A model generated the notes under the pieces. It was not told the origin of the DNA. It saw only the letters and a program-made list of their open reading frames with translations, and made no database searches. 64,000 bases of DNA from Saccharothrix obliqua (lineage in GTDB: Bacteria; Actinomycetota; Actinomycetes; Mycobacteriales; Pseudonocardiaceae), in NCBI RefSeq assembly GCF_019375475.1, contig NZ_JAHXGQ010000003.1:310001-374000 (forward strand), given 5' to 3'. Every line of letters begins with the position of its first letter. The first letter of the stretch is position 1. The translations under genes and the position numbers were made by a program. Shown here piece by piece: positions 1-64,000 of the stretch.

Positions 1-453
1 ACCGTCGGCCAGCTGGTCGCCGCCGCGGCGCGCCGCGGTCGCACGACGCTGTCCTGGCGGGACGAGCGGACCGGTGCGGTCACCACGTCGGACTTCGTGG
101 TGGCGACCCTGTCCGGCCACGCGGGGGACGGCAGGCCGGGCAAGCTGCCGTGGGTGCGGCACGTGCTGGCGGAGTGGCCCGCGGGCCAGGCCCGGCCGCG
201 TGCCGTCTGGACGACCAACCTGGGCGCCGCGGGCATCCGGGAGCTGGTCGGCCTGATGCGGGCGCGCGACCAGGCCGAGGCGCAGGTGGTCCGGCTCACC
301 GAGGAGTTCGGGCTGCGGCACTTCGAGGGCCGCTCGTTCCAGGGCTGGCACCACCACACCACGCTGGTGTCGGCGGCGCACGGGTACCGGTTGCTGCGGG
401 CCCTGGAGCACGAGGGCTACCCGGAGGAGCGGCTGCTGCGCCCCTACGCGTGA
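1..453 (+). CDS. IS701-type transposase, C-terminal fragment
   Basis: The reading frame is open from the first base of the window, so the start lies outside and only about 150 C-terminal residues are visible. The segment FEGRSFQGWHHHTTL followed by VSAAHGYRLL looks like the last conserved part of the DDE domain of IS701-type transposases, where the final catalytic Glu precedes a G-W-x-x-H motif. No inverted repeat can be identified in the 180 bp downstream of the stop, so I cannot say whether the element is complete to the left. It could be a live element edge or a remnant. Family call moderate; the 5' truncation is certain. Confidence 0.65.
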   Translation, partial: TVGQLVAAAARRGRTTLSWRDERTGAVTTSDFVVATLSGHAGDGRPGKLPWVRHVLAEWPAGQARPRAVWTTNLGAAGIRELVGLMRARDQAEAQVVRLTEEFGLRHFEGRSFQGWHHHTTLVSAAHGYRLLRALEHEGYPEERLLRPYA

Positions 454-639
454 CCGTTGGGGGAGTGGACCAACGTCGTTCCGCTTCCCCGGCGCGTAAT
501 CCGAACCGACGCGGCGCACCCGGCCCCCGAACCCATCCGGTGTTAGGTTAGGGAGAGGTCCACAACCTGGCTCGGGAGGCGTGGGCCGAGCGGGTGGGAG
601 CCCGTGGTGCGAAGGTTCGGAGGGTGAAGGAGTCGAGGA

Positions 640-1224
640 ATGCCTACCGTGCGCAGGCCCGCCGCGCAGACGCGTGAGCACGTGCTCTCCGTCGCGCACG
701 ACCTCTTCTACTGGAACGGCATCCGCGCGGTCGGCGTCGACCGCATCGCGGCCGAGGCCGAGGTGGCGCCGACCACCCTGTACCGGCTGTTCGCCTCGAA
801 GGACGACCTGGTCGCCGCCTACCTGGCACGCGCGGACACGCACTACCGCGCGTGGTTCCGGCAGGCGTCGGCCGACGACGGCCGGGACCCGCGGGACCGG
901 ATCCTGGCGGTGTTCGACGAGCTGATCCACCAGGTGCAGCCGGACCGGTCGCGCGGGTGCCCGTTCCTGATGGCCCTGGCCGAGTTCCCGAACCCGGACC
1001 TGCCCGCGCACCGCAACGCGATCACCACCAAGACGTGGGTGCACGAGCAGTTCCGGCAGCTCGCCCGGGAACTGGCGCGGACCCGCGACGTGCCGGACCC
1101 GGACGCCCTGGGCTCCGAACTCGCGCTGATCATGGAGGGTGTGTACGCCACCGTCCAGTCGATGGGCGTGGAGGGGCCCGCCCAACAGGCGCGTGAGCTG
1201 GTGGAGCTGCTGCTGCCCGCGTGA
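640..1224 (+). CDS. TetR/AcrR family transcriptional regulator
   Basis: This 194-residue protein has the TetR layout. An N-terminal helix-turn-helix spans about residues 10-55, with VAPTTLYRLFASKDDLVAAYL as the recognition helix and the following helix. An all-helical ligand-binding domain follows and carries a CPF motif (RSRGCPFLMALAEF) typical of TetR_C regulators. The ATG is preceded by AAGGAG seven bases upstream, which fixes the start. It is convergent with the LLM oxidoreductase gene downstream (19 bp between stops), so that gene is not in its operon. The effector and targets are unknown. Confidence 0.9.
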   Translation: MPTVRRPAAQTREHVLSVAHDLFYWNGIRAVGVDRIAAEAEVAPTTLYRLFASKDDLVAAYLARADTHYRAWFRQASADDGRDPRDRILAVFDELIHQVQPDRSRGCPFLMALAEFPNPDLPAHRNAITTKTWVHEQFRQLARELARTRDVPDPDALGSELALIMEGVYATVQSMGVEGPAQQARELVELLLPA

Positions 1225-1243
1225 CCGCCGGGGGACGCGGCGG

Positions 1244-2071
1244 TCAGCGGGGCAGGTCCGCATGGCGTTCCAGGAACGCCGTGACCGACGCGGCGTCCCC
1301 GATGGGGAGCGGGTACACCACCAACCGGTCGAGGCCGAGATCGGCGTACCGCCTGGCGGTGTCGTCGGTGAGCGTGGCGGCGCCCATGTGCATGAAGCTG
1401 ACCTCCAGTTCGCCGAGGTGTGCCGGTCGGTCCACGTCGGCGCGCACGTCGCGCAGCGCCGCGAGGTGCCGGGCGAGGTCGTCCGGGCCGTTGCCGATGC
1501 CGTACCAGCCGTGGGCCTTGGTGAGCGCGCGGCGCAGGGCGGCCGCGCTGTGCCCGCCGACGACGAGATGGGGGCCGCCGTCGGTGAGGGGTTTGGGCAG
1601 GGCGTCGACGTCCGCGAACGACACGTGCTCGCCGTGGTACGGCTGGACTTCGTGACGCCACAGGGCACGCATGGCGTCGATGTGCTCGTCGGTGAGGCGC
1701 CCGCGCTGGGTGAACGGAACGCCGACCGCGGTCATCTCCTCGCGCTGCCAGCCCGCGCCGACGCCCAGCCGCAGCCGGCCGCCGCTGAGCACGTCGAGGC
1801 TGGCGGCCTGCTTGGCCAGCACCAGGGGGTTGCGCTGGGGCAGGATCAGCACGCCGGTGGCCAGCTCGATGCGGCTGGTCACGGCGGCGACGAAACCCAG
1901 GTGCACGAGGGGGTCGACGACCGTCTCCGCCTCGACCGAGGTGGGCAGCACCACGTGGTCGGCCGTCCACCACGAGCCGTAGCCGAGCTGCTCCGCGCGC
2001 CGGGCCAGCGCGGCGGTGTCCGCCGGGCCGATGACCGAGCGCGTGTTCAGCCCGTGCACGCCGAGTTCCAT
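1244..2071 (-). CDS. LLM class F420-dependent oxidoreductase
   Basis: A 275-residue luciferase-like (TIM-barrel) oxidoreductase. Diagnostic segments are GYGSWWTADHVVLP near the N-terminus, ATGVLILPQRNPLVLAKQAA, and LGVGAGWQREEM, the usual F420-dependent subfamily pattern. I chose the internal ATG giving MELGVHGLN; a longer frame starting at 2095 adds eight residues unlike the family. The gene is divergent from the LysR gene at 2259 with about 190 bp between starts, a layout common for LysR targets. F420 rather than FMN use is inferred from the subfamily. The substrate is unknown. Confidence 0.85.
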   Translation of the reverse strand: MELGVHGLNTRSVIGPADTAALARRAEQLGYGSWWTADHVVLPTSVEAETVVDPLVHLGFVAAVTSRIELATGVLILPQRNPLVLAKQAASLDVLSGGRLRLGVGAGWQREEMTAVGVPFTQRGRLTDEHIDAMRALWRHEVQPYHGEHVSFADVDALPKPLTDGGPHLVVGGHSAAALRRALTKAHGWYGIGNGPDDLARHLAALRDVRADVDRPAHLGELEVSFMHMGAATLTDDTARRYADLGLDRLVVYPLPIGDAASVTAFLERHADLPR

Positions 2072-2258
2072 TGCACAATCTTGACCGGTCCTCACCCGCC
2101 AAGTCCAAGATCCGTGCTGATAGCCAGCGGTTATGGATCACCGGTGGTCGCGGGTGGTTTTCCCGACTCCCCGAAGTCCCGGTGGACCGAAGTCGATTCA
2201 CGCAGGTTGACACGCTCGGCCGTCAGTACCGTAGGGCATGGCGTAGTAACTTCCGGCT

Positions 2259-3164
2259 ATGGACGTGCATGTCCGGGACCTGCGCTATTTCGTGGCGGTC
2301 GCCGAGGAGCTGAGTTTCACGAGGGCTGCTCGCGACCGGCTGTTCATCTCCCAGCCCGCGCTGAGCAAGCAGATCCGCCAACTCGAATCGTCGCTGCGCG
2401 TGGTGCTGTTCGAGCGCGACCGCCGCTCCGTCGTGCTGACCACGGCGGGCAAGGAGCTGCTGCCGCGTGCGCGGCGGCTGGTGCAGGAGTGGGACGACAC
2501 CCGCAACGCGGTGGCGGACGCGGCGGCGCGGCGCGCGGCCACGCTCAAGGTCGGTTTCCAGACCCGGATCGGGCGCGGCCTCATCCCGGCGGTGACGGCG
2601 CGGATGGAGGAGCGCCTGCCCGGCTGGCGGCTCCAGTTCCGGCAGGTGTCGTGGGCGGACCCGGCGGTCGGGCTGCGCAGCGGCGACGTGGACGTGGCCG
2701 TGGCGTGGCTGCCGGTGCCGAACTCGGGTGAGCTGTCGTGGCGGGTGGTGGCCAGCGAGGAGCGGTGGGTGGCGTTGCGCCGCGAGCACCCGCTGGCGCA
2801 CCTGGAGCAGGTGCCGTTCGCGGCGCTGGCGGACGAGCCGTTCATCGCCCTGCCGCAGGACGCGGGCCCGCTCCGGGACTTCTGGCTGGCCATGGAGAAC
2901 CGGGTGAAGCCGGCGCGGGTGGTGGGCGAGGCGTCGACGGCGGACGAGACGTTCGAGGCGGTGGCCTCGGGGCTGGGCGTGGTCCTGGTCTCGGCCGGCA
3001 ACACCGAGGTGTACCAGCGGGAGGACGTGGTGTACCGACCGGTCACCGGCATCGCGCCGAGCACCCTGGCGGTGGTGTGGCGCACCGGGGACGACCGGGC
3101 GGCCGTGGAGGTGTTCGTGCAGTCCTGCGTCAGCTGCCTGTACCCGGAAGAGGTAACCCGGTAG
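2259..3164 (+). CDS. LysR family transcriptional regulator
   Basis: A 301-residue protein with the N-terminal LysR helix-turn-helix (YFVAVAEELSFTRAARDRLF, then SQPALSKQIRQLE) and a C-terminal periplasmic-binding-like effector domain. No ribosome-binding site precedes the ATG, so a leaderless transcript is plausible; GTG at 2265 is an alternative start. The gene sits between a divergent LLM oxidoreductase and the codirectional icmF, which starts 90 bp after its stop. A similar short sequence lies over its own start and upstream of icmF, which suggests these genes could be its targets (inference). Confidence 0.9.
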   Translation: MDVHVRDLRYFVAVAEELSFTRAARDRLFISQPALSKQIRQLESSLRVVLFERDRRSVVLTTAGKELLPRARRLVQEWDDTRNAVADAAARRAATLKVGFQTRIGRGLIPAVTARMEERLPGWRLQFRQVSWADPAVGLRSGDVDVAVAWLPVPNSGELSWRVVASEERWVALRREHPLAHLEQVPFAALADEPFIALPQDAGPLRDFWLAMENRVKPARVVGEASTADETFEAVASGLGVVLVSAGNTEVYQREDVVYRPVTGIAPSTLAVVWRTGDDRAAVEVFVQSCVSCLYPEEVTR

Positions 3165-3254
3165 CGGGTGAGCCGGCCCACAGAACGATACTACTTCCGA
3201 TAGACGGATGTCCTAGTAATCTGGTGGTACTTACGCGCTGCCGAAGGAGCCGTC

Positions 3255-6200
3255 GTGTCTGTCGCCGCACCGCTGCACACCCCTCAGCACCCGGTCCGCT
3301 TCGTGACCGCGGCCAGCCTGTTCGACGGCCACGACGCGGCGATCAACATCATGCGCCGCATCCTCCAGGCGCAGGGCGCGGAGGTGATCCACCTCGGCCA
3401 CAACCGGTCCGTCCGCGAGGTGGTGGACGCCGCGGTCCAGGAGGACGTGCAGGGCATCGCCATCAGCGCCTACCAGGGCGGGCACGTCGAATACTTCAGC
3501 TACCTGGTCGAACTGCTCGAGGAGCGCGGCGCGGGGCACATCAAGGTCTACGGCGGCGGTGGCGGCGTCATCGTCCCCGAGGAGATCGAGCTGCTGCACT
3601 CCCGGGGCGTGGCCCGCATCTTCTCGCCCGCGGACGGCCAGGAACTCGGCCTCGCCCGCATGATCAACTCCATGGTCGCGGCGTGCGACCACGACCTCTC
3701 GGCCGACGTGCCCGCGTCCTGGGACGGCCTGTTCGCCGGGTCGACCGACGTGCTGGCCCGCGCCATCACGCTGATCGAGGCGGGCGCGCTGCCCGCCGAG
3801 GTGCTGGAGCGGGCGCGGCGCGACGCGCGCGACGTGCCGGTCCTCGGCATCACCGGCACCGGCGGCTCCGGCAAGTCGTCGCTGACCGACGAGCTGGTCC
3901 GCCGGTTCCGGCTGGACCAGGAGGACAAGCTCCGCGTGGCCGTGCTCGCCGTCGACCCGACCCGCAGGCGGGGCGGCGGCGCGTTGCTCGGCGACCGCAT
4001 CCGGATGAACTGCCTGGACGGCGACCGCGTGTTCTTCCGGTCGCTGGCCACCCGCCGCGCGGGCGCCGAGGTGCCCGACGGCCTGGGTGACGCGATCCTC
4101 GCCTGCAAGGCCGCCGGGTTCGACCTGGTCGTCGTGGAGACGCCCGGCATCGGGCAGGGCGACGCGGCCATCGTGCCGTTCGTGGACCTCTCGCTGTACG
4201 TGATGACGCCCGAGTTCGGCGCCGCGTCGCAGCTGGAGAAGATCGACATGCTGGACTTCGCGGACGCCGTGGCGATCAACAAGTTCGAGCGGCGCGGCGC
4301 GGAGGACGCCCGGCGCGACGTGGCCCGCCAGCTCGTGCGCAACCGGGAGGCGTTCGGCGTCCCGTGGGAGGACATGCCGGTCTTCGGCACCAGCGCCGCG
4401 ACCTTCAACGACGACGGCGTGACGGCGCTCTACCAGCACCTGCGCGACCAGCTGGCGCAGCGCGGCCTGGGCGTGTCGGCGGGTGTGCTGCCCGCCGCGA
4501 CGGGCCGGGTGTCCACAGCCGCGTCGACCGTCGTGCCCGCGTCCCGCGCCCGCTACCTGGCGGAGATCGCGGAGACCGTGCGTGGTTACCACCGGGCCAC
4601 CGAGACCCACGTGGACGCGGTGCGGCGGGTCGCGCACCTGCGGGCCGCGCGTGACGAACTCGCCGCCGCCGGCCACGACACCACCGCCATCGCCGAGCTG
4701 CTGGCCGGCGCGGAGCGGCACGTGGCCGGCGTGGCCGCGGAGCTGCTGGCCGCGTGGCCCGGGGTGGTCGAGGACTACACCGGTGACGAACTCGTGGTTC
4801 GCGTGCGGGACAAGGAGATCCGCACCAAGCTGACCCGCGAGACGTTGTCCGGCAACAAGGTGCCGCGCGTCGCGCTGCCCAGGTTCGACGACGACGGCAC
4901 CCTGCTGCGGTTCCTGCGCAAGGAGAACCTGCCCGGCCACTTCCCGTACACGGCGGGCGTGTTCCCGTTCAAGCGGGACGGCGAGGACCCGGCACGCATG
5001 TTCGCGGGCGAGGGCGACGCGTTCCGCACCAACCGCCGGTTCAAGTACCTGTCCCAGGGTTCGGCGGCGACCCGGCTGTCCACCGCGTTCGACTCCGTGA
5101 CGCTGTACGGGCGCGACCCCGACACCCCGCCGGACGTCTACGGCAAGATCGGCACGTCCGGGGTGTCCATCGCGACCCTGGACGACATGAAGGCGCTCTA
5201 CGCCGGTTTCGACCTGACCGCGCCCACCACGTCGGTCTCCATGACCATCAACGGTCCCGCGCCGACGATCCTGGCGTTCTTCCTCAACACGGTGGTCGAC
5301 CAGCGCCTCGACGCGTTCCGCGCGGAGGAGGGCCGCGAGCCCACGGCCGAGGAGGCGGCGGAGCTGACGGCGTGGGCGCTGGCCAACGTGCGCGGCACCG
5401 TGCAGGCCGACATCCTCAAGGAGGACCAGGGCCAGAACACGTGCATCTTCTCCACCGAGTTCTCGCTGCGGATGATGGCCGACATCCAGGAGTGGTTCAT
5501 CCGGCGGAAGGTGCGCAACTTCTACTCGGTGTCCATCTCCGGCTACCACATCGCCGAGGCCGGCGCGAACCCCATCAGCCAGCTCGCGTTCACGCTCGCC
5601 AACGGGTTCACCTACGTCGAGTCGTACCTGGCGCGCGGCATGGACGTGGACGACTTCGCGCCCAACCTGTCGTTCTTCTTCTCCAACGGCATGGACGCCG
5701 AGTACAGCGTCATCGGCCGCGTGGCGCGGCGGATCTGGGCGGTGGCGATGCGCGAGCGCTACGGCGCGAACGAGCGGTCGCAGAAGTTCAAGTACCACGT
5801 CCAGACCTCGGGTCGGTCGCTGCACGCGCAGGAGATGGACTTCAACGACATCCGCACCACGCTCCAGGCGTTGTGCGCGCTCTACGACAACTGCAACTCC
5901 CTGCACACCAACGCCTACGACGAGGCGATCACCACGCCCACCGAGTCGTCGGTGCGCCGTGCGATGGCGATCCAGCTGATCATCAACAAGGAGTGGGGCC
6001 TGTCGGCGAACGAGAACCCGTTGCAGGGTTCGTTCGTCATCGACGAGCTGACCGACCTGGTCGAAGAGGCCGTGCTGATGGAGTTCGACCGGCTGTCCGA
6101 GCGCGGTGGCGTGCTGGGGGCGATGGAGACCGGCTACCAGCGCGGCCGGATCCAGGACGAGTCCATGTTGTACGAGCAGCGCAAGCACGACGGGTCGTTG

Positions 6201-6491
6201 CCGTTGATCGGGGTCAACACGTTCCTGCCGGAGGACGGCGAGCGTGAGCAGGTGTCGATCGAACTGGCCCGCGCCACGGAGGACGAGAAGCGCTCGCAGG
6301 TCGAGCGGACGCGTGCCTTCGCGGCGGCCCACGCGGCGGAGGCGGAACCCGCGCTGCGCCGGTTGAAGGAGGCCGCGCAGTCGGGGGAGAACGTGTTCGA
6401 GGTCCTCATGGACGCCGCGCGGGTGTGCACGCTGGGGCAGGTCACGGAGGCGTTCTTCGAGGTGGGCGGCCAGTACCGGCGCAACGTCTGA
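3255..6491 (+). CDS. icmF: Fused isobutyryl-CoA mutase (IcmF)
   Basis: This 1078-residue protein matches the known length and order of IcmF, the adenosylcobalamin-dependent enzyme that interconverts isobutyryl-CoA and n-butyryl-CoA. The N-terminal B12-binding domain has the D-x-H ligand motif (FDGHDAA, Asp24 and His26). The middle MeaI-type G-protein chaperone domain has a P-loop GITGTGGSGKSS at residues 198-209. The C-terminal two thirds form the mutase barrel (GVFPFKR, TAFDSVTLYG, SISGYHIAEAGANP). The GTG start is preceded by AAGGAG. The gene stands alone after a LysR gene and is followed by a hairpin terminator. It probably supplies or drains branched acyl-CoA starters; exact acyl specificity cannot be read here. 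Confidence 0.95.
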   Translation: MSVAAPLHTPQHPVRFVTAASLFDGHDAAINIMRRILQAQGAEVIHLGHNRSVREVVDAAVQEDVQGIAISAYQGGHVEYFSYLVELLEERGAGHIKVYGGGGGVIVPEEIELLHSRGVARIFSPADGQELGLARMINSMVAACDHDLSADVPASWDGLFAGSTDVLARAITLIEAGALPAEVLERARRDARDVPVLGITGTGGSGKSSLTDELVRRFRLDQEDKLRVAVLAVDPTRRRGGGALLGDRIRMNCLDGDRVFFRSLATRRAGAEVPDGLGDAILACKAAGFDLVVVETPGIGQGDAAIVPFVDLSLYVMTPEFGAASQLEKIDMLDFADAVAINKFERRGAEDARRDVARQLVRNREAFGVPWEDMPVFGTSAATFNDDGVTALYQHLRDQLAQRGLGVSAGVLPAATGRVSTAASTVVPASRARYLAEIAETVRGYHRATETHVDAVRRVAHLRAARDELAAAGHDTTAIAELLAGAERHVAGVAAELLAAWPGVVEDYTGDELVVRVRDKEIRTKLTRETLSGNKVPRVALPRFDDDGTLLRFLRKENLPGHFPYTAGVFPFKRDGEDPARMFAGEGDAFRTNRRFKYLSQGSAATRLSTAFDSVTLYGRDPDTPPDVYGKIGTSGVSIATLDDMKALYAGFDLTAPTTSVSMTINGPAPTILAFFLNTVVDQRLDAFRAEEGREPTAEEAAELTAWALANVRGTVQADILKEDQGQNTCIFSTEFSLRMMADIQEWFIRRKVRNFYSVSISGYHIAEAGANPISQLAFTLANGFTYVESYLARGMDVDDFAPNLSFFFSNGMDAEYSVIGRVARRIWAVAMRERYGANERSQKFKYHVQTSGRSLHAQEMDFNDIRTTLQALCALYDNCNSLHTNAYDEAITTPTESSVRRAMAIQLIINKEWGLSANENPLQGSFVIDELTDLVEEAVLMEFDRLSERGGVLGAMETGYQRGRIQDESMLYEQRKHDGSLPLIGVNTFLPEDGEREQVSIELARATEDEKRSQVERTRAFAAAHAAEAEPALRRLKEAAQSGENVFEVLMDAARVCTLGQVTEAFFEVGGQYRRNV

Positions 6492-6508
6492 CGCACGGGG
6501 CGGGCCGC

Positions 6509-6531
6509 CGGTGCCCGGCACGCGGGCACCG
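6509..6531 (+). terminator. Hairpin terminator after icmF
   Basis: A perfect 9-bp stem (CGGTGCCCG / CGGGCACCG) with a 5-base loop lies 17 bp after the icmF stop. There is no U-tract, as is usual for actinomycete terminators. Confidence 0.5.
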
Positions 6532-6748
6532 CGGTTCGTGCTGTGGGGTTCGCGCTGCGGGGTTCGGCGTGCGGCATCGGCGGTTCGTGCCGCGGGGTGC
6601 TTGTGTGCGGGCATCGGCGGCCAGGCGGTGTTCCTTCGGCCTCCGGGCGGTTCCGGTGCCCGCCGCCGCGCCCACGGCCCCTCACCACCCACCAGCGCTC
6701 CCCACCCACGGCGAAGCCGTTGGCTACATTGGCGGTGAGGGAGGGGTC

Positions 6749-7933
6749 GTGGACCGTGCCGTGCCGCGTTACGCGCCCGACCCCGGACCGCGCGCGTTGG
6801 CCAGGCGGTTGGCCGCCCTCGCCGCGGCCGGTGTGCCGGTGCGGTGCCGCGTGTGGCCGGGGCTCGGCGACCCCGACGCCCACTCGTCCCGGCTCGCCGA
6901 GGTCACGCACACCATCGCCCGGCACGTCGCCGACGGCACGACCGCCGCGCTGCCCCGGTTCAACACCAACCCCTACCCGGCGACGCGCGTGCTGACGGCG
7001 GTCGGGCACGGGCGGGTCGACGCGCTGGGCCCGGACATGGCCGCGTTCCCGGCGGATCTCGCGTCACCGCTGTGGTGGCGGGTCGTGGACCGCCTCCGCG
7101 CCGACCCCGGCGACCGGGGCGTGCTGGCGGACCTGCTGCTGCGCCTGGGCTACCAGCGGCACGCGGCGGAGGTGCTGGGGATGACCCGCTTCACCGGCTT
7201 CCACCCGGACCTCGCCGTGCGGCAGCTCGCGGTGCTCCACTGGTCCCGACCGTCGTCCGCCGAGGTCGAGGACATCGCCCTGGCGGGCGCGCGCCAGGAC
7301 GACCTGCCCGCGCCCGCCCGGCACGCGCTGGCCCTGTTCGTCCTGGTCCGCAACGGCCGCCGGGGCGCGGAAACCCCGGCCCTGCACGAGGCCGCCGCGA
7401 TCGTCGAGCGGACCGCGCCAGACGAACCGCTGCCCCGCCAGGCGCACTACCGGGCGCTCGCGTTCGTCCCGTTCCTGCGCGGTGACGTGCCCGGCACGTG
7501 GGACCTGCTGGACCGCGCCGCGGCCTGCCAGCACGCGGCCCGCCCGGGAACACCGCTCGACCGGCTCGCGTGGGACGACTACGCCTTCCCGCTGCACGAG
7601 ACCATCGCCCGCACGCACCTGCGCACCGGCCACCCGGACCGGGCCGTGGCGGCGACCGGCGAACTGGTCGCGCTGAGCCCCAACGACCACCGCACGTGGG
7701 CCATCCGCGGCGACGCGTTGCTCGCCGCCGACCGCCCGGACGAGGCGGTCGACGCGTTCACCTCGGGCGTCGCGCTGGGTGGCCTGCCCGCCGCGCGGGC
7801 GGCGTTCTACCGGGGCGTGGCCCTGGCCCGCCTGGGACGCGCCGAGGAAGCCACCGCGTCGTACCGCCTGTCGTGGCGCATCGACCCGACGGTGCCCGCC
7901 GTCGCCGCGGCACTGGGTGCCTCGCCCCGGTGA
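6749..7933 (+). CDS. TPR-repeat protein of unknown function
   Basis: A 394-residue protein with a C-terminal tetratricopeptide-like half (segments HPDRAVAATGELVALSPND and DRPDEAVDAFTSGVALGG). I chose the GTG at 6749, preceded by a GAGGGAGGGG purine tract; the longer open frame from 6425 runs through the icmF end and an intergenic hairpin and is not credible. The N-terminal half is not recognised. It is convergent with the large gene ending at 7948. A scaffolding role is typical of TPR proteins but is not shown here. Confidence 0.7.
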   Translation: MDRAVPRYAPDPGPRALARRLAALAAAGVPVRCRVWPGLGDPDAHSSRLAEVTHTIARHVADGTTAALPRFNTNPYPATRVLTAVGHGRVDALGPDMAAFPADLASPLWWRVVDRLRADPGDRGVLADLLLRLGYQRHAAEVLGMTRFTGFHPDLAVRQLAVLHWSRPSSAEVEDIALAGARQDDLPAPARHALALFVLVRNGRRGAETPALHEAAAIVERTAPDEPLPRQAHYRALAFVPFLRGDVPGTWDLLDRAAACQHAARPGTPLDRLAWDDYAFPLHETIARTHLRTGHPDRAVAATGELVALSPNDHRTWAIRGDALLAADRPDEAVDAFTSGVALGGLPAARAAFYRGVALARLGRAEEATASYRLSWRIDPTVPAVAAALGASPR

Positions 7934-7947
7934 CCGCGCGCCGAGTG

Positions 7948-10002
7948 CTAGGCGTCGGCCCGGGTCGCGTTGCGCAACGCGAGCGCGGCCCGTTCCAGGT
8001 TGCCCAGCACGCCCGGCGGCAGCTCGTGGTGGCGGCCGACGACCTCCTGGAGCATCACCTGCATCGGCGCGGACTCCTCGGCCTCCACCACCGCCAGCAC
8101 CTTGAACGCCGTGCCCGGCGGGAACACCACCCGCTCCTGCACGACGCTGCCGAACGAGTCGACCACGTTCACCCGCCGCCCGGTCACCGACCAGAGCACG
8201 AACTCGGTGCGCCCGTCCACGGGCACCGTCGGCCCGGACACGGCGGCCAGCAGGCCGTGCTCCACCAGCACGTCGCCGGTCCGGAACCGGCGTGCCTCAC
8301 CCCAGCACACCGCCACGCCCTGGTGCACCGGCAGCCTCCGCAGCCCGGACACCACGGCCGCCGCGTACGGCCACAGCCGCCCCAAGCGCCCGGTGCGCAA
8401 CGCCTCGACCATGACCTCCTCGTCCTGGACGAGGCACGCGGACACGGCGGCGAGGTCCGTCACCACCGCCTCGAACGCCTCCGGGTCGTCGGGGCGCTCC
8501 TCGATGTGCCGGCACGCCACGGCGGCGTGCTCGCCGTACCGCTCGCCGAGCATCCGGCGCAACGCGTCCCGCTCCTGCTCGGTGCTGCGGTGCTCCGGCG
8601 GCACGACCTCGTCGCCCTGCTGCTCGCCCCACACCGGCGCGGGCGGCGGCGGCAGCGGGCCGTCCAGGCTCACCGGCACCGGCGGGGCGTCGTCCGGCGT
8701 CGCGGGCGGCGCCGGCGCTTCCGGCACGGGTGGCTGCGGCGGTGGCGTCGGGTCGCAGAACACCACCCTCAGCAGCCGCCGCACCTCCGGCTCCAGCCGT
8801 TCCACCAGCGACGCGCCCGCCACCGCGACCGCACCCGCCGTGGTCTTGCCGGGCGAGCCCACGGTCAGCCGCGCCCACTCCGGGTCCACCGGCAGCGCGC
8901 GGACCTCAGGGCCGTTGTCCTCGGCGTCACGCACCCACAGCCCCGACGGCACGACCTCCAGCACCACGCCGCCGCCCAGGTCGAACACACCCGGCGCGCG
9001 TTCCACCAGCCCCGGCACCGGCACCCGGTAGCCGGACACGGTGGGCACGCCGGCGGGCGCGTACGCCACCTCCGTCACGTACGGCCGCCACGTCTGCTGG
9101 CCACGCGGGTTCACCGCCACCACGGCCGCCCCGGTGCGCAGCGCGCCCACCGGCAGCCCCGTGTAGAGCGAGATCGGCTCGCCGAGCTGGTCGGCGACCG
9201 CCTGGCCCTGGTGCTCGCCGCCGTACCAGACCAGCCGCACCCGCGACCGCGCCGCCGCCGACAGGCCGCCCAGCAGGCGGCACACCTCGTCGGTGGGTAT
9301 CGCGGGCTGGCCGGGACCGCCGACCACCACGGTCAGCACGTTGTCGCGGCAGGGCAGCGACACCACCGGCCGCGCGTCCGGCGAGGCCGGGTCGAACGGC
9401 GCGCGTTGCGCCCGCAGCCACAGCCCGGCCGGGATCGGTTCGGACACGCCCACCTCACCGGTCGGCCACGGTGAGTTCGGGTCCACCGCCTCCCACCGCG
9501 GCACCGGGAAGCGGCGGCCCAGGGGCGTCGGCGACGCACCGGGCGCGAACCGCAGCCAGCACCCGTAACCGCCGCTGCCCACCACGAACGCCGCGCCGGG
9601 CACCGTCGTCACCGCGCCGTCCGCCGCGACGACCTCCGTGCCCAACTGGTCGGCCAGCCACTGCGCGGGCGCGGTGGGCCTCATGCTGCCCGCGTGCGAG
9701 GTCATCAGGCGCACCGGCCCGCGCCCCTGCAACGCCGCCGCCACGGCGGGCCAGAACGCGCCCTCCTCGGCGGGCGGGCAGTCCACCACGACCACCGTGC
9801 GGCCCCGGTCGACGGGCAGGTTGCGGGCGAGGTTCGCCGCCGCCGCGCCGGCGCCCGAGGGCGGACCGACGACCAGCGCGGCACCTGCGAACGACGCCGA
9901 GAACTGCGCCGGGGCGGGCGCCGGCTCGCGCTCCACCACGACGGGTTCCGGAGGAGCCACCACCGGCTCCTGCGGCACGGCCGCGGCACGTCGGAAGATC
10001 AA
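7948..10002 (-). CDS. Large protein with possible ADP-ribosyltransferase-like C-terminus
   Basis: A 684-residue protein with no clear signal peptide. The first 40 residues are a Pro/Glu/Val-rich linker. Residues 40-400 form an unrecognised domain, followed by a Pro-rich linker near residue 430. The last 200 residues contain RRFRTGDVLVEHG, TEFVLWSV and QERVVFPPGTAFKVLAV, reminiscent of the R, S and E motifs in ADP-ribosyltransferase-fold domains on large actinobacterial proteins; the expected E-x-E is not intact, so activity is doubtful. TTG is the only start in frame near the GGAGG site, with a rather long spacing of about 12 bases. Function unknown. Confidence 0.6.
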   Translation of the reverse strand: MIFRRAAAVPQEPVVAPPEPVVVEREPAPAPAQFSASFAGAALVVGPPSGAGAAAANLARNLPVDRGRTVVVVDCPPAEEGAFWPAVAAALQGRGPVRLMTSHAGSMRPTAPAQWLADQLGTEVVAADGAVTTVPGAAFVVGSGGYGCWLRFAPGASPTPLGRRFPVPRWEAVDPNSPWPTGEVGVSEPIPAGLWLRAQRAPFDPASPDARPVVSLPCRDNVLTVVVGGPGQPAIPTDEVCRLLGGLSAAARSRVRLVWYGGEHQGQAVADQLGEPISLYTGLPVGALRTGAAVVAVNPRGQQTWRPYVTEVAYAPAGVPTVSGYRVPVPGLVERAPGVFDLGGGVVLEVVPSGLWVRDAEDNGPEVRALPVDPEWARLTVGSPGKTTAGAVAVAGASLVERLEPEVRRLLRVVFCDPTPPPQPPVPEAPAPPATPDDAPPVPVSLDGPLPPPPAPVWGEQQGDEVVPPEHRSTEQERDALRRMLGERYGEHAAVACRHIEERPDDPEAFEAVVTDLAAVSACLVQDEEVMVEALRTGRLGRLWPYAAAVVSGLRRLPVHQGVAVCWGEARRFRTGDVLVEHGLLAAVSGPTVPVDGRTEFVLWSVTGRRVNVVDSFGSVVQERVVFPPGTAFKVLAVVEAEESAPMQVMLQEVVGRHHELPPGVLGNLERAALALRNATRADA

Positions 10003-10142
10003 GGCGCCCGATCACCTCCAGGCACGACTGCGCGGGAACGCCCGCACTCTACGCGGAACCGGCCCGGTCGCGGCGAAGTCGCACCAGCCGACCACGATCA
10101 ACAGCCGCCCCGTGTGGCCCCCACCACGCCCTTCCCACCAAT

Positions 10143-10222
10143 CGGTCCGCGAAGCGACTGCCCACACCGCCGGTTCGCGGAGGCCGGTCCGCGAAGCCCT
10201 TCCCCACCGCCGGTTCGCGGAC
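10143..10222. repeat. Two-copy tandem repeat of about 41 bp
   Basis: CGGTCCGCGAAG and CACCGCCGGTTCGCGGA each occur twice in order, giving two units of about 41 bp. Each unit has short complementary arms (GTCCGCGAA / TTCGCGGA) able to form a hairpin. They lie in the 833-bp gap between the large minus-strand gene and parE. No credible gene is seen in the rest of that gap. Confidence 0.5.
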
Positions 10223-10835
10223 GCACCCGCGACCCCGGCGCACCGCGCGCCCCGACCGCGATCCGCCCCGCCACCCACGCCTCCACCGGGCGGGCGACCA
10301 AACCCCACCACCAACCGTCGGCCCCCGGTGCCCCGCCGCGCCCCGACCGAAACCCGCCCCGTGCCTCGACCCCACCGCCCCGGAACCGGCGGCCCCGCCG
10401 TCCCGGTTCGCGCGTTCACGCGGTCGCGGCACCCGACACGCCGTCGATTCGACTGCGGGCCGCCCACCCGACCCGGTGTGGTCTTCGCCTCGTGCCGCGC
10501 ACCCCGCCCCGCCCGGACCGCGTCCCGCCGAGAGCGCCCACACCGCTTGGCCCCCAACGCGGCCGGTGCCGAAGCGGTCCACAGTGGATGGTCGCACCAG
10601 AACTCAACCAGCCCGAACACCGCCACCCGGCCGGCCGCTCACCCCACCCCCGGAACGTCACCACACATGAACAGCGCGTGTACGGTCGAGGGGAGGGACC
10701 GGCCCGCGGCCGAGGTCGAACCAGCCGCACGACGTGATTCTCCGTCGTGCGGGCGCTCAACTGTCGGTCCCGGAAGTTACCCTCCACTACCGTGAACCGC
10801 TCGACGCACGCCAAGACTCGGGGGAGAACTGCCCG

Positions 10836-12878
10836 GTGACCGCTGAGATCCTGTACGGGGCCGACGACCTGACCCACCTGGAAGGTCTGGAAGCGGTTCG
10901 CAAGCGCCCCGGCATGTACATCGGGTCCACCGACAGCAGGGGGATCAACCACCTGTTCACCGAGGTGGTGGACAACTCCACGGACGAGGGCGTGGCCGGG
11001 CACGCCACGCGCGTCGTGGTGACGCTGCACGCCGACGGCAGCGTGCAGGTGGACGACGACGGTCGCGGCATCCCGACCGGCACGCACGCCAAGTCGGGCC
11101 TGTCCGGGGTGGAGCTGGTGCTGACCCGCCTGCACGCGGGCGGCAAGTTCGGCGGTTCCGGCTACAAGACCTCGGGCGGCCTGCACGGCGTCGGCGCGTC
11201 GGCCGTGAACGCCCTGTCCCACCGCTTCGACGTGGTCGTCATGCGCGAGGGCAAGAAGCACGAGATGTCCTTCGCGCACGGCGTGCCCGGCACGTTCGAC
11301 GGCCCGGGGCCGAAGGCCGCGTTCACCCGCCAGTCGGGCCTGCGCGTGACCGGCCGCACCAAGCGCACCGGCACGTCCATCCGCTACTGGTACGACGCCC
11401 GCTACTTCGAGAACGGCGCGAAGCTCGACGTCGAGGCGGTCCGGGCGAAGCTGCGCAACACGGCGTTCCTCGTGCCCGGCGTCACCTACGTGCTGCGCGA
11501 CGCGACCGACGGCGCGATCGCGGAGGAGACCTTCCACTTCCCCGGCGGCCTGGCCGACATGGTGGACTTCCTGGCACCGTCGAACGAGAAGGCCGTCACC
11601 GGCACCCTGCTGATCAAGGGCACCGGCATCTACCACGAGAACGCCGCCGACGAGAACGGCGTGATGCGGTCCAAGGTCGAGCGCCAGGCCGAGGTGGAGA
11701 TCGCCCTGCGCTGGGGCACCGGGTACGAGCGCACGGTGGAGTGCTTCACCAACACGATCCGGAACATGCACGGCGGCACCCACCGGCGCGGGTTCGAGCG
11801 CGCCGCGCTGAAGGCGGTCCAGGAGGCCATCGGCCGGACCCGCGGCCTCCTCAAGCCCAAGGAGGACCCGCCCACCCTGGACGACGTCCTGGAGGGCATG
11901 ACGGCCGTGGTGCACGCCCGCGTCCCCGAGCCGCAGTTCACGTCGCAGACCAAGGACGAGCTGTCCACCGCCGGCATCACCAAGGTGGTGCTCGGCATCG
12001 TGGAGAAGCACCTCAAGGCGTGGACCGAGGACCGCCGCACCAAGTCCGAGGCCAAGGTGGTGCTCCAGAAGGTGGTCGACGCGTCCCGCGTTCGGCTCAC
12101 CCAGAAGCAGCAGAAGGACGCCGCCCGGCGCAAGACCGCGCTGGAGGGCGCGGCCATGCCGCCGAAGCTGGTGGACTGCCGCACCACCGGCATCGCCCGC
12201 AGCGAGCTGTTCCTGGTGGAGGGCGACAGCGCCCTCGGCTCGGCGCGCATGGCCCGCGTCTCCGAGTACCAGGCGCTGCTGCCGCTGCGCGGCAAGATCC
12301 TCAACGTGCAGAAGGCGAGCCTCGCGGACACCCTGCGCAACGTGGAGATCGCCTCCATCGTGCAGGTGCTCGGCGCGGGCACCGGCCGGACGTTCGACCT
12401 CGCGGCGATGCGTTACGGCCGCGTGATCCTGATGGCCGACGCGGACGTGGACGGCTCCCACATCCGCACCCTGCTGATCACCCTGTTCGCGAAGTACATG
12501 CGGCCGGTGATCGAGGACGGCAGGCTGTACGCCGCCATGCCGCCGCTGCACAAGGTGGTCACCAAGGGCCGCAACCCGGAAACCCACTTCACCTTCACCC
12601 AGCGGGAGATGGAGCAGCGGGTGGCCAGGCTGGAGAAGGCGGGCAAGACCGTGGTCAAGCCGGTGCCCCGGTTCAAGGGCCTCGGCGAGATGGACGCGGA
12701 GGAGCTGTGGGAGACCACGATGAACCCCGCGACCCGATCCGTCCGCCGCATCACCATGGACGACGCGGAAGCCGCGGAGGCCGCGTTGGAACTGCTGATG
12801 GGTGAGAAGGTGGAGCCGCGCCGGGCGTGGCTCGTCGAATCGGCCGCCCGGGTCGACCAGTCCGCGATCGACGTCTGA
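10836..12878 (+). CDS. parE: DNA topoisomerase IV subunit B / GyrB-type ATPase
   Basis: A 680-residue type IIA topoisomerase ATPase subunit. The GHKL ATP-binding Asn is in VVDNSTDEG (Asn47), the ATP lid reads GYKTSGGLHGVGASAVNALS, and the TOPRIM domain has EGDSA (Glu462) and DADVDGSH (Asp535). The C-terminal RFKGLGEMDAEELWETTM is canonical. The GTG start follows GGGGAG; the frame extends upstream to 10734, but that part is unlike the family. The parC-like gene follows after 13 bp. In actinomycetes such a pair separate from gyrBA is usually called ParE/ParC. I cannot see whether gyrBA exists elsewhere, so a gyrase assignment remains possible. Confidence 0.9.
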   Translation: MTAEILYGADDLTHLEGLEAVRKRPGMYIGSTDSRGINHLFTEVVDNSTDEGVAGHATRVVVTLHADGSVQVDDDGRGIPTGTHAKSGLSGVELVLTRLHAGGKFGGSGYKTSGGLHGVGASAVNALSHRFDVVVMREGKKHEMSFAHGVPGTFDGPGPKAAFTRQSGLRVTGRTKRTGTSIRYWYDARYFENGAKLDVEAVRAKLRNTAFLVPGVTYVLRDATDGAIAEETFHFPGGLADMVDFLAPSNEKAVTGTLLIKGTGIYHENAADENGVMRSKVERQAEVEIALRWGTGYERTVECFTNTIRNMHGGTHRRGFERAALKAVQEAIGRTRGLLKPKEDPPTLDDVLEGMTAVVHARVPEPQFTSQTKDELSTAGITKVVLGIVEKHLKAWTEDRRTKSEAKVVLQKVVDASRVRLTQKQQKDAARRKTALEGAAMPPKLVDCRTTGIARSELFLVEGDSALGSARMARVSEYQALLPLRGKILNVQKASLADTLRNVEIASIVQVLGAGTGRTFDLAAMRYGRVILMADADVDGSHIRTLLITLFAKYMRPVIEDGRLYAAMPPLHKVVTKGRNPETHFTFTQREMEQRVARLEKAGKTVVKPVPRFKGLGEMDAEELWETTMNPATRSVRRITMDDAEAAEAALELLMGEKVEPRRAWLVESAARVDQSAIDV

Positions 12879-12891
12879 CGCAGGAGAAACA

Positions 12892-15800
12892 GTGGCTCGC
12901 CGCAAGACCCCCACGACCAGGGTCGACCCGTCCGCCTTCGACCAGGCGGGCGCGCAGGTGTTCGACAACTCGCTGACCACCGAGATCGAGGACTCCTACC
13001 TGGAGTACGCGTACTCGGTGATCCACTCCCGCGCGCTGCCCGACGCGCGGGACGGCCTCAAGCCGGTGCACCGGCGCATCCTCTTCTCGATGAACGAGCA
13101 GGGGCACCGGCCGACCAGCCCGTACGTGAAGTCGTCGCGCGTGGTCGGCGACTGCTTCGTGCGCGGCGCCCTGGTGTCCACGCCCACCGGCCTGCGCCCG
13201 ATCGAGGAGGTCGGGGTCGGCGACGAGGTGCTGGACCCGGCCGGTCGTGCCGTGCCCGTGGTCGAGGCGTACCGGAACCCGGTCTCCGAGCTGGTCCGCG
13301 TGACGTGGGCCAACGGCGACACCATGCGCGTGACGCCCGGCCAGCGCTTCCGCACCGCCGCCGACGAGTGGACCGCGGCCCGCGACCTGGCGGGCCGCCA
13401 CACCCTCGGGTACGGCGCGGCCCGCCACGCCGCGCTGGTCGCCGACGGCGGGGACGTCGAGGCGTACGTGCTGGGCCTGGTCGCGGCGGCGGGCGTCGCC
13501 GAGGCGGGCCGGGTGCGCCTGGCCCTGACCGCGCCCGAACCGCTCGACGCGGCGCACGGCTGGGCGATCGCGCACGACCTCACCGCCGCCCGCGACAAGT
13601 ACGAGGGCGACGACGGCGTGGACCGCCACGTGCTCACCTTCGACCCGGACGAGGCGCTGACCGAGGCCGTGGTCCGCACACCGGCCGCCGTGCTCGCCGA
13701 GCGCACCCAGTGGGCCCCGTACCTGGCGGGCCTGTTCGACGCGGCGGGCCACGTGCACGCCGAGCGGGAGATCGGCTTCGCCGAGGACGGCGACCGCGTG
13801 TACGCGATGCTCGCCGACGCGGGCGTGCCCGCCGAGCGGGCGGCGGACGGCCTGCGCGTCGCGGGCCGCGCCGCGTCCGCCCTGGCGGCGGCGCTCCTGC
13901 GGTGGACGAAGACCGGCCACGACCGGCTGGTGGCGGTGATCCGCAACGCACGCGCCACCGCGGCGGCGGAGGACGTGGCGCACGGCGAGGTCGTCTCCGT
14001 GGAGCCGGTGGAGCCGGACACCACGTACGACATCCAGGTCGGCGCGGAGGAGCACGCGTTCGTCGTGGCGGGCCGGTTCGTGCACAACTGCATGGGCAAG
14101 TACCACCCGCACGGCGACACCGCGATCTACGACGCGATGGTCCGGCTGGCGCAGGACTTCTCCCTGAACACCCCGCTGGTCGACGGGCACGGCAACTTCG
14201 GCAGCCCGGACGACGGCCCGGCGGCCAGCCGGTACACCGAGGCGCGCATGTCGCCCGCCGCGATGCTGCTGGTCGGCGAGCTGGGTGAGGAGACCGTCGA
14301 CTTCCGGCCCAACTACGACGGCTCGCTCCAGGAGCCGGCCGTGCTCCCGGCCGCGTTCCCGAACCTGCTGGTCAACGGCACGTCCGGGATCGCGGTCGGC
14401 ATGGCGACCAACATGATCCCGCACAACCTGGGCGAAGTCGTGGCCGCCGCCCGGTGGCTGGTGACGCACCCGGACGCGACGCTGGACCGGCTGATGGAGT
14501 TCGTGCCGGGCCCGGACCTGCCGACCGGCGGGGTGCTGCTCGGCCTGGACGAGGTGCGCAAGGCGTACGAGACGGGCCGCGGCGTGGTGCGGATGCGGGC
14601 CAAGGTGGAGACCGGCCCGCTGGAGGGCAGCCGGGGCAGGCAGGCGATCACGGTCACCGAGCTGCCGTACGGCGTCGGCCCCGAGAAGATCATCGAGAAG
14701 ATCACCGACGAGGTGACGAAGTCCAAGCGGCTGTCGGGCATCGCCGACGTCAAGGACCTCACCGACCGCGAGAACGGCACGCGCGTCGTGATCGAGTGCA
14801 AGGTGGGCGTGAACCCGCAGGCGCTGCTGGCCGACCTGTACCGGTTGACGCCGATGGAGCAGTCGTTCGGCATCAACAACCTGGTGCTGGTCGACGGGCA
14901 GCCGCGGACGCTGGGGCTCAAGGCGTTGCTGGAGGTGTTCCTGGCGCACCGGTACGACGTGGTGACCCGCCGGACCCGCTACCGCCGCCGCAAGCGCGAG
15001 GACCGGCTGCACCTGGTCGAGGGCCTGCTGAAGGCGTTGCTCGACATCGACAAGGTGATCAGGCTCATCCGGGGCAGCGAGGACGCGCAGGCCGCCAAGG
15101 ACGGCCTGATGAAGCGGTTCAAGCTGTCGGAGGTCCAGGCGACCTACATCCTGGACACGCCGCTGCGCCGCCTCACCCGGTTCGACTCGATCGAGCTGGA
15201 GGCGGAGCAGGAGCGGCTGCGCGGTGAGATCGCGGAGCTGTCCAAGATCCTCGACGACGAGCGCGAGCTGAAGAAGGTCGTGTCCGCCGAACTGGCGAAG
15301 GTCGCGAAGGAGCTGGGGCAGGAGCGCCGCACGGCGTTGCTGGACGGCGACCTGAAGGAGGTGCTGGCGGCGTCCAAGCCGGCCGGGCCGCTGGAGGTCG
15401 CCGACGACCCGTGCCAGGTGGTGCTGTCGGCGACGGGCCTGGTGGCGCGGACGGCGGCCGAGTCGGAGGAGGCGTCGGAGGCACGTCGCCGCAACGGTCG
15501 GGCCAAGCACGACGCGGTGGCGGCCGTGGTGCACACGACGGCGCGTGGTCAGGTGCTGCTGGTGACCAACCGGGGTCGCGCGGTGAAGACCGACGTCCTG
15601 CCGCTGCCGGTGCTGCCGGAGCAGAGCGGGACGGTGTCGTTGAGCGGCGGCATGGCCGCGAGCGAGTTGCTGGACCTCGACCGGGGCGAGCGGGTGGTGG
15701 GCATCGCGCCGCTCAACGACACGGGGTCGCCCGGGTTGGCGCTGGGCACGCGGCAGGGCGTGGTGAAGGTGTGCTCGCCGGAGTGGCCGGTGCGGTCGGA

Positions 15801-16308
15801 CGAGTTCGAGGTGATCACCCTCAAGGAGGGTGACGAGCTGGTCGGCGCGGTGTGGTTGGGCAGTGCCGAGGAGACGTTGGTGTTCGTGTCGTCCGAGGCG
15901 TCGTTGCTGCGGTACAGCGCGTCGCTGGTGCGACCGCAGGGCCTCAAGGGCGGCGGCATGGCGGGCATCAACCTGCCGGCGGACGCGAAGGTCGTGTTCT
16001 TCGGTGCGGTGCGGACGGACGACGACGAGCACGGTGAGCCGATGGTCGTCACGTCGACCGGGCAGAGCGTGAAGGTGACGCCGTTCGCGGAGTACCCGGC
16101 GAAGGGGCGTGCGACCGGTGGCGTGCGGGCGCAGCGGTTCCTGAAGGGGGAGAACGCGTTGGTGCTCGCCTGGGTAGGCCCGCGTCCCGCGGGCGCGGCG
16201 GCCAACGGGTCGGCGGTGGAGCTGCCCGCGGTCGACCAGCGCCGCGACGGCTCCGGCCACGCCCACCCCGGGCCCGACGTGGTGGGCCACCTGGTCGAGC
16301 GGAGCTGA
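12892..16308 (+). CDS. parC: DNA topoisomerase IV subunit A with intein
   Basis: The 1138-residue precursor contains a 312-residue in-frame insertion; the joined exteins give 826 residues, the normal size of a ParC/GyrA subunit. The N-terminal breakage-reunion domain (SVIHSRALPDARDGLKPVHRR is the usual start) is interrupted after VVGD and resumes at CMGKYHPHGD. The catalytic Tyr lies in ASRYTEARMS (Tyr448 of the precursor, 136 after splicing). A C-terminal beta-pinwheel region begins near residue 840. AGGAG precedes the GTG start, 13 bp after parE, so the two are one operon. Activity depends on intein excision, because the insertion splits the active domain. Confidence 0.92.
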   Translation: MARRKTPTTRVDPSAFDQAGAQVFDNSLTTEIEDSYLEYAYSVIHSRALPDARDGLKPVHRRILFSMNEQGHRPTSPYVKSSRVVGDCFVRGALVSTPTGLRPIEEVGVGDEVLDPAGRAVPVVEAYRNPVSELVRVTWANGDTMRVTPGQRFRTAADEWTAARDLAGRHTLGYGAARHAALVADGGDVEAYVLGLVAAAGVAEAGRVRLALTAPEPLDAAHGWAIAHDLTAARDKYEGDDGVDRHVLTFDPDEALTEAVVRTPAAVLAERTQWAPYLAGLFDAAGHVHAEREIGFAEDGDRVYAMLADAGVPAERAADGLRVAGRAASALAAALLRWTKTGHDRLVAVIRNARATAAAEDVAHGEVVSVEPVEPDTTYDIQVGAEEHAFVVAGRFVHNCMGKYHPHGDTAIYDAMVRLAQDFSLNTPLVDGHGNFGSPDDGPAASRYTEARMSPAAMLLVGELGEETVDFRPNYDGSLQEPAVLPAAFPNLLVNGTSGIAVGMATNMIPHNLGEVVAAARWLVTHPDATLDRLMEFVPGPDLPTGGVLLGLDEVRKAYETGRGVVRMRAKVETGPLEGSRGRQAITVTELPYGVGPEKIIEKITDEVTKSKRLSGIADVKDLTDRENGTRVVIECKVGVNPQALLADLYRLTPMEQSFGINNLVLVDGQPRTLGLKALLEVFLAHRYDVVTRRTRYRRRKREDRLHLVEGLLKALLDIDKVIRLIRGSEDAQAAKDGLMKRFKLSEVQATYILDTPLRRLTRFDSIELEAEQERLRGEIAELSKILDDERELKKVVSAELAKVAKELGQERRTALLDGDLKEVLAASKPAGPLEVADDPCQVVLSATGLVARTAAESEEASEARRRNGRAKHDAVAAVVHTTARGQVLLVTNRGRAVKTDVLPLPVLPEQSGTVSLSGGMAASELLDLDRGERVVGIAPLNDTGSPGLALGTRQGVVKVCSPEWPVRSDEFEVITLKEGDELVGAVWLGSAEETLVFVSSEASLLRYSASLVRPQGLKGGGMAGINLPADAKVVFFGAVRTDDDEHGEPMVVTSTGQSVKVTPFAEYPAKGRATGGVRAQRFLKGENALVLAWVGPRPAGAAANGSAVELPAVDQRRDGSGHAHPGPDVVGHLVERS
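13153..14088 (+). other. Intein in ParC with decayed LAGLIDADG endonuclease
   Basis: Residues 88-399 of the parC product. The insertion begins with Cys (CFVRGALVSTPTGLRPIEEV, block A) and ends in FVHN before an extein Cys, the standard block G junction; block F is TYDIQVGAEEHAFV. It sits at the GyrA site used by known gyrA inteins, before MGKYHPHGD. Two LAGLIDADG-type motifs are present but degenerate (VLGLVAAAG and LAGLFDAAG), both without the catalytic Asp, so the nuclease is probably dead. Block B reads TPGQ where the usual TxxH has His, so splicing may be altered. The boundaries are clear; activity is inferred. Confidence 0.9.
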
Positions 16309-16330
16309 CCGCCGTCCGGTGAAGTGATCC

Positions 16331-16368
16331 GCACTCCGCCCCGTCGCGTTCGCGGCGGGGCGGAGTGC
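16331..16368 (+). terminator. Hairpin terminator after parC
   Basis: A perfect 13-bp stem (GCACTCCGCCCCG / CGGGGCGGAGTGC) with a 12-base loop lies 22 bp after the parC stop. The next 400 bp is GC-rich, shows no credible gene, and leads to the Fur-like box at 16770. Confidence 0.7.
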
Positions 16369-16769
16369 TGTCCGCGGCCTGGCCACTCGCCCGGCGGAAC
16401 GCCTTCCTCCGGTGCCGGGACTCGTGACAGCGCCGGCCCCGGCTCCCCATCTCGCCGCCGCGCTTCGCCCGCGCCGCTGTGCGCCTCCGCGCTGTGCTTC
16501 GCCGCGCCCTGACCGCGCCGCGCCCCGCCGCCTCCCCACCTCACCCACGCCGCCGTGGCCCGCCGCGCCGCCGCGTCCCCAGCCTCGCCGCCGTGCCGAC
16601 CCTCGACCTCACCGCTCGTCCGCCCGCGCCGCTCTCGCACCCCCGGCTCTCACCCGCCTCCCTCACCCACCGCTGTCACCTCACCGATCCCCGCCGGTCG
16701 GCACCACGCGGTCGCCCCTTCGGCGCGTGCGGGCGGGTGATGTTCCGGCCTTCTCCGCATTTTGGGGTT

Positions 16770-16788
16770 GATAACGACTCTCATATTC
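16770..16788 (+). promoter_or_regulatory. Fur-family-like operator
   Basis: GATAACGACTCTCATATTC stands out as an AT-rich island in this genome and matches 13 of 19 positions of the classical Fur box, keeping the 6-6-1-6 hexamer arrangement. It lies 45 bp upstream of the TIM-barrel gene that opens the importer/RiPP operon. It fits metal repression by a Fur-type regulator (Fur, Zur or similar); which metal cannot be told from sequence. DtxR/IdeR boxes look different. Confidence 0.45.
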
Positions 16789-16833
16789 AGTAAGTATGGC
16801 ACCCGCTTCTACCCGTTCGAGTGAAGGGCGCCC

Positions 16834-17586
16834 ATGATCACCGCAGGATTGGCTTCGGTCACCTTCCGGGGCAGACCGGTGGAACAGGTCGTCGGCCTCG
16901 CCGCCGACGCCGGGTTGGGGGTGGTGGAGTGGGCCGGTGACGGCCACGTCCCGCCCGGCGACCTGGCGAACGCGGCGCGGGTCGCGCGGTGGTGCCGGGA
17001 GGAAGGGCTCGCCGTGGGCACCTACGGGTCGTACTACAAGCCGGGTGACAGCGACCCGGCCGACTTCGCCGCCGTCCTGGACACCGCCGACGCCCTCGGC
17101 GCGCCCCGCGTCCGGGTGTGGGCGGGCGTGCGGGGCTCCGCGGAAACCCGACCCGCCGAGCGCGCCGCGGTGGTCGACGACCTGCGCCGCTGCGCGGACC
17201 TGGCCGCCGCACGCGGGGTGGCGGTCACCGCGGAGCACCACGTCGCCTCGCTGACCGACCGGCTCGACTCGGCCCTCCGCCTGCTGGCCGAGGTCGACCT
17301 GGTGGCGCACTGGCAGCCGCGCGAGCAGCCGGACGTGCGGGAGTGCCTGGCCGAGGTCACCGCGCTGCGCCCACGCGCGGTGCACGCGTTCTCCTGGGGC
17401 CCGGACGGCTTCACCGACCGCCTGCCGCTGCACGCCCGCGCCGACCTCTGGCGACCGCTGCTGGCGCTGCTCGCCGAGGACGGCCGGGACCGGGACGTGC
17501 TGCTGGAGTTCGTGCCCGACGACTCGCCCGAGGCGTTCCGCCGGGACGCCGCCACCCTGCTGTCCTGGCTGGAGGACCTCCGATGA
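16834..17586 (+). CDS. Sugar phosphate isomerase/epimerase-like TIM-barrel protein
   Basis: A 250-residue protein of the AP-endonuclease-2/xylose isomerase-like TIM-barrel type (GLASVTFRGRPVEQVVGLAA, then VVEWAGDGHVPPGD). Possible metal ligands are Glu in VTAEHHV, His in VAHWQP, His in AVHAFSW and Glu in LLEFVPDD; these proteins usually bind a divalent metal. It is the first gene of the importer/RiPP operon, behind the Fur-like box, and its stop overlaps the lipoprotein start (ATGA). Its substrate is unknown; it might act on the imported ligand or on the peptide product (inference). Confidence 0.75.
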   Translation: MITAGLASVTFRGRPVEQVVGLAADAGLGVVEWAGDGHVPPGDLANAARVARWCREEGLAVGTYGSYYKPGDSDPADFAAVLDTADALGAPRVRVWAGVRGSAETRPAERAAVVDDLRRCADLAAARGVAVTAEHHVASLTDRLDSALRLLAEVDLVAHWQPREQPDVRECLAEVTALRPRAVHAFSWGPDGFTDRLPLHARADLWRPLLALLAEDGRDRDVLLEFVPDDSPEAFRRDAATLLSWLEDLR

Positions 17587-18545
17587 CCAGGTTGCTGCTC
17601 GTCACCGCCCTCCTGCTCACCGCGTGCTCCACCGCGCCCGCCGAGGAACCGCCGCGGGCCACGCCGGTCGTGCGCACCGCCGCCCCGCTGGCGTCTTCGT
17701 TGAGCATCACCGACCCGCACGGCGTTCACATCACCCTGTCCAAGCCCGCCGAGCGGGTGGTGTGCCTCAACGGCCTGTGCGACGACGCGCTGGCCGACCT
17801 GGGTCTCACGCCGGTGGGCACCAGCAACCCGGTGCTGATCACGCACCCCGCGTTGCTCGGCGACGCGGGCCGGGCGGTGCCGGTGGTGCCCGGCACGTTC
17901 GGCGGCGAGGACGTGGAGGCGATCGCCGGGCTCCGCCCGGACCTGGTGATCGGCCTGCCCGGCGTGCACGACGCCCTGCGCCCGGCCATCGAGAAGTTCG
18001 CACCGCTGTGGACGGTCGAACCCGCGACGTGGGAGGAGTCCGTCGGCTACCTGCGTGCGCTGGGCGCGCTCACCGGGCGCACCGGGGAGGCGGTCGCGGC
18101 GGAGGAGCGGTTCCGCGGCAAGCTCGCCGACGCCGTCGAGCGCACCCACGGCAACGGGCAGGCGGCCCGCAAGGTGCTGCTGATGTACGGCAGCGCGGAG
18201 GCGATCGGCGTGGACACCACGGCCTCGCTCAAGGGCCACCTGCTCGGCCAGCTGTTCACGTACCCGTTCCCGGCCAAGGGCGGCGACGTCGACACCGCGA
18301 GCAACTACAGCGTGGAGGAACTGCTCGCCCAGCAGCCGGACGTGGTGTTCGTGTACTCCCTGCTGTTCGCCGCGGAGGACCGCGAGCTGAGCACGCAGCT
18401 CGCGGACAACCCGGTGTGGCAGCAGATCCCGGCCGTCCAGCAGCGGCGCGTGCACGAGACGCACGCCAAGCTGTGGGGGTCGGGCCGCGGGCTGCGCAGC
18501 CTGTCGGCGGTGGTGGACGAGGCGCTGGCGAAGGTGCCCGCTTGA
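17583..18545 (+). CDS. Iron-siderophore-type ABC transporter substrate-binding lipoprotein
   Basis: A 320-residue FecB/BtuF-type protein. The signal ends in a lipobox (LLLTAC), so Cys15 is probably the lipidated residue. The mature part has the two-lobed pattern VVCLNGLCDDALADLGLTPVG, then LRPDLVIGLPG and EELLAQQPDVVFVYS. The ATG overlaps the upstream stop (ATGA). With the following permeases and ATPase it forms a complete importer of the iron-complex/B12 family. Substrates of that family include siderophores, haem and cobalamin, and none can be singled out. The longer open frame starting at 17118 is a shadow of the upstream gene. Confidence 0.85.
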   Translation: MTRLLLVTALLLTACSTAPAEEPPRATPVVRTAAPLASSLSITDPHGVHITLSKPAERVVCLNGLCDDALADLGLTPVGTSNPVLITHPALLGDAGRAVPVVPGTFGGEDVEAIAGLRPDLVIGLPGVHDALRPAIEKFAPLWTVEPATWEESVGYLRALGALTGRTGEAVAAEERFRGKLADAVERTHGNGQAARKVLLMYGSAEAIGVDTTASLKGHLLGQLFTYPFPAKGGDVDTASNYSVEELLAQQPDVVFVYSLLFAAEDRELSTQLADNPVWQQIPAVQQRRVHETHAKLWGSGRGLRSLSAVVDEALAKVPA

Positions 18546-19450
18546 GGCTGCTCGTGGCCGTCGGGGTGGTCGCGGTGCTCGGGTCGCTGGCGCTCGGCCG
18601 CCCGCTGGTGTTGTTCGAGTGGGGCGAGCTGGAGCAGGTGGTGGTGTGGCAGTTGCGCCTGCCGCGCCTGCTGCTCGGCGTGGTGGCCGGCGCGTGCCTG
18701 GGCACGGCGGGGCTGCTGCTCCAGGAGTCGCTGCGCAACCCGCTCGCCGTGCCGGAGCTGCTGGGCGTGTCCAGCGGCGCGGCGGCGGCGGTCGGCACGT
18801 GCGTCGCGTTCGGCGTCGCGGTCCCGTTCGCGCCGCTGACCCCGGCGCTGGCCGGTGCGGCGGTGGGTGGTGGGCTGACGTTGCTCGCGGTGCGCGGCGC
18901 GACCGGCCCGGCGGCGGTGCTCCTGATCGGCGCGGCGGTCGGGTCGGCGTGCCAGGCGGTGCTGCTGGCCGCCACGGCGGTCGCCGATTCGCGTGAGCAG
19001 GGCGTCCTGGTGCGTTACCTGCTGGGCTCGCTGACCGGGACGACGTGGCGGACGCTGGCGCCGGTGGCCGCCGGTCTGGTGCTGGTGGTGCCGGCGGTGG
19101 TGCTCGTGCTGCCGCGGGTGCGGGTGCTGCGGCTGGGCGACGACGAGGCGTTGTCGGCGGGGCTGCGCCCCGGCCGGGCCCGCCTGGCGGTGCTCGGGGT
19201 GGCGTCGCTGCTGGTGGCCGCGGTGGTGGGGCCGGCGGGTCCGGTGGCGTGGGTCGGGTTCTTCGCGCCCCGGCTCGCGGCCTGGCTCGGGCGGCCCTCG
19301 GTCCCGGTCACGGCGTTGGCGGGCGCGGTCGTGGTGGTGGTCGCGGACCTCGTGGCGCGGACCGCGCTGTACCCGGTGGAGCTGCCGGTCGGCGGGTTGA
19401 CGGCGTTGGCGGCGGTGGCGGTCGGGTTGCTGGTGCGGAGGCGCGCGTGA
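18542..19450 (+). CDS. FecCD-family ABC transporter permease
   Basis: A 302-residue polytopic membrane protein with FecCD signatures: RLPRLLLGVVAGACLGTAGLLLQ near the first membrane segments, NPLAVPELLGVSSGAAAAV, and GPVAWVGFFAPRLA near the C-terminus. I chose the TTG overlapping the lipoprotein stop (TTGA), consistent with translational coupling through this operon; a GTG at 18554 is possible. It should pair with the next permease as a heterodimeric channel. Confidence 0.85.
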   Translation: MRLLVAVGVVAVLGSLALGRPLVLFEWGELEQVVVWQLRLPRLLLGVVAGACLGTAGLLLQESLRNPLAVPELLGVSSGAAAAVGTCVAFGVAVPFAPLTPALAGAAVGGGLTLLAVRGATGPAAVLLIGAAVGSACQAVLLAATAVADSREQGVLVRYLLGSLTGTTWRTLAPVAAGLVLVVPAVVLVLPRVRVLRLGDDEALSAGLRPGRARLAVLGVASLLVAAVVGPAGPVAWVGFFAPRLAAWLGRPSVPVTALAGAVVVVVADLVARTALYPVELPVGGLTALAAVAVGLLVRRRA

Positions 19451-20379
19451 GGTGGCGGCTCGCGGGATTGGCCGCGGTGGTCGTGGTGTGCGCGCTGGCG
19501 CAGCTCAGCGTCGGTGCGACGGGGGCGTCCCCCGGCGCGTTGTTCGGCGCCGACGAGCACGCGCGGATGGTCGTGCTGGAACTGCGTGCGCCGCGGGTGC
19601 TGGTGGGTTTGTGCGCGGGTGCGTGCCTCGGCATCGCGGGTGTGGTGCTCCAGGCGGCGATCCGCAACCAGCTCGCGTCGCCGGAGATCACCGGTGTCGG
19701 CTCGGGCGCGGTGCTGGGCGCGGTGGCCGCGTCGGTCGCCGGTGTGGCGCAGCCGCTGCCGATGGCGGTCGCGGCGCTCGTCGGCGGTGTGCTGGGCGGC
19801 GGTGTCCTGTGGGTGCTGGTCGGTGGTTCCGGCGACGTGGCCGTGCGCGGTGTCGTGGTGTCGGCGGTGCTGGTCGGCACGACGCTGGTGCTGCTGACCG
19901 CCCGTCCGCAGCTCGCCGGGGCGGTGTCGCGGTGGCTGCTCGGCTCGCTGGCCGGGCGGACGTGGGAACACCTCGCGCCGCTGTGGCCGGTCGCGGTGGT
20001 GGTGCTGGTGGCGGCCGTGTTGCTGGGCGGTGTGCTGGACGTGCTGGCGGTGGACGACGACCACGCGCACGGCGTCGGGCTGGCCGTGGTGCCGTGGCGC
20101 AGCGGGGTTCTCCTGCTGGCGGCCGTGGCGACCTCGGCGGCGGTGGCCGCGGTGGGCGCCACGGCGTTCGTCGGGTTGCTCGCGCCGCACCTGGCCCGGC
20201 GGTTCGTCGGTGTGGCGCACCGGGCCGCCGTGCCGGCCTCGGCGCTCACCGGTGCCGGTGCGGTGGCGGCGGCGGACGCGGTCGGGCAGGTGGTGCGCGT
20301 GCCCGCGGGCGCGATCACCGCGTTGTTCGGCGCGGTGGTGCTGGTCGTGGTGGCGCGGAGGACGGGAGGGATCGGTTGA
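19447..20379 (+). CDS. FecCD-family ABC transporter permease (second)
   Basis: A 310-residue polytopic protein of the same family (RAPRVLVGLCAGACLGIAGVV, NQLASPEITGVGSGAVLG, GLLAPHLARRFVG). Its GTG start overlaps the upstream permease stop (GTGA), and its own stop overlaps the ATPase start. The two permeases are clearly related but diverged, as in FecC/FecD pairs. Confidence 0.87.
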   Translation: MRWRLAGLAAVVVVCALAQLSVGATGASPGALFGADEHARMVVLELRAPRVLVGLCAGACLGIAGVVLQAAIRNQLASPEITGVGSGAVLGAVAASVAGVAQPLPMAVAALVGGVLGGGVLWVLVGGSGDVAVRGVVVSAVLVGTTLVLLTARPQLAGAVSRWLLGSLAGRTWEHLAPLWPVAVVVLVAAVLLGGVLDVLAVDDDHAHGVGLAVVPWRSGVLLLAAVATSAAVAAVGATAFVGLLAPHLARRFVGVAHRAAVPASALTGAGAVAAADAVGQVVRVPAGAITALFGAVVLVVVARRTGGIG

Positions 20380-21155
20380 CACCGCTGCGCGCCGAGCGCG
20401 TTCACGTGCGGTTCGGCGAACACGAGGTGCTCAAGGGCGTGGACCTGGCGGTGCGGGAGGGGGAGTGGCTGAGCCTGCTGGGGCGCAACGGCAGCGGGAA
20501 GACGACGTTGCTGCGGGTGCTGGCCGGGTTGCTGACGCCGTCGTCGGGTCGGGTGCTGCTCGACGGCGGGCCGTTGGACCGGGTGCCGCGTCGCGCGGTC
20601 GCGCGCCGGATCGCGTTGCTGCCGCAGTCGACCCCGTACGTGCGGGGGCTGACCGTGCGGCAGTTCGTGCGCCAAGGCCGTTACGCCGCAAGGGGTCCAC
20701 TGGGGATGCTCGGCGAGGTGGACGACCCGCGGGTGCGGGAGGCGTTGCGGGACACCGGGGTCGAGCAGTGGGCGGACACCCCGCTGGAGCGGCTGTCCGG
20801 CGGGCAGCGGCAGCGGGTGCGGCTGGCGTTGGCCCTCGCGCAGGACGCGCCCGTGCTGCTGCTCGACGAACCGACCACGTACCTGGACATCCGGCACCAG
20901 TACGAGGTGCTGAACCTGGTCCGGGACCTGCAACGGGAGCGCGGCCTCACGGTCGTGTCGGTGCTGCACGACCTCGCCCAGGCCGCGCGGTACTCGGATC
21001 GCGTGGTGGCGTTGCTGGACGGCGTGGTGCACGTGGACGGCGCACCGTCCGAAGTGGTCGACGCGGTGCTGCTGCGCGAGGTCTACGACGTGGCGGGTTC
21101 GGTGCTGTGGATCACTACGAACGGGGTATTGAAAATGGTTGTCGTTCCAGATTAG
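20376..21155 (+). CDS. ABC transporter ATP-binding protein, iron-complex type
   Basis: A 259-residue ABC ATPase with Walker A (GRNGSGKTTL), signature LSGGQRQRVRLALALAQ, Walker B VLLLDEPTTYLDI and the H-loop His in VLHDLAQAAR. The TTYLD sequence after Walker B is typical of FecE/FhuC/BtuD-type importers. The start is a TTG overlapping the permease stop. Fifty bp later the 35-residue peptide gene begins, so the importer and RiPP genes are probably cotranscribed. Confidence 0.9.
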   Translation: MTPLRAERVHVRFGEHEVLKGVDLAVREGEWLSLLGRNGSGKTTLLRVLAGLLTPSSGRVLLDGGPLDRVPRRAVARRIALLPQSTPYVRGLTVRQFVRQGRYAARGPLGMLGEVDDPRVREALRDTGVEQWADTPLERLSGGQRQRVRLALALAQDAPVLLLDEPTTYLDIRHQYEVLNLVRDLQRERGLTVVSVLHDLAQAARYSDRVVALLDGVVHVDGAPSEVVDAVLLREVYDVAGSVLWITTNGVLKMVVVPD

Positions 21156-21205
21156 GTTGGTGGCGGTCGACCGACCGGAACCACCCGAAACGAGAGGAGA
21201 CAGCC

Positions 21206-21313
21206 ATGGACCAGGTCTTCGTGCAGGTCGAGGACGAGCGACTGCTGCCGCACAACTCCGCCACCCACAGCAACGCGCTGGTGGAGAACCCGTTCGACGG
21301 CGACGACGAGTGA
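21206..21313 (+). CDS. Candidate RiPP precursor peptide (35 aa, Cys-free)
   Basis: A short open frame with a strong GAGAGGAGA ribosome-binding site five bases before its ATG, placed between the importer ATPase and the ThiF/RRE-like, hydrolase, YcaO and nitroreductase genes. An acidic N-terminal half (MDQVFVQVEDERLLP) would serve as leader, and HNSATHSNALVENPF plus an acidic DGDDE tail as core and follower. There is no Cys, so azol(in)es could only form at Ser or Thr (HNS, ATHS). Two His close to Ser/Thr suggest possible metal-binding groups. It is too short for routine gene finders and has no recognised family. Confidence 0.7.
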   Translation: MDQVFVQVEDERLLPHNSATHSNALVENPFDGDDE

Positions 21314-21367
21314 CCGACCCCGGGGCCGCTCCGGCGGCCCCGGGCCCGGCAACCACCGGAGGCGAGT

Positions 21368-22147
21368 GTGGGAACCCTGAAACCCGGCACGGCGTTGTTC
21401 GCCGGTCCGTCCGGGACCGTGCTGCGGGACGCGGCGGGCGAGCTGTTCGCGATCGCCCTGCCCGACGAGGCGGTCGACGCCGTCCGCGCCGCGCTCGCCG
21501 GTGCGGACGCGCCCACCGCGCCGGAGCTGGCCGCGTTCGACCACGCCGGTCACCTCGGCCGCCGGCAGACGTGGCCGGTGGAGCGGCGCACCGTGGTGGT
21601 GCTGGCCGACGACGGCGTGGACTTCGCCGACGCGTTGCGGCGGGCGGGCGCGCACCCCGTGGTGCTGCCCGCGACGGCGGACCTGGCCGCCGTGCTGGCG
21701 GAGCACCCGGCCGCCGTCTGCGCCTGGCACGACGGGCCGGCGCCGGAGCGGTGGCTGGAGTTCGACGCGCTGGCCGGGCACGGTGTCGGTTGGCAGCGGG
21801 TGAGCCGCGAGGGCAGGCACGTGCTGCTGGAACCGGTCGGCGTGCCGCACCGGGACGTGCGAGCCCGCCGGCTCGCCGCCGCGGGCTCCGGGCACCGGCA
21901 CCTGCTGGCCTACTGGTCGGGCGAGCGCGTCGTGGTCGGTGACGAGGCGCCGGACCCGGCCGAGCTGCTGCTGGTCGCCGCCCTCGCCGCCAAGGACCTC
22001 GCGCGCTGGGCCACCGGCGTGCCGGTGGTGGCGAACTCCCTGACGCCGCGAGCGATCCCGGCACACCGCCGGCTGCGCGTCGTCGACCTGGACACCGGGG
22101 CGATCGCCGACCACCCCGTGCTCCCGGTGCCGATCAGTGCGCCGTGA
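21368..22147 (+). CDS. ThiF/RRE-like leader-binding partner of YcaO
   Basis: A 259-residue protein that I read as an ocin-ThiF-like partner of the YcaO enzyme. The N-terminal part (PGTALFAGPSGTVLRDAAG, followed by an acidic helix) resembles winged-helix leader-binding (RRE) domains, and the C-terminal part (HRHLLAYWSGERVVVGDEAP) resembles the degenerate E1-like half of such proteins. The Cys pairs that bind zinc in many relatives are absent. The GTG start follows GGAGG. The next gene begins 11 bp before this stop. Its role would be to hold the 35-residue peptide for the YcaO enzyme (inference). Confidence 0.55.
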   Translation: MGTLKPGTALFAGPSGTVLRDAAGELFAIALPDEAVDAVRAALAGADAPTAPELAAFDHAGHLGRRQTWPVERRTVVVLADDGVDFADALRRAGAHPVVLPATADLAAVLAEHPAAVCAWHDGPAPERWLEFDALAGHGVGWQRVSREGRHVLLEPVGVPHRDVRARRLAAAGSGHRHLLAYWSGERVVVGDEAPDPAELLLVAALAAKDLARWATGVPVVANSLTPRAIPAHRRLRVVDLDTGAIADHPVLPVPISAP

Positions 22148-23525
22148 CTTCACCGTGGCGGGGCTCGCGCACACCCTCGTCACGGCCGATCGCGACGCGC
22201 CCGTGGTGCTCATCCGCACCCCGTACGGGCGGCACCACCACATCGCCGAGGCGCACGCGTGGGCGAAGCGCGGATTCCCGTGCGCCGTGGGCGATGTGCG
22301 CGGCAAACACGGCTCGACCGGCGTGTTCCGGCCCTACCGGGACGAGGGCGACGACGGAGCAATGGTGGTGGACGCGTTGCAACGCATGGGTTTCCGCCAC
22401 GTCATCGCGATGGGCGCGTCCTACGCGGCGTACTGCGCCGTCACCGCCGCCATCGCCCGGCCGGACGTCGTGATCGGCGTGCTGGCCGCCGTGCCCGCGC
22501 TCGGGCTCGGGGAAACCGCCCGCGAACCCGGTGGCGCGGCGCGGTTGGCGTGCCGGGTCGGGTGGTGGGGCGAGCACGCGGCCACCGCCGGGTCGACCGA
22601 CCTCGCCGCCACCCCGGTGCACGAACTGGTGGCCGGGTGGGACGACCTGTGGGCCGCGCCCGAGCGCACCGCGGCGTTGTGGCGGGCGCTGCCACGCCTC
22701 ACCATGCCGCTGCTCGCGGTCGGCGGGCTGCACGACCCGTTCGCCGCCGACACCGAACGCCTCGCCGGCTCCTGGGGCGGCCCGACGAGGCTCGTGCTCG
22801 GTCCCTGGGGGCACGACCTCGACGCCCCCGCGCCCGGCGCGGCACTGGCGGGGCGCCGCGTCGGCGCGCTCTACCTGGCGTGGGCGCGAGCGGTTCACGC
22901 ACTCCGCGGCCACAAGTCCTTCTACGCCATCGGTTCGCACGCGGCCGGAGCCGCGCCGTGCGGCTGGCGTCGGCACACCGCGCGGTCCCGCCCGGTGGAG
23001 CTGCACGTGGTCACCCGCGCGTTCACGGCCGACCCCGTGCGGCCGTTCCGCTCCACGCCGCTCGGCACACCGATCGGCGACCCGGTGCCGGCCGACGCGA
23101 GCGCGCTCCTGCTCACCCCGCCGCTGCCCGCCGGGGAACTGCGCGGCGGCACGACCGTCACGCTCGACGTGGTCGCCGACGCGCCCGACGCGGACTGGGT
23201 GGTCCGCCTGTCCCACCAGGGCGTCCAGCTCGCGCACGCGGTGGCCCGCGCCCGTCACCGACCCGGTGTCCCGCGTCGCGTCGCGGTGGAGCTGCCGCCG
23301 ATCGGCCACGCCCTGCCCGACGGGGCGCGGCTGCGCCTCGACGTCGCCGGTCACCACTGGCCGCGCCACGCCCGCAACCCGCACACCGGCGAGGACCCCG
23401 TGCGTGCGCGGCACCTGCGCCCGAGCCATCGCGACGTGCGTCGCGCCAAAGCCCGGATTCCCTGGCACGCGCCGGGATCCGACCGAGTACCCGCCGCCGA
23501 CCTGCCCGAGGAGATCGCATCGTGA
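22137..23525 (+). CDS. CocE/NonD-type alpha/beta hydrolase (S15 peptidase family)
   Basis: A 462-residue protein of the X-Pro dipeptidyl-peptidase/CocE family. The pattern DVRGKHGSTGVFRPYRDEGDDGA precedes the nucleophile in MGASYAAYC (Ser95); the acid is probably Asp in GGLHDPFAAD and the His is in LGPWGHD. A beta-sandwich C-terminal domain follows, as usual. It overlaps the genes on both sides (11 bp upstream, GTGA downstream), so it belongs to the RiPP operon. S15 enzymes often cleave after Pro and the candidate precursor has two Pro, so peptide processing is a reasonable guess. An esterase role on the product is equally possible. Confidence 0.8.
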   Translation: MRRDFTVAGLAHTLVTADRDAPVVLIRTPYGRHHHIAEAHAWAKRGFPCAVGDVRGKHGSTGVFRPYRDEGDDGAMVVDALQRMGFRHVIAMGASYAAYCAVTAAIARPDVVIGVLAAVPALGLGETAREPGGAARLACRVGWWGEHAATAGSTDLAATPVHELVAGWDDLWAAPERTAALWRALPRLTMPLLAVGGLHDPFAADTERLAGSWGGPTRLVLGPWGHDLDAPAPGAALAGRRVGALYLAWARAVHALRGHKSFYAIGSHAAGAAPCGWRRHTARSRPVELHVVTRAFTADPVRPFRSTPLGTPIGDPVPADASALLLTPPLPAGELRGGTTVTLDVVADAPDADWVVRLSHQGVQLAHAVARARHRPGVPRRVAVELPPIGHALPDGARLRLDVAGHHWPRHARNPHTGEDPVRARHLRPSHRDVRRAKARIPWHAPGSDRVPAADLPEEIAS

Positions 23526-24811
23526 CCGCGCCGCCGCTGGTCGACCCGCTGACCGGAATCGTGCGCCGACTCGTCGACGTCGCACCCGTGCCCGGTGTCC
23601 CGCGCCGCTACCGCGCGGTCACCGCCGAGGTGGCCGACGCGCGCCGGCTGGGCGGGTGGCCCGCCGACCGGGTCAGCCTCGGCACCGCGTTCGGCGACGT
23701 GGACGCCGCCCGCGCCGCCGCGGTCGGCGAGGCCGTGGAGCGGTACTGCGGCAACCGCGTCCCGCCGGGTCTGCGCACGGCCACCGCCGCCGAGCTGGCC
23801 GCGGCCGGGGAACGTCACTTCGGCCCGACCGACCTGCCGTTCTTCACACCACGCCAGTACGGCGCGGAGGGTTTTCCCTACCGGCCCTTCACCGACGACC
23901 TGCCGATCACCTGGGTGGCGGGCCGGGAATCCGGGGAGACGTGCCTCCTCCCCGCTTCGTGGGTGTACCTGAACTACCACTCCGGCGCGCGGCGCGCGCA
24001 ACCCCGCCTGCACCACCTGAACTACGCGGGCATCGCGACGGGCGTGAGCGCCGAGGACGCGTTCACCCGCGCCCTGCTCGAACTCGTGGAGCGCGACGCC
24101 CTGGAGCGGTGGTGGCACCTCGGTGCGCCCACCACCGGCATCTCCGTGGCGGACGTGCCCGGCCTGGCCGCCGAACTCGCCGGGTGCCCGCTGGAGGTGC
24201 ACCTCGTGGAACTGCCCACCGAGCACCCGGTGTCGTGCGTCGGCGCGGTCGTGGTGGACCACGCCAACGGCATCGTCGCGGGTGGGGGAGCGGCCCGCTT
24301 CGACCCGGTGGAGGCGTGCGGGAAAGCCGTGCTGGAAGCCATCCACACGTGGGTTTTCACGCAGGGGCTGCTGGACGCGGACGGCTGGGTGTTCCAGGCC
24401 GTCGAGGCCGGTCTCCTCGCCCGCGGCCTCTACCTGCCGCACCGCGCCGACCGCCGGTACCGGGACGACGTGGGCGTGGACTACGCCGCCGTGCGCGATC
24501 TCGGCGCGCAGGTGCAGGTCTGGCTCGACCCGCGGGTGCAGGGCGAACTGCTGCACCGCTTCACCCGCCCGGAGCGGGTGGTGGAACCGCAACCGGGCGG
24601 AGACCTCGCCGCGTTGCTGGAGAGCCTGGCGGGCAACCGGATCGCGACCGTCGACCTGACCACGGAGGACGTCGCCGAGGCCGGGCTGCACGTGGTCCGG
24701 GTGTGCGCGACCGGGCTGGTGCCGAACGCGCCCGCCGCGTTCCGCTACCTCGGCCTGCCGCGGTGGGGCGACCCGGGTTCCGCGCTGCTCGACCCGCCGC
24801 CGTTCCTGTGA
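23522..24811 (+). CDS. YcaO-domain cyclodehydratase
   Basis: A 429-residue YcaO protein, ATP-dependent enzymes that activate peptide amides to form azolines, amidines or thioamides. The ATP/Mg-binding Glu motifs are GEAVERYCGNR (residues 69-79) and LLELVERDALERW (186-198). The C-terminus reads DPPPFL, Pro-rich but not the classical PxPxP of azoline-forming YcaO proteins. No TfuA partner is present, which argues against thioamidation. The neighbouring ThiF-like and SagB-like genes suggest azole formation. The GTG start overlaps the hydrolase stop. Confidence 0.9.
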   Translation: MTAPPLVDPLTGIVRRLVDVAPVPGVPRRYRAVTAEVADARRLGGWPADRVSLGTAFGDVDAARAAAVGEAVERYCGNRVPPGLRTATAAELAAAGERHFGPTDLPFFTPRQYGAEGFPYRPFTDDLPITWVAGRESGETCLLPASWVYLNYHSGARRAQPRLHHLNYAGIATGVSAEDAFTRALLELVERDALERWWHLGAPTTGISVADVPGLAAELAGCPLEVHLVELPTEHPVSCVGAVVVDHANGIVAGGGAARFDPVEACGKAVLEAIHTWVFTQGLLDADGWVFQAVEAGLLARGLYLPHRADRRYRDDVGVDYAAVRDLGAQVQVWLDPRVQGELLHRFTRPERVVEPQPGGDLAALLESLAGNRIATVDLTTEDVAEAGLHVVRVCATGLVPNAPAAFRYLGLPRWGDPGSALLDPPPFL

Positions 24812-25389
24812 TCCCGCTGCCCGAGCCGCACCGGCCGGCGATGGGCCTGGTGGAGGCGTTGCTGATCCGCCGTTCGCGTTACGCGTACGGTCCGTTGGAC
24901 CGGGCGGACCTCGGTTCGCTGCTCCGTTACGCCGTGGGCGTTCAGCGGAACGCGCCACCGCACGTGCTCGGCACCAACCCGACCGCGGGCGGCCTGCCGT
25001 CGCTGCGGGTGCACGTCGTGCTGGACCGGCGCGTCTACGAGTACCTGCGTGAGCCGCACGCCCTGTCCGACACCGGGGAAGCCGACCTCGACGGCGTTTT
25101 CGCGCAGGAGGAGTTCGCCCGCCGCGCGCCCGCGGTCATCGTCCTAACCGGACGGATGGGGCCGGGGCTCGCGAAGTACGGGCCGCGGCACCACCGGACC
25201 GTCCACCTCGACGCGGGTGTGGCGGTGCAGAACCTGTACCTGGTCGGCACCGCGCTCGGCCTGAACTGCTGCGCCGTGGCCGGTTTCCGCGACGACGCGG
25301 TGAAAGCCCTTGTCAGGGGTGGAGAACAGGACGTGCCACTCGCCCTGTTCGTGGTCGGCGGGTCCGCGGCACCGGGCATTCGGACCTGA
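24808..25389 (+). CDS. SagB-like nitroreductase-fold dehydrogenase
   Basis: A 193-residue protein of the nitroreductase fold, the FMN enzymes that oxidise azolines to azoles in RiPP pathways. Visible are EALLIRRSRYAYGPL (the R-R-S phosphate-binding region), TNPTAGGLPSLRVHVV and LDAGVAVQNLYLVGTALGLNCCAVAGF (the core helix). It overlaps the YcaO stop (GTGA) and is the last gene of the coupled operon. It is shorter than typical SagB proteins because it lacks the N-terminal extension. Confidence 0.85.
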   Translation: MIPLPEPHRPAMGLVEALLIRRSRYAYGPLDRADLGSLLRYAVGVQRNAPPHVLGTNPTAGGLPSLRVHVVLDRRVYEYLREPHALSDTGEADLDGVFAQEEFARRAPAVIVLTGRMGPGLAKYGPRHHRTVHLDAGVAVQNLYLVGTALGLNCCAVAGFRDDAVKALVRGGEQDVPLALFVVGGSAAPGIRT

Positions 25390-25466
25390 AAAGTGGGCAT
25401 AAAGCCATTCCCCCCGAACCGCGCGGCCAATACGGTTGTCCGAGTGGCAAAAGAGGGGGAGTTGTC

Positions 25467-26387
25467 ATGGACACCGCGAGGACGGACACGTTCGCCGGTG
25501 CGCTGCGGGCCGCCATCGCGGAGCGCGGGCTCGGGTTGGAACGCATCCGCGAGCACCTCGCGCAGCACGGGGTGCGGGTCAGCCTGGCGACGTTGAGCTA
25601 CTGGCAGTCCGGGCGCAGCCGCCCGGAACGCCGCTCGTCGCTGGCCGCGATCGGCCACCTGGAGGAGATCCTCGCGCTGCCGGACGGCTACCTGGCGAGC
25701 CTGCTCGGCCCGCCGCGCCCGCGTGGCCGGTGGCTCAAGCGCGTGCCCGAGCAGCCGCCGCCCGCGGGTCCCGAGTGGTCCGAACCGGACCAGGCCGCCT
25801 GGGCGCTGCGGCAGGCCGACACCGGCCGCGACCACCCGCTGACCAGGCTCAGCCAGCACGACCTCGTCACCATCGGGCCGGACCGGGGTGAGCGGACCGT
25901 GCGGTCGCGGCACGTGCTGCGGGCCGAGGCGGACGGCGCGGACCGCTGGGTGGTGGTCGTGCGGGTGGACGAGCCGGGCCGCGCGCTGCCGCTGCTGCGC
26001 CCGCTGCGGCACTGCGCGGTGGGTCGCCTGGTCAGCCGGCCGGGCACCGGGTTGGTGGTGGCGGAGTTGTTGTTCGACCGCGCGTTGCGTCGCGGCGACA
26101 GCATCGTGGTCGAGCACGAACTGGTGCACCGACCGCCCTACCCGCCCGCGACGGACTGCGGCCGGACGTTCCGGGTGCCGGTCCGGGAATACGTGCTGGA
26201 GGTCGCGTTCGACCCGTTGGCGCGCCCCGTGGAGTGCGAGCTTTACCGGACGCCCGCCGGCGGTCACCCGGACGTGCGGCCGGCGGAAGTCGACACCGGC
26301 GGCGCGCTGCTGGGTGTGGCGCTCGATTTCGGGCCGGGCGATTACGGATTCCGCTGGAAATGGCCTAACGCGCACCGGCTGGGTTAG
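25467..26387 (+). CDS. XRE-type helix-turn-helix regulator
   Basis: A 306-residue protein. About residues 10-60 form a lambda-repressor-like helix-turn-helix (LGLERIREHLAQHGVRVSLA, then TLSYWQSGRSRPERR). The larger C-terminal part is not recognised and might sense a ligand. GAGGGGGA precedes the ATG. It lies 77 bp after the nitroreductase gene on the same strand, and its 3' end overlaps the convergent MFS gene by 23 bp, so it may regulate the importer/RiPP operon or the exporter (inference from position). Confidence 0.75.
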   Translation: MDTARTDTFAGALRAAIAERGLGLERIREHLAQHGVRVSLATLSYWQSGRSRPERRSSLAAIGHLEEILALPDGYLASLLGPPRPRGRWLKRVPEQPPPAGPEWSEPDQAAWALRQADTGRDHPLTRLSQHDLVTIGPDRGERTVRSRHVLRAEADGADRWVVVVRVDEPGRALPLLRPLRHCAVGRLVSRPGTGLVVAELLFDRALRRGDSIVVEHELVHRPPYPPATDCGRTFRVPVREYVLEVAFDPLARPVECELYRTPAGGHPDVRPAEVDTGGALLGVALDFGPGDYGFRWKWPNAHRLG

Positions 26388-27597
26388 CGGCGCGGCGCAA
26401 CGTCGGCGTCGCCCAGGCGAGCGCGACACCGACGAGGAGCACGGCGACCCCGGCGGCCAGCCCGGCACGCGGGCCACCGGCGAGTGCGGCGGCGCCCGCC
26501 AGCGCCGCGCCCGCGGGTTGGCCCAGTCCCCACGACACCATGCGGGCCGTGGTGTTGACGCGCGACTGGAGCCCCGGCGGGCAGACCTGCTGGCGGTAGG
26601 TGATCGAGTTCAGGACGACGGTCGAGTGCGCCGCGCCCCAGGCGACCGCGACCGCGCACGCCGCCACCCAGTGCGTGGTGACCAGCGTGGAAGCACCGCA
26701 CAGCAAGGAGATCGGCAACGCGCCCAGCGCCACCCGCGCGCCACCCCACCGCTCGGTCAGCCGGGGCAGCACCTTCGCCGCGACCAGCGCGCCCACGCCC
26801 CAGCAGCTGAACAGCACGGCCAGCCGCGCGTCACCGGACGGTGCGACACCCAGCACCCGGTCCGCCCACGGGACCAGCATCGCCACCCACGCGCCGGCCG
26901 CCGCCGAGTGCGTCGCGCCGACCAGCGTCAGGGTGCGCACTATTCCGTGGCCCCACAGGAAGCGGAGTCCCGAGCCGATGTCGCCGAGGAGTGTCGTGGC
27001 GTCCTCGCGCGGCGTGGACAGCGCGCCGCGGATGGCGTTGATCAGCATCGCCGAGCCCGTGGCGGTGAGGACGTTGACCGCGAGCAGCCCGGCGGGGGCG
27101 ACCGACGCCACCACCAGGCCGGCCAACCCCGGCACGACGAGTTCCGCGGCCGTCGTCCGGCCGAACAGCCGCGCGTAGGCCGCGGTGATGTTCTCCTTGC
27201 CCACCAACGAGGGCAGGGCCCCGAAGTTGGCCGCGTCGAAGAACACGAACGCGGTCTGCGCGAGGAACGCGACGGCCACCACGTGCGGCGCCGTGAGGGC
27301 GTCCAGCCACCAGGCGACCGGCACGCTCACCATGCCCGCCGCAACCACCAGATCGGCCCCCACCATGAGCCGCCGCCGATCCACCCGATCCGCCACCGCG
27401 CCCGCCAGGAGGCCGAACACGAGGTAGGGCAAGGCTTCCGCCATCGCGACGGCCGATGTCCAGCCGGCGGACCCGGTGAGGCGGTAGACCAGCACGGGCA
27501 GCGCCACGACGGCGACGAGGCTGCCCGTGACGGACAGCAGGCGTGCGGTGAGGTAGCGGCTGAAGTCGCGCGCGGGCACGTCCAGGGCAGCGGTCAC
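26365..27597 (-). CDS. MFS exporter, EntS-like (MFS_3)
   Basis: A 410-residue polytopic transporter with twelve likely membrane segments and the MFS loop motif GAVADRVDRRRLMVGADL between segments 2 and 3. Its features resemble the EntS-type MFS_3 group, which includes exporters of enterobactin and drugs. The start is a GTG. A near-perfect 17-bp palindrome 12 bp upstream (27610-27626) is probably its operator. Its position beside the importer/RiPP operon makes it a candidate exporter of that product, but it could equally be an unrelated drug pump. Confidence 0.82.
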   Translation of the reverse strand: MTAALDVPARDFSRYLTARLLSVTGSLVAVVALPVLVYRLTGSAGWTSAVAMAEALPYLVFGLLAGAVADRVDRRRLMVGADLVVAAGMVSVPVAWWLDALTAPHVVAVAFLAQTAFVFFDAANFGALPSLVGKENITAAYARLFGRTTAAELVVPGLAGLVVASVAPAGLLAVNVLTATGSAMLINAIRGALSTPREDATTLLGDIGSGLRFLWGHGIVRTLTLVGATHSAAAGAWVAMLVPWADRVLGVAPSGDARLAVLFSCWGVGALVAAKVLPRLTERWGGARVALGALPISLLCGASTLVTTHWVAACAVAVAWGAAHSTVVLNSITYRQQVCPPGLQSRVNTTARMVSWGLGQPAGAALAGAAALAGGPRAGLAAGVAVLLVGVALAWATPTLRRAANPAGAR

Positions 27598-27609
27598 CGG
27601 TACATGCTA

Positions 27610-27626
27610 ATGAATACCGTGTTCAT
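27610..27626 (-). promoter_or_regulatory. Palindromic operator upstream of the MFS gene
   Basis: ATGAATAC and GTGTTCAT flank a single C, giving an 8-1-8 palindrome with one mismatch; outer TACATG (27601) and CATGTA (27624) extend the dyad. This shape is typical of TetR- or MarR-family sites. No TetR gene is adjacent. Confidence 0.55.
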
Positions 27627-27887
27627 GTAACAAGCGGCAGTCGTCCCGCTCGCCGCGGCCGTCATCTCTTCGTGGGGCGGGAGGCGGTGGGGCGGTCTCC
27701 GTCGGGAGGCCCGCCACTCAACCGCGGCGAGCTGCCGCACCCACCCCGGCCGCCCAGCCCGCGCGGCTCGACCGCCCAGCCCGGCCGCCCGACTTGACCC
27801 CGCCCTGGCCGCCAGCCGTGCGGCCTGGTTCGCACGGCTTCTCGGCCCGGCACCGCCCGGTCCGGCGGCCGGCGCGCGAGCCGAGCG

Positions 27888-27940
27888 CCACCGATCAGGA
27901 CTTGCCCTTCAACAACTGTTCGAAGGGGACGAACCGCTCG
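27888..27940 (-). pseudogene. Duplicated 3' end of the FMN reductase gene
   Basis: These 53 bases are the reverse complement of 29972-30024 with one mismatch. They encode the last residues of the FMN reductase (ERFVPFEQLLKGKS then stop) on the minus strand, plus nine bases beyond the stop; nothing upstream in that frame resembles the rest of the enzyme. The two copies form an inverted repeat around the monooxygenase pair. The rest of the 765-bp gap (27598-28362) holds GC-rich direct repeats and no gene I can support. Confidence 0.85.
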
Positions 27941-28000
27941 CCGGGGCGCGCGGGTGCGAGGCCGACGGCGGGTGAGGAGCGGGGCGGTTCGGGTTCGCGG

Positions 28001-28160
28001 GCGGTTCGAGAGCGCGGGGCGCGGGCCGCCGGTGCGGGCGGACGGGGGCATCGAGGCGTGCGTGGCCCGAGGCCGCAGGCGGTTCGAGAGCACCGGGCGT
28101 GCGGCGCGAGCCGCCGGTGCGGGCCGAAAGGGCATCGAGGTGTGCGTGCCGCGGGCGAGT
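28001..28160. repeat. Two imperfect direct repeats of about 80 bp
   Basis: Two units, starting with GCGGTTCGAGAG at 28001 and 28079, share GCGGTTCGAGAG, GCCGCCGGTGCGGGC and GGCATCGAGG in the same order. The divergence between units suggests an old duplication. It lies between the reductase remnant and the LLM gene. Confidence 0.5.
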
Positions 28161-28323
28161 CGAGGGCGTCGAACGTGCGGCGCGAGGCGTGGCGAGGCGT
28201 GCGGGTCTGAGCGTGTGACGCGTAGGCAATGACCTGCGGTGTGACCGGCGATACGAGCGCCTGGGGGTGGTGCGGGCCACCCGGTGAGCGCGGAATACCC
28301 GGTGCCGGGGTAGTGTTCCGATG

Positions 28324-28345
28324 AGTAGTTGAACTCACAACTACT
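28324..28345 (+). promoter_or_regulatory. Perfect 8-bp inverted repeat operator
   Basis: AGTAGTTG and CAACTACT separated by 6 bases form a perfect dyad 17 bp upstream of the LLM gene start. Its position suggests a repressor site that controls the two-gene monooxygenase operon; MarR or HxlR families use similar sites. No such regulator gene is next to it. Confidence 0.6.
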
Positions 28346-28362
28346 TGGATCGAGGAGCGGCT

Positions 28363-29442
28363 ATGCAGTTCGGGGTCTTCACCGTCGGCGACGTGACGCC
28401 CGACCCGACCACGGGACGGACGCCGACCGAGGCCGAGCGGATCAAGGCGATGGTTGCCATCGCGCTCAAGGCCGAAGAGGTCGGCCTCGACGTGTTCGCC
28501 ACCGGCGAGCACCACAACCCGCCGTTCGTGCCGTCCTCGCCCACCACGATGCTCGGCTACATCGCGGCGCGGACGGAGCGGCTCATCCTGTCCACCGCGA
28601 CGACGCTGATCACCACGAACGACCCGGTCAAGATCGCCGAGGACTTCGCGATGCTCCAGCACCTGGCGGACGGGCGCGTCGACCTGATCATGGGTCGCGG
28701 CAACACCGGCCCGGTGTACCCGTGGTTCGGCAAGGACATCCGCGACGGCATCGACTTGGCCATCGAGAACTACCACCTGCTGCACCGGTTGTGGCGTGAG
28801 GACGTCGTGGACTGGGAGGGCAAGCACCGCACGCCGTTGCAGTCCTTCACCTCCACGCCGCGCCCGCTGGACGACGTGCCGCCGTTCGTGTGGCACGGCT
28901 CCATCCGCAGCCCGGAAATCGCGGAACAGGCCGCCTACTACGGCGACGGATTCTTCGCGAACAACATTTTCTGGCCCAAGGAGCACTTCATCCGGCTGAT
29001 CAACCTCTACCGGGAGCGCTTCGAGCACTACGGGCACGGCAAGGCGAACCAGGCCATCGTCGGTCTCGGCGGCCAGGTCTTCATGCGCCGCAACTCGCAG
29101 GACGCGGTGCGTGAGTTCCGCCCGTACTTCGACAACGCCCCGGTGTACGGCCACGGCCCGTCGCTGGAGGAGTTCACGTCGCAGACGCCGCTGACCGTCG
29201 GCAGCCCGCAGGAGGTCATCGACCGGACGCTCACCTTCCGCGAGCACTTCGGCGACTACCAGCGCCAGCTGTTCCTGATGGACCACGCGGGCCTGCCGCT
29301 GAAGACCGTGCTGGAGCAGTTGGACCTGCTCGGCGAGATCGTGCCCGTGCTGCGGCGCGAATTCGCGACCGGCCGGCCCGCCGAGGTGCCGGACGCGCCC
29401 ACCCACCAGTCGCTGCTCGCCACCCGGGCGGGTGTCCGATGA
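28363..29442 (+). CDS. LLM class flavin-dependent monooxygenase
   Basis: A 359-residue luciferase-like monooxygenase (MQFGVFTVGDV, DVFATGEHHNPPFVPSSPT, LADGRVDLIMGRGNTGPVYP, QAAYYGDGFFANNIFWP). It belongs to the family often encoded beside an FMN reductase, as here, where the next gene starts in an ATGA overlap. CGAGGAG precedes the chosen ATG; the in-frame TTG at 28345 lies within the palindrome and is less likely. It is probably the oxygenase half of a two-component system. Substrate unknown. Confidence 0.88.
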   Translation: MQFGVFTVGDVTPDPTTGRTPTEAERIKAMVAIALKAEEVGLDVFATGEHHNPPFVPSSPTTMLGYIAARTERLILSTATTLITTNDPVKIAEDFAMLQHLADGRVDLIMGRGNTGPVYPWFGKDIRDGIDLAIENYHLLHRLWREDVVDWEGKHRTPLQSFTSTPRPLDDVPPFVWHGSIRSPEIAEQAAYYGDGFFANNIFWPKEHFIRLINLYRERFEHYGHGKANQAIVGLGGQVFMRRNSQDAVREFRPYFDNAPVYGHGPSLEEFTSQTPLTVGSPQEVIDRTLTFREHFGDYQRQLFLMDHAGLPLKTVLEQLDLLGEIVPVLRREFATGRPAEVPDAPTHQSLLATRAGVR

Positions 29443-30017
29443 CCTCGCTCGCCGTGGTGTCGGCCGGGCTCGGCGAGCCGTCGTCCAGCCACCTGCTGGC
29501 CGACCGGCTCGCCGCCGGGGTCGGCGCGCTGCTGCCGGTCGACGTGCGGACCGCCCACCTGCGGGACGTCGCCCGCGACATCGCCGACAACCTGGTCACC
29601 GGCTTCCCCAGCGCCCGGTTGAAGGCGGTCGTGGACGACGTGGTCGGGGCGGACGGGCTGATCGTCGTCACGCCGACGTTCAACGCGTCCTACAGCGGGC
29701 TGTTCAAGTCCTTCTTCGACGTGCTGGAGCCGGAGTCGCTGGTGGGCAAGCCGGTGCTGATCGGCGCGACCGGCGGCACGGAGCGGCACTCGCTGGTGCT
29801 GGACTACGCGCTGCGCCCGCTGTTCGCGTACATGAAGGCGGCCGTCGTGCCGACCGGCGTGTACGCGGCGTCGGTGGACTGGGGCTCGCCGCAGGGCCTG
29901 GCGGACCGGGTCGACCGAGCGGCGGCGGAACTGGCCGCCGCGATGGAGGGCAAGCCGGCGACCAAGCCGGTCGAGCGGTTCGTCCCCTTCGAACAGTTGT
30001 TGAAGGGCAGGTCCTGA
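29439..30017 (+). CDS. NADPH-dependent FMN reductase, partner of the LLM enzyme
   Basis: A 192-residue flavodoxin-like reductase (SAGLGEPSSSHLLADRL as phosphate loop, DGLIVVTPTFNASYSGLFKSF, VLIGATGGTERHS). Its ATG overlaps the monooxygenase stop, so the two are translationally coupled. It should supply reduced flavin to the LLM enzyme. Its last 46 bp and nine bases past the stop are duplicated in inverted orientation at 27888. Confidence 0.88.
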   Translation: MTSLAVVSAGLGEPSSSHLLADRLAAGVGALLPVDVRTAHLRDVARDIADNLVTGFPSARLKAVVDDVVGADGLIVVTPTFNASYSGLFKSFFDVLEPESLVGKPVLIGATGGTERHSLVLDYALRPLFAYMKAAVVPTGVYAASVDWGSPQGLADRVDRAAAELAAAMEGKPATKPVERFVPFEQLLKGRS

Positions 30018-30057
30018 TCGGTGGTCGGCCACGCGGTGATCCGCATAGGGTCGACCC

Positions 30058-30777
30058 ATGACCGCCTCGGCACTGGACCTCGCCACCCGCAACTCCGCCG
30101 TCCTGCTGGAGATCCTGGCCCGCACCCGGCCCGGTGGGGTCCTGGTGCGGCGGCCCGGGTTCAGGGCCTTGGACGGCCCTCGCCTGTTGCGCGTGCTGCT
30201 CCAAACGCCCGACCCGGCCGCGGAGGACATGGCTGAACTCGGCCGCCTCGTGGCACGAGCACGGGCGCGGGTCACGGTGGAGGACCCGTATTCCGTGGTG
30301 GACCTCGAGGAGTGGGGCCTGGTGCCCGACCGCCTGCCGGTGATGTACCGGCCGCCCGCACCGGTGCGTGCCGCGGCCGGACCGGCGGCGGTGCGGGTGC
30401 GCACCGCCGAACGGCTCGCCGACGTGGAACGTGTTGTCGTGGAAGGCTTCCCGCTACCCGGCTTCACGACCGGCGAGGCGATCGCACCGGCACTGCTGGA
30501 GCACTCCCGGGTCACGCCCTACCTGGTGGAGCGCGACGGCGTGGCGGCGGGCGCGTGCCTGTCCGTCGTGGCCGAGGGCGTGGGCGGCGTGTACTGGGTC
30601 ACGACCCTGCCCGAGCACCGCTCGCGCGGTGTCGGGAAGGCCCTGATGCGTGCGGTCCTCGCCGACTCGGACGTGCCGTACACGCTCACCGCCACCGAAG
30701 CCGGCCGCCCGCTGTACGACGCGTTCGGCTTCACGCCGGTGGCGACGGCCACGTGGTGGACGAAGCCACTGGCATGA
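30058..30777 (+). CDS. GNAT family N-acetyltransferase
   Basis: A 239-residue protein with a C-terminal GNAT domain: GVYWVTTLPEHRSRGVGKALM contains the acetyl-CoA-binding R-x-x-G-V-G-K loop, and YDAFGFTPV is the usual final strand. The N-terminal 100 residues are not recognised. Its 3' end overlaps the convergent thiopeptide gene by 47 bp. Substrate unknown; it could be part of the thiopeptide locus only by proximity. Confidence 0.85.
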   Translation: MTASALDLATRNSAVLLEILARTRPGGVLVRRPGFRALDGPRLLRVLLQTPDPAAEDMAELGRLVARARARVTVEDPYSVVDLEEWGLVPDRLPVMYRPPAPVRAAAGPAAVRVRTAERLADVERVVVEGFPLPGFTTGEAIAPALLEHSRVTPYLVERDGVAAGACLSVVAEGVGGVYWVTTLPEHRSRGVGKALMRAVLADSDVPYTLTATEAGRPLYDAFGFTPVATATWWTKPLA

Positions 30778-32344
30778 GGTAGACCAGCAGGTCGTCCACA
30801 CCGTCCAGGCACAGCAGGTCGTGCGCGAGGTCGTCGTAGAAACCGCCGACCATGCCCAGCGCGAGACCGTTGTCCTGCGCGACGAGGGCCAGGTTCTGCG
30901 CCAAGTGCCCGGCCTCGGTCATGGCCAGCCGCAGCGCGCGCAAACCGTACGTGGCGCGCAGCGAACCGACCCGCGCGTAGGGGGCCACCAGCGCGGGCGT
31001 GGTGTCCAGGTCCACCATGCCGTTCTCGTTGGAACCGAACCACATCGAGGCCGTATTCATGTCCGAAGTGGACGGAGCAGGCGCGACGAGGGCCAGGTTC
31101 CGCGCGTCTTCGTCCACGTCGTACACACCCGGCGGCAGGCCGTCCACGCGCCACGCCACCACGCGCAGGCGCGCCGAGTGCTGTGCGCCCGCACTCGGGT
31201 ACGGCCGGCGGTCGTCCGGCAACGCGCCCTGCGCGGTCCACAGGAGGGTCGCCAGCCGCTCGGCGTCCAGCGGACCGCTGAGCTGCGCACCCCGCGCGGT
31301 GAACCGGCCGGCGAGCGCGTCGGTCAGCGTGCCCGGCCGCGGCCGGGGCGCGGGCAGGTCGACGGTCGGCCACCACGGAGCCGCCGGAGCGGGCACGGCG
31401 TCCTTGCGCGGGAACTGCTCGGTCACGCCCGGCAGGAACCGGCTGGCCTCCAGGTACCGGCGGTCCGGCGCGGACGGCCCGTCGTCGTGGAACGGGGCGA
31501 CGCCCGCCGGCGCCGCCGCGGCGGCCGCGGTCAGCCAGCACAACGTGCGCTCCTGCTCGGAGCCGATGCCGAGCCGGTTGAGCAGCATGTGCAGCTGCGA
31601 GGACCACACCCACCGCGGCACTTCCGGGTCCACCTGCGCCATCCAGTGCGCCACGACCCCGGTGGGCGCGTCGTCCAGCCGGTCCCACCGGGCGGCCAGC
31701 TCGACGCCACGCGCGGCGTGCAGGCGGCGGGCGGCGAAGTGCGTGCCGAGGCCCGGCGGCGTGGTCGGCTCGGCCGCCTGCCGCCAGCCCGCGCCCATGC
31801 CGCGCAACCACGCCGCCGCCGCCACCCGGCCCATGCCCAGCCCGGACGCCGTGGCCATCACCAGCTCCACGGCGGCGCTGACCTTCGCGGCGGGTGACCG
31901 CACGCTGCGCAGCACGGCGACCGCGACGTCCGTGCTGCGGCAGAACACCTCCTCCGCCGCGGCCATCGCGTCCTCACCGCCGTACCGCCGCACCTCGGGC
32001 ACGTACGGGACCTCACGCACGTCGCCGTGCGGCAGCCACTCGCGGTCCGCACCCGCCGTCAAGCCCGCGAAGTACGCGTCGGGATCGGGTTCGACCACCG
32101 CGAAGTCCGCGTCGCGGATCGCGTCGCACAGGCTCCGGCGCAGGTCCTCGGCGGTCTCCGGGGACGCGTCGCGCACACGCACCCGCAAGTGCGGCCCGGT
32201 GCTCCAGTAGCGGACGAAGAACCAGTCGCCTATCCGCCCGTCGGCCCGGTGGTCGTCCATCAGCGGGCCGAGGGTGTGCGCGATGAACGTGTCGACGTCC
32301 TCCACCGACCACGAGACGCGCGCGTGCAGGCTGTGCCAGGTCAT
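30731..32344 (-). CDS. LazF-like fusion: SpaB_C eliminase domain plus nitroreductase-fold dehydrogenase
   Basis: A 537-residue fusion. Residues 1-290 are a thiopeptide-type SpaB_C/LanB C-terminal domain (WHSLHARVSWSVEDVDTFI, WFFVRYWSTGPHLRVRVRD), which in split-LanB systems removes glutamate from glutamylated Ser to give dehydroalanine. Residues 330-537 are a SagB-type nitroreductase domain (YPSAGAQHSARLRVV, AMTEAGHLAQNLALVAQDNGLALGMVGGFYDD) for azoline oxidation. The same two-domain order is known for LazF of lactazole biosynthesis. It is the last gene of the cluster and its start overlaps the upstream stop (ATGA). Confidence 0.85.
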   Translation of the reverse strand: MTWHSLHARVSWSVEDVDTFIAHTLGPLMDDHRADGRIGDWFFVRYWSTGPHLRVRVRDASPETAEDLRRSLCDAIRDADFAVVEPDPDAYFAGLTAGADREWLPHGDVREVPYVPEVRRYGGEDAMAAAEEVFCRSTDVAVAVLRSVRSPAAKVSAAVELVMATASGLGMGRVAAAAWLRGMGAGWRQAAEPTTPPGLGTHFAARRLHAARGVELAARWDRLDDAPTGVVAHWMAQVDPEVPRWVWSSQLHMLLNRLGIGSEQERTLCWLTAAAAAAPAGVAPFHDDGPSAPDRRYLEASRFLPGVTEQFPRKDAVPAPAAPWWPTVDLPAPRPRPGTLTDALAGRFTARGAQLSGPLDAERLATLLWTAQGALPDDRRPYPSAGAQHSARLRVVAWRVDGLPPGVYDVDEDARNLALVAPAPSTSDMNTASMWFGSNENGMVDLDTTPALVAPYARVGSLRATYGLRALRLAMTEAGHLAQNLALVAQDNGLALGMVGGFYDDLAHDLLCLDGVDDLLVYLMPVASSTTWPSPPA

Positions 32345-33462
32345 GGGTTCTCCGGTGCGGGCAGCGGGGTGAGGTCGTAGGTGAAACCCGCGCCGCGTGG
32401 TCGGCCGGCGGCGAGCAGGTAGAGGACCTGGTGCGACGCGGGCGCGCGCACCGCGGCCTCCAGCACGCGGTCGTGGATGCTGCGTGCCGGGCGGCAGAAC
32501 ATGCCCGACCGCGCGGCGGCGTCGCACGCGTGCTGCGCCATCGCGCCGGCCGCGCGGAGCAACGCGTGGTACCCGCCCGGCCCGTCCGCCGCCACCGCCT
32601 CGGCGGCGCTGCCCGTGGTGACCAGGGCCAGGTTCATCGCCGCCACGTCGATGGTCTGCGGTGTGTGCCCGAACGCCTCCCGGACCTGGAGCAGCGCCGG
32701 TCCCGGCGCGACCGGCCGCAGGTCCAGGTCGTACCAGCCGTCCGCCAGCCCGACCACGTTCCGCACCGCCAACCGGTGCCGCAGGTCGGTCCTGGTCGGC
32801 GAGCCCGGCGGCGGCGAGGTGACCGCCCGGACGAACGCGTGCAGCGCCGCCTCGGGCAGCGGCCGGGGATCGGCCGAGATGCCGCGCGGGCCGAAGCCCG
32901 AGCCGCGTGGCGGCAGCGGTGGCACCGGGTCGCCCGTCTCGCGGTGGCTGCGCACCACCACGGTGAGGTCTTCGGCGTGCGCACGCAGCCCCAGCCGGGC
33001 GGCGTGCTCCACGAGCGCGGCGGCGACGTGGCCGACCTCCAGCTCGGTCAGCACGTCGCCGAACTCGTGGTAGGCGGGCGAGAGCCGGTCGCGGCGGCGC
33101 ACCAGGTCCAGCCGCACCTCGTCGGCCACGGCGGGCGCGGCGACGCCGACCAGGGCCCGGCGCGCGGGGTCCAGCCGCAGCCGCGCCGGACCCGCGACCA
33201 GCTCCACGTCCACGGTGAACGCGGCGCGGGCCGACGGGTAGCCCCGGTGGTCGTTGTACTGGTTCCACGGTTCCCAGCGCAGCGGCGTGGCGACGTCGGT
33301 CAGCAGGTGCGCCACGGCCGCGCCGAACGGCCCCTGGGCGGCCAGGTCGCGCAACGGGACCCGGTGACCCGGCGTCGCCGTGAACGGCGGCGGCTCGCCC
33401 ACCTCGACGAAGCGGCCGGGACCGTGGGTGTACGCCGTGGCCAGCGCGTCGGCGGCGGTCAC
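32341..33462 (-). CDS. Additional nitroreductase-fold (SagB/McbC-like) protein
   Basis: A 373-residue protein with two related halves of nitroreductase type (NQYNDHRGYPSARAAFTVDV, SPAYHEFGDVLTELEVGHVA, then TIDVAAMNLALVTTGSAAEA). The YPSAR segment resembles the YPSAG of SagB dehydrogenases, but FMN-binding residues are not clearly complete, so it may be a degenerate or structural partner. Start (GTGA) and stop (ATGA) overlap the neighbouring genes. The lactazole cluster has no counterpart at this position, so a tailoring or second oxidation step is possible. Confidence 0.7.
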   Translation of the reverse strand: MTAADALATAYTHGPGRFVEVGEPPPFTATPGHRVPLRDLAAQGPFGAAVAHLLTDVATPLRWEPWNQYNDHRGYPSARAAFTVDVELVAGPARLRLDPARRALVGVAAPAVADEVRLDLVRRRDRLSPAYHEFGDVLTELEVGHVAAALVEHAARLGLRAHAEDLTVVVRSHRETGDPVPPLPPRGSGFGPRGISADPRPLPEAALHAFVRAVTSPPPGSPTRTDLRHRLAVRNVVGLADGWYDLDLRPVAPGPALLQVREAFGHTPQTIDVAAMNLALVTTGSAAEAVAADGPGGYHALLRAAGAMAQHACDAAARSGMFCRPARSIHDRVLEAAVRAPASHQVLYLLAAGRPRGAGFTYDLTPLPAPENP

Positions 33463-35177
33463 GGGAACGGGTGGGGCAGCAGGGGACCGACCGGGCGCAG
33501 CCGCGGCACGCCACGCGTGCGGCGGTTCAGCTCGCCGAACGTCATCGGCAGCGTGCCGGGCACCAGCACCTTCGCCGAGTGCAGGCCGAGGCGGTCCCGG
33601 GTCACCGGGTCGCTCTGGTCGACGGCGATCACCTCCAGGTCGAGTTCGGCCCACGCCCGGACGTAGTGCTCCAGCAGGGCGTCCAGGTCGTGCCGGGGCA
33701 CGTCGGGCACGGCCAGGTCCACCGGTTCGGCGGTCGGGTCGAGGAAGTCGTAGCGCTCGGCCGCCTCGGGCAGCCCGTTGACGTTCACGTGGTCTTCCAT
33801 GGTGCGGATCAGCTCCGGTGCGGCCAGCATCGCGCGCAGCCGGTCGCGGTCGTACTCGCCGGGATCGGTGCGGTAGCGCTTGGCGGCGACCTCCACGTCG
33901 ACCACGACCTCCACCGCCGCCGAGCGGATCGCCGCGTCCGCGTCCAGTCCCGCGCCGGCGGCGAAGAACGCCTTGGGCGGCAACGAATCCGGGCCGGTGT
34001 AGCGGGCCAGCGAGACCACCGACGGGACACCGAGGTCGTTGGTGGCGTCGTAGAACTCCAGGTCGTAGCCGAGCTGCGCCATGCGGTCGGCCAGGTGCAG
34101 CGTCACGTCGTCGTGGACGGCCAGCCGCCGCAGGGGCGACCGGGTGTACCAGGCCATCAGGAACGCGTCCCGCTCGGCCACCTCGAACAGCCCGTAGAGC
34201 ACGGCTTCGGTGAGGCTGTTGCCGGTGCCGCAGCCGTTGGACGTCTCGTCCACGAACCGCCGGTCCACCCCCGCGCCCCAGTACGCCACGTGCTCCGGCA
34301 CGGCGATCGGCCGGCCGTGCGTGTACGACCAGCCGTGGACCCAGCGCACCACCACGTCCGGCGAGTAGGGCGTGGCGTGCGGCGACTCCTGGTCGGGCAG
34401 GCCGAGGCGGACCGGGTCCAGCGCGTGGTCGGCGATGTCCGCGTACGACGCCTCCAACGTGGTGCGCGTGCGGCGCGGGCTCATCCCGGCCTGCCGCTCG
34501 ACCGCCTCGAACAGGGCGACCCGCTCCGCGCTCGCGAAGTCCTCCGCCCGCCCGAAACCGGCCTGCTGCGCGTGGTCCTCGGGCACGATCTCGGCGCTGA
34601 CCGACGCGACCGGCAGGTCGCCGACCCGGAACAGGCCGCCGACCGGCCCGTGCCGCAGGTCGAAGAGCGCGGCGCGGACGGCCGGGCCGGCGGTGCGCGG
34701 GTTCGCGCCACGCAGCGTGCCCGGCTCGACCGGCGTCGGCTCGCGGCGCACGGCGGCGGTCTCCGGCGAGTCGTCGGGCAGCGGACCGCACACCGGGCAG
34801 CCGCCCGTCCGCGGCCGGACCCGGTGCTCGGCGGCGGTGGCCAGGTCGGTCCGGACCGCCACCACCGTCTCCCGGTACGCGCCCGGGTCGGCCGTCATCC
34901 GCGTCACGAGCGCGTCCAGCAGCGGCTTGAGCGCCGGGGAAGCGACGCCGCCCAGCCGCAGTCGCGGGTCGCGACGCGGGACGGAACGGCCCAGCGCCGC
35001 CAGCCGCACGTCCTCGGCGCACCGCAGGCACACCCCACCGCCCGCGCCGCCGAACACCGGGCCGAGCAGCACCAGCCCGCCGTCGTGGCGGATCGGCAGC
35101 ACGGGCGCATCCGCACCCGCGGCGCTGATCCGGTCGAGGTCGGCGATGGTGTAGTCGGTCAGTTCGAGCACGCTCAC
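33459..35177 (-). CDS. YcaO cyclodehydratase of the thiopeptide cluster (LazE-like)
   Basis: A 572-residue azoline-forming YcaO. The N-terminal region has two Cys pairs (CLRC at 50-53, CPVC at 127-130) that should form the zinc tetrad of TOMM cyclodehydratases. The YcaO domain follows with FEAVERQAG (223-231) and GLFEVAERDAFLMAW. The C-terminus GPLLPHPFP fits the Pro-rich PxPxP end needed for azoline synthesis. It should convert core Cys (and possibly Ser) to thiazolines with the ThiF/RRE partner encoded directly upstream. The GTG start overlaps that gene's stop. Confidence 0.92.
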   Translation of the reverse strand: MSVLELTDYTIADLDRISAAGADAPVLPIRHDGGLVLLGPVFGGAGGGVCLRCAEDVRLAALGRSVPRRDPRLRLGGVASPALKPLLDALVTRMTADPGAYRETVVAVRTDLATAAEHRVRPRTGGCPVCGPLPDDSPETAAVRREPTPVEPGTLRGANPRTAGPAVRAALFDLRHGPVGGLFRVGDLPVASVSAEIVPEDHAQQAGFGRAEDFASAERVALFEAVERQAGMSPRRTRTTLEASYADIADHALDPVRLGLPDQESPHATPYSPDVVVRWVHGWSYTHGRPIAVPEHVAYWGAGVDRRFVDETSNGCGTGNSLTEAVLYGLFEVAERDAFLMAWYTRSPLRRLAVHDDVTLHLADRMAQLGYDLEFYDATNDLGVPSVVSLARYTGPDSLPPKAFFAAGAGLDADAAIRSAAVEVVVDVEVAAKRYRTDPGEYDRDRLRAMLAAPELIRTMEDHVNVNGLPEAAERYDFLDPTAEPVDLAVPDVPRHDLDALLEHYVRAWAELDLEVIAVDQSDPVTRDRLGLHSAKVLVPGTLPMTFGELNRRTRGVPRLRPVGPLLPHPFP

Positions 35178-36718
35178 CGCGCCACCTCCGGCACCGCGAA
35201 CGCCACCACACCCGCCGCGTCCAGCACCGGGCCCAGCGCGACCGGCTCGGCGTCGCCCACCAGCTCCCGGAGCCGGTCCCGCAACCCGGGCTCGGCGTCG
35301 CGGACGGCGGACGGCCAAGTCCAGTCCCGGGTCACCCAGGGCGCCTGCGGCCCCTCGGGCGCGGGCAGCGGCAACGCGCCGCTGAGCACCACGGCCTCCG
35401 CCCGACCGGCCTGCGCGCGACCGGCGGCGGCCAGGGCGGCGAACGACAACGCGTCGGCCGCGCCCGCCTCCACCGCCCACGCCACCTCGACGCCGTCGAC
35501 CAGCACGCTCGCCCGCACCACGCCCTCGGCCAAGCGCGTCACGACCGCGGTCGCGGGCAGCGCGAACCGCAGCACGAGCGTCTGCCACCACCGGCGGGCG
35601 GTCGGGTCGGTGAGCCATTCGTCCTCGGCGACCGGCGTGCCGCCGAGACGGCGCGCGGCGTGCCGCAACGCCAGCCCCAGCGCGTGGTCGCGGTCCGCGC
35701 CGACGACCGCGCCCGGCGGCGCGAGCCGCTGCACGGCACGCAGCAGGGCGTCCAGCCGGGCGGCGTGCTCCGTGGTCCCGTAGCCGACCACGTCGCCCGA
35801 CGCGGCCAGCTTCACCGGCAGCTGCGGCAGGTCGCCCGGCTCCGGGGTGGGCACCGGCCCGAGTTCCCGGTCACCCAGCACGTCCAGCAGGTTCCCGCCG
35901 GGCGCCTGCGGACGGGCCGCGGACAGCCACGGGTGGTACTCGGCGGACAGCGGGTCCAGGCGCGCCACCAGCACCGGCTGGTGGGGCGGGTCGCTCGGCG
36001 GCGCGTCCTGCCACATGTTGACCGCCTCGGTGGACGGGTCGGGCAGGCCGCCGAGCACGCACACCAGGCGGTGCGCGGCGGCCGAGCCGACCAGCGCGGC
36101 GAGCACTTCCGGCGGCGTGCCCGGCGCACCGGACAGGCGGGCGGCGACGGCGGTGGCGTCCGCGCGGACGTCGGCGGCGGCACCGGGTGCGACCACGAAG
36201 CCGACGTCGGCGGCGCACCCCGCGGCCACGGCGTGCGGGCCGGCGGTGAGCAGCAGGTCGTCACCGGCGGACCGCTCGGCGGTCAGCCCGGCGGCGGTGA
36301 GCGCGCGGTGTGCCGCGGCGGCGAGCGCGCCCTCACCCGCCACGGTGACCGGGGTGGCGCGCAACCGCCGCCACGCGGTCGCCGGGTCGGGTGCGACGGA
36401 CTCCAGCCAGCTCGCGATGTCGGCGGGCGGCGCGTCGCCGCCCCAGTCGGCGGGCACCTCGACCAGCAGGTCGTGCTCGTGCAGCTGCTCGATGATCATC
36501 GTCAGGGCCTTCGCCACGGCGGGCGGCGCGCCGTCGGGCACGGTGAGCTGGTCCGGCGGCACGCCGTCGGCCAGCGGACCGGCGAGGCGTTCCCAGATGG
36601 TCCACAGCCCGGTGCCGCCATCCAGGCTGAAGCTGGACTTCCAGCCCCGCACGTGCAAACCGGTCGGGGTGGGGGTGGCGTGCGCGATGGGGCGCAGGCG
36701 CAGCAGCACGTCGCTCAT
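35174..36718 (-). CDS. ThiF/RRE-like leader-binding cyclodehydratase partner (LazD-like)
   Basis: A 514-residue protein in the position of LazD. The N-terminal 90 residues (FSLDGGTGLWTIWERLAGPL, then AKALTMIIEQLHEHDLLVEV) look like the winged-helix RRE that binds RiPP leaders; the middle resembles a degenerate E1/ThiF fold without catalytic residues. The rest is Ala-rich and less conserved. It overlaps both neighbours by 4 bp. It would deliver precursor leaders to the YcaO enzyme. The call rests on context as much as on motifs. Confidence 0.65.
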   Translation of the reverse strand: MSDVLLRLRPIAHATPTPTGLHVRGWKSSFSLDGGTGLWTIWERLAGPLADGVPPDQLTVPDGAPPAVAKALTMIIEQLHEHDLLVEVPADWGGDAPPADIASWLESVAPDPATAWRRLRATPVTVAGEGALAAAAHRALTAAGLTAERSAGDDLLLTAGPHAVAAGCAADVGFVVAPGAAADVRADATAVAARLSGAPGTPPEVLAALVGSAAAHRLVCVLGGLPDPSTEAVNMWQDAPPSDPPHQPVLVARLDPLSAEYHPWLSAARPQAPGGNLLDVLGDRELGPVPTPEPGDLPQLPVKLAASGDVVGYGTTEHAARLDALLRAVQRLAPPGAVVGADRDHALGLALRHAARRLGGTPVAEDEWLTDPTARRWWQTLVLRFALPATAVVTRLAEGVVRASVLVDGVEVAWAVEAGAADALSFAALAAAGRAQAGRAEAVVLSGALPLPAPEGPQAPWVTRDWTWPSAVRDAEPGLRDRLRELVGDAEPVALGPVLDAAGVVAFAVPEVAR

Positions 36719-37788
36719 CGCGTCACCTCCGCCATGTGCGCGACGTGCTCCGGCCACGCGACACCGGTGATCCGTTGCGCGGCCTTGGCGACCAGTGCCG
36801 CCGCGAGGTAACGCTCGACGGGCGTCACGTCGCACACGGACAGGAGTTGGTAGAGCATGTTCGTCCCGAAGCGGTAGACGGTGACCGGGCGTTGGTAGAG
36901 CGGGTGGTCCAGGTCGACGGACCTGAGTCGGCGGTGGTACTCGCTGTAGTAGTCGCGGTGGTCGCGGTGCCAGCGGCGGATGGCGGCCTCGTCGCCGAGT
37001 TCCACGGCCTTGTCGCCGTGCTGCGGGCCGTACGCGGCGGGCAGGTCGCCCGCGTCGAACGCCTCCTCGATCAGCAGGCGGCTCTCGACGGTCCACGTCG
37101 CCCACGGGGTTTCGGCGCGTCCTTCGTCCACGGCGCGCACGGTTTCCGTGACGTCGTCGGCGTTGTGCTCCCAGATCCGGTCGAAACGGGCCCGCATGAC
37201 GCCGTTCGGGTCGTGGTGCAGCAGGAAGTCCTCCAGGTGCGACAGGAACGAGTGGTAGCCGTTGCCGAGCCCGGCCGGGTAACGGCTCGCGTGCGCGGCC
37301 ATCGCGACCAGCGCGAGCTGGACGCGGGCGGACGTGTCGTGGTCGACCGCCACGGCGTCGCGGAGCGCGGGCACGCCGAGTCGCAGGCACCGGGTGCGCA
37401 GGTCGACCAGCACGTCCGAGCCCAGCAGCTCCCGGACGCGGGACAGGTCGGTCGGTTCCACCACGACGGTGTTGTCCGGGTGGATCGGCTCGTACGGCGG
37501 CGGCACGAGTTCCGCGACGCCGTACTGCTCCGCCTGCGCCAGCAGCTCCGCCGGCGTGGTGTCCGATGTGGACGGACGGGTGGCGAGGTGGGCGCGCAAC
37601 GCGGCGGCGACCGACTCGGCGGCGGTGTCGGCGGCGGTTTCGGCCAGGCGCACGCGGACGTGCGGTCCGTGCAGCCAGTGCCGCTCGACGTGCCCGGCGG
37701 CCCCGCTCGCGGCCAGCGCGGGCAGCACCGCGTCGCGGAGCAAAGGCGCCTTCACCGGGTCGTGGTAGTAGCAGACGACGTCGGTCAC
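36715..37788 (-). CDS. Thiopeptide-type pyridine synthase candidate (LazC-like)
   Basis: A 357-residue thiopeptide-type bacteriocin biosynthesis protein (VVCYYHDPVKAPLLRDAVLP, HWLHGPHVRVRLAE). By size and position directly after the LanB gene it corresponds to LazC/TclM, which catalyse the formal [4+2] cycloaddition of two dehydroalanines, close the macrocycle and release the leader. The eliminase function is covered by the fusion protein at the cluster end, which supports this reading. A direct assignment from residues is not possible because both groups share the fold. Confidence 0.75.
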   Translation of the reverse strand: MTDVVCYYHDPVKAPLLRDAVLPALAASGAAGHVERHWLHGPHVRVRLAETAADTAAESVAAALRAHLATRPSTSDTTPAELLAQAEQYGVAELVPPPYEPIHPDNTVVVEPTDLSRVRELLGSDVLVDLRTRCLRLGVPALRDAVAVDHDTSARVQLALVAMAAHASRYPAGLGNGYHSFLSHLEDFLLHHDPNGVMRARFDRIWEHNADDVTETVRAVDEGRAETPWATWTVESRLLIEEAFDAGDLPAAYGPQHGDKAVELGDEAAIRRWHRDHRDYYSEYHRRLRSVDLDHPLYQRPVTVYRFGTNMLYQLLSVCDVTPVERYLAAALVAKAAQRITGVAWPEHVAHMAEVTR

Positions 37789-40178
37789 GAGGTCCTCCAG
37801 TAGGTTTCCGCGACGAGTTCCAGCACCCGGCCGCCCGGCGAGTCCAGCCCCGGCACGGGCAGCGCCTCGGTCAGCCGCAGGCCGTCCGGGAAGCGGGCGA
37901 GCAGGCGGGGCAGCGCACGCAGGTGCAGCGGGTCGCCGAGGTCGGCGTACTGCGGCTTGGCCGACACCAGCGTGCGCCGGTAGACCTCCGGCGACGCCGG
38001 ACCGATGTCGGGGCCCGCGAACACGTGCTCCGGCAGGCCCAGCCGGGCCCGCAGGCGGGTGACCGCCGGCACGACGGCGTCGCCCTCGCCGAGGTCGGGC
38101 ACGTGGGCGAAGTCCCACGAACGGCGCGCCAGCACCACGTCCCCGTAGGTCAGCCGCCCGCGCGCGGTGACGCCGTCGACCACCACCGACTCGCGCAACG
38201 CGGTCAGGTCGACCCAGCCGCACGCCAGGTCCGAGTAGAGCGGGATCAACCGGTCCGGGAACACCAGCGGCACCAGGAAACCCAGGTACAGCACGTCCAG
38301 CGGCTCGCCGTCGCGGACCACGCGGACCTCGTCCGCCTCCGGGTCGTGCCGCACGGACAGCGACTCGGCGGGCAGGTCCACCCACCGGGCGTCCTCGCCG
38401 ACCTCGTGCGCGCCGAGCAGCGGGTGCACGTTCGCGTTGAAGCCGCGCACCGGTCGGAACTGGGCGAAACCCGGCCCGAGGTGGCGGACGAGCTGCGCCG
38501 TGACCGCGTCCCGCGCGCCGGGCAGCCGGTCCAGGAACCGGCTGGTGAACTTGCCGAACCCGGTGTAGACGCGGTTCACCACGAGGCGGCCGTCCCGCGT
38601 GGGCTGGGCGAAGAAGCTGTACGAGCCGGGGCGGCGGGTCGCCCACGCGGGCAGCAGCGCGTCGGCCGCGTCGAGCACGTCGGGCGTGACGACGCCGCCG
38701 CGCACCAGCCCGGCCAGCCGGGCGCGGGCCGCCACGACGGCGGCCACCTCGGGGTCGCCCACCGCGCCCGTGTTCATGGAGTCCTGCCACGCCACCGACA
38801 ACGCGCCGGAGCAGTCCGCGAGCGAAGCCGTGCCGCCCACCCCGAACCGCTCGACGAACCGCGTGCGCATCAGCCTGCGCAGCAGGACCTGCTCGTCGAA
38901 CAACGCCAGCAACGGCGTGAGGTCGGCGAGCGCGGGCGCCGCGCCACGCGGCACCGGAACCGGTTCGGGCAGCAGCACGTCCTCCACCACCGGCGGCACG
39001 TCACGCAGGTCCGCGCCGACCCGCGTGGCGACCTCCGCCCAGCCGGCGGCCAGGTCGGCGACGGTCCGCGCCCGCGCGACCGGGTCGGCGGTGGCCAGCG
39101 ACCGGGTCGCCAGCGCGAGGTCGGCGACACCCGGCACGTCCAGCGCGCCGAGCTGGTCCGGGTCCTGCGGGTGGACCGGCGGCACCGGCACCAGCAGCCC
39201 GATCTGCCGCATCCGGGCGACGTACGCGCGGGCCGAACCGGCGGCGTCGGCGACCGCGAGCTGCGCCGCGAGGCGGTCGGCGATGGCCGCGGGCGGCAGG
39301 CCGCCCGGTCCGGCGGCGCGGACCACCCCGACGACGAACCGCAGCGGTCCCGCGGCGGGCACGTCGACCTCTTCCTCCCGGGTCACCAGGGCGCGGTTGC
39401 CCGCGTCCACCGGCACGTCCCGGCGGAACACCACCCGGCCGTCGCGTTCCCGCAGCGCGGGTGCGAGCCGGTGCGGCAGTCCGGGCGCGAGCGCGTCCAG
39501 CAGCCGGGTCGTGAGCAGCCGGTTGACCTCGGGGTGGGCCACGGGCTCGGCGTCCGGCCACGGCCCGTCGCCCCACACGCCCCAGCCGACGTGGGTGTAC
39601 CAGGACAGCGGGCTGGTCTTCGAGGTCGCCCGCAGCGCGTACCGCAGCACGGTGGGTTCCGCCTTGCGCGCCTTGCGGTCCGGTTCGCCGCGGCCCGCCG
39701 CCGTGCGGTCCAGGCCGTGCAGCAGGTCCGGTCCGGTCAGCACGCCCGCGCGTCGCACGGCGTCGGCGCCGCACACCTCGGCCAGCCGCTTGCGGGACGC
39801 CGCGAGGGCGGGCTCCCACGCGGCACGCGCGGCGGCGTGCGCCGCGTCCAGGTCGGCACGCGCGGCCAGCCAGCTCGCCAGGCCGGGCACCCGGTCCGGC
39901 AGCCCGTCCAGCGCCGCGAGCAGCGCGGGCCGGGGCGAGCGGCCGTTGTGCACGTCGCGCCGCAGCGGCAGCACCACGCGGCGGTGGAAGTCGGGGGAGT
40001 GGCCCGCGGCGCTGTCGTGCAGCGCGTCGGCCAGGCCGGGCGCGCTCGCCGCGACCTCGGCGGCGACGGCCGCGTCCAGCGCGTCGCGGAACGCGGAGGG
40101 CGCCGGTGGCGGGTGCGGCAGCGCCGCGACCCGGACCAGCGCGTACGGCGCGAGTTCCGTCGTGGTGCGTCCAGCCAT
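37785..40178 (-). CDS. LanB-type dehydratase, glutamylation domain (LazB-like)
   Basis: A 797-residue Lant_dehydr_N protein lacking the C-terminal eliminase domain, as in split thiopeptide LanB systems. It should use glutamyl-tRNA to glutamylate core Ser. Conserved segments include LRYALRATSKTSPLSWYTHV, VNRVYTGFGKFTSRFLDRLP and RPVRGFNANVHPLLGAHEVG. I chose the ATG at 40178; the open frame continues to 40424 but overlaps the last precursor gene in another frame. The first enzyme gene after the precursors, it is separated from them by a hairpin. Confidence 0.92.
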   Translation of the reverse strand: MAGRTTTELAPYALVRVAALPHPPPAPSAFRDALDAAVAAEVAASAPGLADALHDSAAGHSPDFHRRVVLPLRRDVHNGRSPRPALLAALDGLPDRVPGLASWLAARADLDAAHAAARAAWEPALAASRKRLAEVCGADAVRRAGVLTGPDLLHGLDRTAAGRGEPDRKARKAEPTVLRYALRATSKTSPLSWYTHVGWGVWGDGPWPDAEPVAHPEVNRLLTTRLLDALAPGLPHRLAPALRERDGRVVFRRDVPVDAGNRALVTREEEVDVPAAGPLRFVVGVVRAAGPGGLPPAAIADRLAAQLAVADAAGSARAYVARMRQIGLLVPVPPVHPQDPDQLGALDVPGVADLALATRSLATADPVARARTVADLAAGWAEVATRVGADLRDVPPVVEDVLLPEPVPVPRGAAPALADLTPLLALFDEQVLLRRLMRTRFVERFGVGGTASLADCSGALSVAWQDSMNTGAVGDPEVAAVVAARARLAGLVRGGVVTPDVLDAADALLPAWATRRPGSYSFFAQPTRDGRLVVNRVYTGFGKFTSRFLDRLPGARDAVTAQLVRHLGPGFAQFRPVRGFNANVHPLLGAHEVGEDARWVDLPAESLSVRHDPEADEVRVVRDGEPLDVLYLGFLVPLVFPDRLIPLYSDLACGWVDLTALRESVVVDGVTARGRLTYGDVVLARRSWDFAHVPDLGEGDAVVPAVTRLRARLGLPEHVFAGPDIGPASPEVYRRTLVSAKPQYADLGDPLHLRALPRLLARFPDGLRLTEALPVPGLDSPGGRVLELVAETYWRTS

Positions 40179-40204
40179 GCTTCGGGTCCCCGGTGGTTTC
40201 AGGG

Positions 40205-40232
40205 CCGGGGACGCCGCACGCGACGTCCCCGG
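40205..40232 (-). terminator. Hairpin between precursor genes and lanB (possible attenuator)
   Basis: CCGGGGACG and CGTCCCCGG form a perfect 9-bp stem with a 10-base loop, about 130 bp after the last precursor stop and 27 bp before the LanB start. Partial termination here would keep precursor transcripts in excess over enzyme transcripts. Function inferred. Confidence 0.45.
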
Positions 40233-40360
40233 CGGTTCGGCTGGCTGGCGGTCGGGTCCCGGAGGACGTGACCGCGGTGCGGGCAGGACCGCGACGCGCC
40301 CGTCCCGGGCGGTGTCGCGGCGTCCCGCGTCGTGGTGACGGCCGGCTCGTCCAGTGGTGA

Positions 40361-40525
40361 CTAGACGGGCGGGCGCTGGGGCCAACGCGGGTCGCAACAG
40401 CAGCAGGAGCTGCCGCACGAACACGCCGACGCGCCGGTTTCCGGCAGCGCGACGGCGTCCCGCATCGTCGTGACGCTCAGGTCGTCAAGAACGAGGTCGT
40501 TCTCGTCGAACGCGAGGTCGATCAT
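40361..40525 (-). CDS. Thiopeptide precursor peptide 5
   Basis: A 54-residue peptide, last of five in transcription order. The leader (MIDLAFDENDLVLDDLS, then VTTMRDAVALPETGA) is nearly identical to that of precursor 4. The core is SACSCGSSCCCC followed by a DPRWPQRPPV tail. It is the most divergent core: it lacks the SQSC start and has Ser at 7 and 8. GGAGG precedes the ATG. The core and leader pattern is that of lactazole-type thiopeptides (leader end VALPENGA in LazA, from memory). Confidence 0.9.
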   Translation of the reverse strand: MIDLAFDENDLVLDDLSVTTMRDAVALPETGASACSCGSSCCCCDPRWPQRPPV

Positions 40526-40554
40526 CTGGACCTCCATCGGTCAGGTGGTCGGGA

Positions 40555-40719
40555 TCAGATGGGGCGCTGCGGCGGGTGGGGCTGGCAGCAGCAGCACGAG
40601 CCGTTGCAGGAGCAGGACTGCGACGCGCCCGTTTCGGGCAGCGCGACGGCGTCCCGCATGGTGGTGACGCTCAGGTCGTCGAGGACGAGGTCGTTCTCGT
40701 CGAACGCGAGGTCGATCAT
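40555..40719 (-). CDS. Thiopeptide precursor peptide 4
   Basis: A 54-residue peptide with leader MIDLAFDENDLVLDDLS and VTTMRDAVALPETGA, core SQSCSCNGSCCCC and tail QPHPPQRPI. GGAGG lies six bases before the ATG. It shares the DEND leader variant with precursor 5, so these two are the closest pair. An Asn replaces the third Cys of precursor 1. Confidence 0.92.
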   Translation of the reverse strand: MIDLAFDENDLVLDDLSVTTMRDAVALPETGASQSCSCNGSCCCCQPHPPQRPI

Positions 40720-40734
40720 CTGAACCTCCAGCGG

Positions 40735-40917
40735 TCAGGTGGTCGGCAGCTGCGGGGACGGGTGCCCGGGCAGCTGCGGCTGCTGGCAGCAGCAGCACGA
40801 GCCGCACGAGCAGGACTGCGACGCGCCGGTTTCCGGCAGCGCGACGGCGTCCCGCATGGTGGTGACGCTCAGGTCGTCGAGGACGAGGTCGTCGTCGTCG
40901 AACGCGAGGTCGATCAT
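40735..40917 (-). CDS. Thiopeptide precursor peptide 3
   Basis: A 60-residue peptide with leader MIDLAFDDDDLVLDDLS and VTTMRDAVALPETGA, core SQSCSCGSCCCC and the longest tail (QQPQLPGHPSPQLPTT). The core is one residue shorter between the SCSC and SCCCC blocks than in precursors 1, 2 and 4, which would change the ring size. The DDDD leader variant pairs it with precursor 2. Confidence 0.93.
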   Translation of the reverse strand: MIDLAFDDDDLVLDDLSVTTMRDAVALPETGASQSCSCGSCCCCQQPQLPGHPSPQLPTT

Positions 40918-40942
40918 GGAAGCCCCAAGTGGTTCGGTGCGG

Positions 40943-41110
40943 TCAGTCGGACGACAGCTGAGGCTGCGGCTGCTGGCAGCAGCAGGTCGACCCGCAGCAC
41001 GAGCAGGACTGCGACGCGCCCGTTTCGGGCAGCGCGACGGCGTCCCGCATCGTCGTGACGCTCAGGTCGTCGAGGACGAGGTCGTCGTCGTCGAACGCCA
41101 AGTCGATCAT
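40943..41110 (-). CDS. Thiopeptide precursor peptide 2
   Basis: A 55-residue peptide with leader MIDLAFDDDDLVLDDLS and VTTMRDAVALPETGA, core SQSCSCCGSTCCC and tail QQPQPQLSSD. It is the only copy with Thr in the second Cys block (STCCC). A GGGG purine run precedes the ATG. Confidence 0.93.
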   Translation of the reverse strand: MIDLAFDDDDLVLDDLSVTTMRDAVALPETGASQSCSCCGSTCCCQQPQPQLSSD

Positions 41111-41133
41111 GTGAGCCCCAAACGTCGGTGCGG

Positions 41134-41313
41134 TCAGTTGGACGGCAGCTCGGGCTGCGGCGGCTGGCAGCAGCAGCACGACCCGCAGCACGAGCAGGAC
41201 TGCGACGCGCCCGTCTCGGGGAGCGCGACGGCGTCCCGCATCGCGGTGACGGCCATGTCGTCCAGGACCAGGTCCTCGACGTCGAAGGCCAGTTCCAGCG
41301 GATTGATCGCCAT
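41134..41313 (-). CDS. Thiopeptide precursor peptide 1
   Basis: A 59-residue peptide, first in the operon. The leader is the most divergent (MAINPLELAFDVEDLVLDD, then MAVTAMRDAVALPETGA); the core is SQSCSCCGSCCCC with tail QPPQPELPSN. A perfect AAAGGAGG ribosome-binding site lies eight bases before the ATG, the strongest in the cluster, so this copy is probably the most translated. Ser1 and Ser9 are the likely dienophile and diene positions. Confidence 0.94.
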   Translation of the reverse strand: MAINPLELAFDVEDLVLDDMAVTAMRDAVALPETGASQSCSCCGSCCCCQPPQPELPSN

Positions 41314-41406
41314 GATGGCACCTCCTTTCCGGGAGCGGACTTTAAGTGCGTGGCTCACGTCCCGGCAAGAGTTCGTCGGAAAGGCTCCGGTCGGCGTTTT
41401 GGAAAA

Positions 41407-41436
41407 CCTATCGGGCTCATTAACGGACTGTGTCAA
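41407..41436 (-). promoter_or_regulatory. Promoter of the thiopeptide operon
   Basis: On the minus strand TTGACA (41436-41431) is followed after 18 bases by GATAGG (41412-41407), a sigma-70-like -35/-10 pair in an AT-rich patch. The predicted start leaves a leader of about 85 bases before precursor 1. The 233-bp gap holds no gene. Confidence 0.5.
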
Positions 41437-41546
41437 CACCCCAGAAGTGGGGGTAGCGGCAGAACCCTGCGAAGCGGTCCCTGAACTGCGGATACCAGGG
41501 TGCCCGGGTGGGTTGCGGTACATTGCGCGACGATGAACCCGAAGTT

Positions 41547-42128
41547 TTACTCGACCAGGCCGTCCTCGCACGCGCGACGCGCCAGGTCCAATTTGGTATA
41601 GGTGGCCCGCCCGCATTCGGTGTACTTCTGCTTGACCCGGTCGAGGTATTTTTTCGCGGTGTCCGGGCGCACTCCGGCGCGGCGGGCGGCGGTGGCCAGC
41701 GTCAGGCCGGACACGTACCCGACGAACACCGCCCGCTCCTGCTCGGAAAGCCGGGGCTCCCACGCGGGCACGGGTGGTGGCGCCGGGTCGCCCGCGGCGG
41801 CGGTGCGGATTGCCGAAGCCAGGCCGGCCAGCCCCGCCGAGCGCGCCACGACGCCGTGCGCGCCCGCGCGGGCCGCGTCGTCCGCCGCCACCGGGCTGAT
41901 CACCGCGACGATCCGGCGGCCGTCGCGCAGCAGCGTGCGCACTGCCGCCAGGCTCACCGTCACGCCGAGGTCGACCACCACGACGTCCGCCCGCGGGTGT
42001 TCGCTGCCGGCCAGGTCGGCGACGCCGGTGACGGCGCCGACGACCCGCAGGTCGGCCGTCGCGCACAGCCACGCCGTGACACCGTCGAGCAGCATCCGGT
42101 CGTCCACGAGCAGGGACACGGTGATCAT
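41547..42128 (-). CDS. LuxR/NarL-type response regulator
   Basis: A 193-residue protein with an N-terminal receiver-like domain (MITVSLLVDDRMLLDGVTAW; possible phosphoacceptor Asp in VVVVDLGV) and a C-terminal LuxR helix-turn-helix (RLSEQERAVFVGYVSGLTLA, then GVRPDTAKKYLDRVKQKY). The receiver is short and divergent, so phosphorylation is uncertain. It is codirectional with and upstream of the precursor genes, and divergent from the SARP gene, so it probably controls the thiopeptide cluster. Confidence 0.85.
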   Translation of the reverse strand: MITVSLLVDDRMLLDGVTAWLCATADLRVVGAVTGVADLAGSEHPRADVVVVDLGVTVSLAAVRTLLRDGRRIVAVISPVAADDAARAGAHGVVARSAGLAGLASAIRTAAAGDPAPPPVPAWEPRLSEQERAVFVGYVSGLTLATAARRAGVRPDTAKKYLDRVKQKYTECGRATYTKLDLARRACEDGLVE

Positions 42129-42269
42129 GGGGGCACGCTCCGGCGGGCGGTCGGGTGCCGCAGCGTGCCGGCCGCCGGTATACGCCCGGTATGCGCCGCG
42201 TGTTCCGCTCGCCCCTCGGCGTGCGACATAACGTGAGTCGGTAGTGGCGAACTTGGGGGAGCACCGGAG

Positions 42270-43049
42270 ATGACGATCAGCCCATCGGTGTGCGCGGAGC
42301 GGGAAGTGGGGCTGCGCCTGCTGGGCGGCACGGCGGTCGACGGTCGCGCGGCACGCGGTGTCGTGCCCGGCGGGGTCAAGGCGCGCACGCTGCTGGCGGT
42401 GCTCGCCCTGGAGGCGGGCGCGGCCGTGTCCACCGAACGGCTGCTGGATCACTTATGGGAGGTGGAGCCGCCACGCAGCGCCGTGAAGAACCTCCAGCTG
42501 TACGTGCTGCGGTTGCGCCGTTGCCTGGACACGGCCGGTGCGGGCCTGTCCAGGCTGCTGGTCCGGGTCGGTCACGGCTACCGGCTCGACGTGCCCGCGG
42601 AGGCCGTGGACGCCTTGTGGGCCAGCGAACTCGCCCGGCGCGGGGCGGTGGCCGTGCGGGCGGGCGCCTGGGGTGAGGCGGCCGGGTTGCTCGGCGCGGC
42701 GTTGGCGGACTGGCCGGTGGACGGGTTGGTGGGGCTGGTGCCGTCGCGGCCCGCGCTCGCCGCGGCCACCGCGTTGCGGGAGCGCAGGTTGGCCGCGGTC
42801 GAGCGGCTGGCCACCGCGAAGCTCGCCCTGGGCGCCGCCGCCGAGGCCGCCGACCTGCTCGTGGCGCAGGCCGCCGCGCAGCCGACGCGTGAGTCCACGC
42901 ACGTGCTGCTGATGCGCGCCCTGTCCGCGGTCGGCGACCGGGCCGGCGCGATCGCCGCCTACCACCGGCTGTGGCGCGCGTTGCGCGACGACTTCGGCAT
43001 CGAGCCCGGTCGCGCGGCGCGTGCGGAGTTCGACGGGGTGCGCGCGTGA
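42270..43049 (+). CDS. SARP-family pathway regulator
   Basis: A 259-residue AfsR/DnrI-type activator: an OmpR-like winged helix (VPGGVKARTLLAVLALEAGA, NLQLYVLRLRRCL, VRVGHGYRLDVP) followed by a bacterial transcriptional activation domain (AEAADLLVAQAAAQPTRES, AIAAYHRLWRALRDDFGIEP). SARPs commonly activate antibiotic clusters. It is divergent from the LuxR gene with 141 bp between starts; both could act on the thiopeptide promoter. Confidence 0.92.
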   Translation: MTISPSVCAEREVGLRLLGGTAVDGRAARGVVPGGVKARTLLAVLALEAGAAVSTERLLDHLWEVEPPRSAVKNLQLYVLRLRRCLDTAGAGLSRLLVRVGHGYRLDVPAEAVDALWASELARRGAVAVRAGAWGEAAGLLGAALADWPVDGLVGLVPSRPALAAATALRERRLAAVERLATAKLALGAAAEAADLLVAQAAAQPTRESTHVLLMRALSAVGDRAGAIAAYHRLWRALRDDFGIEPGRAARAEFDGVRA

Positions 43050-43298
43050 CCGGGTGCACCGCACGTCCGGGTGAATTCCGGAAACACCGGGCGTGTTTTT
43101 CGACACGGTGCCCGGACCATTTACCGCGGACTGCTCGTAATCGGTGGAAAGCCGATGCCCCGGACCGGCCGCGAGCGTCCGGTTCGACCGGTTCCCGCGG
43201 CCCCTCCCGGCCGGACCCATTGGGGTGCTCCCATTCCCTGGGACGACACCCCGGCCCCAGGTCAGGGCGGCGCGGGGCGGTGTGGGAGACTGCGCCGC

Positions 43299-44162
43299 AT
43301 GGCTCCTCTTCGCTTCGCCCTGCCCAACAAGGGCTCATTGAGTGCTCCCGCGGCGCAAATGCTGGTCGAAGCGGGGTACCGGGTCCATCGGTCCGGGCGT
43401 GAGCTGATCGTGGCCGATCCGGCAAATGATGTGCAGTTCTTTTTCCTGCGGCCCCGGGACATCGCGGTGTACGTGGGCGCGGGCTCGTTGGACGTCGGCA
43501 TCACCGGGCGGGACCTGCTGCTGGATTCGTCCGTCTCGGCGAAGGAGATCCTGCCGCTGGGCTTCGGTCGGGCGTCGTTCTACTTCGCCTCCAAGCCGGG
43601 GGGCATCAGCGACTCGGCCGGGCTGGCGGGCAAGCGGATCGCCACCAGCTACCCCAACCTGGTGCAGGACCACCTGGCGGAGCACGGCATCGAGGCGGAC
43701 CTGGTGCGGCTGGACGGCGCCGTGGAGACCGCCGTCGAGTTGGGTGTCGCGGACGCCATCGCCGACGTCGTGGAAACCGGCATCACGCTGAAGACCTCCG
43801 GCCTGGAGACGTTCGGCAAGCCGATCCTGAAGTCCGAGGCGGTGCTGATCCAGGGCGACACCGTGGACGACGTACCCGCAGCCGCCCGCTCGGTGGAAAT
43901 CCTGCACCGCAGGCTCCAGGGCGTCCTCATCGCGCGCCGGTACGTGATACTGGACTTCGACTGCCCGGTGGCCACGCAGGAAGAGGCGTTCAAGCTCGTG
44001 CCGGGTATCGAGTCGCCCACCGTGTCCCCCCTGGCCCGGGAGGGCTGGGTAGCGGTCCGCTCCCTGGTGCCGCGCGACGACGCGCCGTTCATCATGGACG
44101 AGCTGTGGCGCGTGGGGGCACGCGCCATCCTGGTCAGCTCTTTGGACACCTGCCGCATCTAG
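43299..44162 (+). CDS. hisG: ATP phosphoribosyltransferase (long form)
   Basis: A 287-residue HisG, which catalyses the first step of histidine synthesis (ATP plus PRPP to phosphoribosyl-ATP). LRFALPNKGSLSAPAAQML is the N-terminal signature and DVGITGRDLLLD belongs to the catalytic fold; the C-terminal 80 residues (FDCPVATQEEAFKLVPGIES) are the ACT-like regulatory domain for His feedback. I chose the ATG at 43299, matching family length; the frame is open upstream to 43071. hisE is not visible in the 249 bp upstream, where it is often found in actinomycetes. Confidence 0.95.
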   Translation: MAPLRFALPNKGSLSAPAAQMLVEAGYRVHRSGRELIVADPANDVQFFFLRPRDIAVYVGAGSLDVGITGRDLLLDSSVSAKEILPLGFGRASFYFASKPGGISDSAGLAGKRIATSYPNLVQDHLAEHGIEADLVRLDGAVETAVELGVADAIADVVETGITLKTSGLETFGKPILKSEAVLIQGDTVDDVPAAARSVEILHRRLQGVLIARRYVILDFDCPVATQEEAFKLVPGIESPTVSPLAREGWVAVRSLVPRDDAPFIMDELWRVGARAILVSSLDTCRI

Positions 44163-44165
44163 TTC

Positions 44166-44199
44166 CGCGGGGGGCGGCCCCCCGGTGCCGCCCCCCGCG
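44166..44199 (+). terminator. Hairpin terminator after hisG
   Basis: A perfect 13-bp stem (CGCGGGGGGCGGC / GCCGCCCCCCGCG) with an 8-base loop begins three bases after the hisG stop codon. Confidence 0.75.
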
Positions 44200-44285
44200 C
44201 TCCCCGTCGGCCCACTCCGGTTCCCGGCCGGAACACCCGCGCTCATCCGAACGCTCCCGCTCGGCCTCAGCCAACCGCCGCTCCA

Positions 44286-44457
44286 CGCGCATACGCGAGG
44301 CGCCCGTTCCACCTCCGCCACGCCCACGTGGTCCGCCGCTCCGCGCGTGTGCGGGCCGCCGCTCTGTGCGGGCGGGTTCCCGCTCCGCCCCCGTCGCGTC
44401 CAGTGCGGTCCGCTGTCCCCGCGTGTGCGCGAGGGCTCCCGCTCCACCTCCGCCAAG
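44286..44457. repeat. Degenerate direct repeats in a non-coding stretch
   Basis: A block of about 36 bp (44286-44321) recurs at 44420-44457; both share the ends CGCGAGG and TCCACCTCCGCCA. Weaker copies of the CGCGTGTGCGGG-type start lie between and after them. The stretch 44163-45847 holds these repeats, two gene remnants and no intact gene I can support. Confidence 0.4.
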
Positions 44458-44759
44458 ACGCGGCCAGAACACCGCATGCGCCGCGCGCGTACGGGAGGCC
44501 GACTGTGCGCGTCAGCCTCGACGGGCGTCGGTCGCCCACGCCTTCGTGACCCAGCCTCGCTCGGCCTGGTCCGAGCAGCCCCCAGAACGGGAACCAGGCC
44601 GTCCGCGTCATCGGAGCCCGCCGGATGAGTCGGTTGTTCACTTCGCGGCGCCCCCGGGTGCGCGGCTGCGGTGCCGCCGTGGCGGTGCGGGTCACCCGCC
44701 GCGGGGTCGGTGGGTGTCGAGTGGCGCGGTCGGGCGCGTCGGTTGCGGCGCGGTGGGGA

Positions 44760-44930
44760 GTCCGGCGGCGGCGCGCGGGTTCGCGCCGGTGCGCAGACCT
44801 CGTGGACGCGGCTGGACACCGGCTCGGAGCAGCATCGCGCGGACCGCGCCGTAAGCGACGTCGAGTTCGGCGGCGATCGTGCGGATCGAGGCGTTCTGCG
44901 CGTACCGCGTGGGCGAGGAGCAGGTCCCGT
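44760..44930 (-). pseudogene. Frameshifted helix-turn-helix protein remnant
   Basis: On the minus strand a frame encodes ASIRTIAAELDVAYGAVRAM followed by LLRAGVQPRPRG, the helix-turn-helix pattern of small actinobacterial regulators. The matching upstream helix (LLAHAVRA) is in another frame, so a frameshift separates them. No start or stop can be assigned; the coordinates are approximate. Confidence 0.35.
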
Positions 44931-45013
44931 GATGACGCTGGTTCGGCGCGGTGGGTCCGTCCTGGTCGTCCCGGGTGGTGGTGTGGGCGGTCGGCCGCGG
45001 CCGTGCAACACGG

Positions 45014-45412
45014 TCAACAACGCCGAAAAATTCGGGCCACCACCCTGTGGGCGCCGACCACCCTCAGAGGAGTCGCGACGGGGAGGCGACGTCGAGCGGG
45101 TCGGAGGGGCGATCCTGCGGCGTTGCAAGAGAAGCGGGATCGACGTCGTGGGGGAGGGATGAGGCTCGGATAGAGCGCGAGCCTGGCCGAGAGCACGAGC
45201 AGATGGGCCTCGGTGTTAGGCGGTGGCAAAGCGTCAAGCAACCCGCTGATCTTGTCGCGCAGCACCTGATGCCAGGCCGTCAACCTGTCGAAGGTGATCT
45301 CGGTGAGTCCGACGTCACCGAGAGGGTCCTGGAGACGCTCGACGCCGAGGAACCGCTGCACATCGAGGCGGGCAATCCGGAGTTCGTCGACGTCGATGCC
45401 GGCATGCAGCAC
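45014..45412 (-). CDS. Unrecognised small protein or gene remnant
   Basis: An open frame of 132 residues whose first 85 residues look protein-like (HAGIDVDELRIARLDVQRFL, then LTEITFDRLTAWHQVLRDKI and ARLALYPSLIPP); the remainder is basic and Arg-rich as in shadow frames. No ribosome-binding site precedes it, and an upstream in-frame stop separates it from an acidic stretch (DDEEENGELGLDEPPRAEPP) that could once have belonged to it. I cannot name a family. Probably a decayed gene. Confidence 0.25.
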   Translation of the reverse strand: MLHAGIDVDELRIARLDVQRFLGVERLQDPLGDVGLTEITFDRLTAWHQVLRDKISGLLDALPPPNTEAHLLVLSARLALYPSLIPPPRRRSRFSCNAAGSPLRPARRRLPVATPLRVVGAHRVVARIFRRC

Positions 45413-45847
45413 CTGACGCGGCTGTGCCGGCGGCTTGCGGACGTCCCGCCGGCGTCACTCGGCCGGGGGCTCCGCGCGTGGCGGTTCGTCCAAGCCGAGC
45501 TCGCCGTTCTCCTCCTCGTCGTCCACCCGAGGACCGTGGCGGCGCCGTTATTCACCCTCGACCGGCGAGTTGCACGATCGGGTGAATCAGGTTCGCGTCG
45601 GCGAAAAGACCGTAGCCGTGACGCCGGTCACGGCGGTACGTTCCCGCAAGCACAGCGCACCGGCGGATCGTCGGTGTGGGGGGCGCTGGGGTTGCCCAGG
45701 GGTGCACGGTGTCGGGCCGGGGGTCGGCGAGCGCGAGGCGAGAACTTCACCACAAGTCAAGGGGACGGGGCACGCCTCCCGAGCAGACGTACCGATGGCC
45801 CACCGAGTTCCGCGGCGAGGCAGCGCATGGGCGAGATGGGGAGTGCC

Positions 45848-48800
45848 ATGCCGTCTTCGGAAGCCGGGCGCGGAGGCGAGGGCGGGGCGGTGTCCCGCCG
45901 GACGATCCTCGTGGTCGGTGGCGGTGGTCTGCTGTTGGCCGGTCTGCCGCGCGGGTCGTCGGTCCTGGCGTCGTTCGTCCAGGAGGCTGAGCCGACGCTG
46001 CGGCTGGACCTGCTGCGGCGCGAGGACATGCTGAAGCTGCACTACGACTTCTACAACCTCCAGGTGTCCCACGCCTCCGACCCGCCGACGCTGGTGGTGG
46101 TGGACGGCACGCGGCAGTCCCTGGTCGTCGTGCGGTTCGACTCGCAGCACCTCATGGAGGAGACGACGTTCGTCTCCACCCAGGGCGGCAGCCCGCCGCC
46201 GCCGGAGGCGCTGCCCGCGCCGGGTGAGGTCCTGACCAAAGCGGTGGAGCCGAGTCGGATCGCGTTCCTCGTCCCGCCGACGGTCAAGGCGCTGCCCTAC
46301 ACCGAGGACGGGCTGCTCGACTGGTCGGGCTGGGTCATGCGGGTCGTCCCGGTGCTCGCCGAGGGCGCCCAGCAGGCGCCGACCGAACTCCAGACCGACC
46401 TGAGGCTGGTGGACTGGCTGCACCTGACGCCCGAGCAGGTCGCGTCGTGGGCCCACGTACGGCACCCGGTCGAGGCCGGCGGCCGGACCGAGCTGTGGCA
46501 CACGCGGCTCGCCGCCCGGGACGAGCGGGGCAGGCCGGACCCGTTCCGGGGGCCGAACCCGGTGCGCGCGGTGGCGGCCGACGACGTGCCGGCGGACACG
46601 AAGTTCAAAAGCCTCATCGGGTACGGCGGCAACCGGGACGTGCCGAAGCGGCTGGTGTCGCAGAGCAACGCGGTCGAGCCGGTCAAGGCCGAACTGCTGC
46701 TGCTCAGCGCCCAGGGCTCGTCGGTGGAGCTGGCCGGCGAGTGGGGCGGCGACCTGCCCATCGCCCAGTGGCGGCACCGCTCCTCCCTCGGCCGGGACAA
46801 CTACGTGCGCATCGAGGAGCGCGGTTTCCTGTTCCCGTACGGGCACCGCGCGGTGCTGGTGACCGAGACCGAGCGCCAGATCATGCCGGACGGCGCCGCG
46901 CACCTCATCCAGCGCGCCCACATCCGGGTGCAGCAGCCGGTGAAGGACTACTCGGAGAACGCGTTCCCCTTCACGTCGGTGCGGATCCTGCTCGCCGCCA
47001 CGCCGAACCTCGCGCCCGTCCCGGAGAAGATCCCGGCGCGCAAGCCGGGGGAGCCGCCGACGTCGGAGGCGCGCACGTTCTGGGTGCAGTACCTGCCGGA
47101 GGGCTCGGCGGACCCGATCGCGGACCGCCGGGACATCCCGTTCCCGATGGCCGCCACGGACTGGGCCGGCAACCGCGTCGAGTTCACCGCGTTCCTGGCG
47201 TTCGTGCACGTGGAGGACGCCTACGCGGGCGACGCGCTGGCCGAGCTGCGGGCGGTGTTCGGCGCCGACCGCTACCGGCCTGGTGACCTCGGCGCGCGGC
47301 GGACCCACGCGCTCGGCGGTCAGGAGGTCGCCTTCGCGCCGCCGGCGGGCGGCAACCCCGCGGCTCGGGCCGCGCCGGCGGAGGGCTCCACCGTGCTGCC
47401 CACGGCCGCGATGTACCTCAGCAGCGCCGCGGGCGACCCGGCGGGACCGTGGCGGTGGCTGGCGGAACCGAACTTCGTGCCGCGGATGCTCGCCGCCGAG
47501 GTCCGGCTGCCGTCGGTGGAGACGTTGGTGGGCAAGGAGGTCACCGCAGCCATCGGGTACGACCCGGACTACGTCGCCGGCTCGTTCGAGCGGGTGAAGG
47601 GCGAGGCGTTCGCGCGGGTCCAGCGGACCGTGGCGCAGGTCGGCGAGCTGGTCCTCAAGCTCGCGACACCGGGCGCGACGCTGCCGACCGGCGGCGAGGT
47701 GGCGGCGCAGTTCGGCTCGGTCGTCGCCAACGTGGGCGGCGTGGCGAGCCCGGACCTCGTGATCGGCGGCCTGTCCCGCGCGCTCGGCCCGCTGTCCGGG
47801 CCCGCCGAGGTGGTCACCGACATCGTCCGCAACGGCCGGTTCGACCCGAAGAAGTTCTTCGCCGAAGGCGCGAAGCTGCTCGGCGGGATCAGCATCGGCG
47901 ACCTCATCGGAGGCGTGGACCCGGTCGACCCGACCAAGCCGATCCGGCTCGACCTGGACAGCGGCCCGCGGATCGTCACCACCAGGGTGCACCCCGACGG
48001 CGACGTGACGAAGCCGCCGGAGGCCGTGAGCACCACCGTGGACTGGACGCCGCGGCTGCCGTCCGGGCTCACCGCGGGCGTGTTCTGGCCGAAGACCGAC
48101 GACGGCCGCACGACGAGCCTCACCCTGCACGGCGAGACCAGGACCGCCCTCGGCGACGGCGCCACGACCTACGTGATGACCGGCGACCTGCGGGACTTCG
48201 CGCTCGAACTCGTCAAGGGCGACGACCCCGTGCTGTCGTTCGTCAAGCTCACGTTCCGCCGGTTCGCGTTCGAGGCCAGGGACAACGCCAAGCCGAACAT
48301 CCACGTCGAGCTGGCGGGCGTGGCCTTCAAGGGGCCGCTCGACTTCGTCAACACGTTGCAGCGCTTCCTGGTCAGCTCCGGGCGCGGGCCCGCCGTCGAC
48401 GTCCAGCCCGTCGGCATCTCGGCCGGCTGGACGCTGGCGATCCCCGACGTCGCGATCGGCGTGTTCACGCTCCAGCACCTGGCCTTCAGCGCCGCGCTGC
48501 ACCTGCCCTTCGACGGCGGCCCGGCACGCGCCCGGTTCGCCTTTTGCAGCCGGGAACAGCCGTTCACGCTCACCGTGTCGCTGTTCGGCGGCGGCGGGTT
48601 CTTCGCGCTCGCGGTGGGTGCCGACGGGTTCGAGATGCTGGAGGCGGCGATCGAGTTCGGCGGCTCGGTGGCGTTCAACCTCGGCGTCGCCAGCGGCGGT
48701 GTCTCCGTGCTGGCGGGCATCTACTTCAAGCTCGAACTGACCGACGGCCGCGAACTGGTCACGCTGACCGGCTACCTGCGGGCCAACGGGCAGCTGTCGG

Positions 48801-49066
48801 TGCTGGGGTTGATCACCATCTCCGCCGAGTTCTACCTCGGCCTGAGCTACACCAGCGAGGGCAACCGGGTGGAGGGCGAGGCCTCGCTGACCGTCGAGAT
48901 CGACATCCTGTTCTTCCACAAGTCGGTGACGCTGCGGGTGCACAAGAGCTTCGCCGGGCCGTCCACCGCTTTGACCGACGGCCGGGCCGCCGCCGCGCCG
49001 CCGAAGTTCGGGGACCTGATGGGCCGCGACGACTGGCACACCTACTGCGACGCCTTCGCGGCCTGA
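45848..49066 (+). CDS. Giant exported protein of unknown function (Tat-like signal)
   Basis: A 1072-residue protein. The N-terminus contains SRRTILVVGGGGLLLAGLP, a twin-arginine-type signal. I chose the ATG at 45848 because GGGGAG precedes it; ATGs at 45827 and 45836 are alternatives, and the open frame reaches back to 44951 through non-coding sequence. The middle is rich in short beta-like segments; about residues 800-1040 alternate hydrophobic strands and Gly (GGGFFALAVGADGFEMLEAA, IEFGGSVAFNLGVASGGVSV), suggesting an extended beta structure. No catalytic motif is seen. A second giant gene follows after 15 bp. Confidence 0.75.
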   Translation: MPSSEAGRGGEGGAVSRRTILVVGGGGLLLAGLPRGSSVLASFVQEAEPTLRLDLLRREDMLKLHYDFYNLQVSHASDPPTLVVVDGTRQSLVVVRFDSQHLMEETTFVSTQGGSPPPPEALPAPGEVLTKAVEPSRIAFLVPPTVKALPYTEDGLLDWSGWVMRVVPVLAEGAQQAPTELQTDLRLVDWLHLTPEQVASWAHVRHPVEAGGRTELWHTRLAARDERGRPDPFRGPNPVRAVAADDVPADTKFKSLIGYGGNRDVPKRLVSQSNAVEPVKAELLLLSAQGSSVELAGEWGGDLPIAQWRHRSSLGRDNYVRIEERGFLFPYGHRAVLVTETERQIMPDGAAHLIQRAHIRVQQPVKDYSENAFPFTSVRILLAATPNLAPVPEKIPARKPGEPPTSEARTFWVQYLPEGSADPIADRRDIPFPMAATDWAGNRVEFTAFLAFVHVEDAYAGDALAELRAVFGADRYRPGDLGARRTHALGGQEVAFAPPAGGNPAARAAPAEGSTVLPTAAMYLSSAAGDPAGPWRWLAEPNFVPRMLAAEVRLPSVETLVGKEVTAAIGYDPDYVAGSFERVKGEAFARVQRTVAQVGELVLKLATPGATLPTGGEVAAQFGSVVANVGGVASPDLVIGGLSRALGPLSGPAEVVTDIVRNGRFDPKKFFAEGAKLLGGISIGDLIGGVDPVDPTKPIRLDLDSGPRIVTTRVHPDGDVTKPPEAVSTTVDWTPRLPSGLTAGVFWPKTDDGRTTSLTLHGETRTALGDGATTYVMTGDLRDFALELVKGDDPVLSFVKLTFRRFAFEARDNAKPNIHVELAGVAFKGPLDFVNTLQRFLVSSGRGPAVDVQPVGISAGWTLAIPDVAIGVFTLQHLAFSAALHLPFDGGPARARFAFCSREQPFTLTVSLFGGGGFFALAVGADGFEMLEAAIEFGGSVAFNLGVASGGVSVLAGIYFKLELTDGRELVTLTGYLRANGQLSVLGLITISAEFYLGLSYTSEGNRVEGEASLTVEIDILFFHKSVTLRVHKSFAGPSTALTDGRAAAAPPKFGDLMGRDDWHTYCDAFAA

Positions 49067-49081
49067 CGGGGAGGACGACCC

Positions 49082-52000
49082 ATGCCCGCGACCCAGACCC
49101 TGGTGAGCACCGCGCTGCCGAACGGTGTCCGCGCCGTCGACGGCCGGCCGTTCCTGTTCCTGTCCGCCTACCTCACGCCGCGCCTGGTCGGCTCGGACCG
49201 GCTCGCGACCTTCCCGGACTTGCTGGCCTGGCCGGACACGCCGATCGCGTTCGACGTCCGGATCGGCACGGCCGCGCCGGTCCGCGCCACCCCGGCGGGC
49301 CCCGGCCGGCGCGCCGACCTGTGGCGGAAGCTGTTCCGCGACAACGCGCCGGTGACCGACCACCGGGGCGCCCCGGACATCACGCCGGAGACCACGTACG
49401 TCCGGTCCTACCCGGTGCGCGGCGTGCACCACTTCGTGCGCGGGCAGTACGCGGCGATCGCCGCGCACAACCCGGCCGAGCACCCGAGGCTGGACGACTA
49501 CTCGGAGCCGCGCGGACGGGACGGGGAGGGCAAGCCGACCTACCTCCTGCACACCACCTGGCTGTCCCCGGAGGCCAAGCGGGCCGCCGTCGCGCGGCTG
49601 CGGGAGGTGCTGGCCGCCACGCACGTCCTCGACGGCCGCACCGCCGAGGAACTGGCCAGGACGGCCGACCTGTCGGCGCAGCAGCTGAACTTCCTGCTGG
49701 CCGAGCAGTTCCACGACCGCAGGCCGGAGCACAACCCCGGCGGACCGCGGGACACGGCGGGCGACGGCCCGGTCACCGCGCCGAACCCGGACTTCCACCT
49801 GGTGCTCGGCGCGCTCGGGCAGTACCCCGCGCTGCTGCGCCTGCTGGGCCTCGTGCACGACCTGCGCGTCCCGCTGCCGGACCCGGTCCCGGCAGGCCCG
49901 GTCGGCGTGTCCGTGACCCCGGTGTGGACGCCCCGCGCCGATCCCGGTCAAGTCCAGACGCTGCCGCCGGTGGTGACCGTGACCGAATGCGTGATCACCG
50001 GCACGACGTTCACGCCCGCCGCACGCGACGCGCTGGTCGCCGGCGGTCTGCTCCGGCTCGATGCCGCCGACTTCGACGTCACCGAACTGGACACCGACGC
50101 GGCGGCGGTCAAGCTCCTGGCCTTCGCCGAGACCATGTCGCGCACCACGATCGGGGAGCACCCCGACCGCCGTCCCGCGCCGGACAGCCCGGACGCCGAA
50201 CCGCCGCCCGCGCTCCAGAGCGGCGGGCTGTCGATCAACCACACCGGCCGGGCGCGGCGGGTCTTCGCCACCGTCGTGCAGGCGCAGGCGTTGCAGGGCG
50301 GCCAACACCTGTTCGCCGAGGACATCACGCGCGGCCTGCGGATCGACGTCCGTGACGACACCACGGGGAAGTGGCACAGCCTGTGCCTGCGCGACGGGGT
50401 CTACACCTTCGCCGGCGCCGAGGTCGCCGCCTCGGACGAGGGCGTGGTCACCACCGCGCACACCACGCAGTCCGACGACGCGAGCCGGACGTTCTACCTG
50501 CACGAGTCGCTCGTCCGCTGGACCGGCTACAGCCTGGTCGCACCCCGGCCGGGCCGGGCGATCGACAACGGCGGCGGCGTCGTCGACGGCGGCAGCACGG
50601 CGCCGGGCGAGCACTTCGACCTCCGGACGGCGTTCCGGGCGAAGCCGGGCACCCTGCCCAAACTGCGCTTCGGGCGCACCTACCGGTTCCGCGCGCGCAC
50701 CGCCGACCTCGCGGGCAACGGGCCGACCGTCGCCGACCCGCCGGGGGACACCGGGGCGAGCGAACCGGTGACCTACTACCGGTTCGAGCCGGTCGCCGCG
50801 CCGACCGTGCTGTTCCGCAAGCCGCGCACCGAAGGCGAGTCCGCCGAGCGGATGGTGCTGCGCAGCGACGTCGACACCCCGCCCGCCGCGGACTGCCAGC
50901 GCCACCTGGCGCCCACCCGGATCTCCCAGCTGATGGCCGAGCAGCACGGCCTGTTCGACGTCCCGCCGAACCCGCTGATGCCCGGCGGGATGAACAAGGC
51001 GGCCTACGACCTGATCCGGGAACGGGACACCGGCTCGTTCGACCGGGGCGGCACACCGGACGGCGACTCGTACGGCATCCCGTTCTTCGACACCGACCGC
51101 CTCGCCGTGCCCTACCTGCCGGACGTGCTCAGCCGCGGCGCGGCCTTCACCGGGCTGCCGGGCACGGGCGCGGACGAGGTCGTCACGGTGGACTTCGACT
51201 TCGGCCTGCTCGGCGCGTGGCCGGACGCGCGGCCGTTCCGGGTGCGGCTGGTCGAAGGTGAGGGGAAACCGGACTTCGACGCGCTGTTCCGGGTGTTGAC
51301 GGTCCGGGTGCCGAAGGGGCGCACGTTCGAGGTCCGCTACCGCAGCCGCGTCGACGCCGCCGACCTGGCGCTGCTCGGGCAGTGGGCGTGGCTCGTGCGG
51401 GCCGTGCGCTCCGGCGAGGTCACGCCGCCGCCCGGCACCACGCTGGACTCCCTGCGGGACTCCGCCGTGTTGGGCCGGATGTGGCTGCTCACGCCGTACC
51501 GCACGCTGACCCTCGTGCACGCGACCAAGCGGCCAGTGTCGCCGCCGGTCTTCGCCAAGCCGGTGGCCGTCCGGCTGCCGGGGCAGACCTACGCCAGGGT
51601 GATCGACCAGTTGCGGTTCGACCGGGCCAGCACCGGCAAGGTGGACCTGGAGGCCACCTGGACCGAGTGGGTCGACCTGCCCGACCGGCCCGCGCCGGTG
51701 AACCGGCCGGGCAGCGCGCACGCGTTCCAGGTCGTCGCCGAATCGGCGGACCCCACCGACACCCTGCTGCCGGTGGACCGCACGCACGAGTTCCACGACA
51801 CCAAGCACCGCAAGGTCACCTACACCCCGATCGGCACCACCCGGTTCGCCGAGTGCTTCGTGGAGCGCGCCAAGGTGCGGCCGACCGGCGTGGAGCCCGT
51901 GAAGGTGGCGGACGGCATCGCACCCGGCACGGACATCGTGCGGGGCAAGGACATCACCTACGTGCGCGGCGCCGACTACGCGGTCGACTACGCGGCGGGC

Positions 52001-52999
52001 ACCATCAGCAGGGTCGGCGACGCCATCCCGTCCGGGGCGGAGGTCGAGGTGGCCCACGTGCCACCGCCGATCACCAGCGCGGGCGTCGCCGTGACGGTCG
52101 ACGTGCCCTCGTCGGCCCGCCCGACCGCACCGGACGTGGCCTATGTCGTGCCCACCTTCGGTTGGCGCACCGAGACTTCCGAGCGCGGCATCACCCGGAC
52201 GCGGCAGGGGAACGGTCTGCGCGTGTTCCTGCGCCGACCCTGGTACTCGTCCGGCGACGGCGAGCAGCTCGGTGTGCTCACCGCGGACGACGGGTCCCGG
52301 GCCGCCGACCTCACCCGGTACACCACGCGGTGGGCGCAGGACCCGGCTTGGCGGTCCACCGCGGTCACCCGCCCGCCCGCGGTGACCGACTTCCCGCTGG
52401 CCGCCCACCCGAGATCGGGGCTGGCGCTCGCCGAGGGGGAGAAGGACGAGACGATCGCCGACGCCACCGTGTCGGTCGCGCCGCACGACGTGGTGTACGA
52501 CACCGAGCGGGGGCTGTGGTTCTGCGACGTCGTGCTCACCCCGCCCCAGCCCGCGCCGTACCGCCCGTTCATCCGGCTCGCGCTGGCGCGGTACCAACCG
52601 GTGTCGCTGCACGGCGTAGAGCTGTCCACCGTGGTGCAGGCGCAGTTCGCGCAGCTCGACCCGGACCGGGCGCTCACCGTCGTGGACACCGACGCCACCC
52701 GGATCGCCGTGACCGTGGTCGGTGTCGGCTACACCGAGGTCAAGGCAGGCACGGCGGCCGTGGTGACGGCGACCGTGCAGACCGCCGATCCCGCGCTGAG
52801 CGGCAACGTCCGCTGGTCCTCGGGCACGGCGCCCGTCGTGCTGGAGCGCGAGGTGTCGGGCGGTCAGACGTTCTGGCGCGGCACGCTCACCCTGCCCGCG
52901 CCCCGCGGCAGCCGCCCCCTGCGGCTCGTCGTGGAGGAGACCGAGAAACCCCGGGAAGGCGGCGAACGGCTGGTCTACGCCGACGCCGTGGAGCTTTAG
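49082..52999 (+). CDS. Giant protein of unknown function, partner of the preceding gene
   Basis: A 1305-residue protein with no clear signal peptide. GGGGAGG precedes the ATG. About residue 550, RFGRTYRFRARTADLAGNGP resembles a fibronectin-type-III-like strand pattern; other segments contain repeated short beta-like stretches (DFDFGLLGAWPDARPFRVRL, ITYVRGADYAVDYAAGTISR). The ITYVRGADY segment is reminiscent of phage or virion assembly proteins, but this is weak. Cotranscription with the Tat-signal protein is likely. No family recognised. Confidence 0.75.
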   Translation: MPATQTLVSTALPNGVRAVDGRPFLFLSAYLTPRLVGSDRLATFPDLLAWPDTPIAFDVRIGTAAPVRATPAGPGRRADLWRKLFRDNAPVTDHRGAPDITPETTYVRSYPVRGVHHFVRGQYAAIAAHNPAEHPRLDDYSEPRGRDGEGKPTYLLHTTWLSPEAKRAAVARLREVLAATHVLDGRTAEELARTADLSAQQLNFLLAEQFHDRRPEHNPGGPRDTAGDGPVTAPNPDFHLVLGALGQYPALLRLLGLVHDLRVPLPDPVPAGPVGVSVTPVWTPRADPGQVQTLPPVVTVTECVITGTTFTPAARDALVAGGLLRLDAADFDVTELDTDAAAVKLLAFAETMSRTTIGEHPDRRPAPDSPDAEPPPALQSGGLSINHTGRARRVFATVVQAQALQGGQHLFAEDITRGLRIDVRDDTTGKWHSLCLRDGVYTFAGAEVAASDEGVVTTAHTTQSDDASRTFYLHESLVRWTGYSLVAPRPGRAIDNGGGVVDGGSTAPGEHFDLRTAFRAKPGTLPKLRFGRTYRFRARTADLAGNGPTVADPPGDTGASEPVTYYRFEPVAAPTVLFRKPRTEGESAERMVLRSDVDTPPAADCQRHLAPTRISQLMAEQHGLFDVPPNPLMPGGMNKAAYDLIRERDTGSFDRGGTPDGDSYGIPFFDTDRLAVPYLPDVLSRGAAFTGLPGTGADEVVTVDFDFGLLGAWPDARPFRVRLVEGEGKPDFDALFRVLTVRVPKGRTFEVRYRSRVDAADLALLGQWAWLVRAVRSGEVTPPPGTTLDSLRDSAVLGRMWLLTPYRTLTLVHATKRPVSPPVFAKPVAVRLPGQTYARVIDQLRFDRASTGKVDLEATWTEWVDLPDRPAPVNRPGSAHAFQVVAESADPTDTLLPVDRTHEFHDTKHRKVTYTPIGTTRFAECFVERAKVRPTGVEPVKVADGIAPGTDIVRGKDITYVRGADYAVDYAAGTISRVGDAIPSGAEVEVAHVPPPITSAGVAVTVDVPSSARPTAPDVAYVVPTFGWRTETSERGITRTRQGNGLRVFLRRPWYSSGDGEQLGVLTADDGSRAADLTRYTTRWAQDPAWRSTAVTRPPAVTDFPLAAHPRSGLALAEGEKDETIADATVSVAPHDVVYDTERGLWFCDVVLTPPQPAPYRPFIRLALARYQPVSLHGVELSTVVQAQFAQLDPDRALTVVDTDATRIAVTVVGVGYTEVKAGTAAVVTATVQTADPALSGNVRWSSGTAPVVLEREVSGGQTFWRGTLTLPAPRGSRPLRLVVEETEKPREGGERLVYADAVEL

Positions 53000-53023
53000 A
53001 ACAGCACCGTCGAAGGAGAACCC

Positions 53024-54283
53024 GTGCACCGGTTGCCAACACTGCTGTGCACCGCGCTCGCGGTGCTGCTCGGCGCGTCCACCGCGTCCGCTGTGCCTGC
53101 CGAGCGCTCGGCGGCCGAGCTGAAGGCGGGCGTGGTTCACGCCCGCGCCGCCGCCCTGCCACCCGGCGGGTTCGGGAACGGCATCTTCCAGGTCCACCTG
53201 CAACAGCGCCAGGGTTTCGGCATCGGCGGCTTCACCGTGCTGACCGGGCCGGACCACCCCGCCGGGCCGGGGCTGAACGTCCTGTTCGGCGACGGCGTGC
53301 CCGGCACCAGCTTCATGACCGTGCGGAACCTGGTGCGGCGCGAGGACAACGTGCAGTCGCCGTACCTCACGCAGCCGGGAGAGGTGTCCCTCGACGACCG
53401 CTCGCCCCGGGTGGTGCGGGTCGGGCCGACGTCGTCCCGCGTCACCTGGTCCGTCTACACCACCGAGGCGTCCGCGACGGTGACCCAGGACATCGTGGTG
53501 CACGGGACGACGGTGGCCGATTCGAGCGTCGAGGTGACCACCGGCGTCGACGGCGCGACCGCCGACACCTTCCAGGTCCAGTACCTGTGGGACGTGGCCA
53601 ACGGGCGGGACGACGGCCCGGTCATCCAGCAGGTGCCCGAGGGCGGCGGCTACCGGCCGTTCGCGACTCCGGTCACCACCGAGCAGACGTTCACCGGGGC
53701 GAACAGCTTCGCCGCGGCGGACAACGACCGCGACCCGGCCGCGCCGACGTCGGCCACCGGCTTCACCGGCGCCGGGCCGTCCCGCGTCACCCCGACCCCG
53801 ACCCCGCCGGAGTCGGTGAAGTACGCCTGCTGGCCACGCGCGGTGGGCGCGCCGTTCGGCTCCTACCGCACCGATCCGACGGTCGACGTCAGCACGTCCG
53901 CTTCGGACTGCACGCGGACCGGTTCCGGGGCCGACTCCGCCCTGCTCTACCTGTTCCCGCGCATGGCGTCCGGCGCGCGGGTGACGGCGTCGCTGTTCGC
54001 CACACCCACCACCCCGTACCCGACCGCGCTGTCGGTGGCCCCGGTGCGGGTCGGCGGCAGCCCGAGCCTGGCCGCGACCCTCACCGACACCACCGCCGGC
54101 CGCCCCGTGCCGGGCCGGGCCGTGACCTTCGCCGCCGGCTCCCGGGCGTTGTGCACCGCCGTCACGGGTGCGGATGGCGTCGCGGCATGCGGAGGGGCGG
54201 CCGAGGGGTTGGCGGCGCTATTGGGCTATTCGGCGACGTACGCGGGCGGCGCGATCTGGGCCGCCACGTCCGGGCGGCGGTGA
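53024..54283 (+). CDS. Secreted protein with C-terminal Ig-like domain
   Basis: A 419-residue protein with a Sec signal peptide (LPTLLCTALAVLLGASTASA). GAAGGAGAA precedes the GTG start, 24 bp after the giant gene. The central part is unrecognised. The C-terminal 80 residues (LAATLTDTTAGRPVPGRAVT, then GADGVAACGG) fit a bacterial Ig-like (Big_1-type) domain. No enzyme motif is visible, so a structural or adhesive role is more likely (inference). Confidence 0.75.
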   Translation: MHRLPTLLCTALAVLLGASTASAVPAERSAAELKAGVVHARAAALPPGGFGNGIFQVHLQQRQGFGIGGFTVLTGPDHPAGPGLNVLFGDGVPGTSFMTVRNLVRREDNVQSPYLTQPGEVSLDDRSPRVVRVGPTSSRVTWSVYTTEASATVTQDIVVHGTTVADSSVEVTTGVDGATADTFQVQYLWDVANGRDDGPVIQQVPEGGGYRPFATPVTTEQTFTGANSFAAADNDRDPAAPTSATGFTGAGPSRVTPTPTPPESVKYACWPRAVGAPFGSYRTDPTVDVSTSASDCTRTGSGADSALLYLFPRMASGARVTASLFATPTTPYPTALSVAPVRVGGSPSLAATLTDTTAGRPVPGRAVTFAAGSRALCTAVTGADGVAACGGAAEGLAALLGYSATYAGGAIWAATSGRR

Positions 54284-54286
54284 CCG

Positions 54287-55015
54287 ATGCGCCGGACCAC
54301 CGCCTTGGCAGCCGCCCTCCTGGCGACCACGCTCACCACCCCGCCCGCCCGGGCCGCGATCGACCCGCGCGACTTCGGGATCTGGGCGGGCTACGTCGCC
54401 CGCAACGACTCCCGGCCGACGCACTTCTTCGGCTCCGTCTACGCGGAGTGGACCGTGCCGCCCGTGACGTGCAAGCACAGCAAGGACCTCTACGCGGCGT
54501 GGGTCGGACTCGGCGGCGGCACCCCGACGGACGACTGGCTGGTCCAGGGCGGCACCGTGACGGACTGCAAGACCCCTGACGGCCGTCCACGCCACTACGC
54601 GTTCTACGAAGCCGTCCGCCCCCAGGGCACCCCGTCCCCGCCCGTGAGGGTGCGCAACGCGGTCGACACGAACGACCGGATCGTCGCGAGCGTGTCCTAC
54701 GACCGCCGCACCACCTGGGTCGTCACCGTCAGCAACACCACGAAGGGTTGGCAGTTCTCGAAGACCTACGACAACCTCGAGGTGGGGCCGAGTTCGGCGG
54801 AGGCCGTGGTCGAATCGCCCGCGCACAACTACCCGGACTTCGGCAACGTCTCGTTCCAGAGCGTGGCCGTCGACGGCCTGCCGATCAGCCGGGCGAACCC
54901 GGAGAAGTGGCGCGCCTTCGACAGCAAGGACATGTTGATCGAAGCCGAACCGGGCTCCATCGCCACGACACCGGCCGGGAAGGACGGCTTCCCCGTCTTC
55001 TGGCGCCGGGAGTGA
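54287..55015 (+). CDS. Secreted G1-type glutamic peptidase
   Basis: A 242-residue secreted protein with a signal peptide ending near ARA-A. It fits peptidase family G1 (eqolisins): the strand YAEWTVPPV, AWVGLGGG, a catalytic Gln in WLVQGG (Gln87), and a catalytic Glu in SSAEAVVESP (Glu172), matching the Gln/Glu dyad of this fold. Such peptidases work at acidic pH and are best known from fungi, with bacterial members. The gene is 4 bp after the secreted Ig-like protein and may share its operon. Confidence 0.8.
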   Translation: MRRTTALAAALLATTLTTPPARAAIDPRDFGIWAGYVARNDSRPTHFFGSVYAEWTVPPVTCKHSKDLYAAWVGLGGGTPTDDWLVQGGTVTDCKTPDGRPRHYAFYEAVRPQGTPSPPVRVRNAVDTNDRIVASVSYDRRTTWVVTVSNTTKGWQFSKTYDNLEVGPSSAEAVVESPAHNYPDFGNVSFQSVAVDGLPISRANPEKWRAFDSKDMLIEAEPGSIATTPAGKDGFPVFWRRE

Positions 55016-55059
55016 TCCCCACGTCCTCCACCACAGCCTGCCCCGGCAGCCGATGGGGT

Positions 55060-55300
55060 CTCCAGGGCGCCGTGGCCGTCGAGCCGACGTTGTACCGCGC
55101 GCCGCTCGGCCACCCGTTGCTCGATGCGGTTGCCCGAGGTCACCCGGTTGTGCCGGGCGCCCATGTGCATCGCCTCACCGATGGTGCGGGCGACCGTGTA
55201 GCCCAGCCCGGTCGCGGGGTTCGCCCGACGAGGTCGATGTCGCCATACTCGGGCCGGTAGCACCGCGAGGAGCGCAGCAGCCGCGCCGGACGTGTGCGGG
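55060..55300 (-). other. Gap with a possible decayed gene fragment
   Basis: The 343-bp stretch between the peptidase gene and the oxidoreductase gene contains minus-strand segments (RPEYGDIDLVGR in one frame and NPATGLGYTVARTIGEAMHM in another) that look protein-like but need a frameshift to join. No start or family can be given. No terminator is obvious. Confidence 0.25.
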
Positions 55301-55358
55301 CAGGCGTCGCGTCACCGACCTCGTCAAGCGAACGTCCGCTCCTGCCGATGAGCGGGTG

Positions 55359-56240
55359 TCAGCCGGCGGAGCGTTGTCCGATGATCGCGGTCAACCCCTC
55401 GGCGCCGCGGCCGGCCGCGATGAGCGCCTCGATCCTCGCCGCTACCTCCGGTAGTCCACCGTCACCGAGACGTTCCCCGGCTCGTAGTTCCACGAGGTGG
55501 CGGACGACCGTCAGGTGCTCGGTGAGGTTGGCGGGACCTGCCGGGTAGGAGGCGTGCAGCATCTCCGACACGGTGGCGGGGACCGCCGCGACCACGTGGT
55601 TGAGTTGGGTGTTCGCCGTCCGGGCGAACTGCTCCACGTCGATGCCGGCCTCGCGTGCCGTGTCCAGGGCTCGAAGCAGCCCGAGTTGGGCGTCATACCA
55701 CACCCCGAAGAGGGCGAGGTTCCAGACCGCGGCCGCCTCCGGTGCTTCTCCGACCAGGCGTGGCGTGCCCAGCAGTTCCAAGACCGACCCGTATTGCTCG
55801 AAGGCGTGGCGGGAACCGCTGTACAAGATCGTCGCGGTACCGGTGCCGATCATCTCGGGCGAGGCTTGGATCCCCGCGTCGACATATCGCGCGCCCAGGC
55901 TCGCGACCCGCTCTGCGGCTTGCCGCGCCTGGTCGGCAGTGCCGGTGTGCATTCCGACGATCGTCCGCCCGGACAGGTCCGCGTCCAGGTGGGTGAGGCA
56001 CTGCTGTACCGCCGCGTAGTCCTTGAGCGTCAGCAGGACGAGCGGACTGGACAACACCGCCTCCCGGAGCGTCCGCGCCGGCAGCGCCCCCGCGGCCACC
56101 AGAGGAGCAGCACGACTCCGAGTCCGGTTGTACACCGTGACCTCGTGCCCACCGTCAAGCAGCCGACACACCACCGCACTACCGACGGCCCCCGTACCGA
56201 TGACCGCGACCCTGGCTGATGGCTTCTCGATCTCGACCAT
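55359..56240 (-). CDS. NAD(P)-dependent oxidoreductase, imine reductase-like
   Basis: A 293-residue protein with an N-terminal Rossmann fold (VAVIGTGAVGSAVVCRLLDG, G-x-G-x-x-G near residues 15-20, then the NADP-type NRTRSRA) and a C-terminal helical domain, the arrangement of the 6-phosphogluconate/beta-hydroxyacid dehydrogenase superfamily. AVWNLALFGVWYDAQLGLLR is typical of the imine-reductase branch rather than of hydroxyisobutyrate dehydrogenases, since the catalytic Lys is absent there. The gene is isolated; no partner is visible. Substrate unknown. Confidence 0.8.
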   Translation of the reverse strand: MVEIEKPSARVAVIGTGAVGSAVVCRLLDGGHEVTVYNRTRSRAAPLVAAGALPARTLREAVLSSPLVLLTLKDYAAVQQCLTHLDADLSGRTIVGMHTGTADQARQAAERVASLGARYVDAGIQASPEMIGTGTATILYSGSRHAFEQYGSVLELLGTPRLVGEAPEAAAVWNLALFGVWYDAQLGLLRALDTAREAGIDVEQFARTANTQLNHVVAAVPATVSEMLHASYPAGPANLTEHLTVVRHLVELRAGERLGDGGLPEVAARIEALIAAGRGAEGLTAIIGQRSAG

Positions 56241-56564
56241 GACACGATCTTGGAACTTCGACCATTCTGGAGGTCAAGCCGGTCACTCACCGCGACCCAC
56301 CGCCATGCCGCGAAGCGGGCGCTTGAACCCTCGTATGCCCGCGCAGGGAGAGCGAGCTTCAGGGGTGGCCGGAGCATCGTCACCCGGCAGGAGACGTGTC
56401 GGCAGCTTGGTGGTGGAGGCCCGATTCACGCTGTCGCGGCCGGATGTGTCAGGAAGCGGCGGTGGGTAGGTCGTCGTCCGCTAGACGGGACCAGGCCGTT
56501 GCGGACGGCCTGGCTGGTCGTGTCGTGAACCTTCGCTCCTGCCGGTTGCCGGAGGTTCGGTCAG

Positions 56565-57008
56565 GTGGGGTTCGCCGCGGGACGGCTCTGTGTGCTGGTG
56601 TCGGGTGCGTGGTCGAGGGCTGCTTGGACGAACGCGCGTACCTGTGTTGTTTCGTTGGTGGTTCGCCAGGTGAAGGCCCATTGCGCTTCGGCAGACGGTG
56701 CGACGTTCTTCTCGGTGCACTGGAACGTGAACGGCTTGTTTCGCATCACCGAGGCCGGCGACGGCACCGTAACCGCGACCTTCGACCCCATGCGCGTCGG
56801 CACCGACGATCCCGGTGACGTCGTCCCTGACTGGGCCGCCGAGGTGCCGTTCGAGGTGGGCAAGCTGCGCGCGACATCGCCGGCTGTCGCCGAGCAGCAG
56901 ACCGGCGTGCCGTTCGACCAGGTGTGGCCGGCAGCCAAGCTGCCGACGTACCGCATCCCCGATCCCGATGTGTTGTTGAAAGGCGTGGGGGGCTCGGGGG
57001 AGCTGTAA
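56565..57008 (+). pseudogene. Truncated DUF6461-like protein remnant
   Basis: The C-terminal part of this frame (FFSVHWNVNGLFRITEAGDG, then TVTATFDPM and a helical tail) resembles the end of DUF6461-type proteins, but the N-terminal half of that family is missing and the first 40 residues look like a shadow frame. No credible start or ribosome-binding site is present. Probably a 5'-truncated remnant. The rest of the stretch 56241-57347 holds no gene I can support. Confidence 0.4.
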
Positions 57009-57347
57009 CAGCACCTGGCAGATCTGGGCCGAACCGACAAGGTAGCTGTCGAGTCACGCGGAGTGCTCGCGGGTGTCAGGCGCGGGCGGGTTGGCCGTGT
57101 GGCTGAAAACGCAGCGGTGAGCTGACATGTACTGCGAAGTGTCGGTTGGCGAAGGACTTCCCGCGCCCGCGGATCGGGTCGGCTCGACACCGCGCCGGCA
57201 CGGTCCCGCGCACCCGCGATGTCCTCGCACCGGGAATTGTCGTACCCCGCCGCTAGCATCGCCGAGCGCGTTCGCGCGTCTTCTGGCGTGCTGCTAGTTC
57301 CGGTCTGGCGGGACGTCTCGCGCCCTACAGGTGTGAGGAGGTGGGCC

Positions 57348-57896
57348 ATGCGACCGCTGCGCATCGCCGTGATCATCGGCAGCACGCGCCGCGCCAGGGA
57401 GGGGGAGGCGATCGGGCACTGGGTGGCGGAGTTCGCCTCGCGGCGCGACGACACCGAGGTCGACCTGGTCGACCTGGTCGACTACGACTTCCCCGCCGCG
57501 TACCCGGACCGGCCGACCGAGGCGGTGCTGCGGTTCACGTCCCGCGTCGCGCGCGCGGACGGGTTCGTGGTGGTCACGCCCGAGTACAACCGCAGCTTCC
57601 CGGCGTCGCTCAAGCAGGCGATCGACTACGCCTACGACGAGTGGCACGCGAAGCCCGCCGGGTTCGTGTCCTACGGCTACCGGTCGGCGGGCATGTACGC
57701 GGTGGAGCAGCTGCGCGCGGTTTTCACCGAATTGCACGTCATGACGATGCGCGACGGCGTGGGCGTCAACCTGCTCGACGACGGGCCGCTGGACGACGAG
57801 CGCCGCCGGAGGGCGGCCACCGCGATGCTCGACCAGCTGACCTGGTGGGCCGAAGCGCTGCGCGCGGCGCGGCAGGCCCGCCCCTACGTCTCCTGA
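57348..57896 (+). CDS. NADPH-dependent FMN/quinone reductase
   Basis: A 182-residue flavodoxin-like reductase (IAVIIGSTRRAREGEAIGHW as phosphate loop; VVVTPEYNRSFPASLKQAID is the family signature). The ATG follows GAGGAGG; the frame is open further upstream, but that part is unlike the family. A DrrA-type ATPase gene begins 12 bp downstream, so the three genes may be an operon for resistance to a redox-active compound (inference). Confidence 0.9.
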   Translation: MRPLRIAVIIGSTRRAREGEAIGHWVAEFASRRDDTEVDLVDLVDYDFPAAYPDRPTEAVLRFTSRVARADGFVVVTPEYNRSFPASLKQAIDYAYDEWHAKPAGFVSYGYRSAGMYAVEQLRAVFTELHVMTMRDGVGVNLLDDGPLDDERRRRAATAMLDQLTWWAEALRAARQARPYVS

Positions 57897-57908
57897 GAGG
57901 GGAACAAC

Positions 57909-58859
57909 TTGAACGCGATCGAAACCTCCGGCCTGGTGAAGGTTTTCGGCGACACCCGCGCGGTGGACGGTGTCGACCTCACCGTGCCCGCCGGCACCGT
58001 GTACGGCCTCCTCGGCCCGAACGGCGCGGGCAAGACGACGACGGTGAAGATGCTCGCCACGCTCCTGCGCCCGGACGACGGGGAGGCACGCATCTTCGGC
58101 CACGACGTGCGCGCCGACCCGAACGCGGTGCGCCGCCTGGTCAGCCTCACCGGCCAGTACGCCTCGGTGGACGAGGACCTGACCGGCACCGAGAACCTGC
58201 TCCTGCTGGGCAGGCTGATCGGCCACCCGCGGGCACGCGCCCGGGACCGCGCCGCGCAACTGCTGTCGGCGTTCGGACTCACCGAGGCCGCGGGCAAGCA
58301 GGTCAAGCACTACTCGGGCGGCATGAGGCGGCGGCTGGACATCGCGGCCAGCATCCTCAACACCCCGAAGCTGCTGTTCCTGGACGAGCCGACCACGGGC
58401 CTCGACCCGCGCAGCCGCAACCAGGTGTGGGACATCGTCCGCGCGGTCGTCGCGCACGGCACCACCGTCCTGCTCACCACCCAGTACCTGGACGAGGCCG
58501 ACCAGCTCGCGTCCCGGATCGCGGTGATCGACCACGGCCGCGTCATCGCCGAGGGCACCAAGGGCGAGCTGAAGGCGTCCGTCGGCGTCGGCTCGGTGCA
58601 CCTGCGGCTGCGGGACGCCGACCAGCGGCCCGCGGCACGTGACCTGCTCGCCCACGTGCTGGACGCGGAGGTGTCGCTCGACGCCGACCCGGTGGCGCTC
58701 ACGGCGCGGCTGTCCGGGCGGGCCGCCGAGCAGGCCGCCGAAGCACTGGCGCGACTGTCCCGCGAGGGCATCACCGTGGACAACTTCTCCCTCGGCCAGC
58801 CCAGCCTGGACGAGGTCTTCCTGGCCCTGACCGACAAGCAGAAGGAGGCGGCGGCGTGA
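57909..58859 (+). CDS. DrrA-type ABC exporter ATP-binding protein
   Basis: A 316-residue ABC ATPase: Walker [11 protein letters not shown], signature [12 protein letters not shown], Walker [14 protein letters not shown], and the C-terminal DrrA domain ([20 protein letters not shown] with the following VFLAL). This layout is that of daunorubicin-resistance-type exporters. The start is a TTG preceded by GAGAGGGGAA. It overlaps the permease start by 4 bp. Confidence 0.92.
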
Positions 58860-59698
58860 CCGTCACCGAGGACATCGAGGCGCTCGCCGCCCCCGACACG
58901 AACAACCTGACCGAGGTCCTGCTCGACGACGACCAGCCGACGCGCCCCAGCGCGTTGTCCGCGTCGCTGACGTTCGGGTGGCGGGCCGTGCTGAAGATCC
59001 GGCACGTGCCGGAGCAGCTGTTCGACGTCACCGCGTTCCCGATCATGATGATCCTGATGTTCACGTACCTGTTCGGCGGCGCGCTGGCCGGTTCGCCGGG
59101 GGAGTACCTCCAGTACCTGCTGCCGGGCATCACCGTCACCAGCGTCGTGATGATCACCATGTACACCGGTGTCGCGGTGAACACCGACATCGCGAAGGGC
59201 GTGTTCGACCGGTTCCGGACGCTGCCGATCTGGCGGCCGGCGCCGATGGTGGGCTACATCCTGGGCGACCTGCTGCGTTACGTGCTGGCGTCGATCGTCA
59301 TCATGGTCGTCGGCCTGGTCCTGGGCTTCCGGCCCGGCGGCGGGTTCGTCGGCGTGGTGCTCGGCGTGGCGCTGCTGGTCGCGTTCTCGTTCGCGTTCTC
59401 GTGGGTGTGGACGATGTTCGGCCTGTTGATGCGCAACGAGAAGTCCGTGATGGGTGTCAGCATGTTCGTGCTGATGCCGCTGACGTTCCTGTCCAACGTG
59501 TACGTCAACCCGGAGACCATGCCGGGCTGGTTGCAGGCGTTCGTGGACGTCAACCCGATCACGCTGCTCGTGCGGAGCGTGCGCGCGTTGATGGCGGGCG
59601 AGTTCGACGCTTCGGCCACCACGTGGACGCTGGTCTACGGCGTGGTGTTCACCGTCGTGTTCGGCACGCTGACCATGCGGCTGTACAACCGGAAGTGA
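58856..59698 (+). CDS. DrrB-type ABC exporter permease
   Basis: A 280-residue ABC-2 permease with six membrane segments ([60 protein letters not shown]). The acidic N-terminal 30 residues are cytosolic. The GTG start overlaps the ATPase stop (GTGA). Substrate unknown; drug efflux is the usual role of this pair. Confidence 0.9.
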
Positions 59699-59705
59699 CC
59701 GGTGC

Positions 59706-59732
59706 GGGAGGCCGCGTGCCACGCGGCCTCCC
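59706..59732. terminator. Bidirectional hairpin terminator
   Basis: An 11-bp perfect stem (GGGAGGCCGCG / CGCGGCCTCCC) with a 5-base loop fills the 37-bp gap between the convergent DrrB and AAA-regulator genes, serving both. Confidence 0.7.
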
Positions 59733-59735
59733 CGG

Positions 59736-62700
59736 TCACAGCCGGAAGTGGTCCGGTCCGGAGTAGACGCACGTGGCTCCGGTCGACACGTGCTCACGCA
59801 GGTGCGCGGCGAGTTCGGGGTGCCGGCCGTCGAGCTTGCGCAGGGTGTCGCGGATGCGCGCGGTGACCGCCTTGCGTGCCCGCTCCGCCTCGTCGCCGAG
59901 CCTCCGCGTGCGGCCCGCCAGCCCGGCCGCCGCGCGCAGCTCGGCGAGCAGCGCCGCGCGTTCCCGGTCGAGGGCGGCGGCACGCTCGTCGTCGAAGGCG
60001 TGGTCGATCTCCTCGTCCAACCGCTCCAGCCGGCGGCGGTAGGCGGCCTTCGCCTCGTCGTCCAGCACCGGGTCACCACCCAGCCGCGCCGACGGCGCGG
60101 CCTCCGGGTCGAGCAGGCTCACCGCCGCCACCGGGCTGCCGGGACGGCTCAGCAGGACGTGCAGATCACGCAGCCCCTTGGAGTCCGGCATCCGGACCGT
60201 CGTGCCGCCGTAGGTCAGCGACCACACGTCGGCGTCACGGCGGAACTCGTTGGGCGGCAGGTGATCCGCCAGGTGCCGCAGGTCCAGCGACGCGGCGTCG
60301 CGCACCACCCGCCGCGCCAGGTCGTCGGCCGCCGCGCCGCGGGTCCGCCGCGCGGTTGCCAGGTGCCGCAACGACTCCACGGCCCACGGCCGCGCGCCCA
60401 TCGCCTCCGCCGACCGGTGTGCCGCGGTCAGCTCCGCCACGGCCTCGTCGCACCGGTCCAGCACGAGGTCCACCAGGCCCAGCCACAGGTCCACCGGTCC
60501 GCTGATGTCGCAGCCGTAGACCGAGACCAGCCAGTGCCCCCGGTGCGGCGCCAGTTCCGCGCGCACCCGCTCCGCCAGCTCCCGGTCGCCCGCCGCGTGC
60601 GCGTACTGCGCGCGCAGCCGCTGCCACAGGGGTTCGAACATGCGCTGGAACCGGTCGTCCTGCGGGTCGTGCGAAGCCAGGCACGCGCGGGCCGTCTCCA
60701 GGTCGCCGCGCGACACCGCGGTGATGCCGCGCAGCAGCTCCGGGTACGGGTAGCGGCTCAGGTCGAGCCGGTCCACGTCCTCGAACCGGCCCTGGAGCAG
60801 GTACCGCGCCCACCACAGGTGGGTGTGCATCATGTGGAAGCCGCCGGTCTCGGCCGCGGCGAGCGCGCCCGCCCGCGCCAGGTGGGCGTCGCTCTCGGTG
60901 AACCGGCCCCGGAACGCCGCGACGATGCCCTGGTCGACCGCCGCCGCGAACGCGAACTTCGGCAACGCCCACCGCTCGGAGTTCGCCACGAACACCCGCA
61001 GCTGGTCGAGGTAGGCGGGGTCGCCGAGTTCGACCATGGCCACCCAGCGCAGGGACGACGCGTAGTGCTCGGACGTGCGGTCCGCGATGCGGCGGGCCAC
61101 CTCGCCCAGCTCGCCGGTCAACGCCAGCCGCCGGCGCGCGGTGCCCAGGCCCCACGTCGTGTCGTGCTCCGCCCACAGGCTGTCCGCGAGCGCCGGGTCG
61201 TCCTGCCCGTCCCGGGCGAGCTGCGCCACCCGCGCGCCGAGCCGGCGCGCCACCACGTCGGCCGGCTCGTCCGGCGGCGGCCCGATGAGGCGCCGGTGTG
61301 CTTCGCGGATCAACGCCGCGCCCTCCTCGTCGGCCTCCGCGTAGCGGAACCGGAGCAGCGCGACCCGCGCGATCGGCTCGGGTTCGTCGAACGACCGGGC
61401 GAGCCGCACCGCGCGGTCGAAGTGCCGGGTCGACTCCACCGGGTCGCCGCAGTGGAACAGCTCGTGCGCGAGTTCCAGTTCGAGGCGGAGCACGCGGTGC
61501 GGATCGGCGGTCCGCTCCAGCGCGCGCCGGTAGTGGCCGGCCGCCTCGTCCACGGCCATCCGGCTGCTCGCGTCCCGCGCGGCGGCCACGATCAGCTCCA
61601 CCGCGCGGTCCTCGGGCAGCTCGTCGCCCGCGAGGTGCGCGTGCCGGGCGAGGTCCGCCGGGATGGCGTGCTCGGCGAAGTCGCCCGCCAACGCCGTCGC
61701 GACCGCGGCGTGCCGCGCGGCCACGTCGGTCAGCCCCGCGTAGAGCGCTTCGCGGACCAGGTCGTGGGTGAACGCGAACCGGCCCGCGCCGAGCGCGCGC
61801 ACCAGCCGCGCCTGCACGGCCTGGTCGAGCAGCCGGTCCACGTGCGGCACGGGGCGCGCGGCGGTCGCGGCCAGCACCCGCCGGTGGAACTCGCGACCGA
61901 GCACGGCGGCCGACGCCAGCAGGTCGCCGACCGGCGCGGGCAGGAGGGACAGCCTGCGCCGCACCGCGTCCCGCACACCCGGCGGCACGGCGGTGACCGG
62001 GCTGCCGCCCTGCCACAGGCGTGCGGTCTGCTCCACGAAGAACGGGTTGCCGCCGGTCCGCCGGTGCACCTCGGCGACCAGCTCGGCCGCCGGCGCGCGA
62101 CCCGCCGTGCCCGCCATCAGCTCGCCCACCTCGGTCTCGGTCAGCCCGGTGAGGGTGACCGACGTGGCCCGGCTGACCAGCGGCGTCATCAGTGGGGCCA
62201 GCGGGTGCCCGTCCGCCTCGACCTCGGCGTCCCGGTAGGTGCCGACCAGCAGCACCCGCTCGAACCACGTGTGCTGCGCGGCGAACTCCAGCAGCCGCAA
62301 CGACGCGGCGTCCGACCAGTGCAGGTCCTCCAGCACCACCACGACCGGCCGCCGCTGCGACGCCGCGACCAGCGCCGAGGTGACCGCGTCGTAGAGCGGG
62401 AACGCCTCCGGCCCCTGGTTGGCGGGCGCCTCGCCGAGCAGCACCGCCAGCCACTCGTGGTCGACCCGCGCCCACTCCTCGGGGTGCGCGGTGCGGCGCA
62501 GCGCCCGCACCACCTGCACCCACGGCCAGTAGCCGGGCGCGGAACCGGAGTCCCAGCAGGAGCCCCCGAGCACCAGGGCGCCCAGTCGCCGCGCGCGGTC
62601 CGCCGCGCCGGTCACCAGTGCGGTCTTGCCGATGCCCGCCTCGCCCGCCACCAGCACCAGACCGCCGTGGCTGCGCGTCGCGCGCTCGACCTCGGCATCC

Positions 62701-62738
62701 AGCACCGCACCGGGGTGGTCCCGTCCGATGAGTCGCAT
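59736..62738 (-). CDS. Large AAA-ATPase regulator without LuxR domain
   Basis: A 1000-residue protein of the AAA_16/MalT-like type. The N-terminal ATPase has Walker A GEAGIGKTAL (residues 32-41) and Walker B VVVVLEDLHWSD; a long helical repeat region (TPR-like) follows to about residue 830. Instead of the LuxR helix-turn-helix usual in LAL regulators, the C-terminus has a winged-helix-like block (LTYGGTTVRMPDSKGLRDLH) and a coiled, charged helix region ending in TGATCVYSGP. Related actinobacterial proteins share this ending. Partners and ligand are unknown. The gene is convergent with the ABC exporter. Confidence 0.85.
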   Translation of the reverse strand: MRLIGRDHPGAVLDAEVERATRSHGGLVLVAGEAGIGKTALVTGAADRARRLGALVLGGSCWDSGSAPGYWPWVQVVRALRRTAHPEEWARVDHEWLAVLLGEAPANQGPEAFPLYDAVTSALVAASQRRPVVVVLEDLHWSDAASLRLLEFAAQHTWFERVLLVGTYRDAEVEADGHPLAPLMTPLVSRATSVTLTGLTETEVGELMAGTAGRAPAAELVAEVHRRTGGNPFFVEQTARLWQGGSPVTAVPPGVRDAVRRRLSLLPAPVGDLLASAAVLGREFHRRVLAATAARPVPHVDRLLDQAVQARLVRALGAGRFAFTHDLVREALYAGLTDVAARHAAVATALAGDFAEHAIPADLARHAHLAGDELPEDRAVELIVAAARDASSRMAVDEAAGHYRRALERTADPHRVLRLELELAHELFHCGDPVESTRHFDRAVRLARSFDEPEPIARVALLRFRYAEADEEGAALIREAHRRLIGPPPDEPADVVARRLGARVAQLARDGQDDPALADSLWAEHDTTWGLGTARRRLALTGELGEVARRIADRTSEHYASSLRWVAMVELGDPAYLDQLRVFVANSERWALPKFAFAAAVDQGIVAAFRGRFTESDAHLARAGALAAAETGGFHMMHTHLWWARYLLQGRFEDVDRLDLSRYPYPELLRGITAVSRGDLETARACLASHDPQDDRFQRMFEPLWQRLRAQYAHAAGDRELAERVRAELAPHRGHWLVSVYGCDISGPVDLWLGLVDLVLDRCDEAVAELTAAHRSAEAMGARPWAVESLRHLATARRTRGAAADDLARRVVRDAASLDLRHLADHLPPNEFRRDADVWSLTYGGTTVRMPDSKGLRDLHVLLSRPGSPVAAVSLLDPEAAPSARLGGDPVLDDEAKAAYRRRLERLDEEIDHAFDDERAAALDRERAALLAELRAAAGLAGRTRRLGDEAERARKAVTARIRDTLRKLDGRHPELAAHLREHVSTGATCVYSGPDHFRL

Positions 62739-62810
62739 GACGGTCCCGAACCTACTCCATCCGGGTGTCCGAAACGGGCGGATGACGTGAATTCGGCACC
62801 GGAAATTCGG

Positions 62811-64000
62811 TCACGTGTTCGAACGCGGGCCCAGGTCCTCCGGCGGACCGGCCGGCCCGTACAGCGGGCCGCACGCGGTGTCCGCGCCCGCGTCCCGCCA
62901 CCACCGGGCCTGGGCCGGTGTCGCCACACCGGTCACCGACACCCCGACGCCCGCCTCCCGGACCACCGCCGTCAGGTCCGCCAGCACGCGTGCCACCAGC
63001 GGCTCGGGCCGGTCGGTCAGCGGGCGGGACATGCGCACCGCCCGCGCCGGCGAACCCGCCACCCGCGTCAGGTCCGCGGGGGCGGCGGTGAACCCGTCGG
63101 CCTCGACGCCGACACCGGCGTCCGCCAGCGCACGCAGGCCGTCGGCCGCCTCGCCGTCGCCGAGCACCACGTCCGCGGGCACGCCCAGCCACAGCGATCC
63201 CGGCGGCAGCCCGTCGTCCGCCAACGCGGACCGCACCACGGCCACCAGGTCCGGGTCGGTCGCCTGCGCGTGGGCCAGCGACACCCGCACCGGCAGGTCC
63301 CGGCCCAACTCGCGCCACGACCGCGCCTGCGCGCACGCCGCGCGCAACGCCCACGTACCCAGCGGCACCACCAGCCCGATGTCCTCGGCCAGCGCGAAGC
63401 ACCGCTCGTGCGGCACCTCGCCCAGCTCCGGGTGGTCCCAGCGCAGCCGCGGCTCGGCCGCCACCAGCCGCTCGTCTTCGAGCGCCACCAGCGGTTGGTA
63501 CCGGACGACGACCTCACCGCCCTCCCACGCGCCGGGCAGCGTCGCGGCCAGGCCGAGCACCCGCCGGTCCAGGCGGTCCCGGACCGGGTCGGCGAGTTCC
63601 CACCGCCGCCCGCCGCCCTTGGCGCGGCGCAACGCCAGGTGGGCCGAGTCGAGCAGGTCCTCCGGCGACGCGTGACGCGGTGGTCGGTGCACCACGCCGA
63701 TCCGGGCCGTGCACGCGATCCGCCCGCCCCGCACGTCCACCGGCTCGGCCAGCCGGTCGTTGATCCGCCGCGCGGTCGTCACCACGTCCGGTGTGGACGG
63801 TGAGTTCTCCACCAGGATCGCGAACTCGTCGAAGCCGAACCGCGCGACCATCGCGGACTCCTCCGCCACCACCTCCTCCAGGCGGGCGGCGGCGACCTTC
63901 AGCAGGTGGTCGCCCACCTCGCGGCCGAGGCCGCCGGTGACCGCGGAGAAACCGTCCAGGTCGAGGTGGAACACGGTGACGCCGGTATCCGGGTCCGCGG
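62811..64000 (-). CDS. Degenerate GGDEF/EAL-domain protein (5' end outside window)
   Basis: The frame is open to the end of the window, so the N-terminus is missing. It begins inside a GGDEF-type domain (FHLDLDGFSAVTGGLGREVG) whose active-site motif reads RFGFDEFA instead of GGDEF, and continues into an EAL-type domain in which EAL is replaced by EPR (VAAEPRLRWDH). Both catalytic motifs are lost, so it is probably a c-di-GMP sensor or protein-interaction module rather than an enzyme. The AAA regulator gene follows after 72 bp on the same strand. Confidence 0.8.
   Translation of the reverse strand, partial: ADPDTGVTVFHLDLDGFSAVTGGLGREVGDHLLKVAAARLEEVVAEESAMVARFGFDEFAILVENSPSTPDVVTTARRINDRLAEPVDVRGGRIACTARIGVVHRPPRHASPEDLLDSAHLALRRAKGGGRRWELADPVRDRLDRRVLGLAATLPGAWEGGEVVVRYQPLVALEDERLVAAEPRLRWDHPELGEVPHERCFALAEDIGLVVPLGTWALRAACAQARSWRELGRDLPVRVSLAHAQATDPDLVAVVRSALADDGLPPGSLWLGVPADVVLGDGEAADGLRALADAGVGVEADGFTAAPADLTRVAGSPARAVRMSRPLTDRPEPLVARVLADLTAVVREAGVGVSVTGVATPAQARWWRDAGADTACGPLYGPAGPPEDLGPRSNT

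Follow-up and report, generated by a model that had tools for sequence, protein, structure and literature searches.

Zur-type boxes at a streptamidine-family RiPP cluster of Saccharothrix obliqua suggest a link to zinc starvation

Within the 64-kb window (the whole stretch of DNA analysed here), ten genes form an operon whose coordinates were confirmed (Table 1). Nine had been counted in the preliminary description, and its statement that nearly all overlap by 4 bp applies to six of the nine junctions, with one further overlap of 11 bp and gaps of 50 and 54 bp on either side of the peptide gene. The precursor carries motif A and scores above the NF040714 cut-off, making the cluster a member of the streptamidine family. 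Counterparts of amiB, amiC, amiD (YcaO), amiE (dehydrogenase) and amiF1–F4 (FecBCDE-like) are all present and, together with amiA, follow the order published for the ami cluster of Streptomyces albidoflavus J1074 (BGC0002115; Russell et al. 2021, PMC8442711). The earlier view that no described pathway has such a composition is thus not upheld.

Table 1. Features of the window locus
Feature	Position	Strand	Remarks
Zur-type palindrome TGATAACGACTCTCA	16769..16783		upstream of first gene; 20.0 bits, ribosomal-locus matrix
TIM-barrel protein, xylose-isomerase-like	16834..17586	+	PF01261, 48.3 bits
amiF1-like substrate-binding lipoprotein	17583..18545	+	PF01497
amiF2-like FecCD permease	18542..19450	+	PF01032
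amiF3-like FecCD permease	19447..20379	+	PF01032
amiF4-like ABC ATPase	20376..21155	+	PF00005; top NCBIfam match FecE, under its cut-off
Zur-type palindrome TGAAAATGGTTGTCG	21130..21144		before peptide gene; 21.9 bits
amiA precursor peptide, 35 aa	21206..21313	+	NF040714, 66 bits (cut-off 40)
Predicted core HNSATH	21251..21268	+	alignment with experimentally established core HLSATH
amiB-like RRE/E1-like protein	21368..22147	+	TIGR03882 in 23/31 relatives
amiC-like S15/CocE-type hydrolase	22137..23525	+	PF02129, PF08530
amiD-like YcaO	23522..24811	+	PF02624, 158.8 bits
amiE-like SagB-type nitroreductase	24808..25389	+	PF00881; TIGR03605 72.4 bits, under cut-off
MFS transporter, putative exporter in this lineage	26365..27597	-	PF05977
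Weaker Zur-like site	27611..27625		before MFS gene; 16.6 bits; uncertain

The two clusters share the core pattern H-x-S-A-T-H, differing at the second position (HNSATH in the window, HLSATH in streptamidine of J1074), and the follower SNALVENPF of the window peptide also occurs in S. albidoflavus NRRL B-1271 (L212). Unlike the streptamidine cluster, the window operon is headed by a TIM-barrel gene, and the amiX-like protein of Streptomyces loci has no match there. Profile searches with this amiX-like protein give weak beta-propeller hints. The published cluster includes an ABC pair, amiT1/T2; next to the window cluster lies an MFS gene, with no ABC protein among the five downstream genes scanned (to 30777). 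The ORF at 25467–26387 is kept in five close relatives and matches neither Pfam nor NCBIfam families.

The binding protein has FecB and siderophore-type binding proteins as its nearest solved structures, and family matches place the importer in the chelate-binding Fec class rather than with ZnuA. The preliminary assignment of the AmiB-like protein as ThiF/RRE-like is weak for the window copy taken alone (TIGR03882, E 0.041, under the cut-off) and gains support from the aligned relatives, whose matches counted in Table 1 lie at E ≤ 0.05 (best 2.7e-6); against solved structures, the AmiB family profile returns nothing better than E 0.9. The description of the cluster as azole-forming is doubtful. 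YcaO, SagB-like and RRE-like proteins do constitute the azole toolkit, such that an ordinary azole antibiotic (TOMM) with an accidental importer neighbour might be envisaged, but this is scarcely credible given that the azole-type NCBIfam cut-offs are missed (SagD, 212 of 219.25 bits; SagB, 72.4 of 78.4 bits), that the peptide has no Cys and its core is not Ser/Thr-rich, that the importer recurs across ami loci, and that the characterised relative, streptamidine, contains an amidine with no azole and is without antibiotic activity (PMC8442711).

For comparison across the family, 109 loci were taken in (the window, L027–L045, L055–L063 and L143–L222), with relatives in the contig scan being the best 80 of 212. 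L044, with neither an amiD nor an amiA match, was dropped to leave 108, and amiA was not found in six of these (L164, L165, L183, L197, L206 and L221), in which the YcaO lies less than 2.5 kb from the contig start, leaving 102 loci with amiA. As the set contains duplicate strains (e.g. L063 and L143), 61 non-redundant upstream clusters were used. The peptide is conserved in homologous loci, its motif occurring in 85 of 85 distinct peptides, although, the search having been motif-based, this is partly by construction; all 85 also retain S7-N8-A9-L10-V11 and P14-F15, residues lying past the core. The importer and the peptide-modifying genes likewise form a conserved unit, and their pairing extends beyond the window: a FecCD permease match is present in 97 of the 102 amiA loci (93 within 8 kb), with an ATPase match alone in three and no importer match in two, and a binding-protein homologue occurs in 84. 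Other components are more restricted, including TIM-barrel homologues (19/102), own-type amiE (20/102) and MFS homologues (39/108, divergent from amiA in 19). A divergent sister family, defined by motif B, has a FecCD importer and two YcaOs in 7/7 loci.

With regard to regulation, the Fur-like box of the preliminary description does exist as a palindrome, but its type resembles that of actinobacterial Zur (zinc), and a second such box precedes the peptide gene. These are the top two matrix sites within the window, and in dinucleotide shuffles of their own 250-bp windows the score of each was attained in 0 of 5000. The first departs from the published Zur motif at two of 11 positions and has no promoter satisfying the strict TTGNNN/TANNNT rule; the second overlaps the end of the ATPase gene and is itself overlapped by TTGAAA-18-TAGGTT, which has promoter geometry. 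Genome-wide, 32 sites have at most three mismatches to our consensus, four of them with two, compared to three sites for a control pattern; both ami boxes have three mismatches, and are therefore not the closest matches to that consensus. Counterparts of the weaker site before the MFS gene score 12.0–15.8 bits in six relatives and differ in sequence. A further site at 25301 (15.7 bits) lies inside amiE and was taken as chance. The genome encodes a Zur ortholog (G000:C5:167855-168205; 1.7e-51 against 2o03 and 8.4e-51 against 3mwm).

The matrix was built from boxes at zinc-independent ribosomal-protein loci, selected with a consensus typed after viewing the window's box, and the published Zur motif served as an independent check; L33 is single in the window's genome, and hence the source boxes come from other ami genomes. 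Upstream of amiA, all 102 loci have a site of at least 14.9 bits, compared to 80 of 6439 background windows reaching at least 12 bits; the latter windows are mostly coding, and composition was handled by dinucleotide shuffles, which reach at least 12 bits in 156 of 10200. A perfect published Zur motif is found in 27 of the 61 non-redundant windows and in 4 of 6439 background windows. Before the importer or TIM-barrel gene, a box is present in 79/84 loci (against 78/3247 windows), the remaining five including one region cut by a contig end. Promoter and box overlap in 33/61 windows, for a null mean of 0.66, with the other 28 failing the strict promoter rule. The motif-B loci have a box in 7/7. 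Taken together, Zur control of the ami cluster is, as a prediction from sequence, well supported, and the earlier suggestion that synthesis is tied to metal status stands in the same predictive sense, with Zur-type boxes at the importer and peptide promoters. As the box is Zur-type, the predicted metal is zinc and not iron.

Were the box instead a Fur box, the cluster would be an iron-regulated system or specify an iron siderophore, for which one may cite the likeness of the binding protein to FecB and siderophore-binding proteins, and the fact that some importer boxes read TGATAATGATTATCA. This is very unlikely, however, as the boxes agree with both the published Zur motif and those of ribosomal loci, and the CAS assay on streptamidine was negative (PMC8442711). 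IdeR/DmdR iron control was considered and rejected, there being no box enrichment; for the 19-bp IdeR consensus, the best sites upstream of amiA in the 102 loci match at 8–11 of 19 positions, compared to 7–12 in background.

We attach similarly little weight to the idea that the boxes are recognised by a different FUR-family regulator, be it Nur (nickel) or some paralog. Such genes are certainly available, numbering one to five per genome amongst 27 ami genomes, and four, one of them Nur-like, in that of the window. The Nur box of S. coelicolor, however, differs from the ami boxes, which fit the published Zur motif; moreover, the same box type occurs at 18 of 22 ribosomal-protein paralog loci of ami genomes, albeit at a site that is not necessarily the operon's own promoter (L126, L132, L142 and L121 have no site of at least 12 of 15 at these loci). 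In some Streptomyces, Zur-type ribosomal-protein genes adjoin the cluster itself. A match to S18, L31, S14 or L32 of the Zur-type set of L027, a search that left L33 outside, was found in 18/108 loci, and four further loci (of 22) were set aside as having CobW matches alone, at 27–32 % identity.

We consider it somewhat better than an even chance (a probability of about 0.55) that this is a Zur-repressed zinc-starvation system making a RiPP zincophore that is exported by the MFS protein and reimported by FecBCDE. When zinc is plentiful, zinc-loaded Zur would sit on the palindromes and block both promoters; as zinc falls, the importer and peptide-modifying genes would be switched on. The YcaO, partnered by the RRE/E1-like and SagB-like proteins, would then act with the S15-type hydrolase to convert HNSATH to an N-terminal amidine peptide, chemistry for which the S. 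albidoflavus relative provides the basis (PMC8442711). Export would here probably fall to the MFS protein, replacing the published ABC pair; imidazole and amidine nitrogens may bind scarce zinc, with the product carrying the metal, and the complex would be recovered through the importer. Metal import was already proposed for streptamidine by its authors, yet published assays of chelation are negative: no binding to zinc, nor to any of six further metals, was seen, and an amiD mutant, in which ZnuABC could have masked an effect, had no phenotype under metal starvation, with the main text reporting no zinc-starvation step for production (PMC8442711). Also counting against a zincophore, exporter and amiE are not ubiquitous, and motif-B cores do not have the two His.

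The missing His pair, and the conservation of Zur boxes alongside the published lack of zinc binding or growth phenotype, would be accounted for if the product were Zur-controlled without being a zincophore, serving instead as a signal of zinc starvation, as a competition factor produced under zinc shortage or as a zinc buffer within the cell, with the importer taking up the peptide or another chelate. Signalling or development was indeed suggested by the streptamidine authors, whilst the lack of antibiotic activity counts against this alternative (PMC8442711). We regard this alternative as rather unlikely, though a serious one, since a Fec-type importer near most loci fits chelate recovery better. 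Returning to the zincophore, a broader and more tentative proposal, which we favour slightly less than its negation, is that motif A and motif B together represent the first ribosomally made zincophore class, Zur-controlled and with exporter and FecBCD importer, across actinobacteria, in which case the published streptamidine would be what remains of the true product after clipping or loss of its metal. That would account both for an essential dehydrogenase in a pathway whose described product, streptamidine, bears no oxidation and for the invariance of S7-N8-A9-L10-V11 and P14-F15.

Amongst known systems are two Zur-controlled actinomycete metallophores: the zincophore coelibactin of S. coelicolor, the product of a Zur-box-controlled specialised-metabolite cluster, and [S,S]-EDDS of Amycolatopsis japonicum, found via Zur boxes. 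Coelibactin is non-ribosomal and [S,S]-EDDS non-peptide, whereas the ami product is a RiPP that would bind zinc by prediction. Methanobactin and other metal-binding RiPPs made by MNIO enzymes are RiPPs with a metal role. They resemble the window locus in having a TIM-barrel fold neighbour, but here this is PF01261, with no DUF692/MNIO match among the ten operon proteins at E ≤ 0.1, the chemistry is YcaO-type, and the predicted metal is zinc rather than copper. Bottromycin and klebsazolicin are antibiotics derived from other precursors. Both share YcaO-linked amidine rings with the streptamidine family (PMC8442711).

What is new here is control by Zur-type boxes; the cluster, the peptide family and the idea of metal import have been published (PMC8442711). 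At listing level, no report of a ribosomally made zincophore was found in the literature searched. Streptamidine is a widespread actinobacterial RiPP of orphan function, for which the Zur boxes name both a condition, zinc starvation, and a metal. Their presence, with a metal-chelate importer beside the peptide, suggests that the peptide may help these bacteria to collect zinc; should the product prove to carry zinc, it would be a zincophore of ribosomal origin.

The ami operon in the window is intact and closely packed, with 4-bp overlaps at six of its nine gene junctions. It runs from a PF01261 TIM-barrel protein through a Peripla_BP_2 lipoprotein, two FecCD permeases, an ABC ATPase and the precursor peptide to an RRE/E1-like protein, an S15-type hydrolase, a YcaO protein and a SagB-like nitroreductase, one gene more than the nine of the preliminary description. 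Against the NCBIfam model NF040714 ('streptamidine family RiPP', cut-off 40) the precursor reaches 66 bits, and the gene order is that of the Streptomyces albidoflavus J1074 ami cluster, which comprises amiF1–F4 (FecBCDE-like), amiA–E and amiT1/T2 in the available text of Russell et al. 2021 (PMC8442711). The locus is thus a new member of the known streptamidine family and, because of this match and shared order, the earlier claim that no described pathway has such a composition fails. The proposed link to metal is likewise no novelty, as metal import had been suggested by Russell et al. on the grounds of the importer genes (PMC8442711).

Features of the window and of related loci
Feature	Position	Strand	Remarks
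GyrA-like ORF	12802-16308	+	1168 aa
First box	16769-16783		
ami operon	16834-25389		
Second palindrome	21130-21144		before peptide gene
Precursor peptide (amiA)			35 aa; MDQVFVQVEDERLLPHNSATHSNALVENPFDGDDE
MFS_3 gene	26365-27597	minus	outside the range of the preliminary description
Thiopeptide-type cluster	33459-35618	minus	
Thiopeptide-type cluster	40735-40917	minus	
Similar ORFs	40555-40719, 40943-41191	minus	
Conserved ~420-aa protein	L027 14034-15299	+	
Further Zur-type sites, CobW-like match	L247 12408-14123		motif-B locus
FUR-family gene	G348:C1:275839-276174		~9 kb from amiA
Site closer to typed consensus	G000:C23:803770-803784 (L066)		window's genome

With regard to conservation, a set of 394 genomes from the class contains NF040714 in 19 (18 above the cut-off) and a set of 119 relatives in 10, the window's genome being included in both. 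Genome contigs were scanned with a profile of 22 aligned YcaO proteins, and the best 80 of 212 loci fall in Saccharothrix, Actinosynnema, Saccharopolyspora, Pseudonocardia, Nocardiopsis, Streptomyces, Rhodococcus, Nocardioides, Williamsia and others. In total 109 loci were taken in, with 108 orientable and 102 containing amiA. The pattern L-[APS]-[HT]-x-S-A-[STG]-H-S-N-A-L-V-x-x-P-F is common to 85/85 distinct amiA peptides, an agreement partly by construction as the search was motif-based, and the post-core stretch is clearly less variable than the leader. FecCD permease matches occur in 97 of the 102 amiA loci (within 8 kb of amiA in 93), some importer matches having only 34–45 % identity and lying on the opposite strand; an ATPase match only was found in three, and no importer match in L146 and L149, the amiA of the latter lying near a contig end. 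The ATPase gene is immediately upstream of amiA on the same strand in 56 loci, whilst homologues of the binding protein occur in 84/102 and of the TIM-barrel protein in 19/102 (acidic and His residues kept in 18 aligned copies). The peptide is conserved and the importer accompanies the YcaO gene well beyond this locus, contrary to both outcomes named in the preliminary description as refuting it. L204, filed as Kitasatospora arboriphila, is nearly identical to L193 (Williamsia muralis) in layout, peptide and box, reflecting a mislabelled assembly, contamination or recent transfer.

The 'Fur-like box' described earlier is indeed present, but both it and the second palindrome resemble the actinobacterial Zur box. 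For S. coelicolor, the available text of PMC5472717 gives the ChIP-derived Zur motif as tGaNNatSatNNtCa and rpmG2 as a Zur target. An independent test set was drawn from the ami genomes themselves, in the form of their cysteine-free paralogs of ribosomal L33: 18 of 22 such loci carry a box of at least 12/15, and these 18 boxes yielded a symmetrised matrix for scanning the 250 bp upstream of amiA. All 102 loci score at least 14.9 bits there, with a background at ≥12 bits of 80/6439 other windows of the same loci and 156/10200 dinucleotide shuffles. For the importer or TIM-barrel gene, 68/84 loci have a box of ≥12 bits in the 250 bp upstream, and 79/84 have a box in the 450 bp upstream versus 78/3247 background windows. 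The published motif is matched perfectly in 27 of 61 non-redundant amiA windows versus 4/6439, and with at most two mismatches in 56/61 versus 160/6439; IdeR boxes upstream of amiA did not exceed background level. In 33/61 non-redundant windows the box is overlapped by a promoter of the form TTGNNN-(16 to 19)-TANNNT, whereas 200 trials in which only the sequence around the box was shuffled gave a mean of 0.66 and a maximum of 4; such an arrangement is repressor geometry. The window's second promoter satisfies this rule and its first fails. Its two ami boxes are the highest matrix sites in the 64 kb, neither score being reached in 5000 shuffles. Across the genome, 32 sites differ at no more than three positions from the typed consensus, a 15-bp pattern written after seeing the window's box, and four are closer to it than the ami boxes; one of these four precedes a lipoprotein resembling a metal-chelate binding protein.

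A Zur ortholog is present in the window's genome, its best match being FurB of M. tuberculosis (2o03, 1.7e-51), with S. coelicolor 3mwm near-equal; it is distinct from a Nur-like paralog matching 3eyy. A FUR-family gene also lies near amiA in genome G348. In L027, a locus nearly identical to Streptomyces ones, ami adjoins genes for S18, a CobW-type GTPase, type-B L31, L33, S14 and L32. Searches by tblastn with S18, CobW, L31, S14 and L32 gave at least one match in 22/108 ami loci, four by CobW alone (27–32 % identity), leaving a ribosomal-protein match in 18. Their placement varies: the S. griseus group has them directly upstream of ami, L210 and L219 have them downstream, and L166 shows a different orientation. 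Of the 18 loci, 15 are named and every one of these is from Streptomyces, and the co-location is therefore a clade-limited clue. Both boxes (24.4 and 22.4 bits) are present in S. albidoflavus NRRL B-1271 (L212), which has the core HLSATH, leading us to predict Zur control of the published system, J1074 itself being outside the locus set.

Motif-B precursors (NF040715), a divergent sister family, occur in 7/394 genomes, all in one family, and their loci differ from motif-A loci in core and in possessing two YcaO genes. All seven combine FecCD/ATPase matches with the YcaO pair, and each carries a box of ≥13.6 bits within 250 bp upstream of the precursor region, versus 12/508 windows of the same loci. 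In L242, L246 and L247 the highest-scoring box lies elsewhere in the locus. As boxes and importers persist despite the differing core, the zinc box and importer, more than core sequence, seem to be the constant features of the family. L247 has three more strong Zur-type sites, possibly forming a larger zinc island.

The MFS_3 protein is taken as a candidate exporter of the window's lineage. Homologues occur in 39/108 ami loci, and in 19 of them the gene and amiA diverge from a shared box. The window's own copy is preceded by a weaker box (16.6 bits), which is poorly kept in close relatives. The ~420-aa protein lies beside ami in L027 and 66 further loci, usually transcribed away from amiA or the importer genes; it has no curated family and weak beta-propeller hints, and is probably the amiX of the published paper. 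Separate from ami, the thiopeptide-type cluster includes an RRE-YcaO fusion, which matches TIGR03604 with 243 bits and TIGR03882 with 50.8 bits, together with precursor-like ORFs, of which one exceeds the NF033400 thiazolylpeptide cut-off. The GyrA-like ORF, with a GyrB gene upstream, possibly holds an intein, a Hint_2 match near its front scoring 26.5 bits, slightly under the cut-off.

The analysis shows that the locus belongs to the streptamidine family, that Zur-type boxes are conserved at the promoters, that the importer recurs, and that Zur-type ribosomal genes are neighbours in some Streptomyces. Zur would repress ami, with derepression upon zinc loss, a reading from sequence to which we assign a probability of about 0.9. 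The product would then be exported, bind zinc and be recovered through FecBCDE; this full zincophore cycle we regard as slightly more likely than not. Its amidine chemistry is taken from the S. albidoflavus relative, where, in the available text of PMC8442711, streptamidine derives from the core HLSATH and contains a six-membered amidine. The strongest evidence against a zincophore is the failure to see zinc binding by streptamidine reported there; no binding of Fe, Co, Cu, Mg, Mn or Ni and no CAS reaction were seen either. This could be reconciled if streptamidine were a trimmed form, an idea suggested by a dehydrogenase that is essential though the isolated molecule is unoxidised, and by strictly kept post-core residues. 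The amiD mutant lacked a phenotype under metal starvation in the same text (PMC8442711), which could reflect masking by ZnuABC. A second difficulty is that the His pair is absent from motif-B cores. Antibacterial and antifungal activity were not found, and Russell et al. regard the role as unknown; 'Zur' is not mentioned in the available text of their paper (PMC8442711). Within the literature searched, made up of open article texts with few subscription papers, no listed entry linked streptamidine-type RiPPs or their YcaO machinery to Zur control or a zincophore role. Whilst the locus itself belongs to a known family, the apparent novelty is a zinc switch across the whole streptamidine family.
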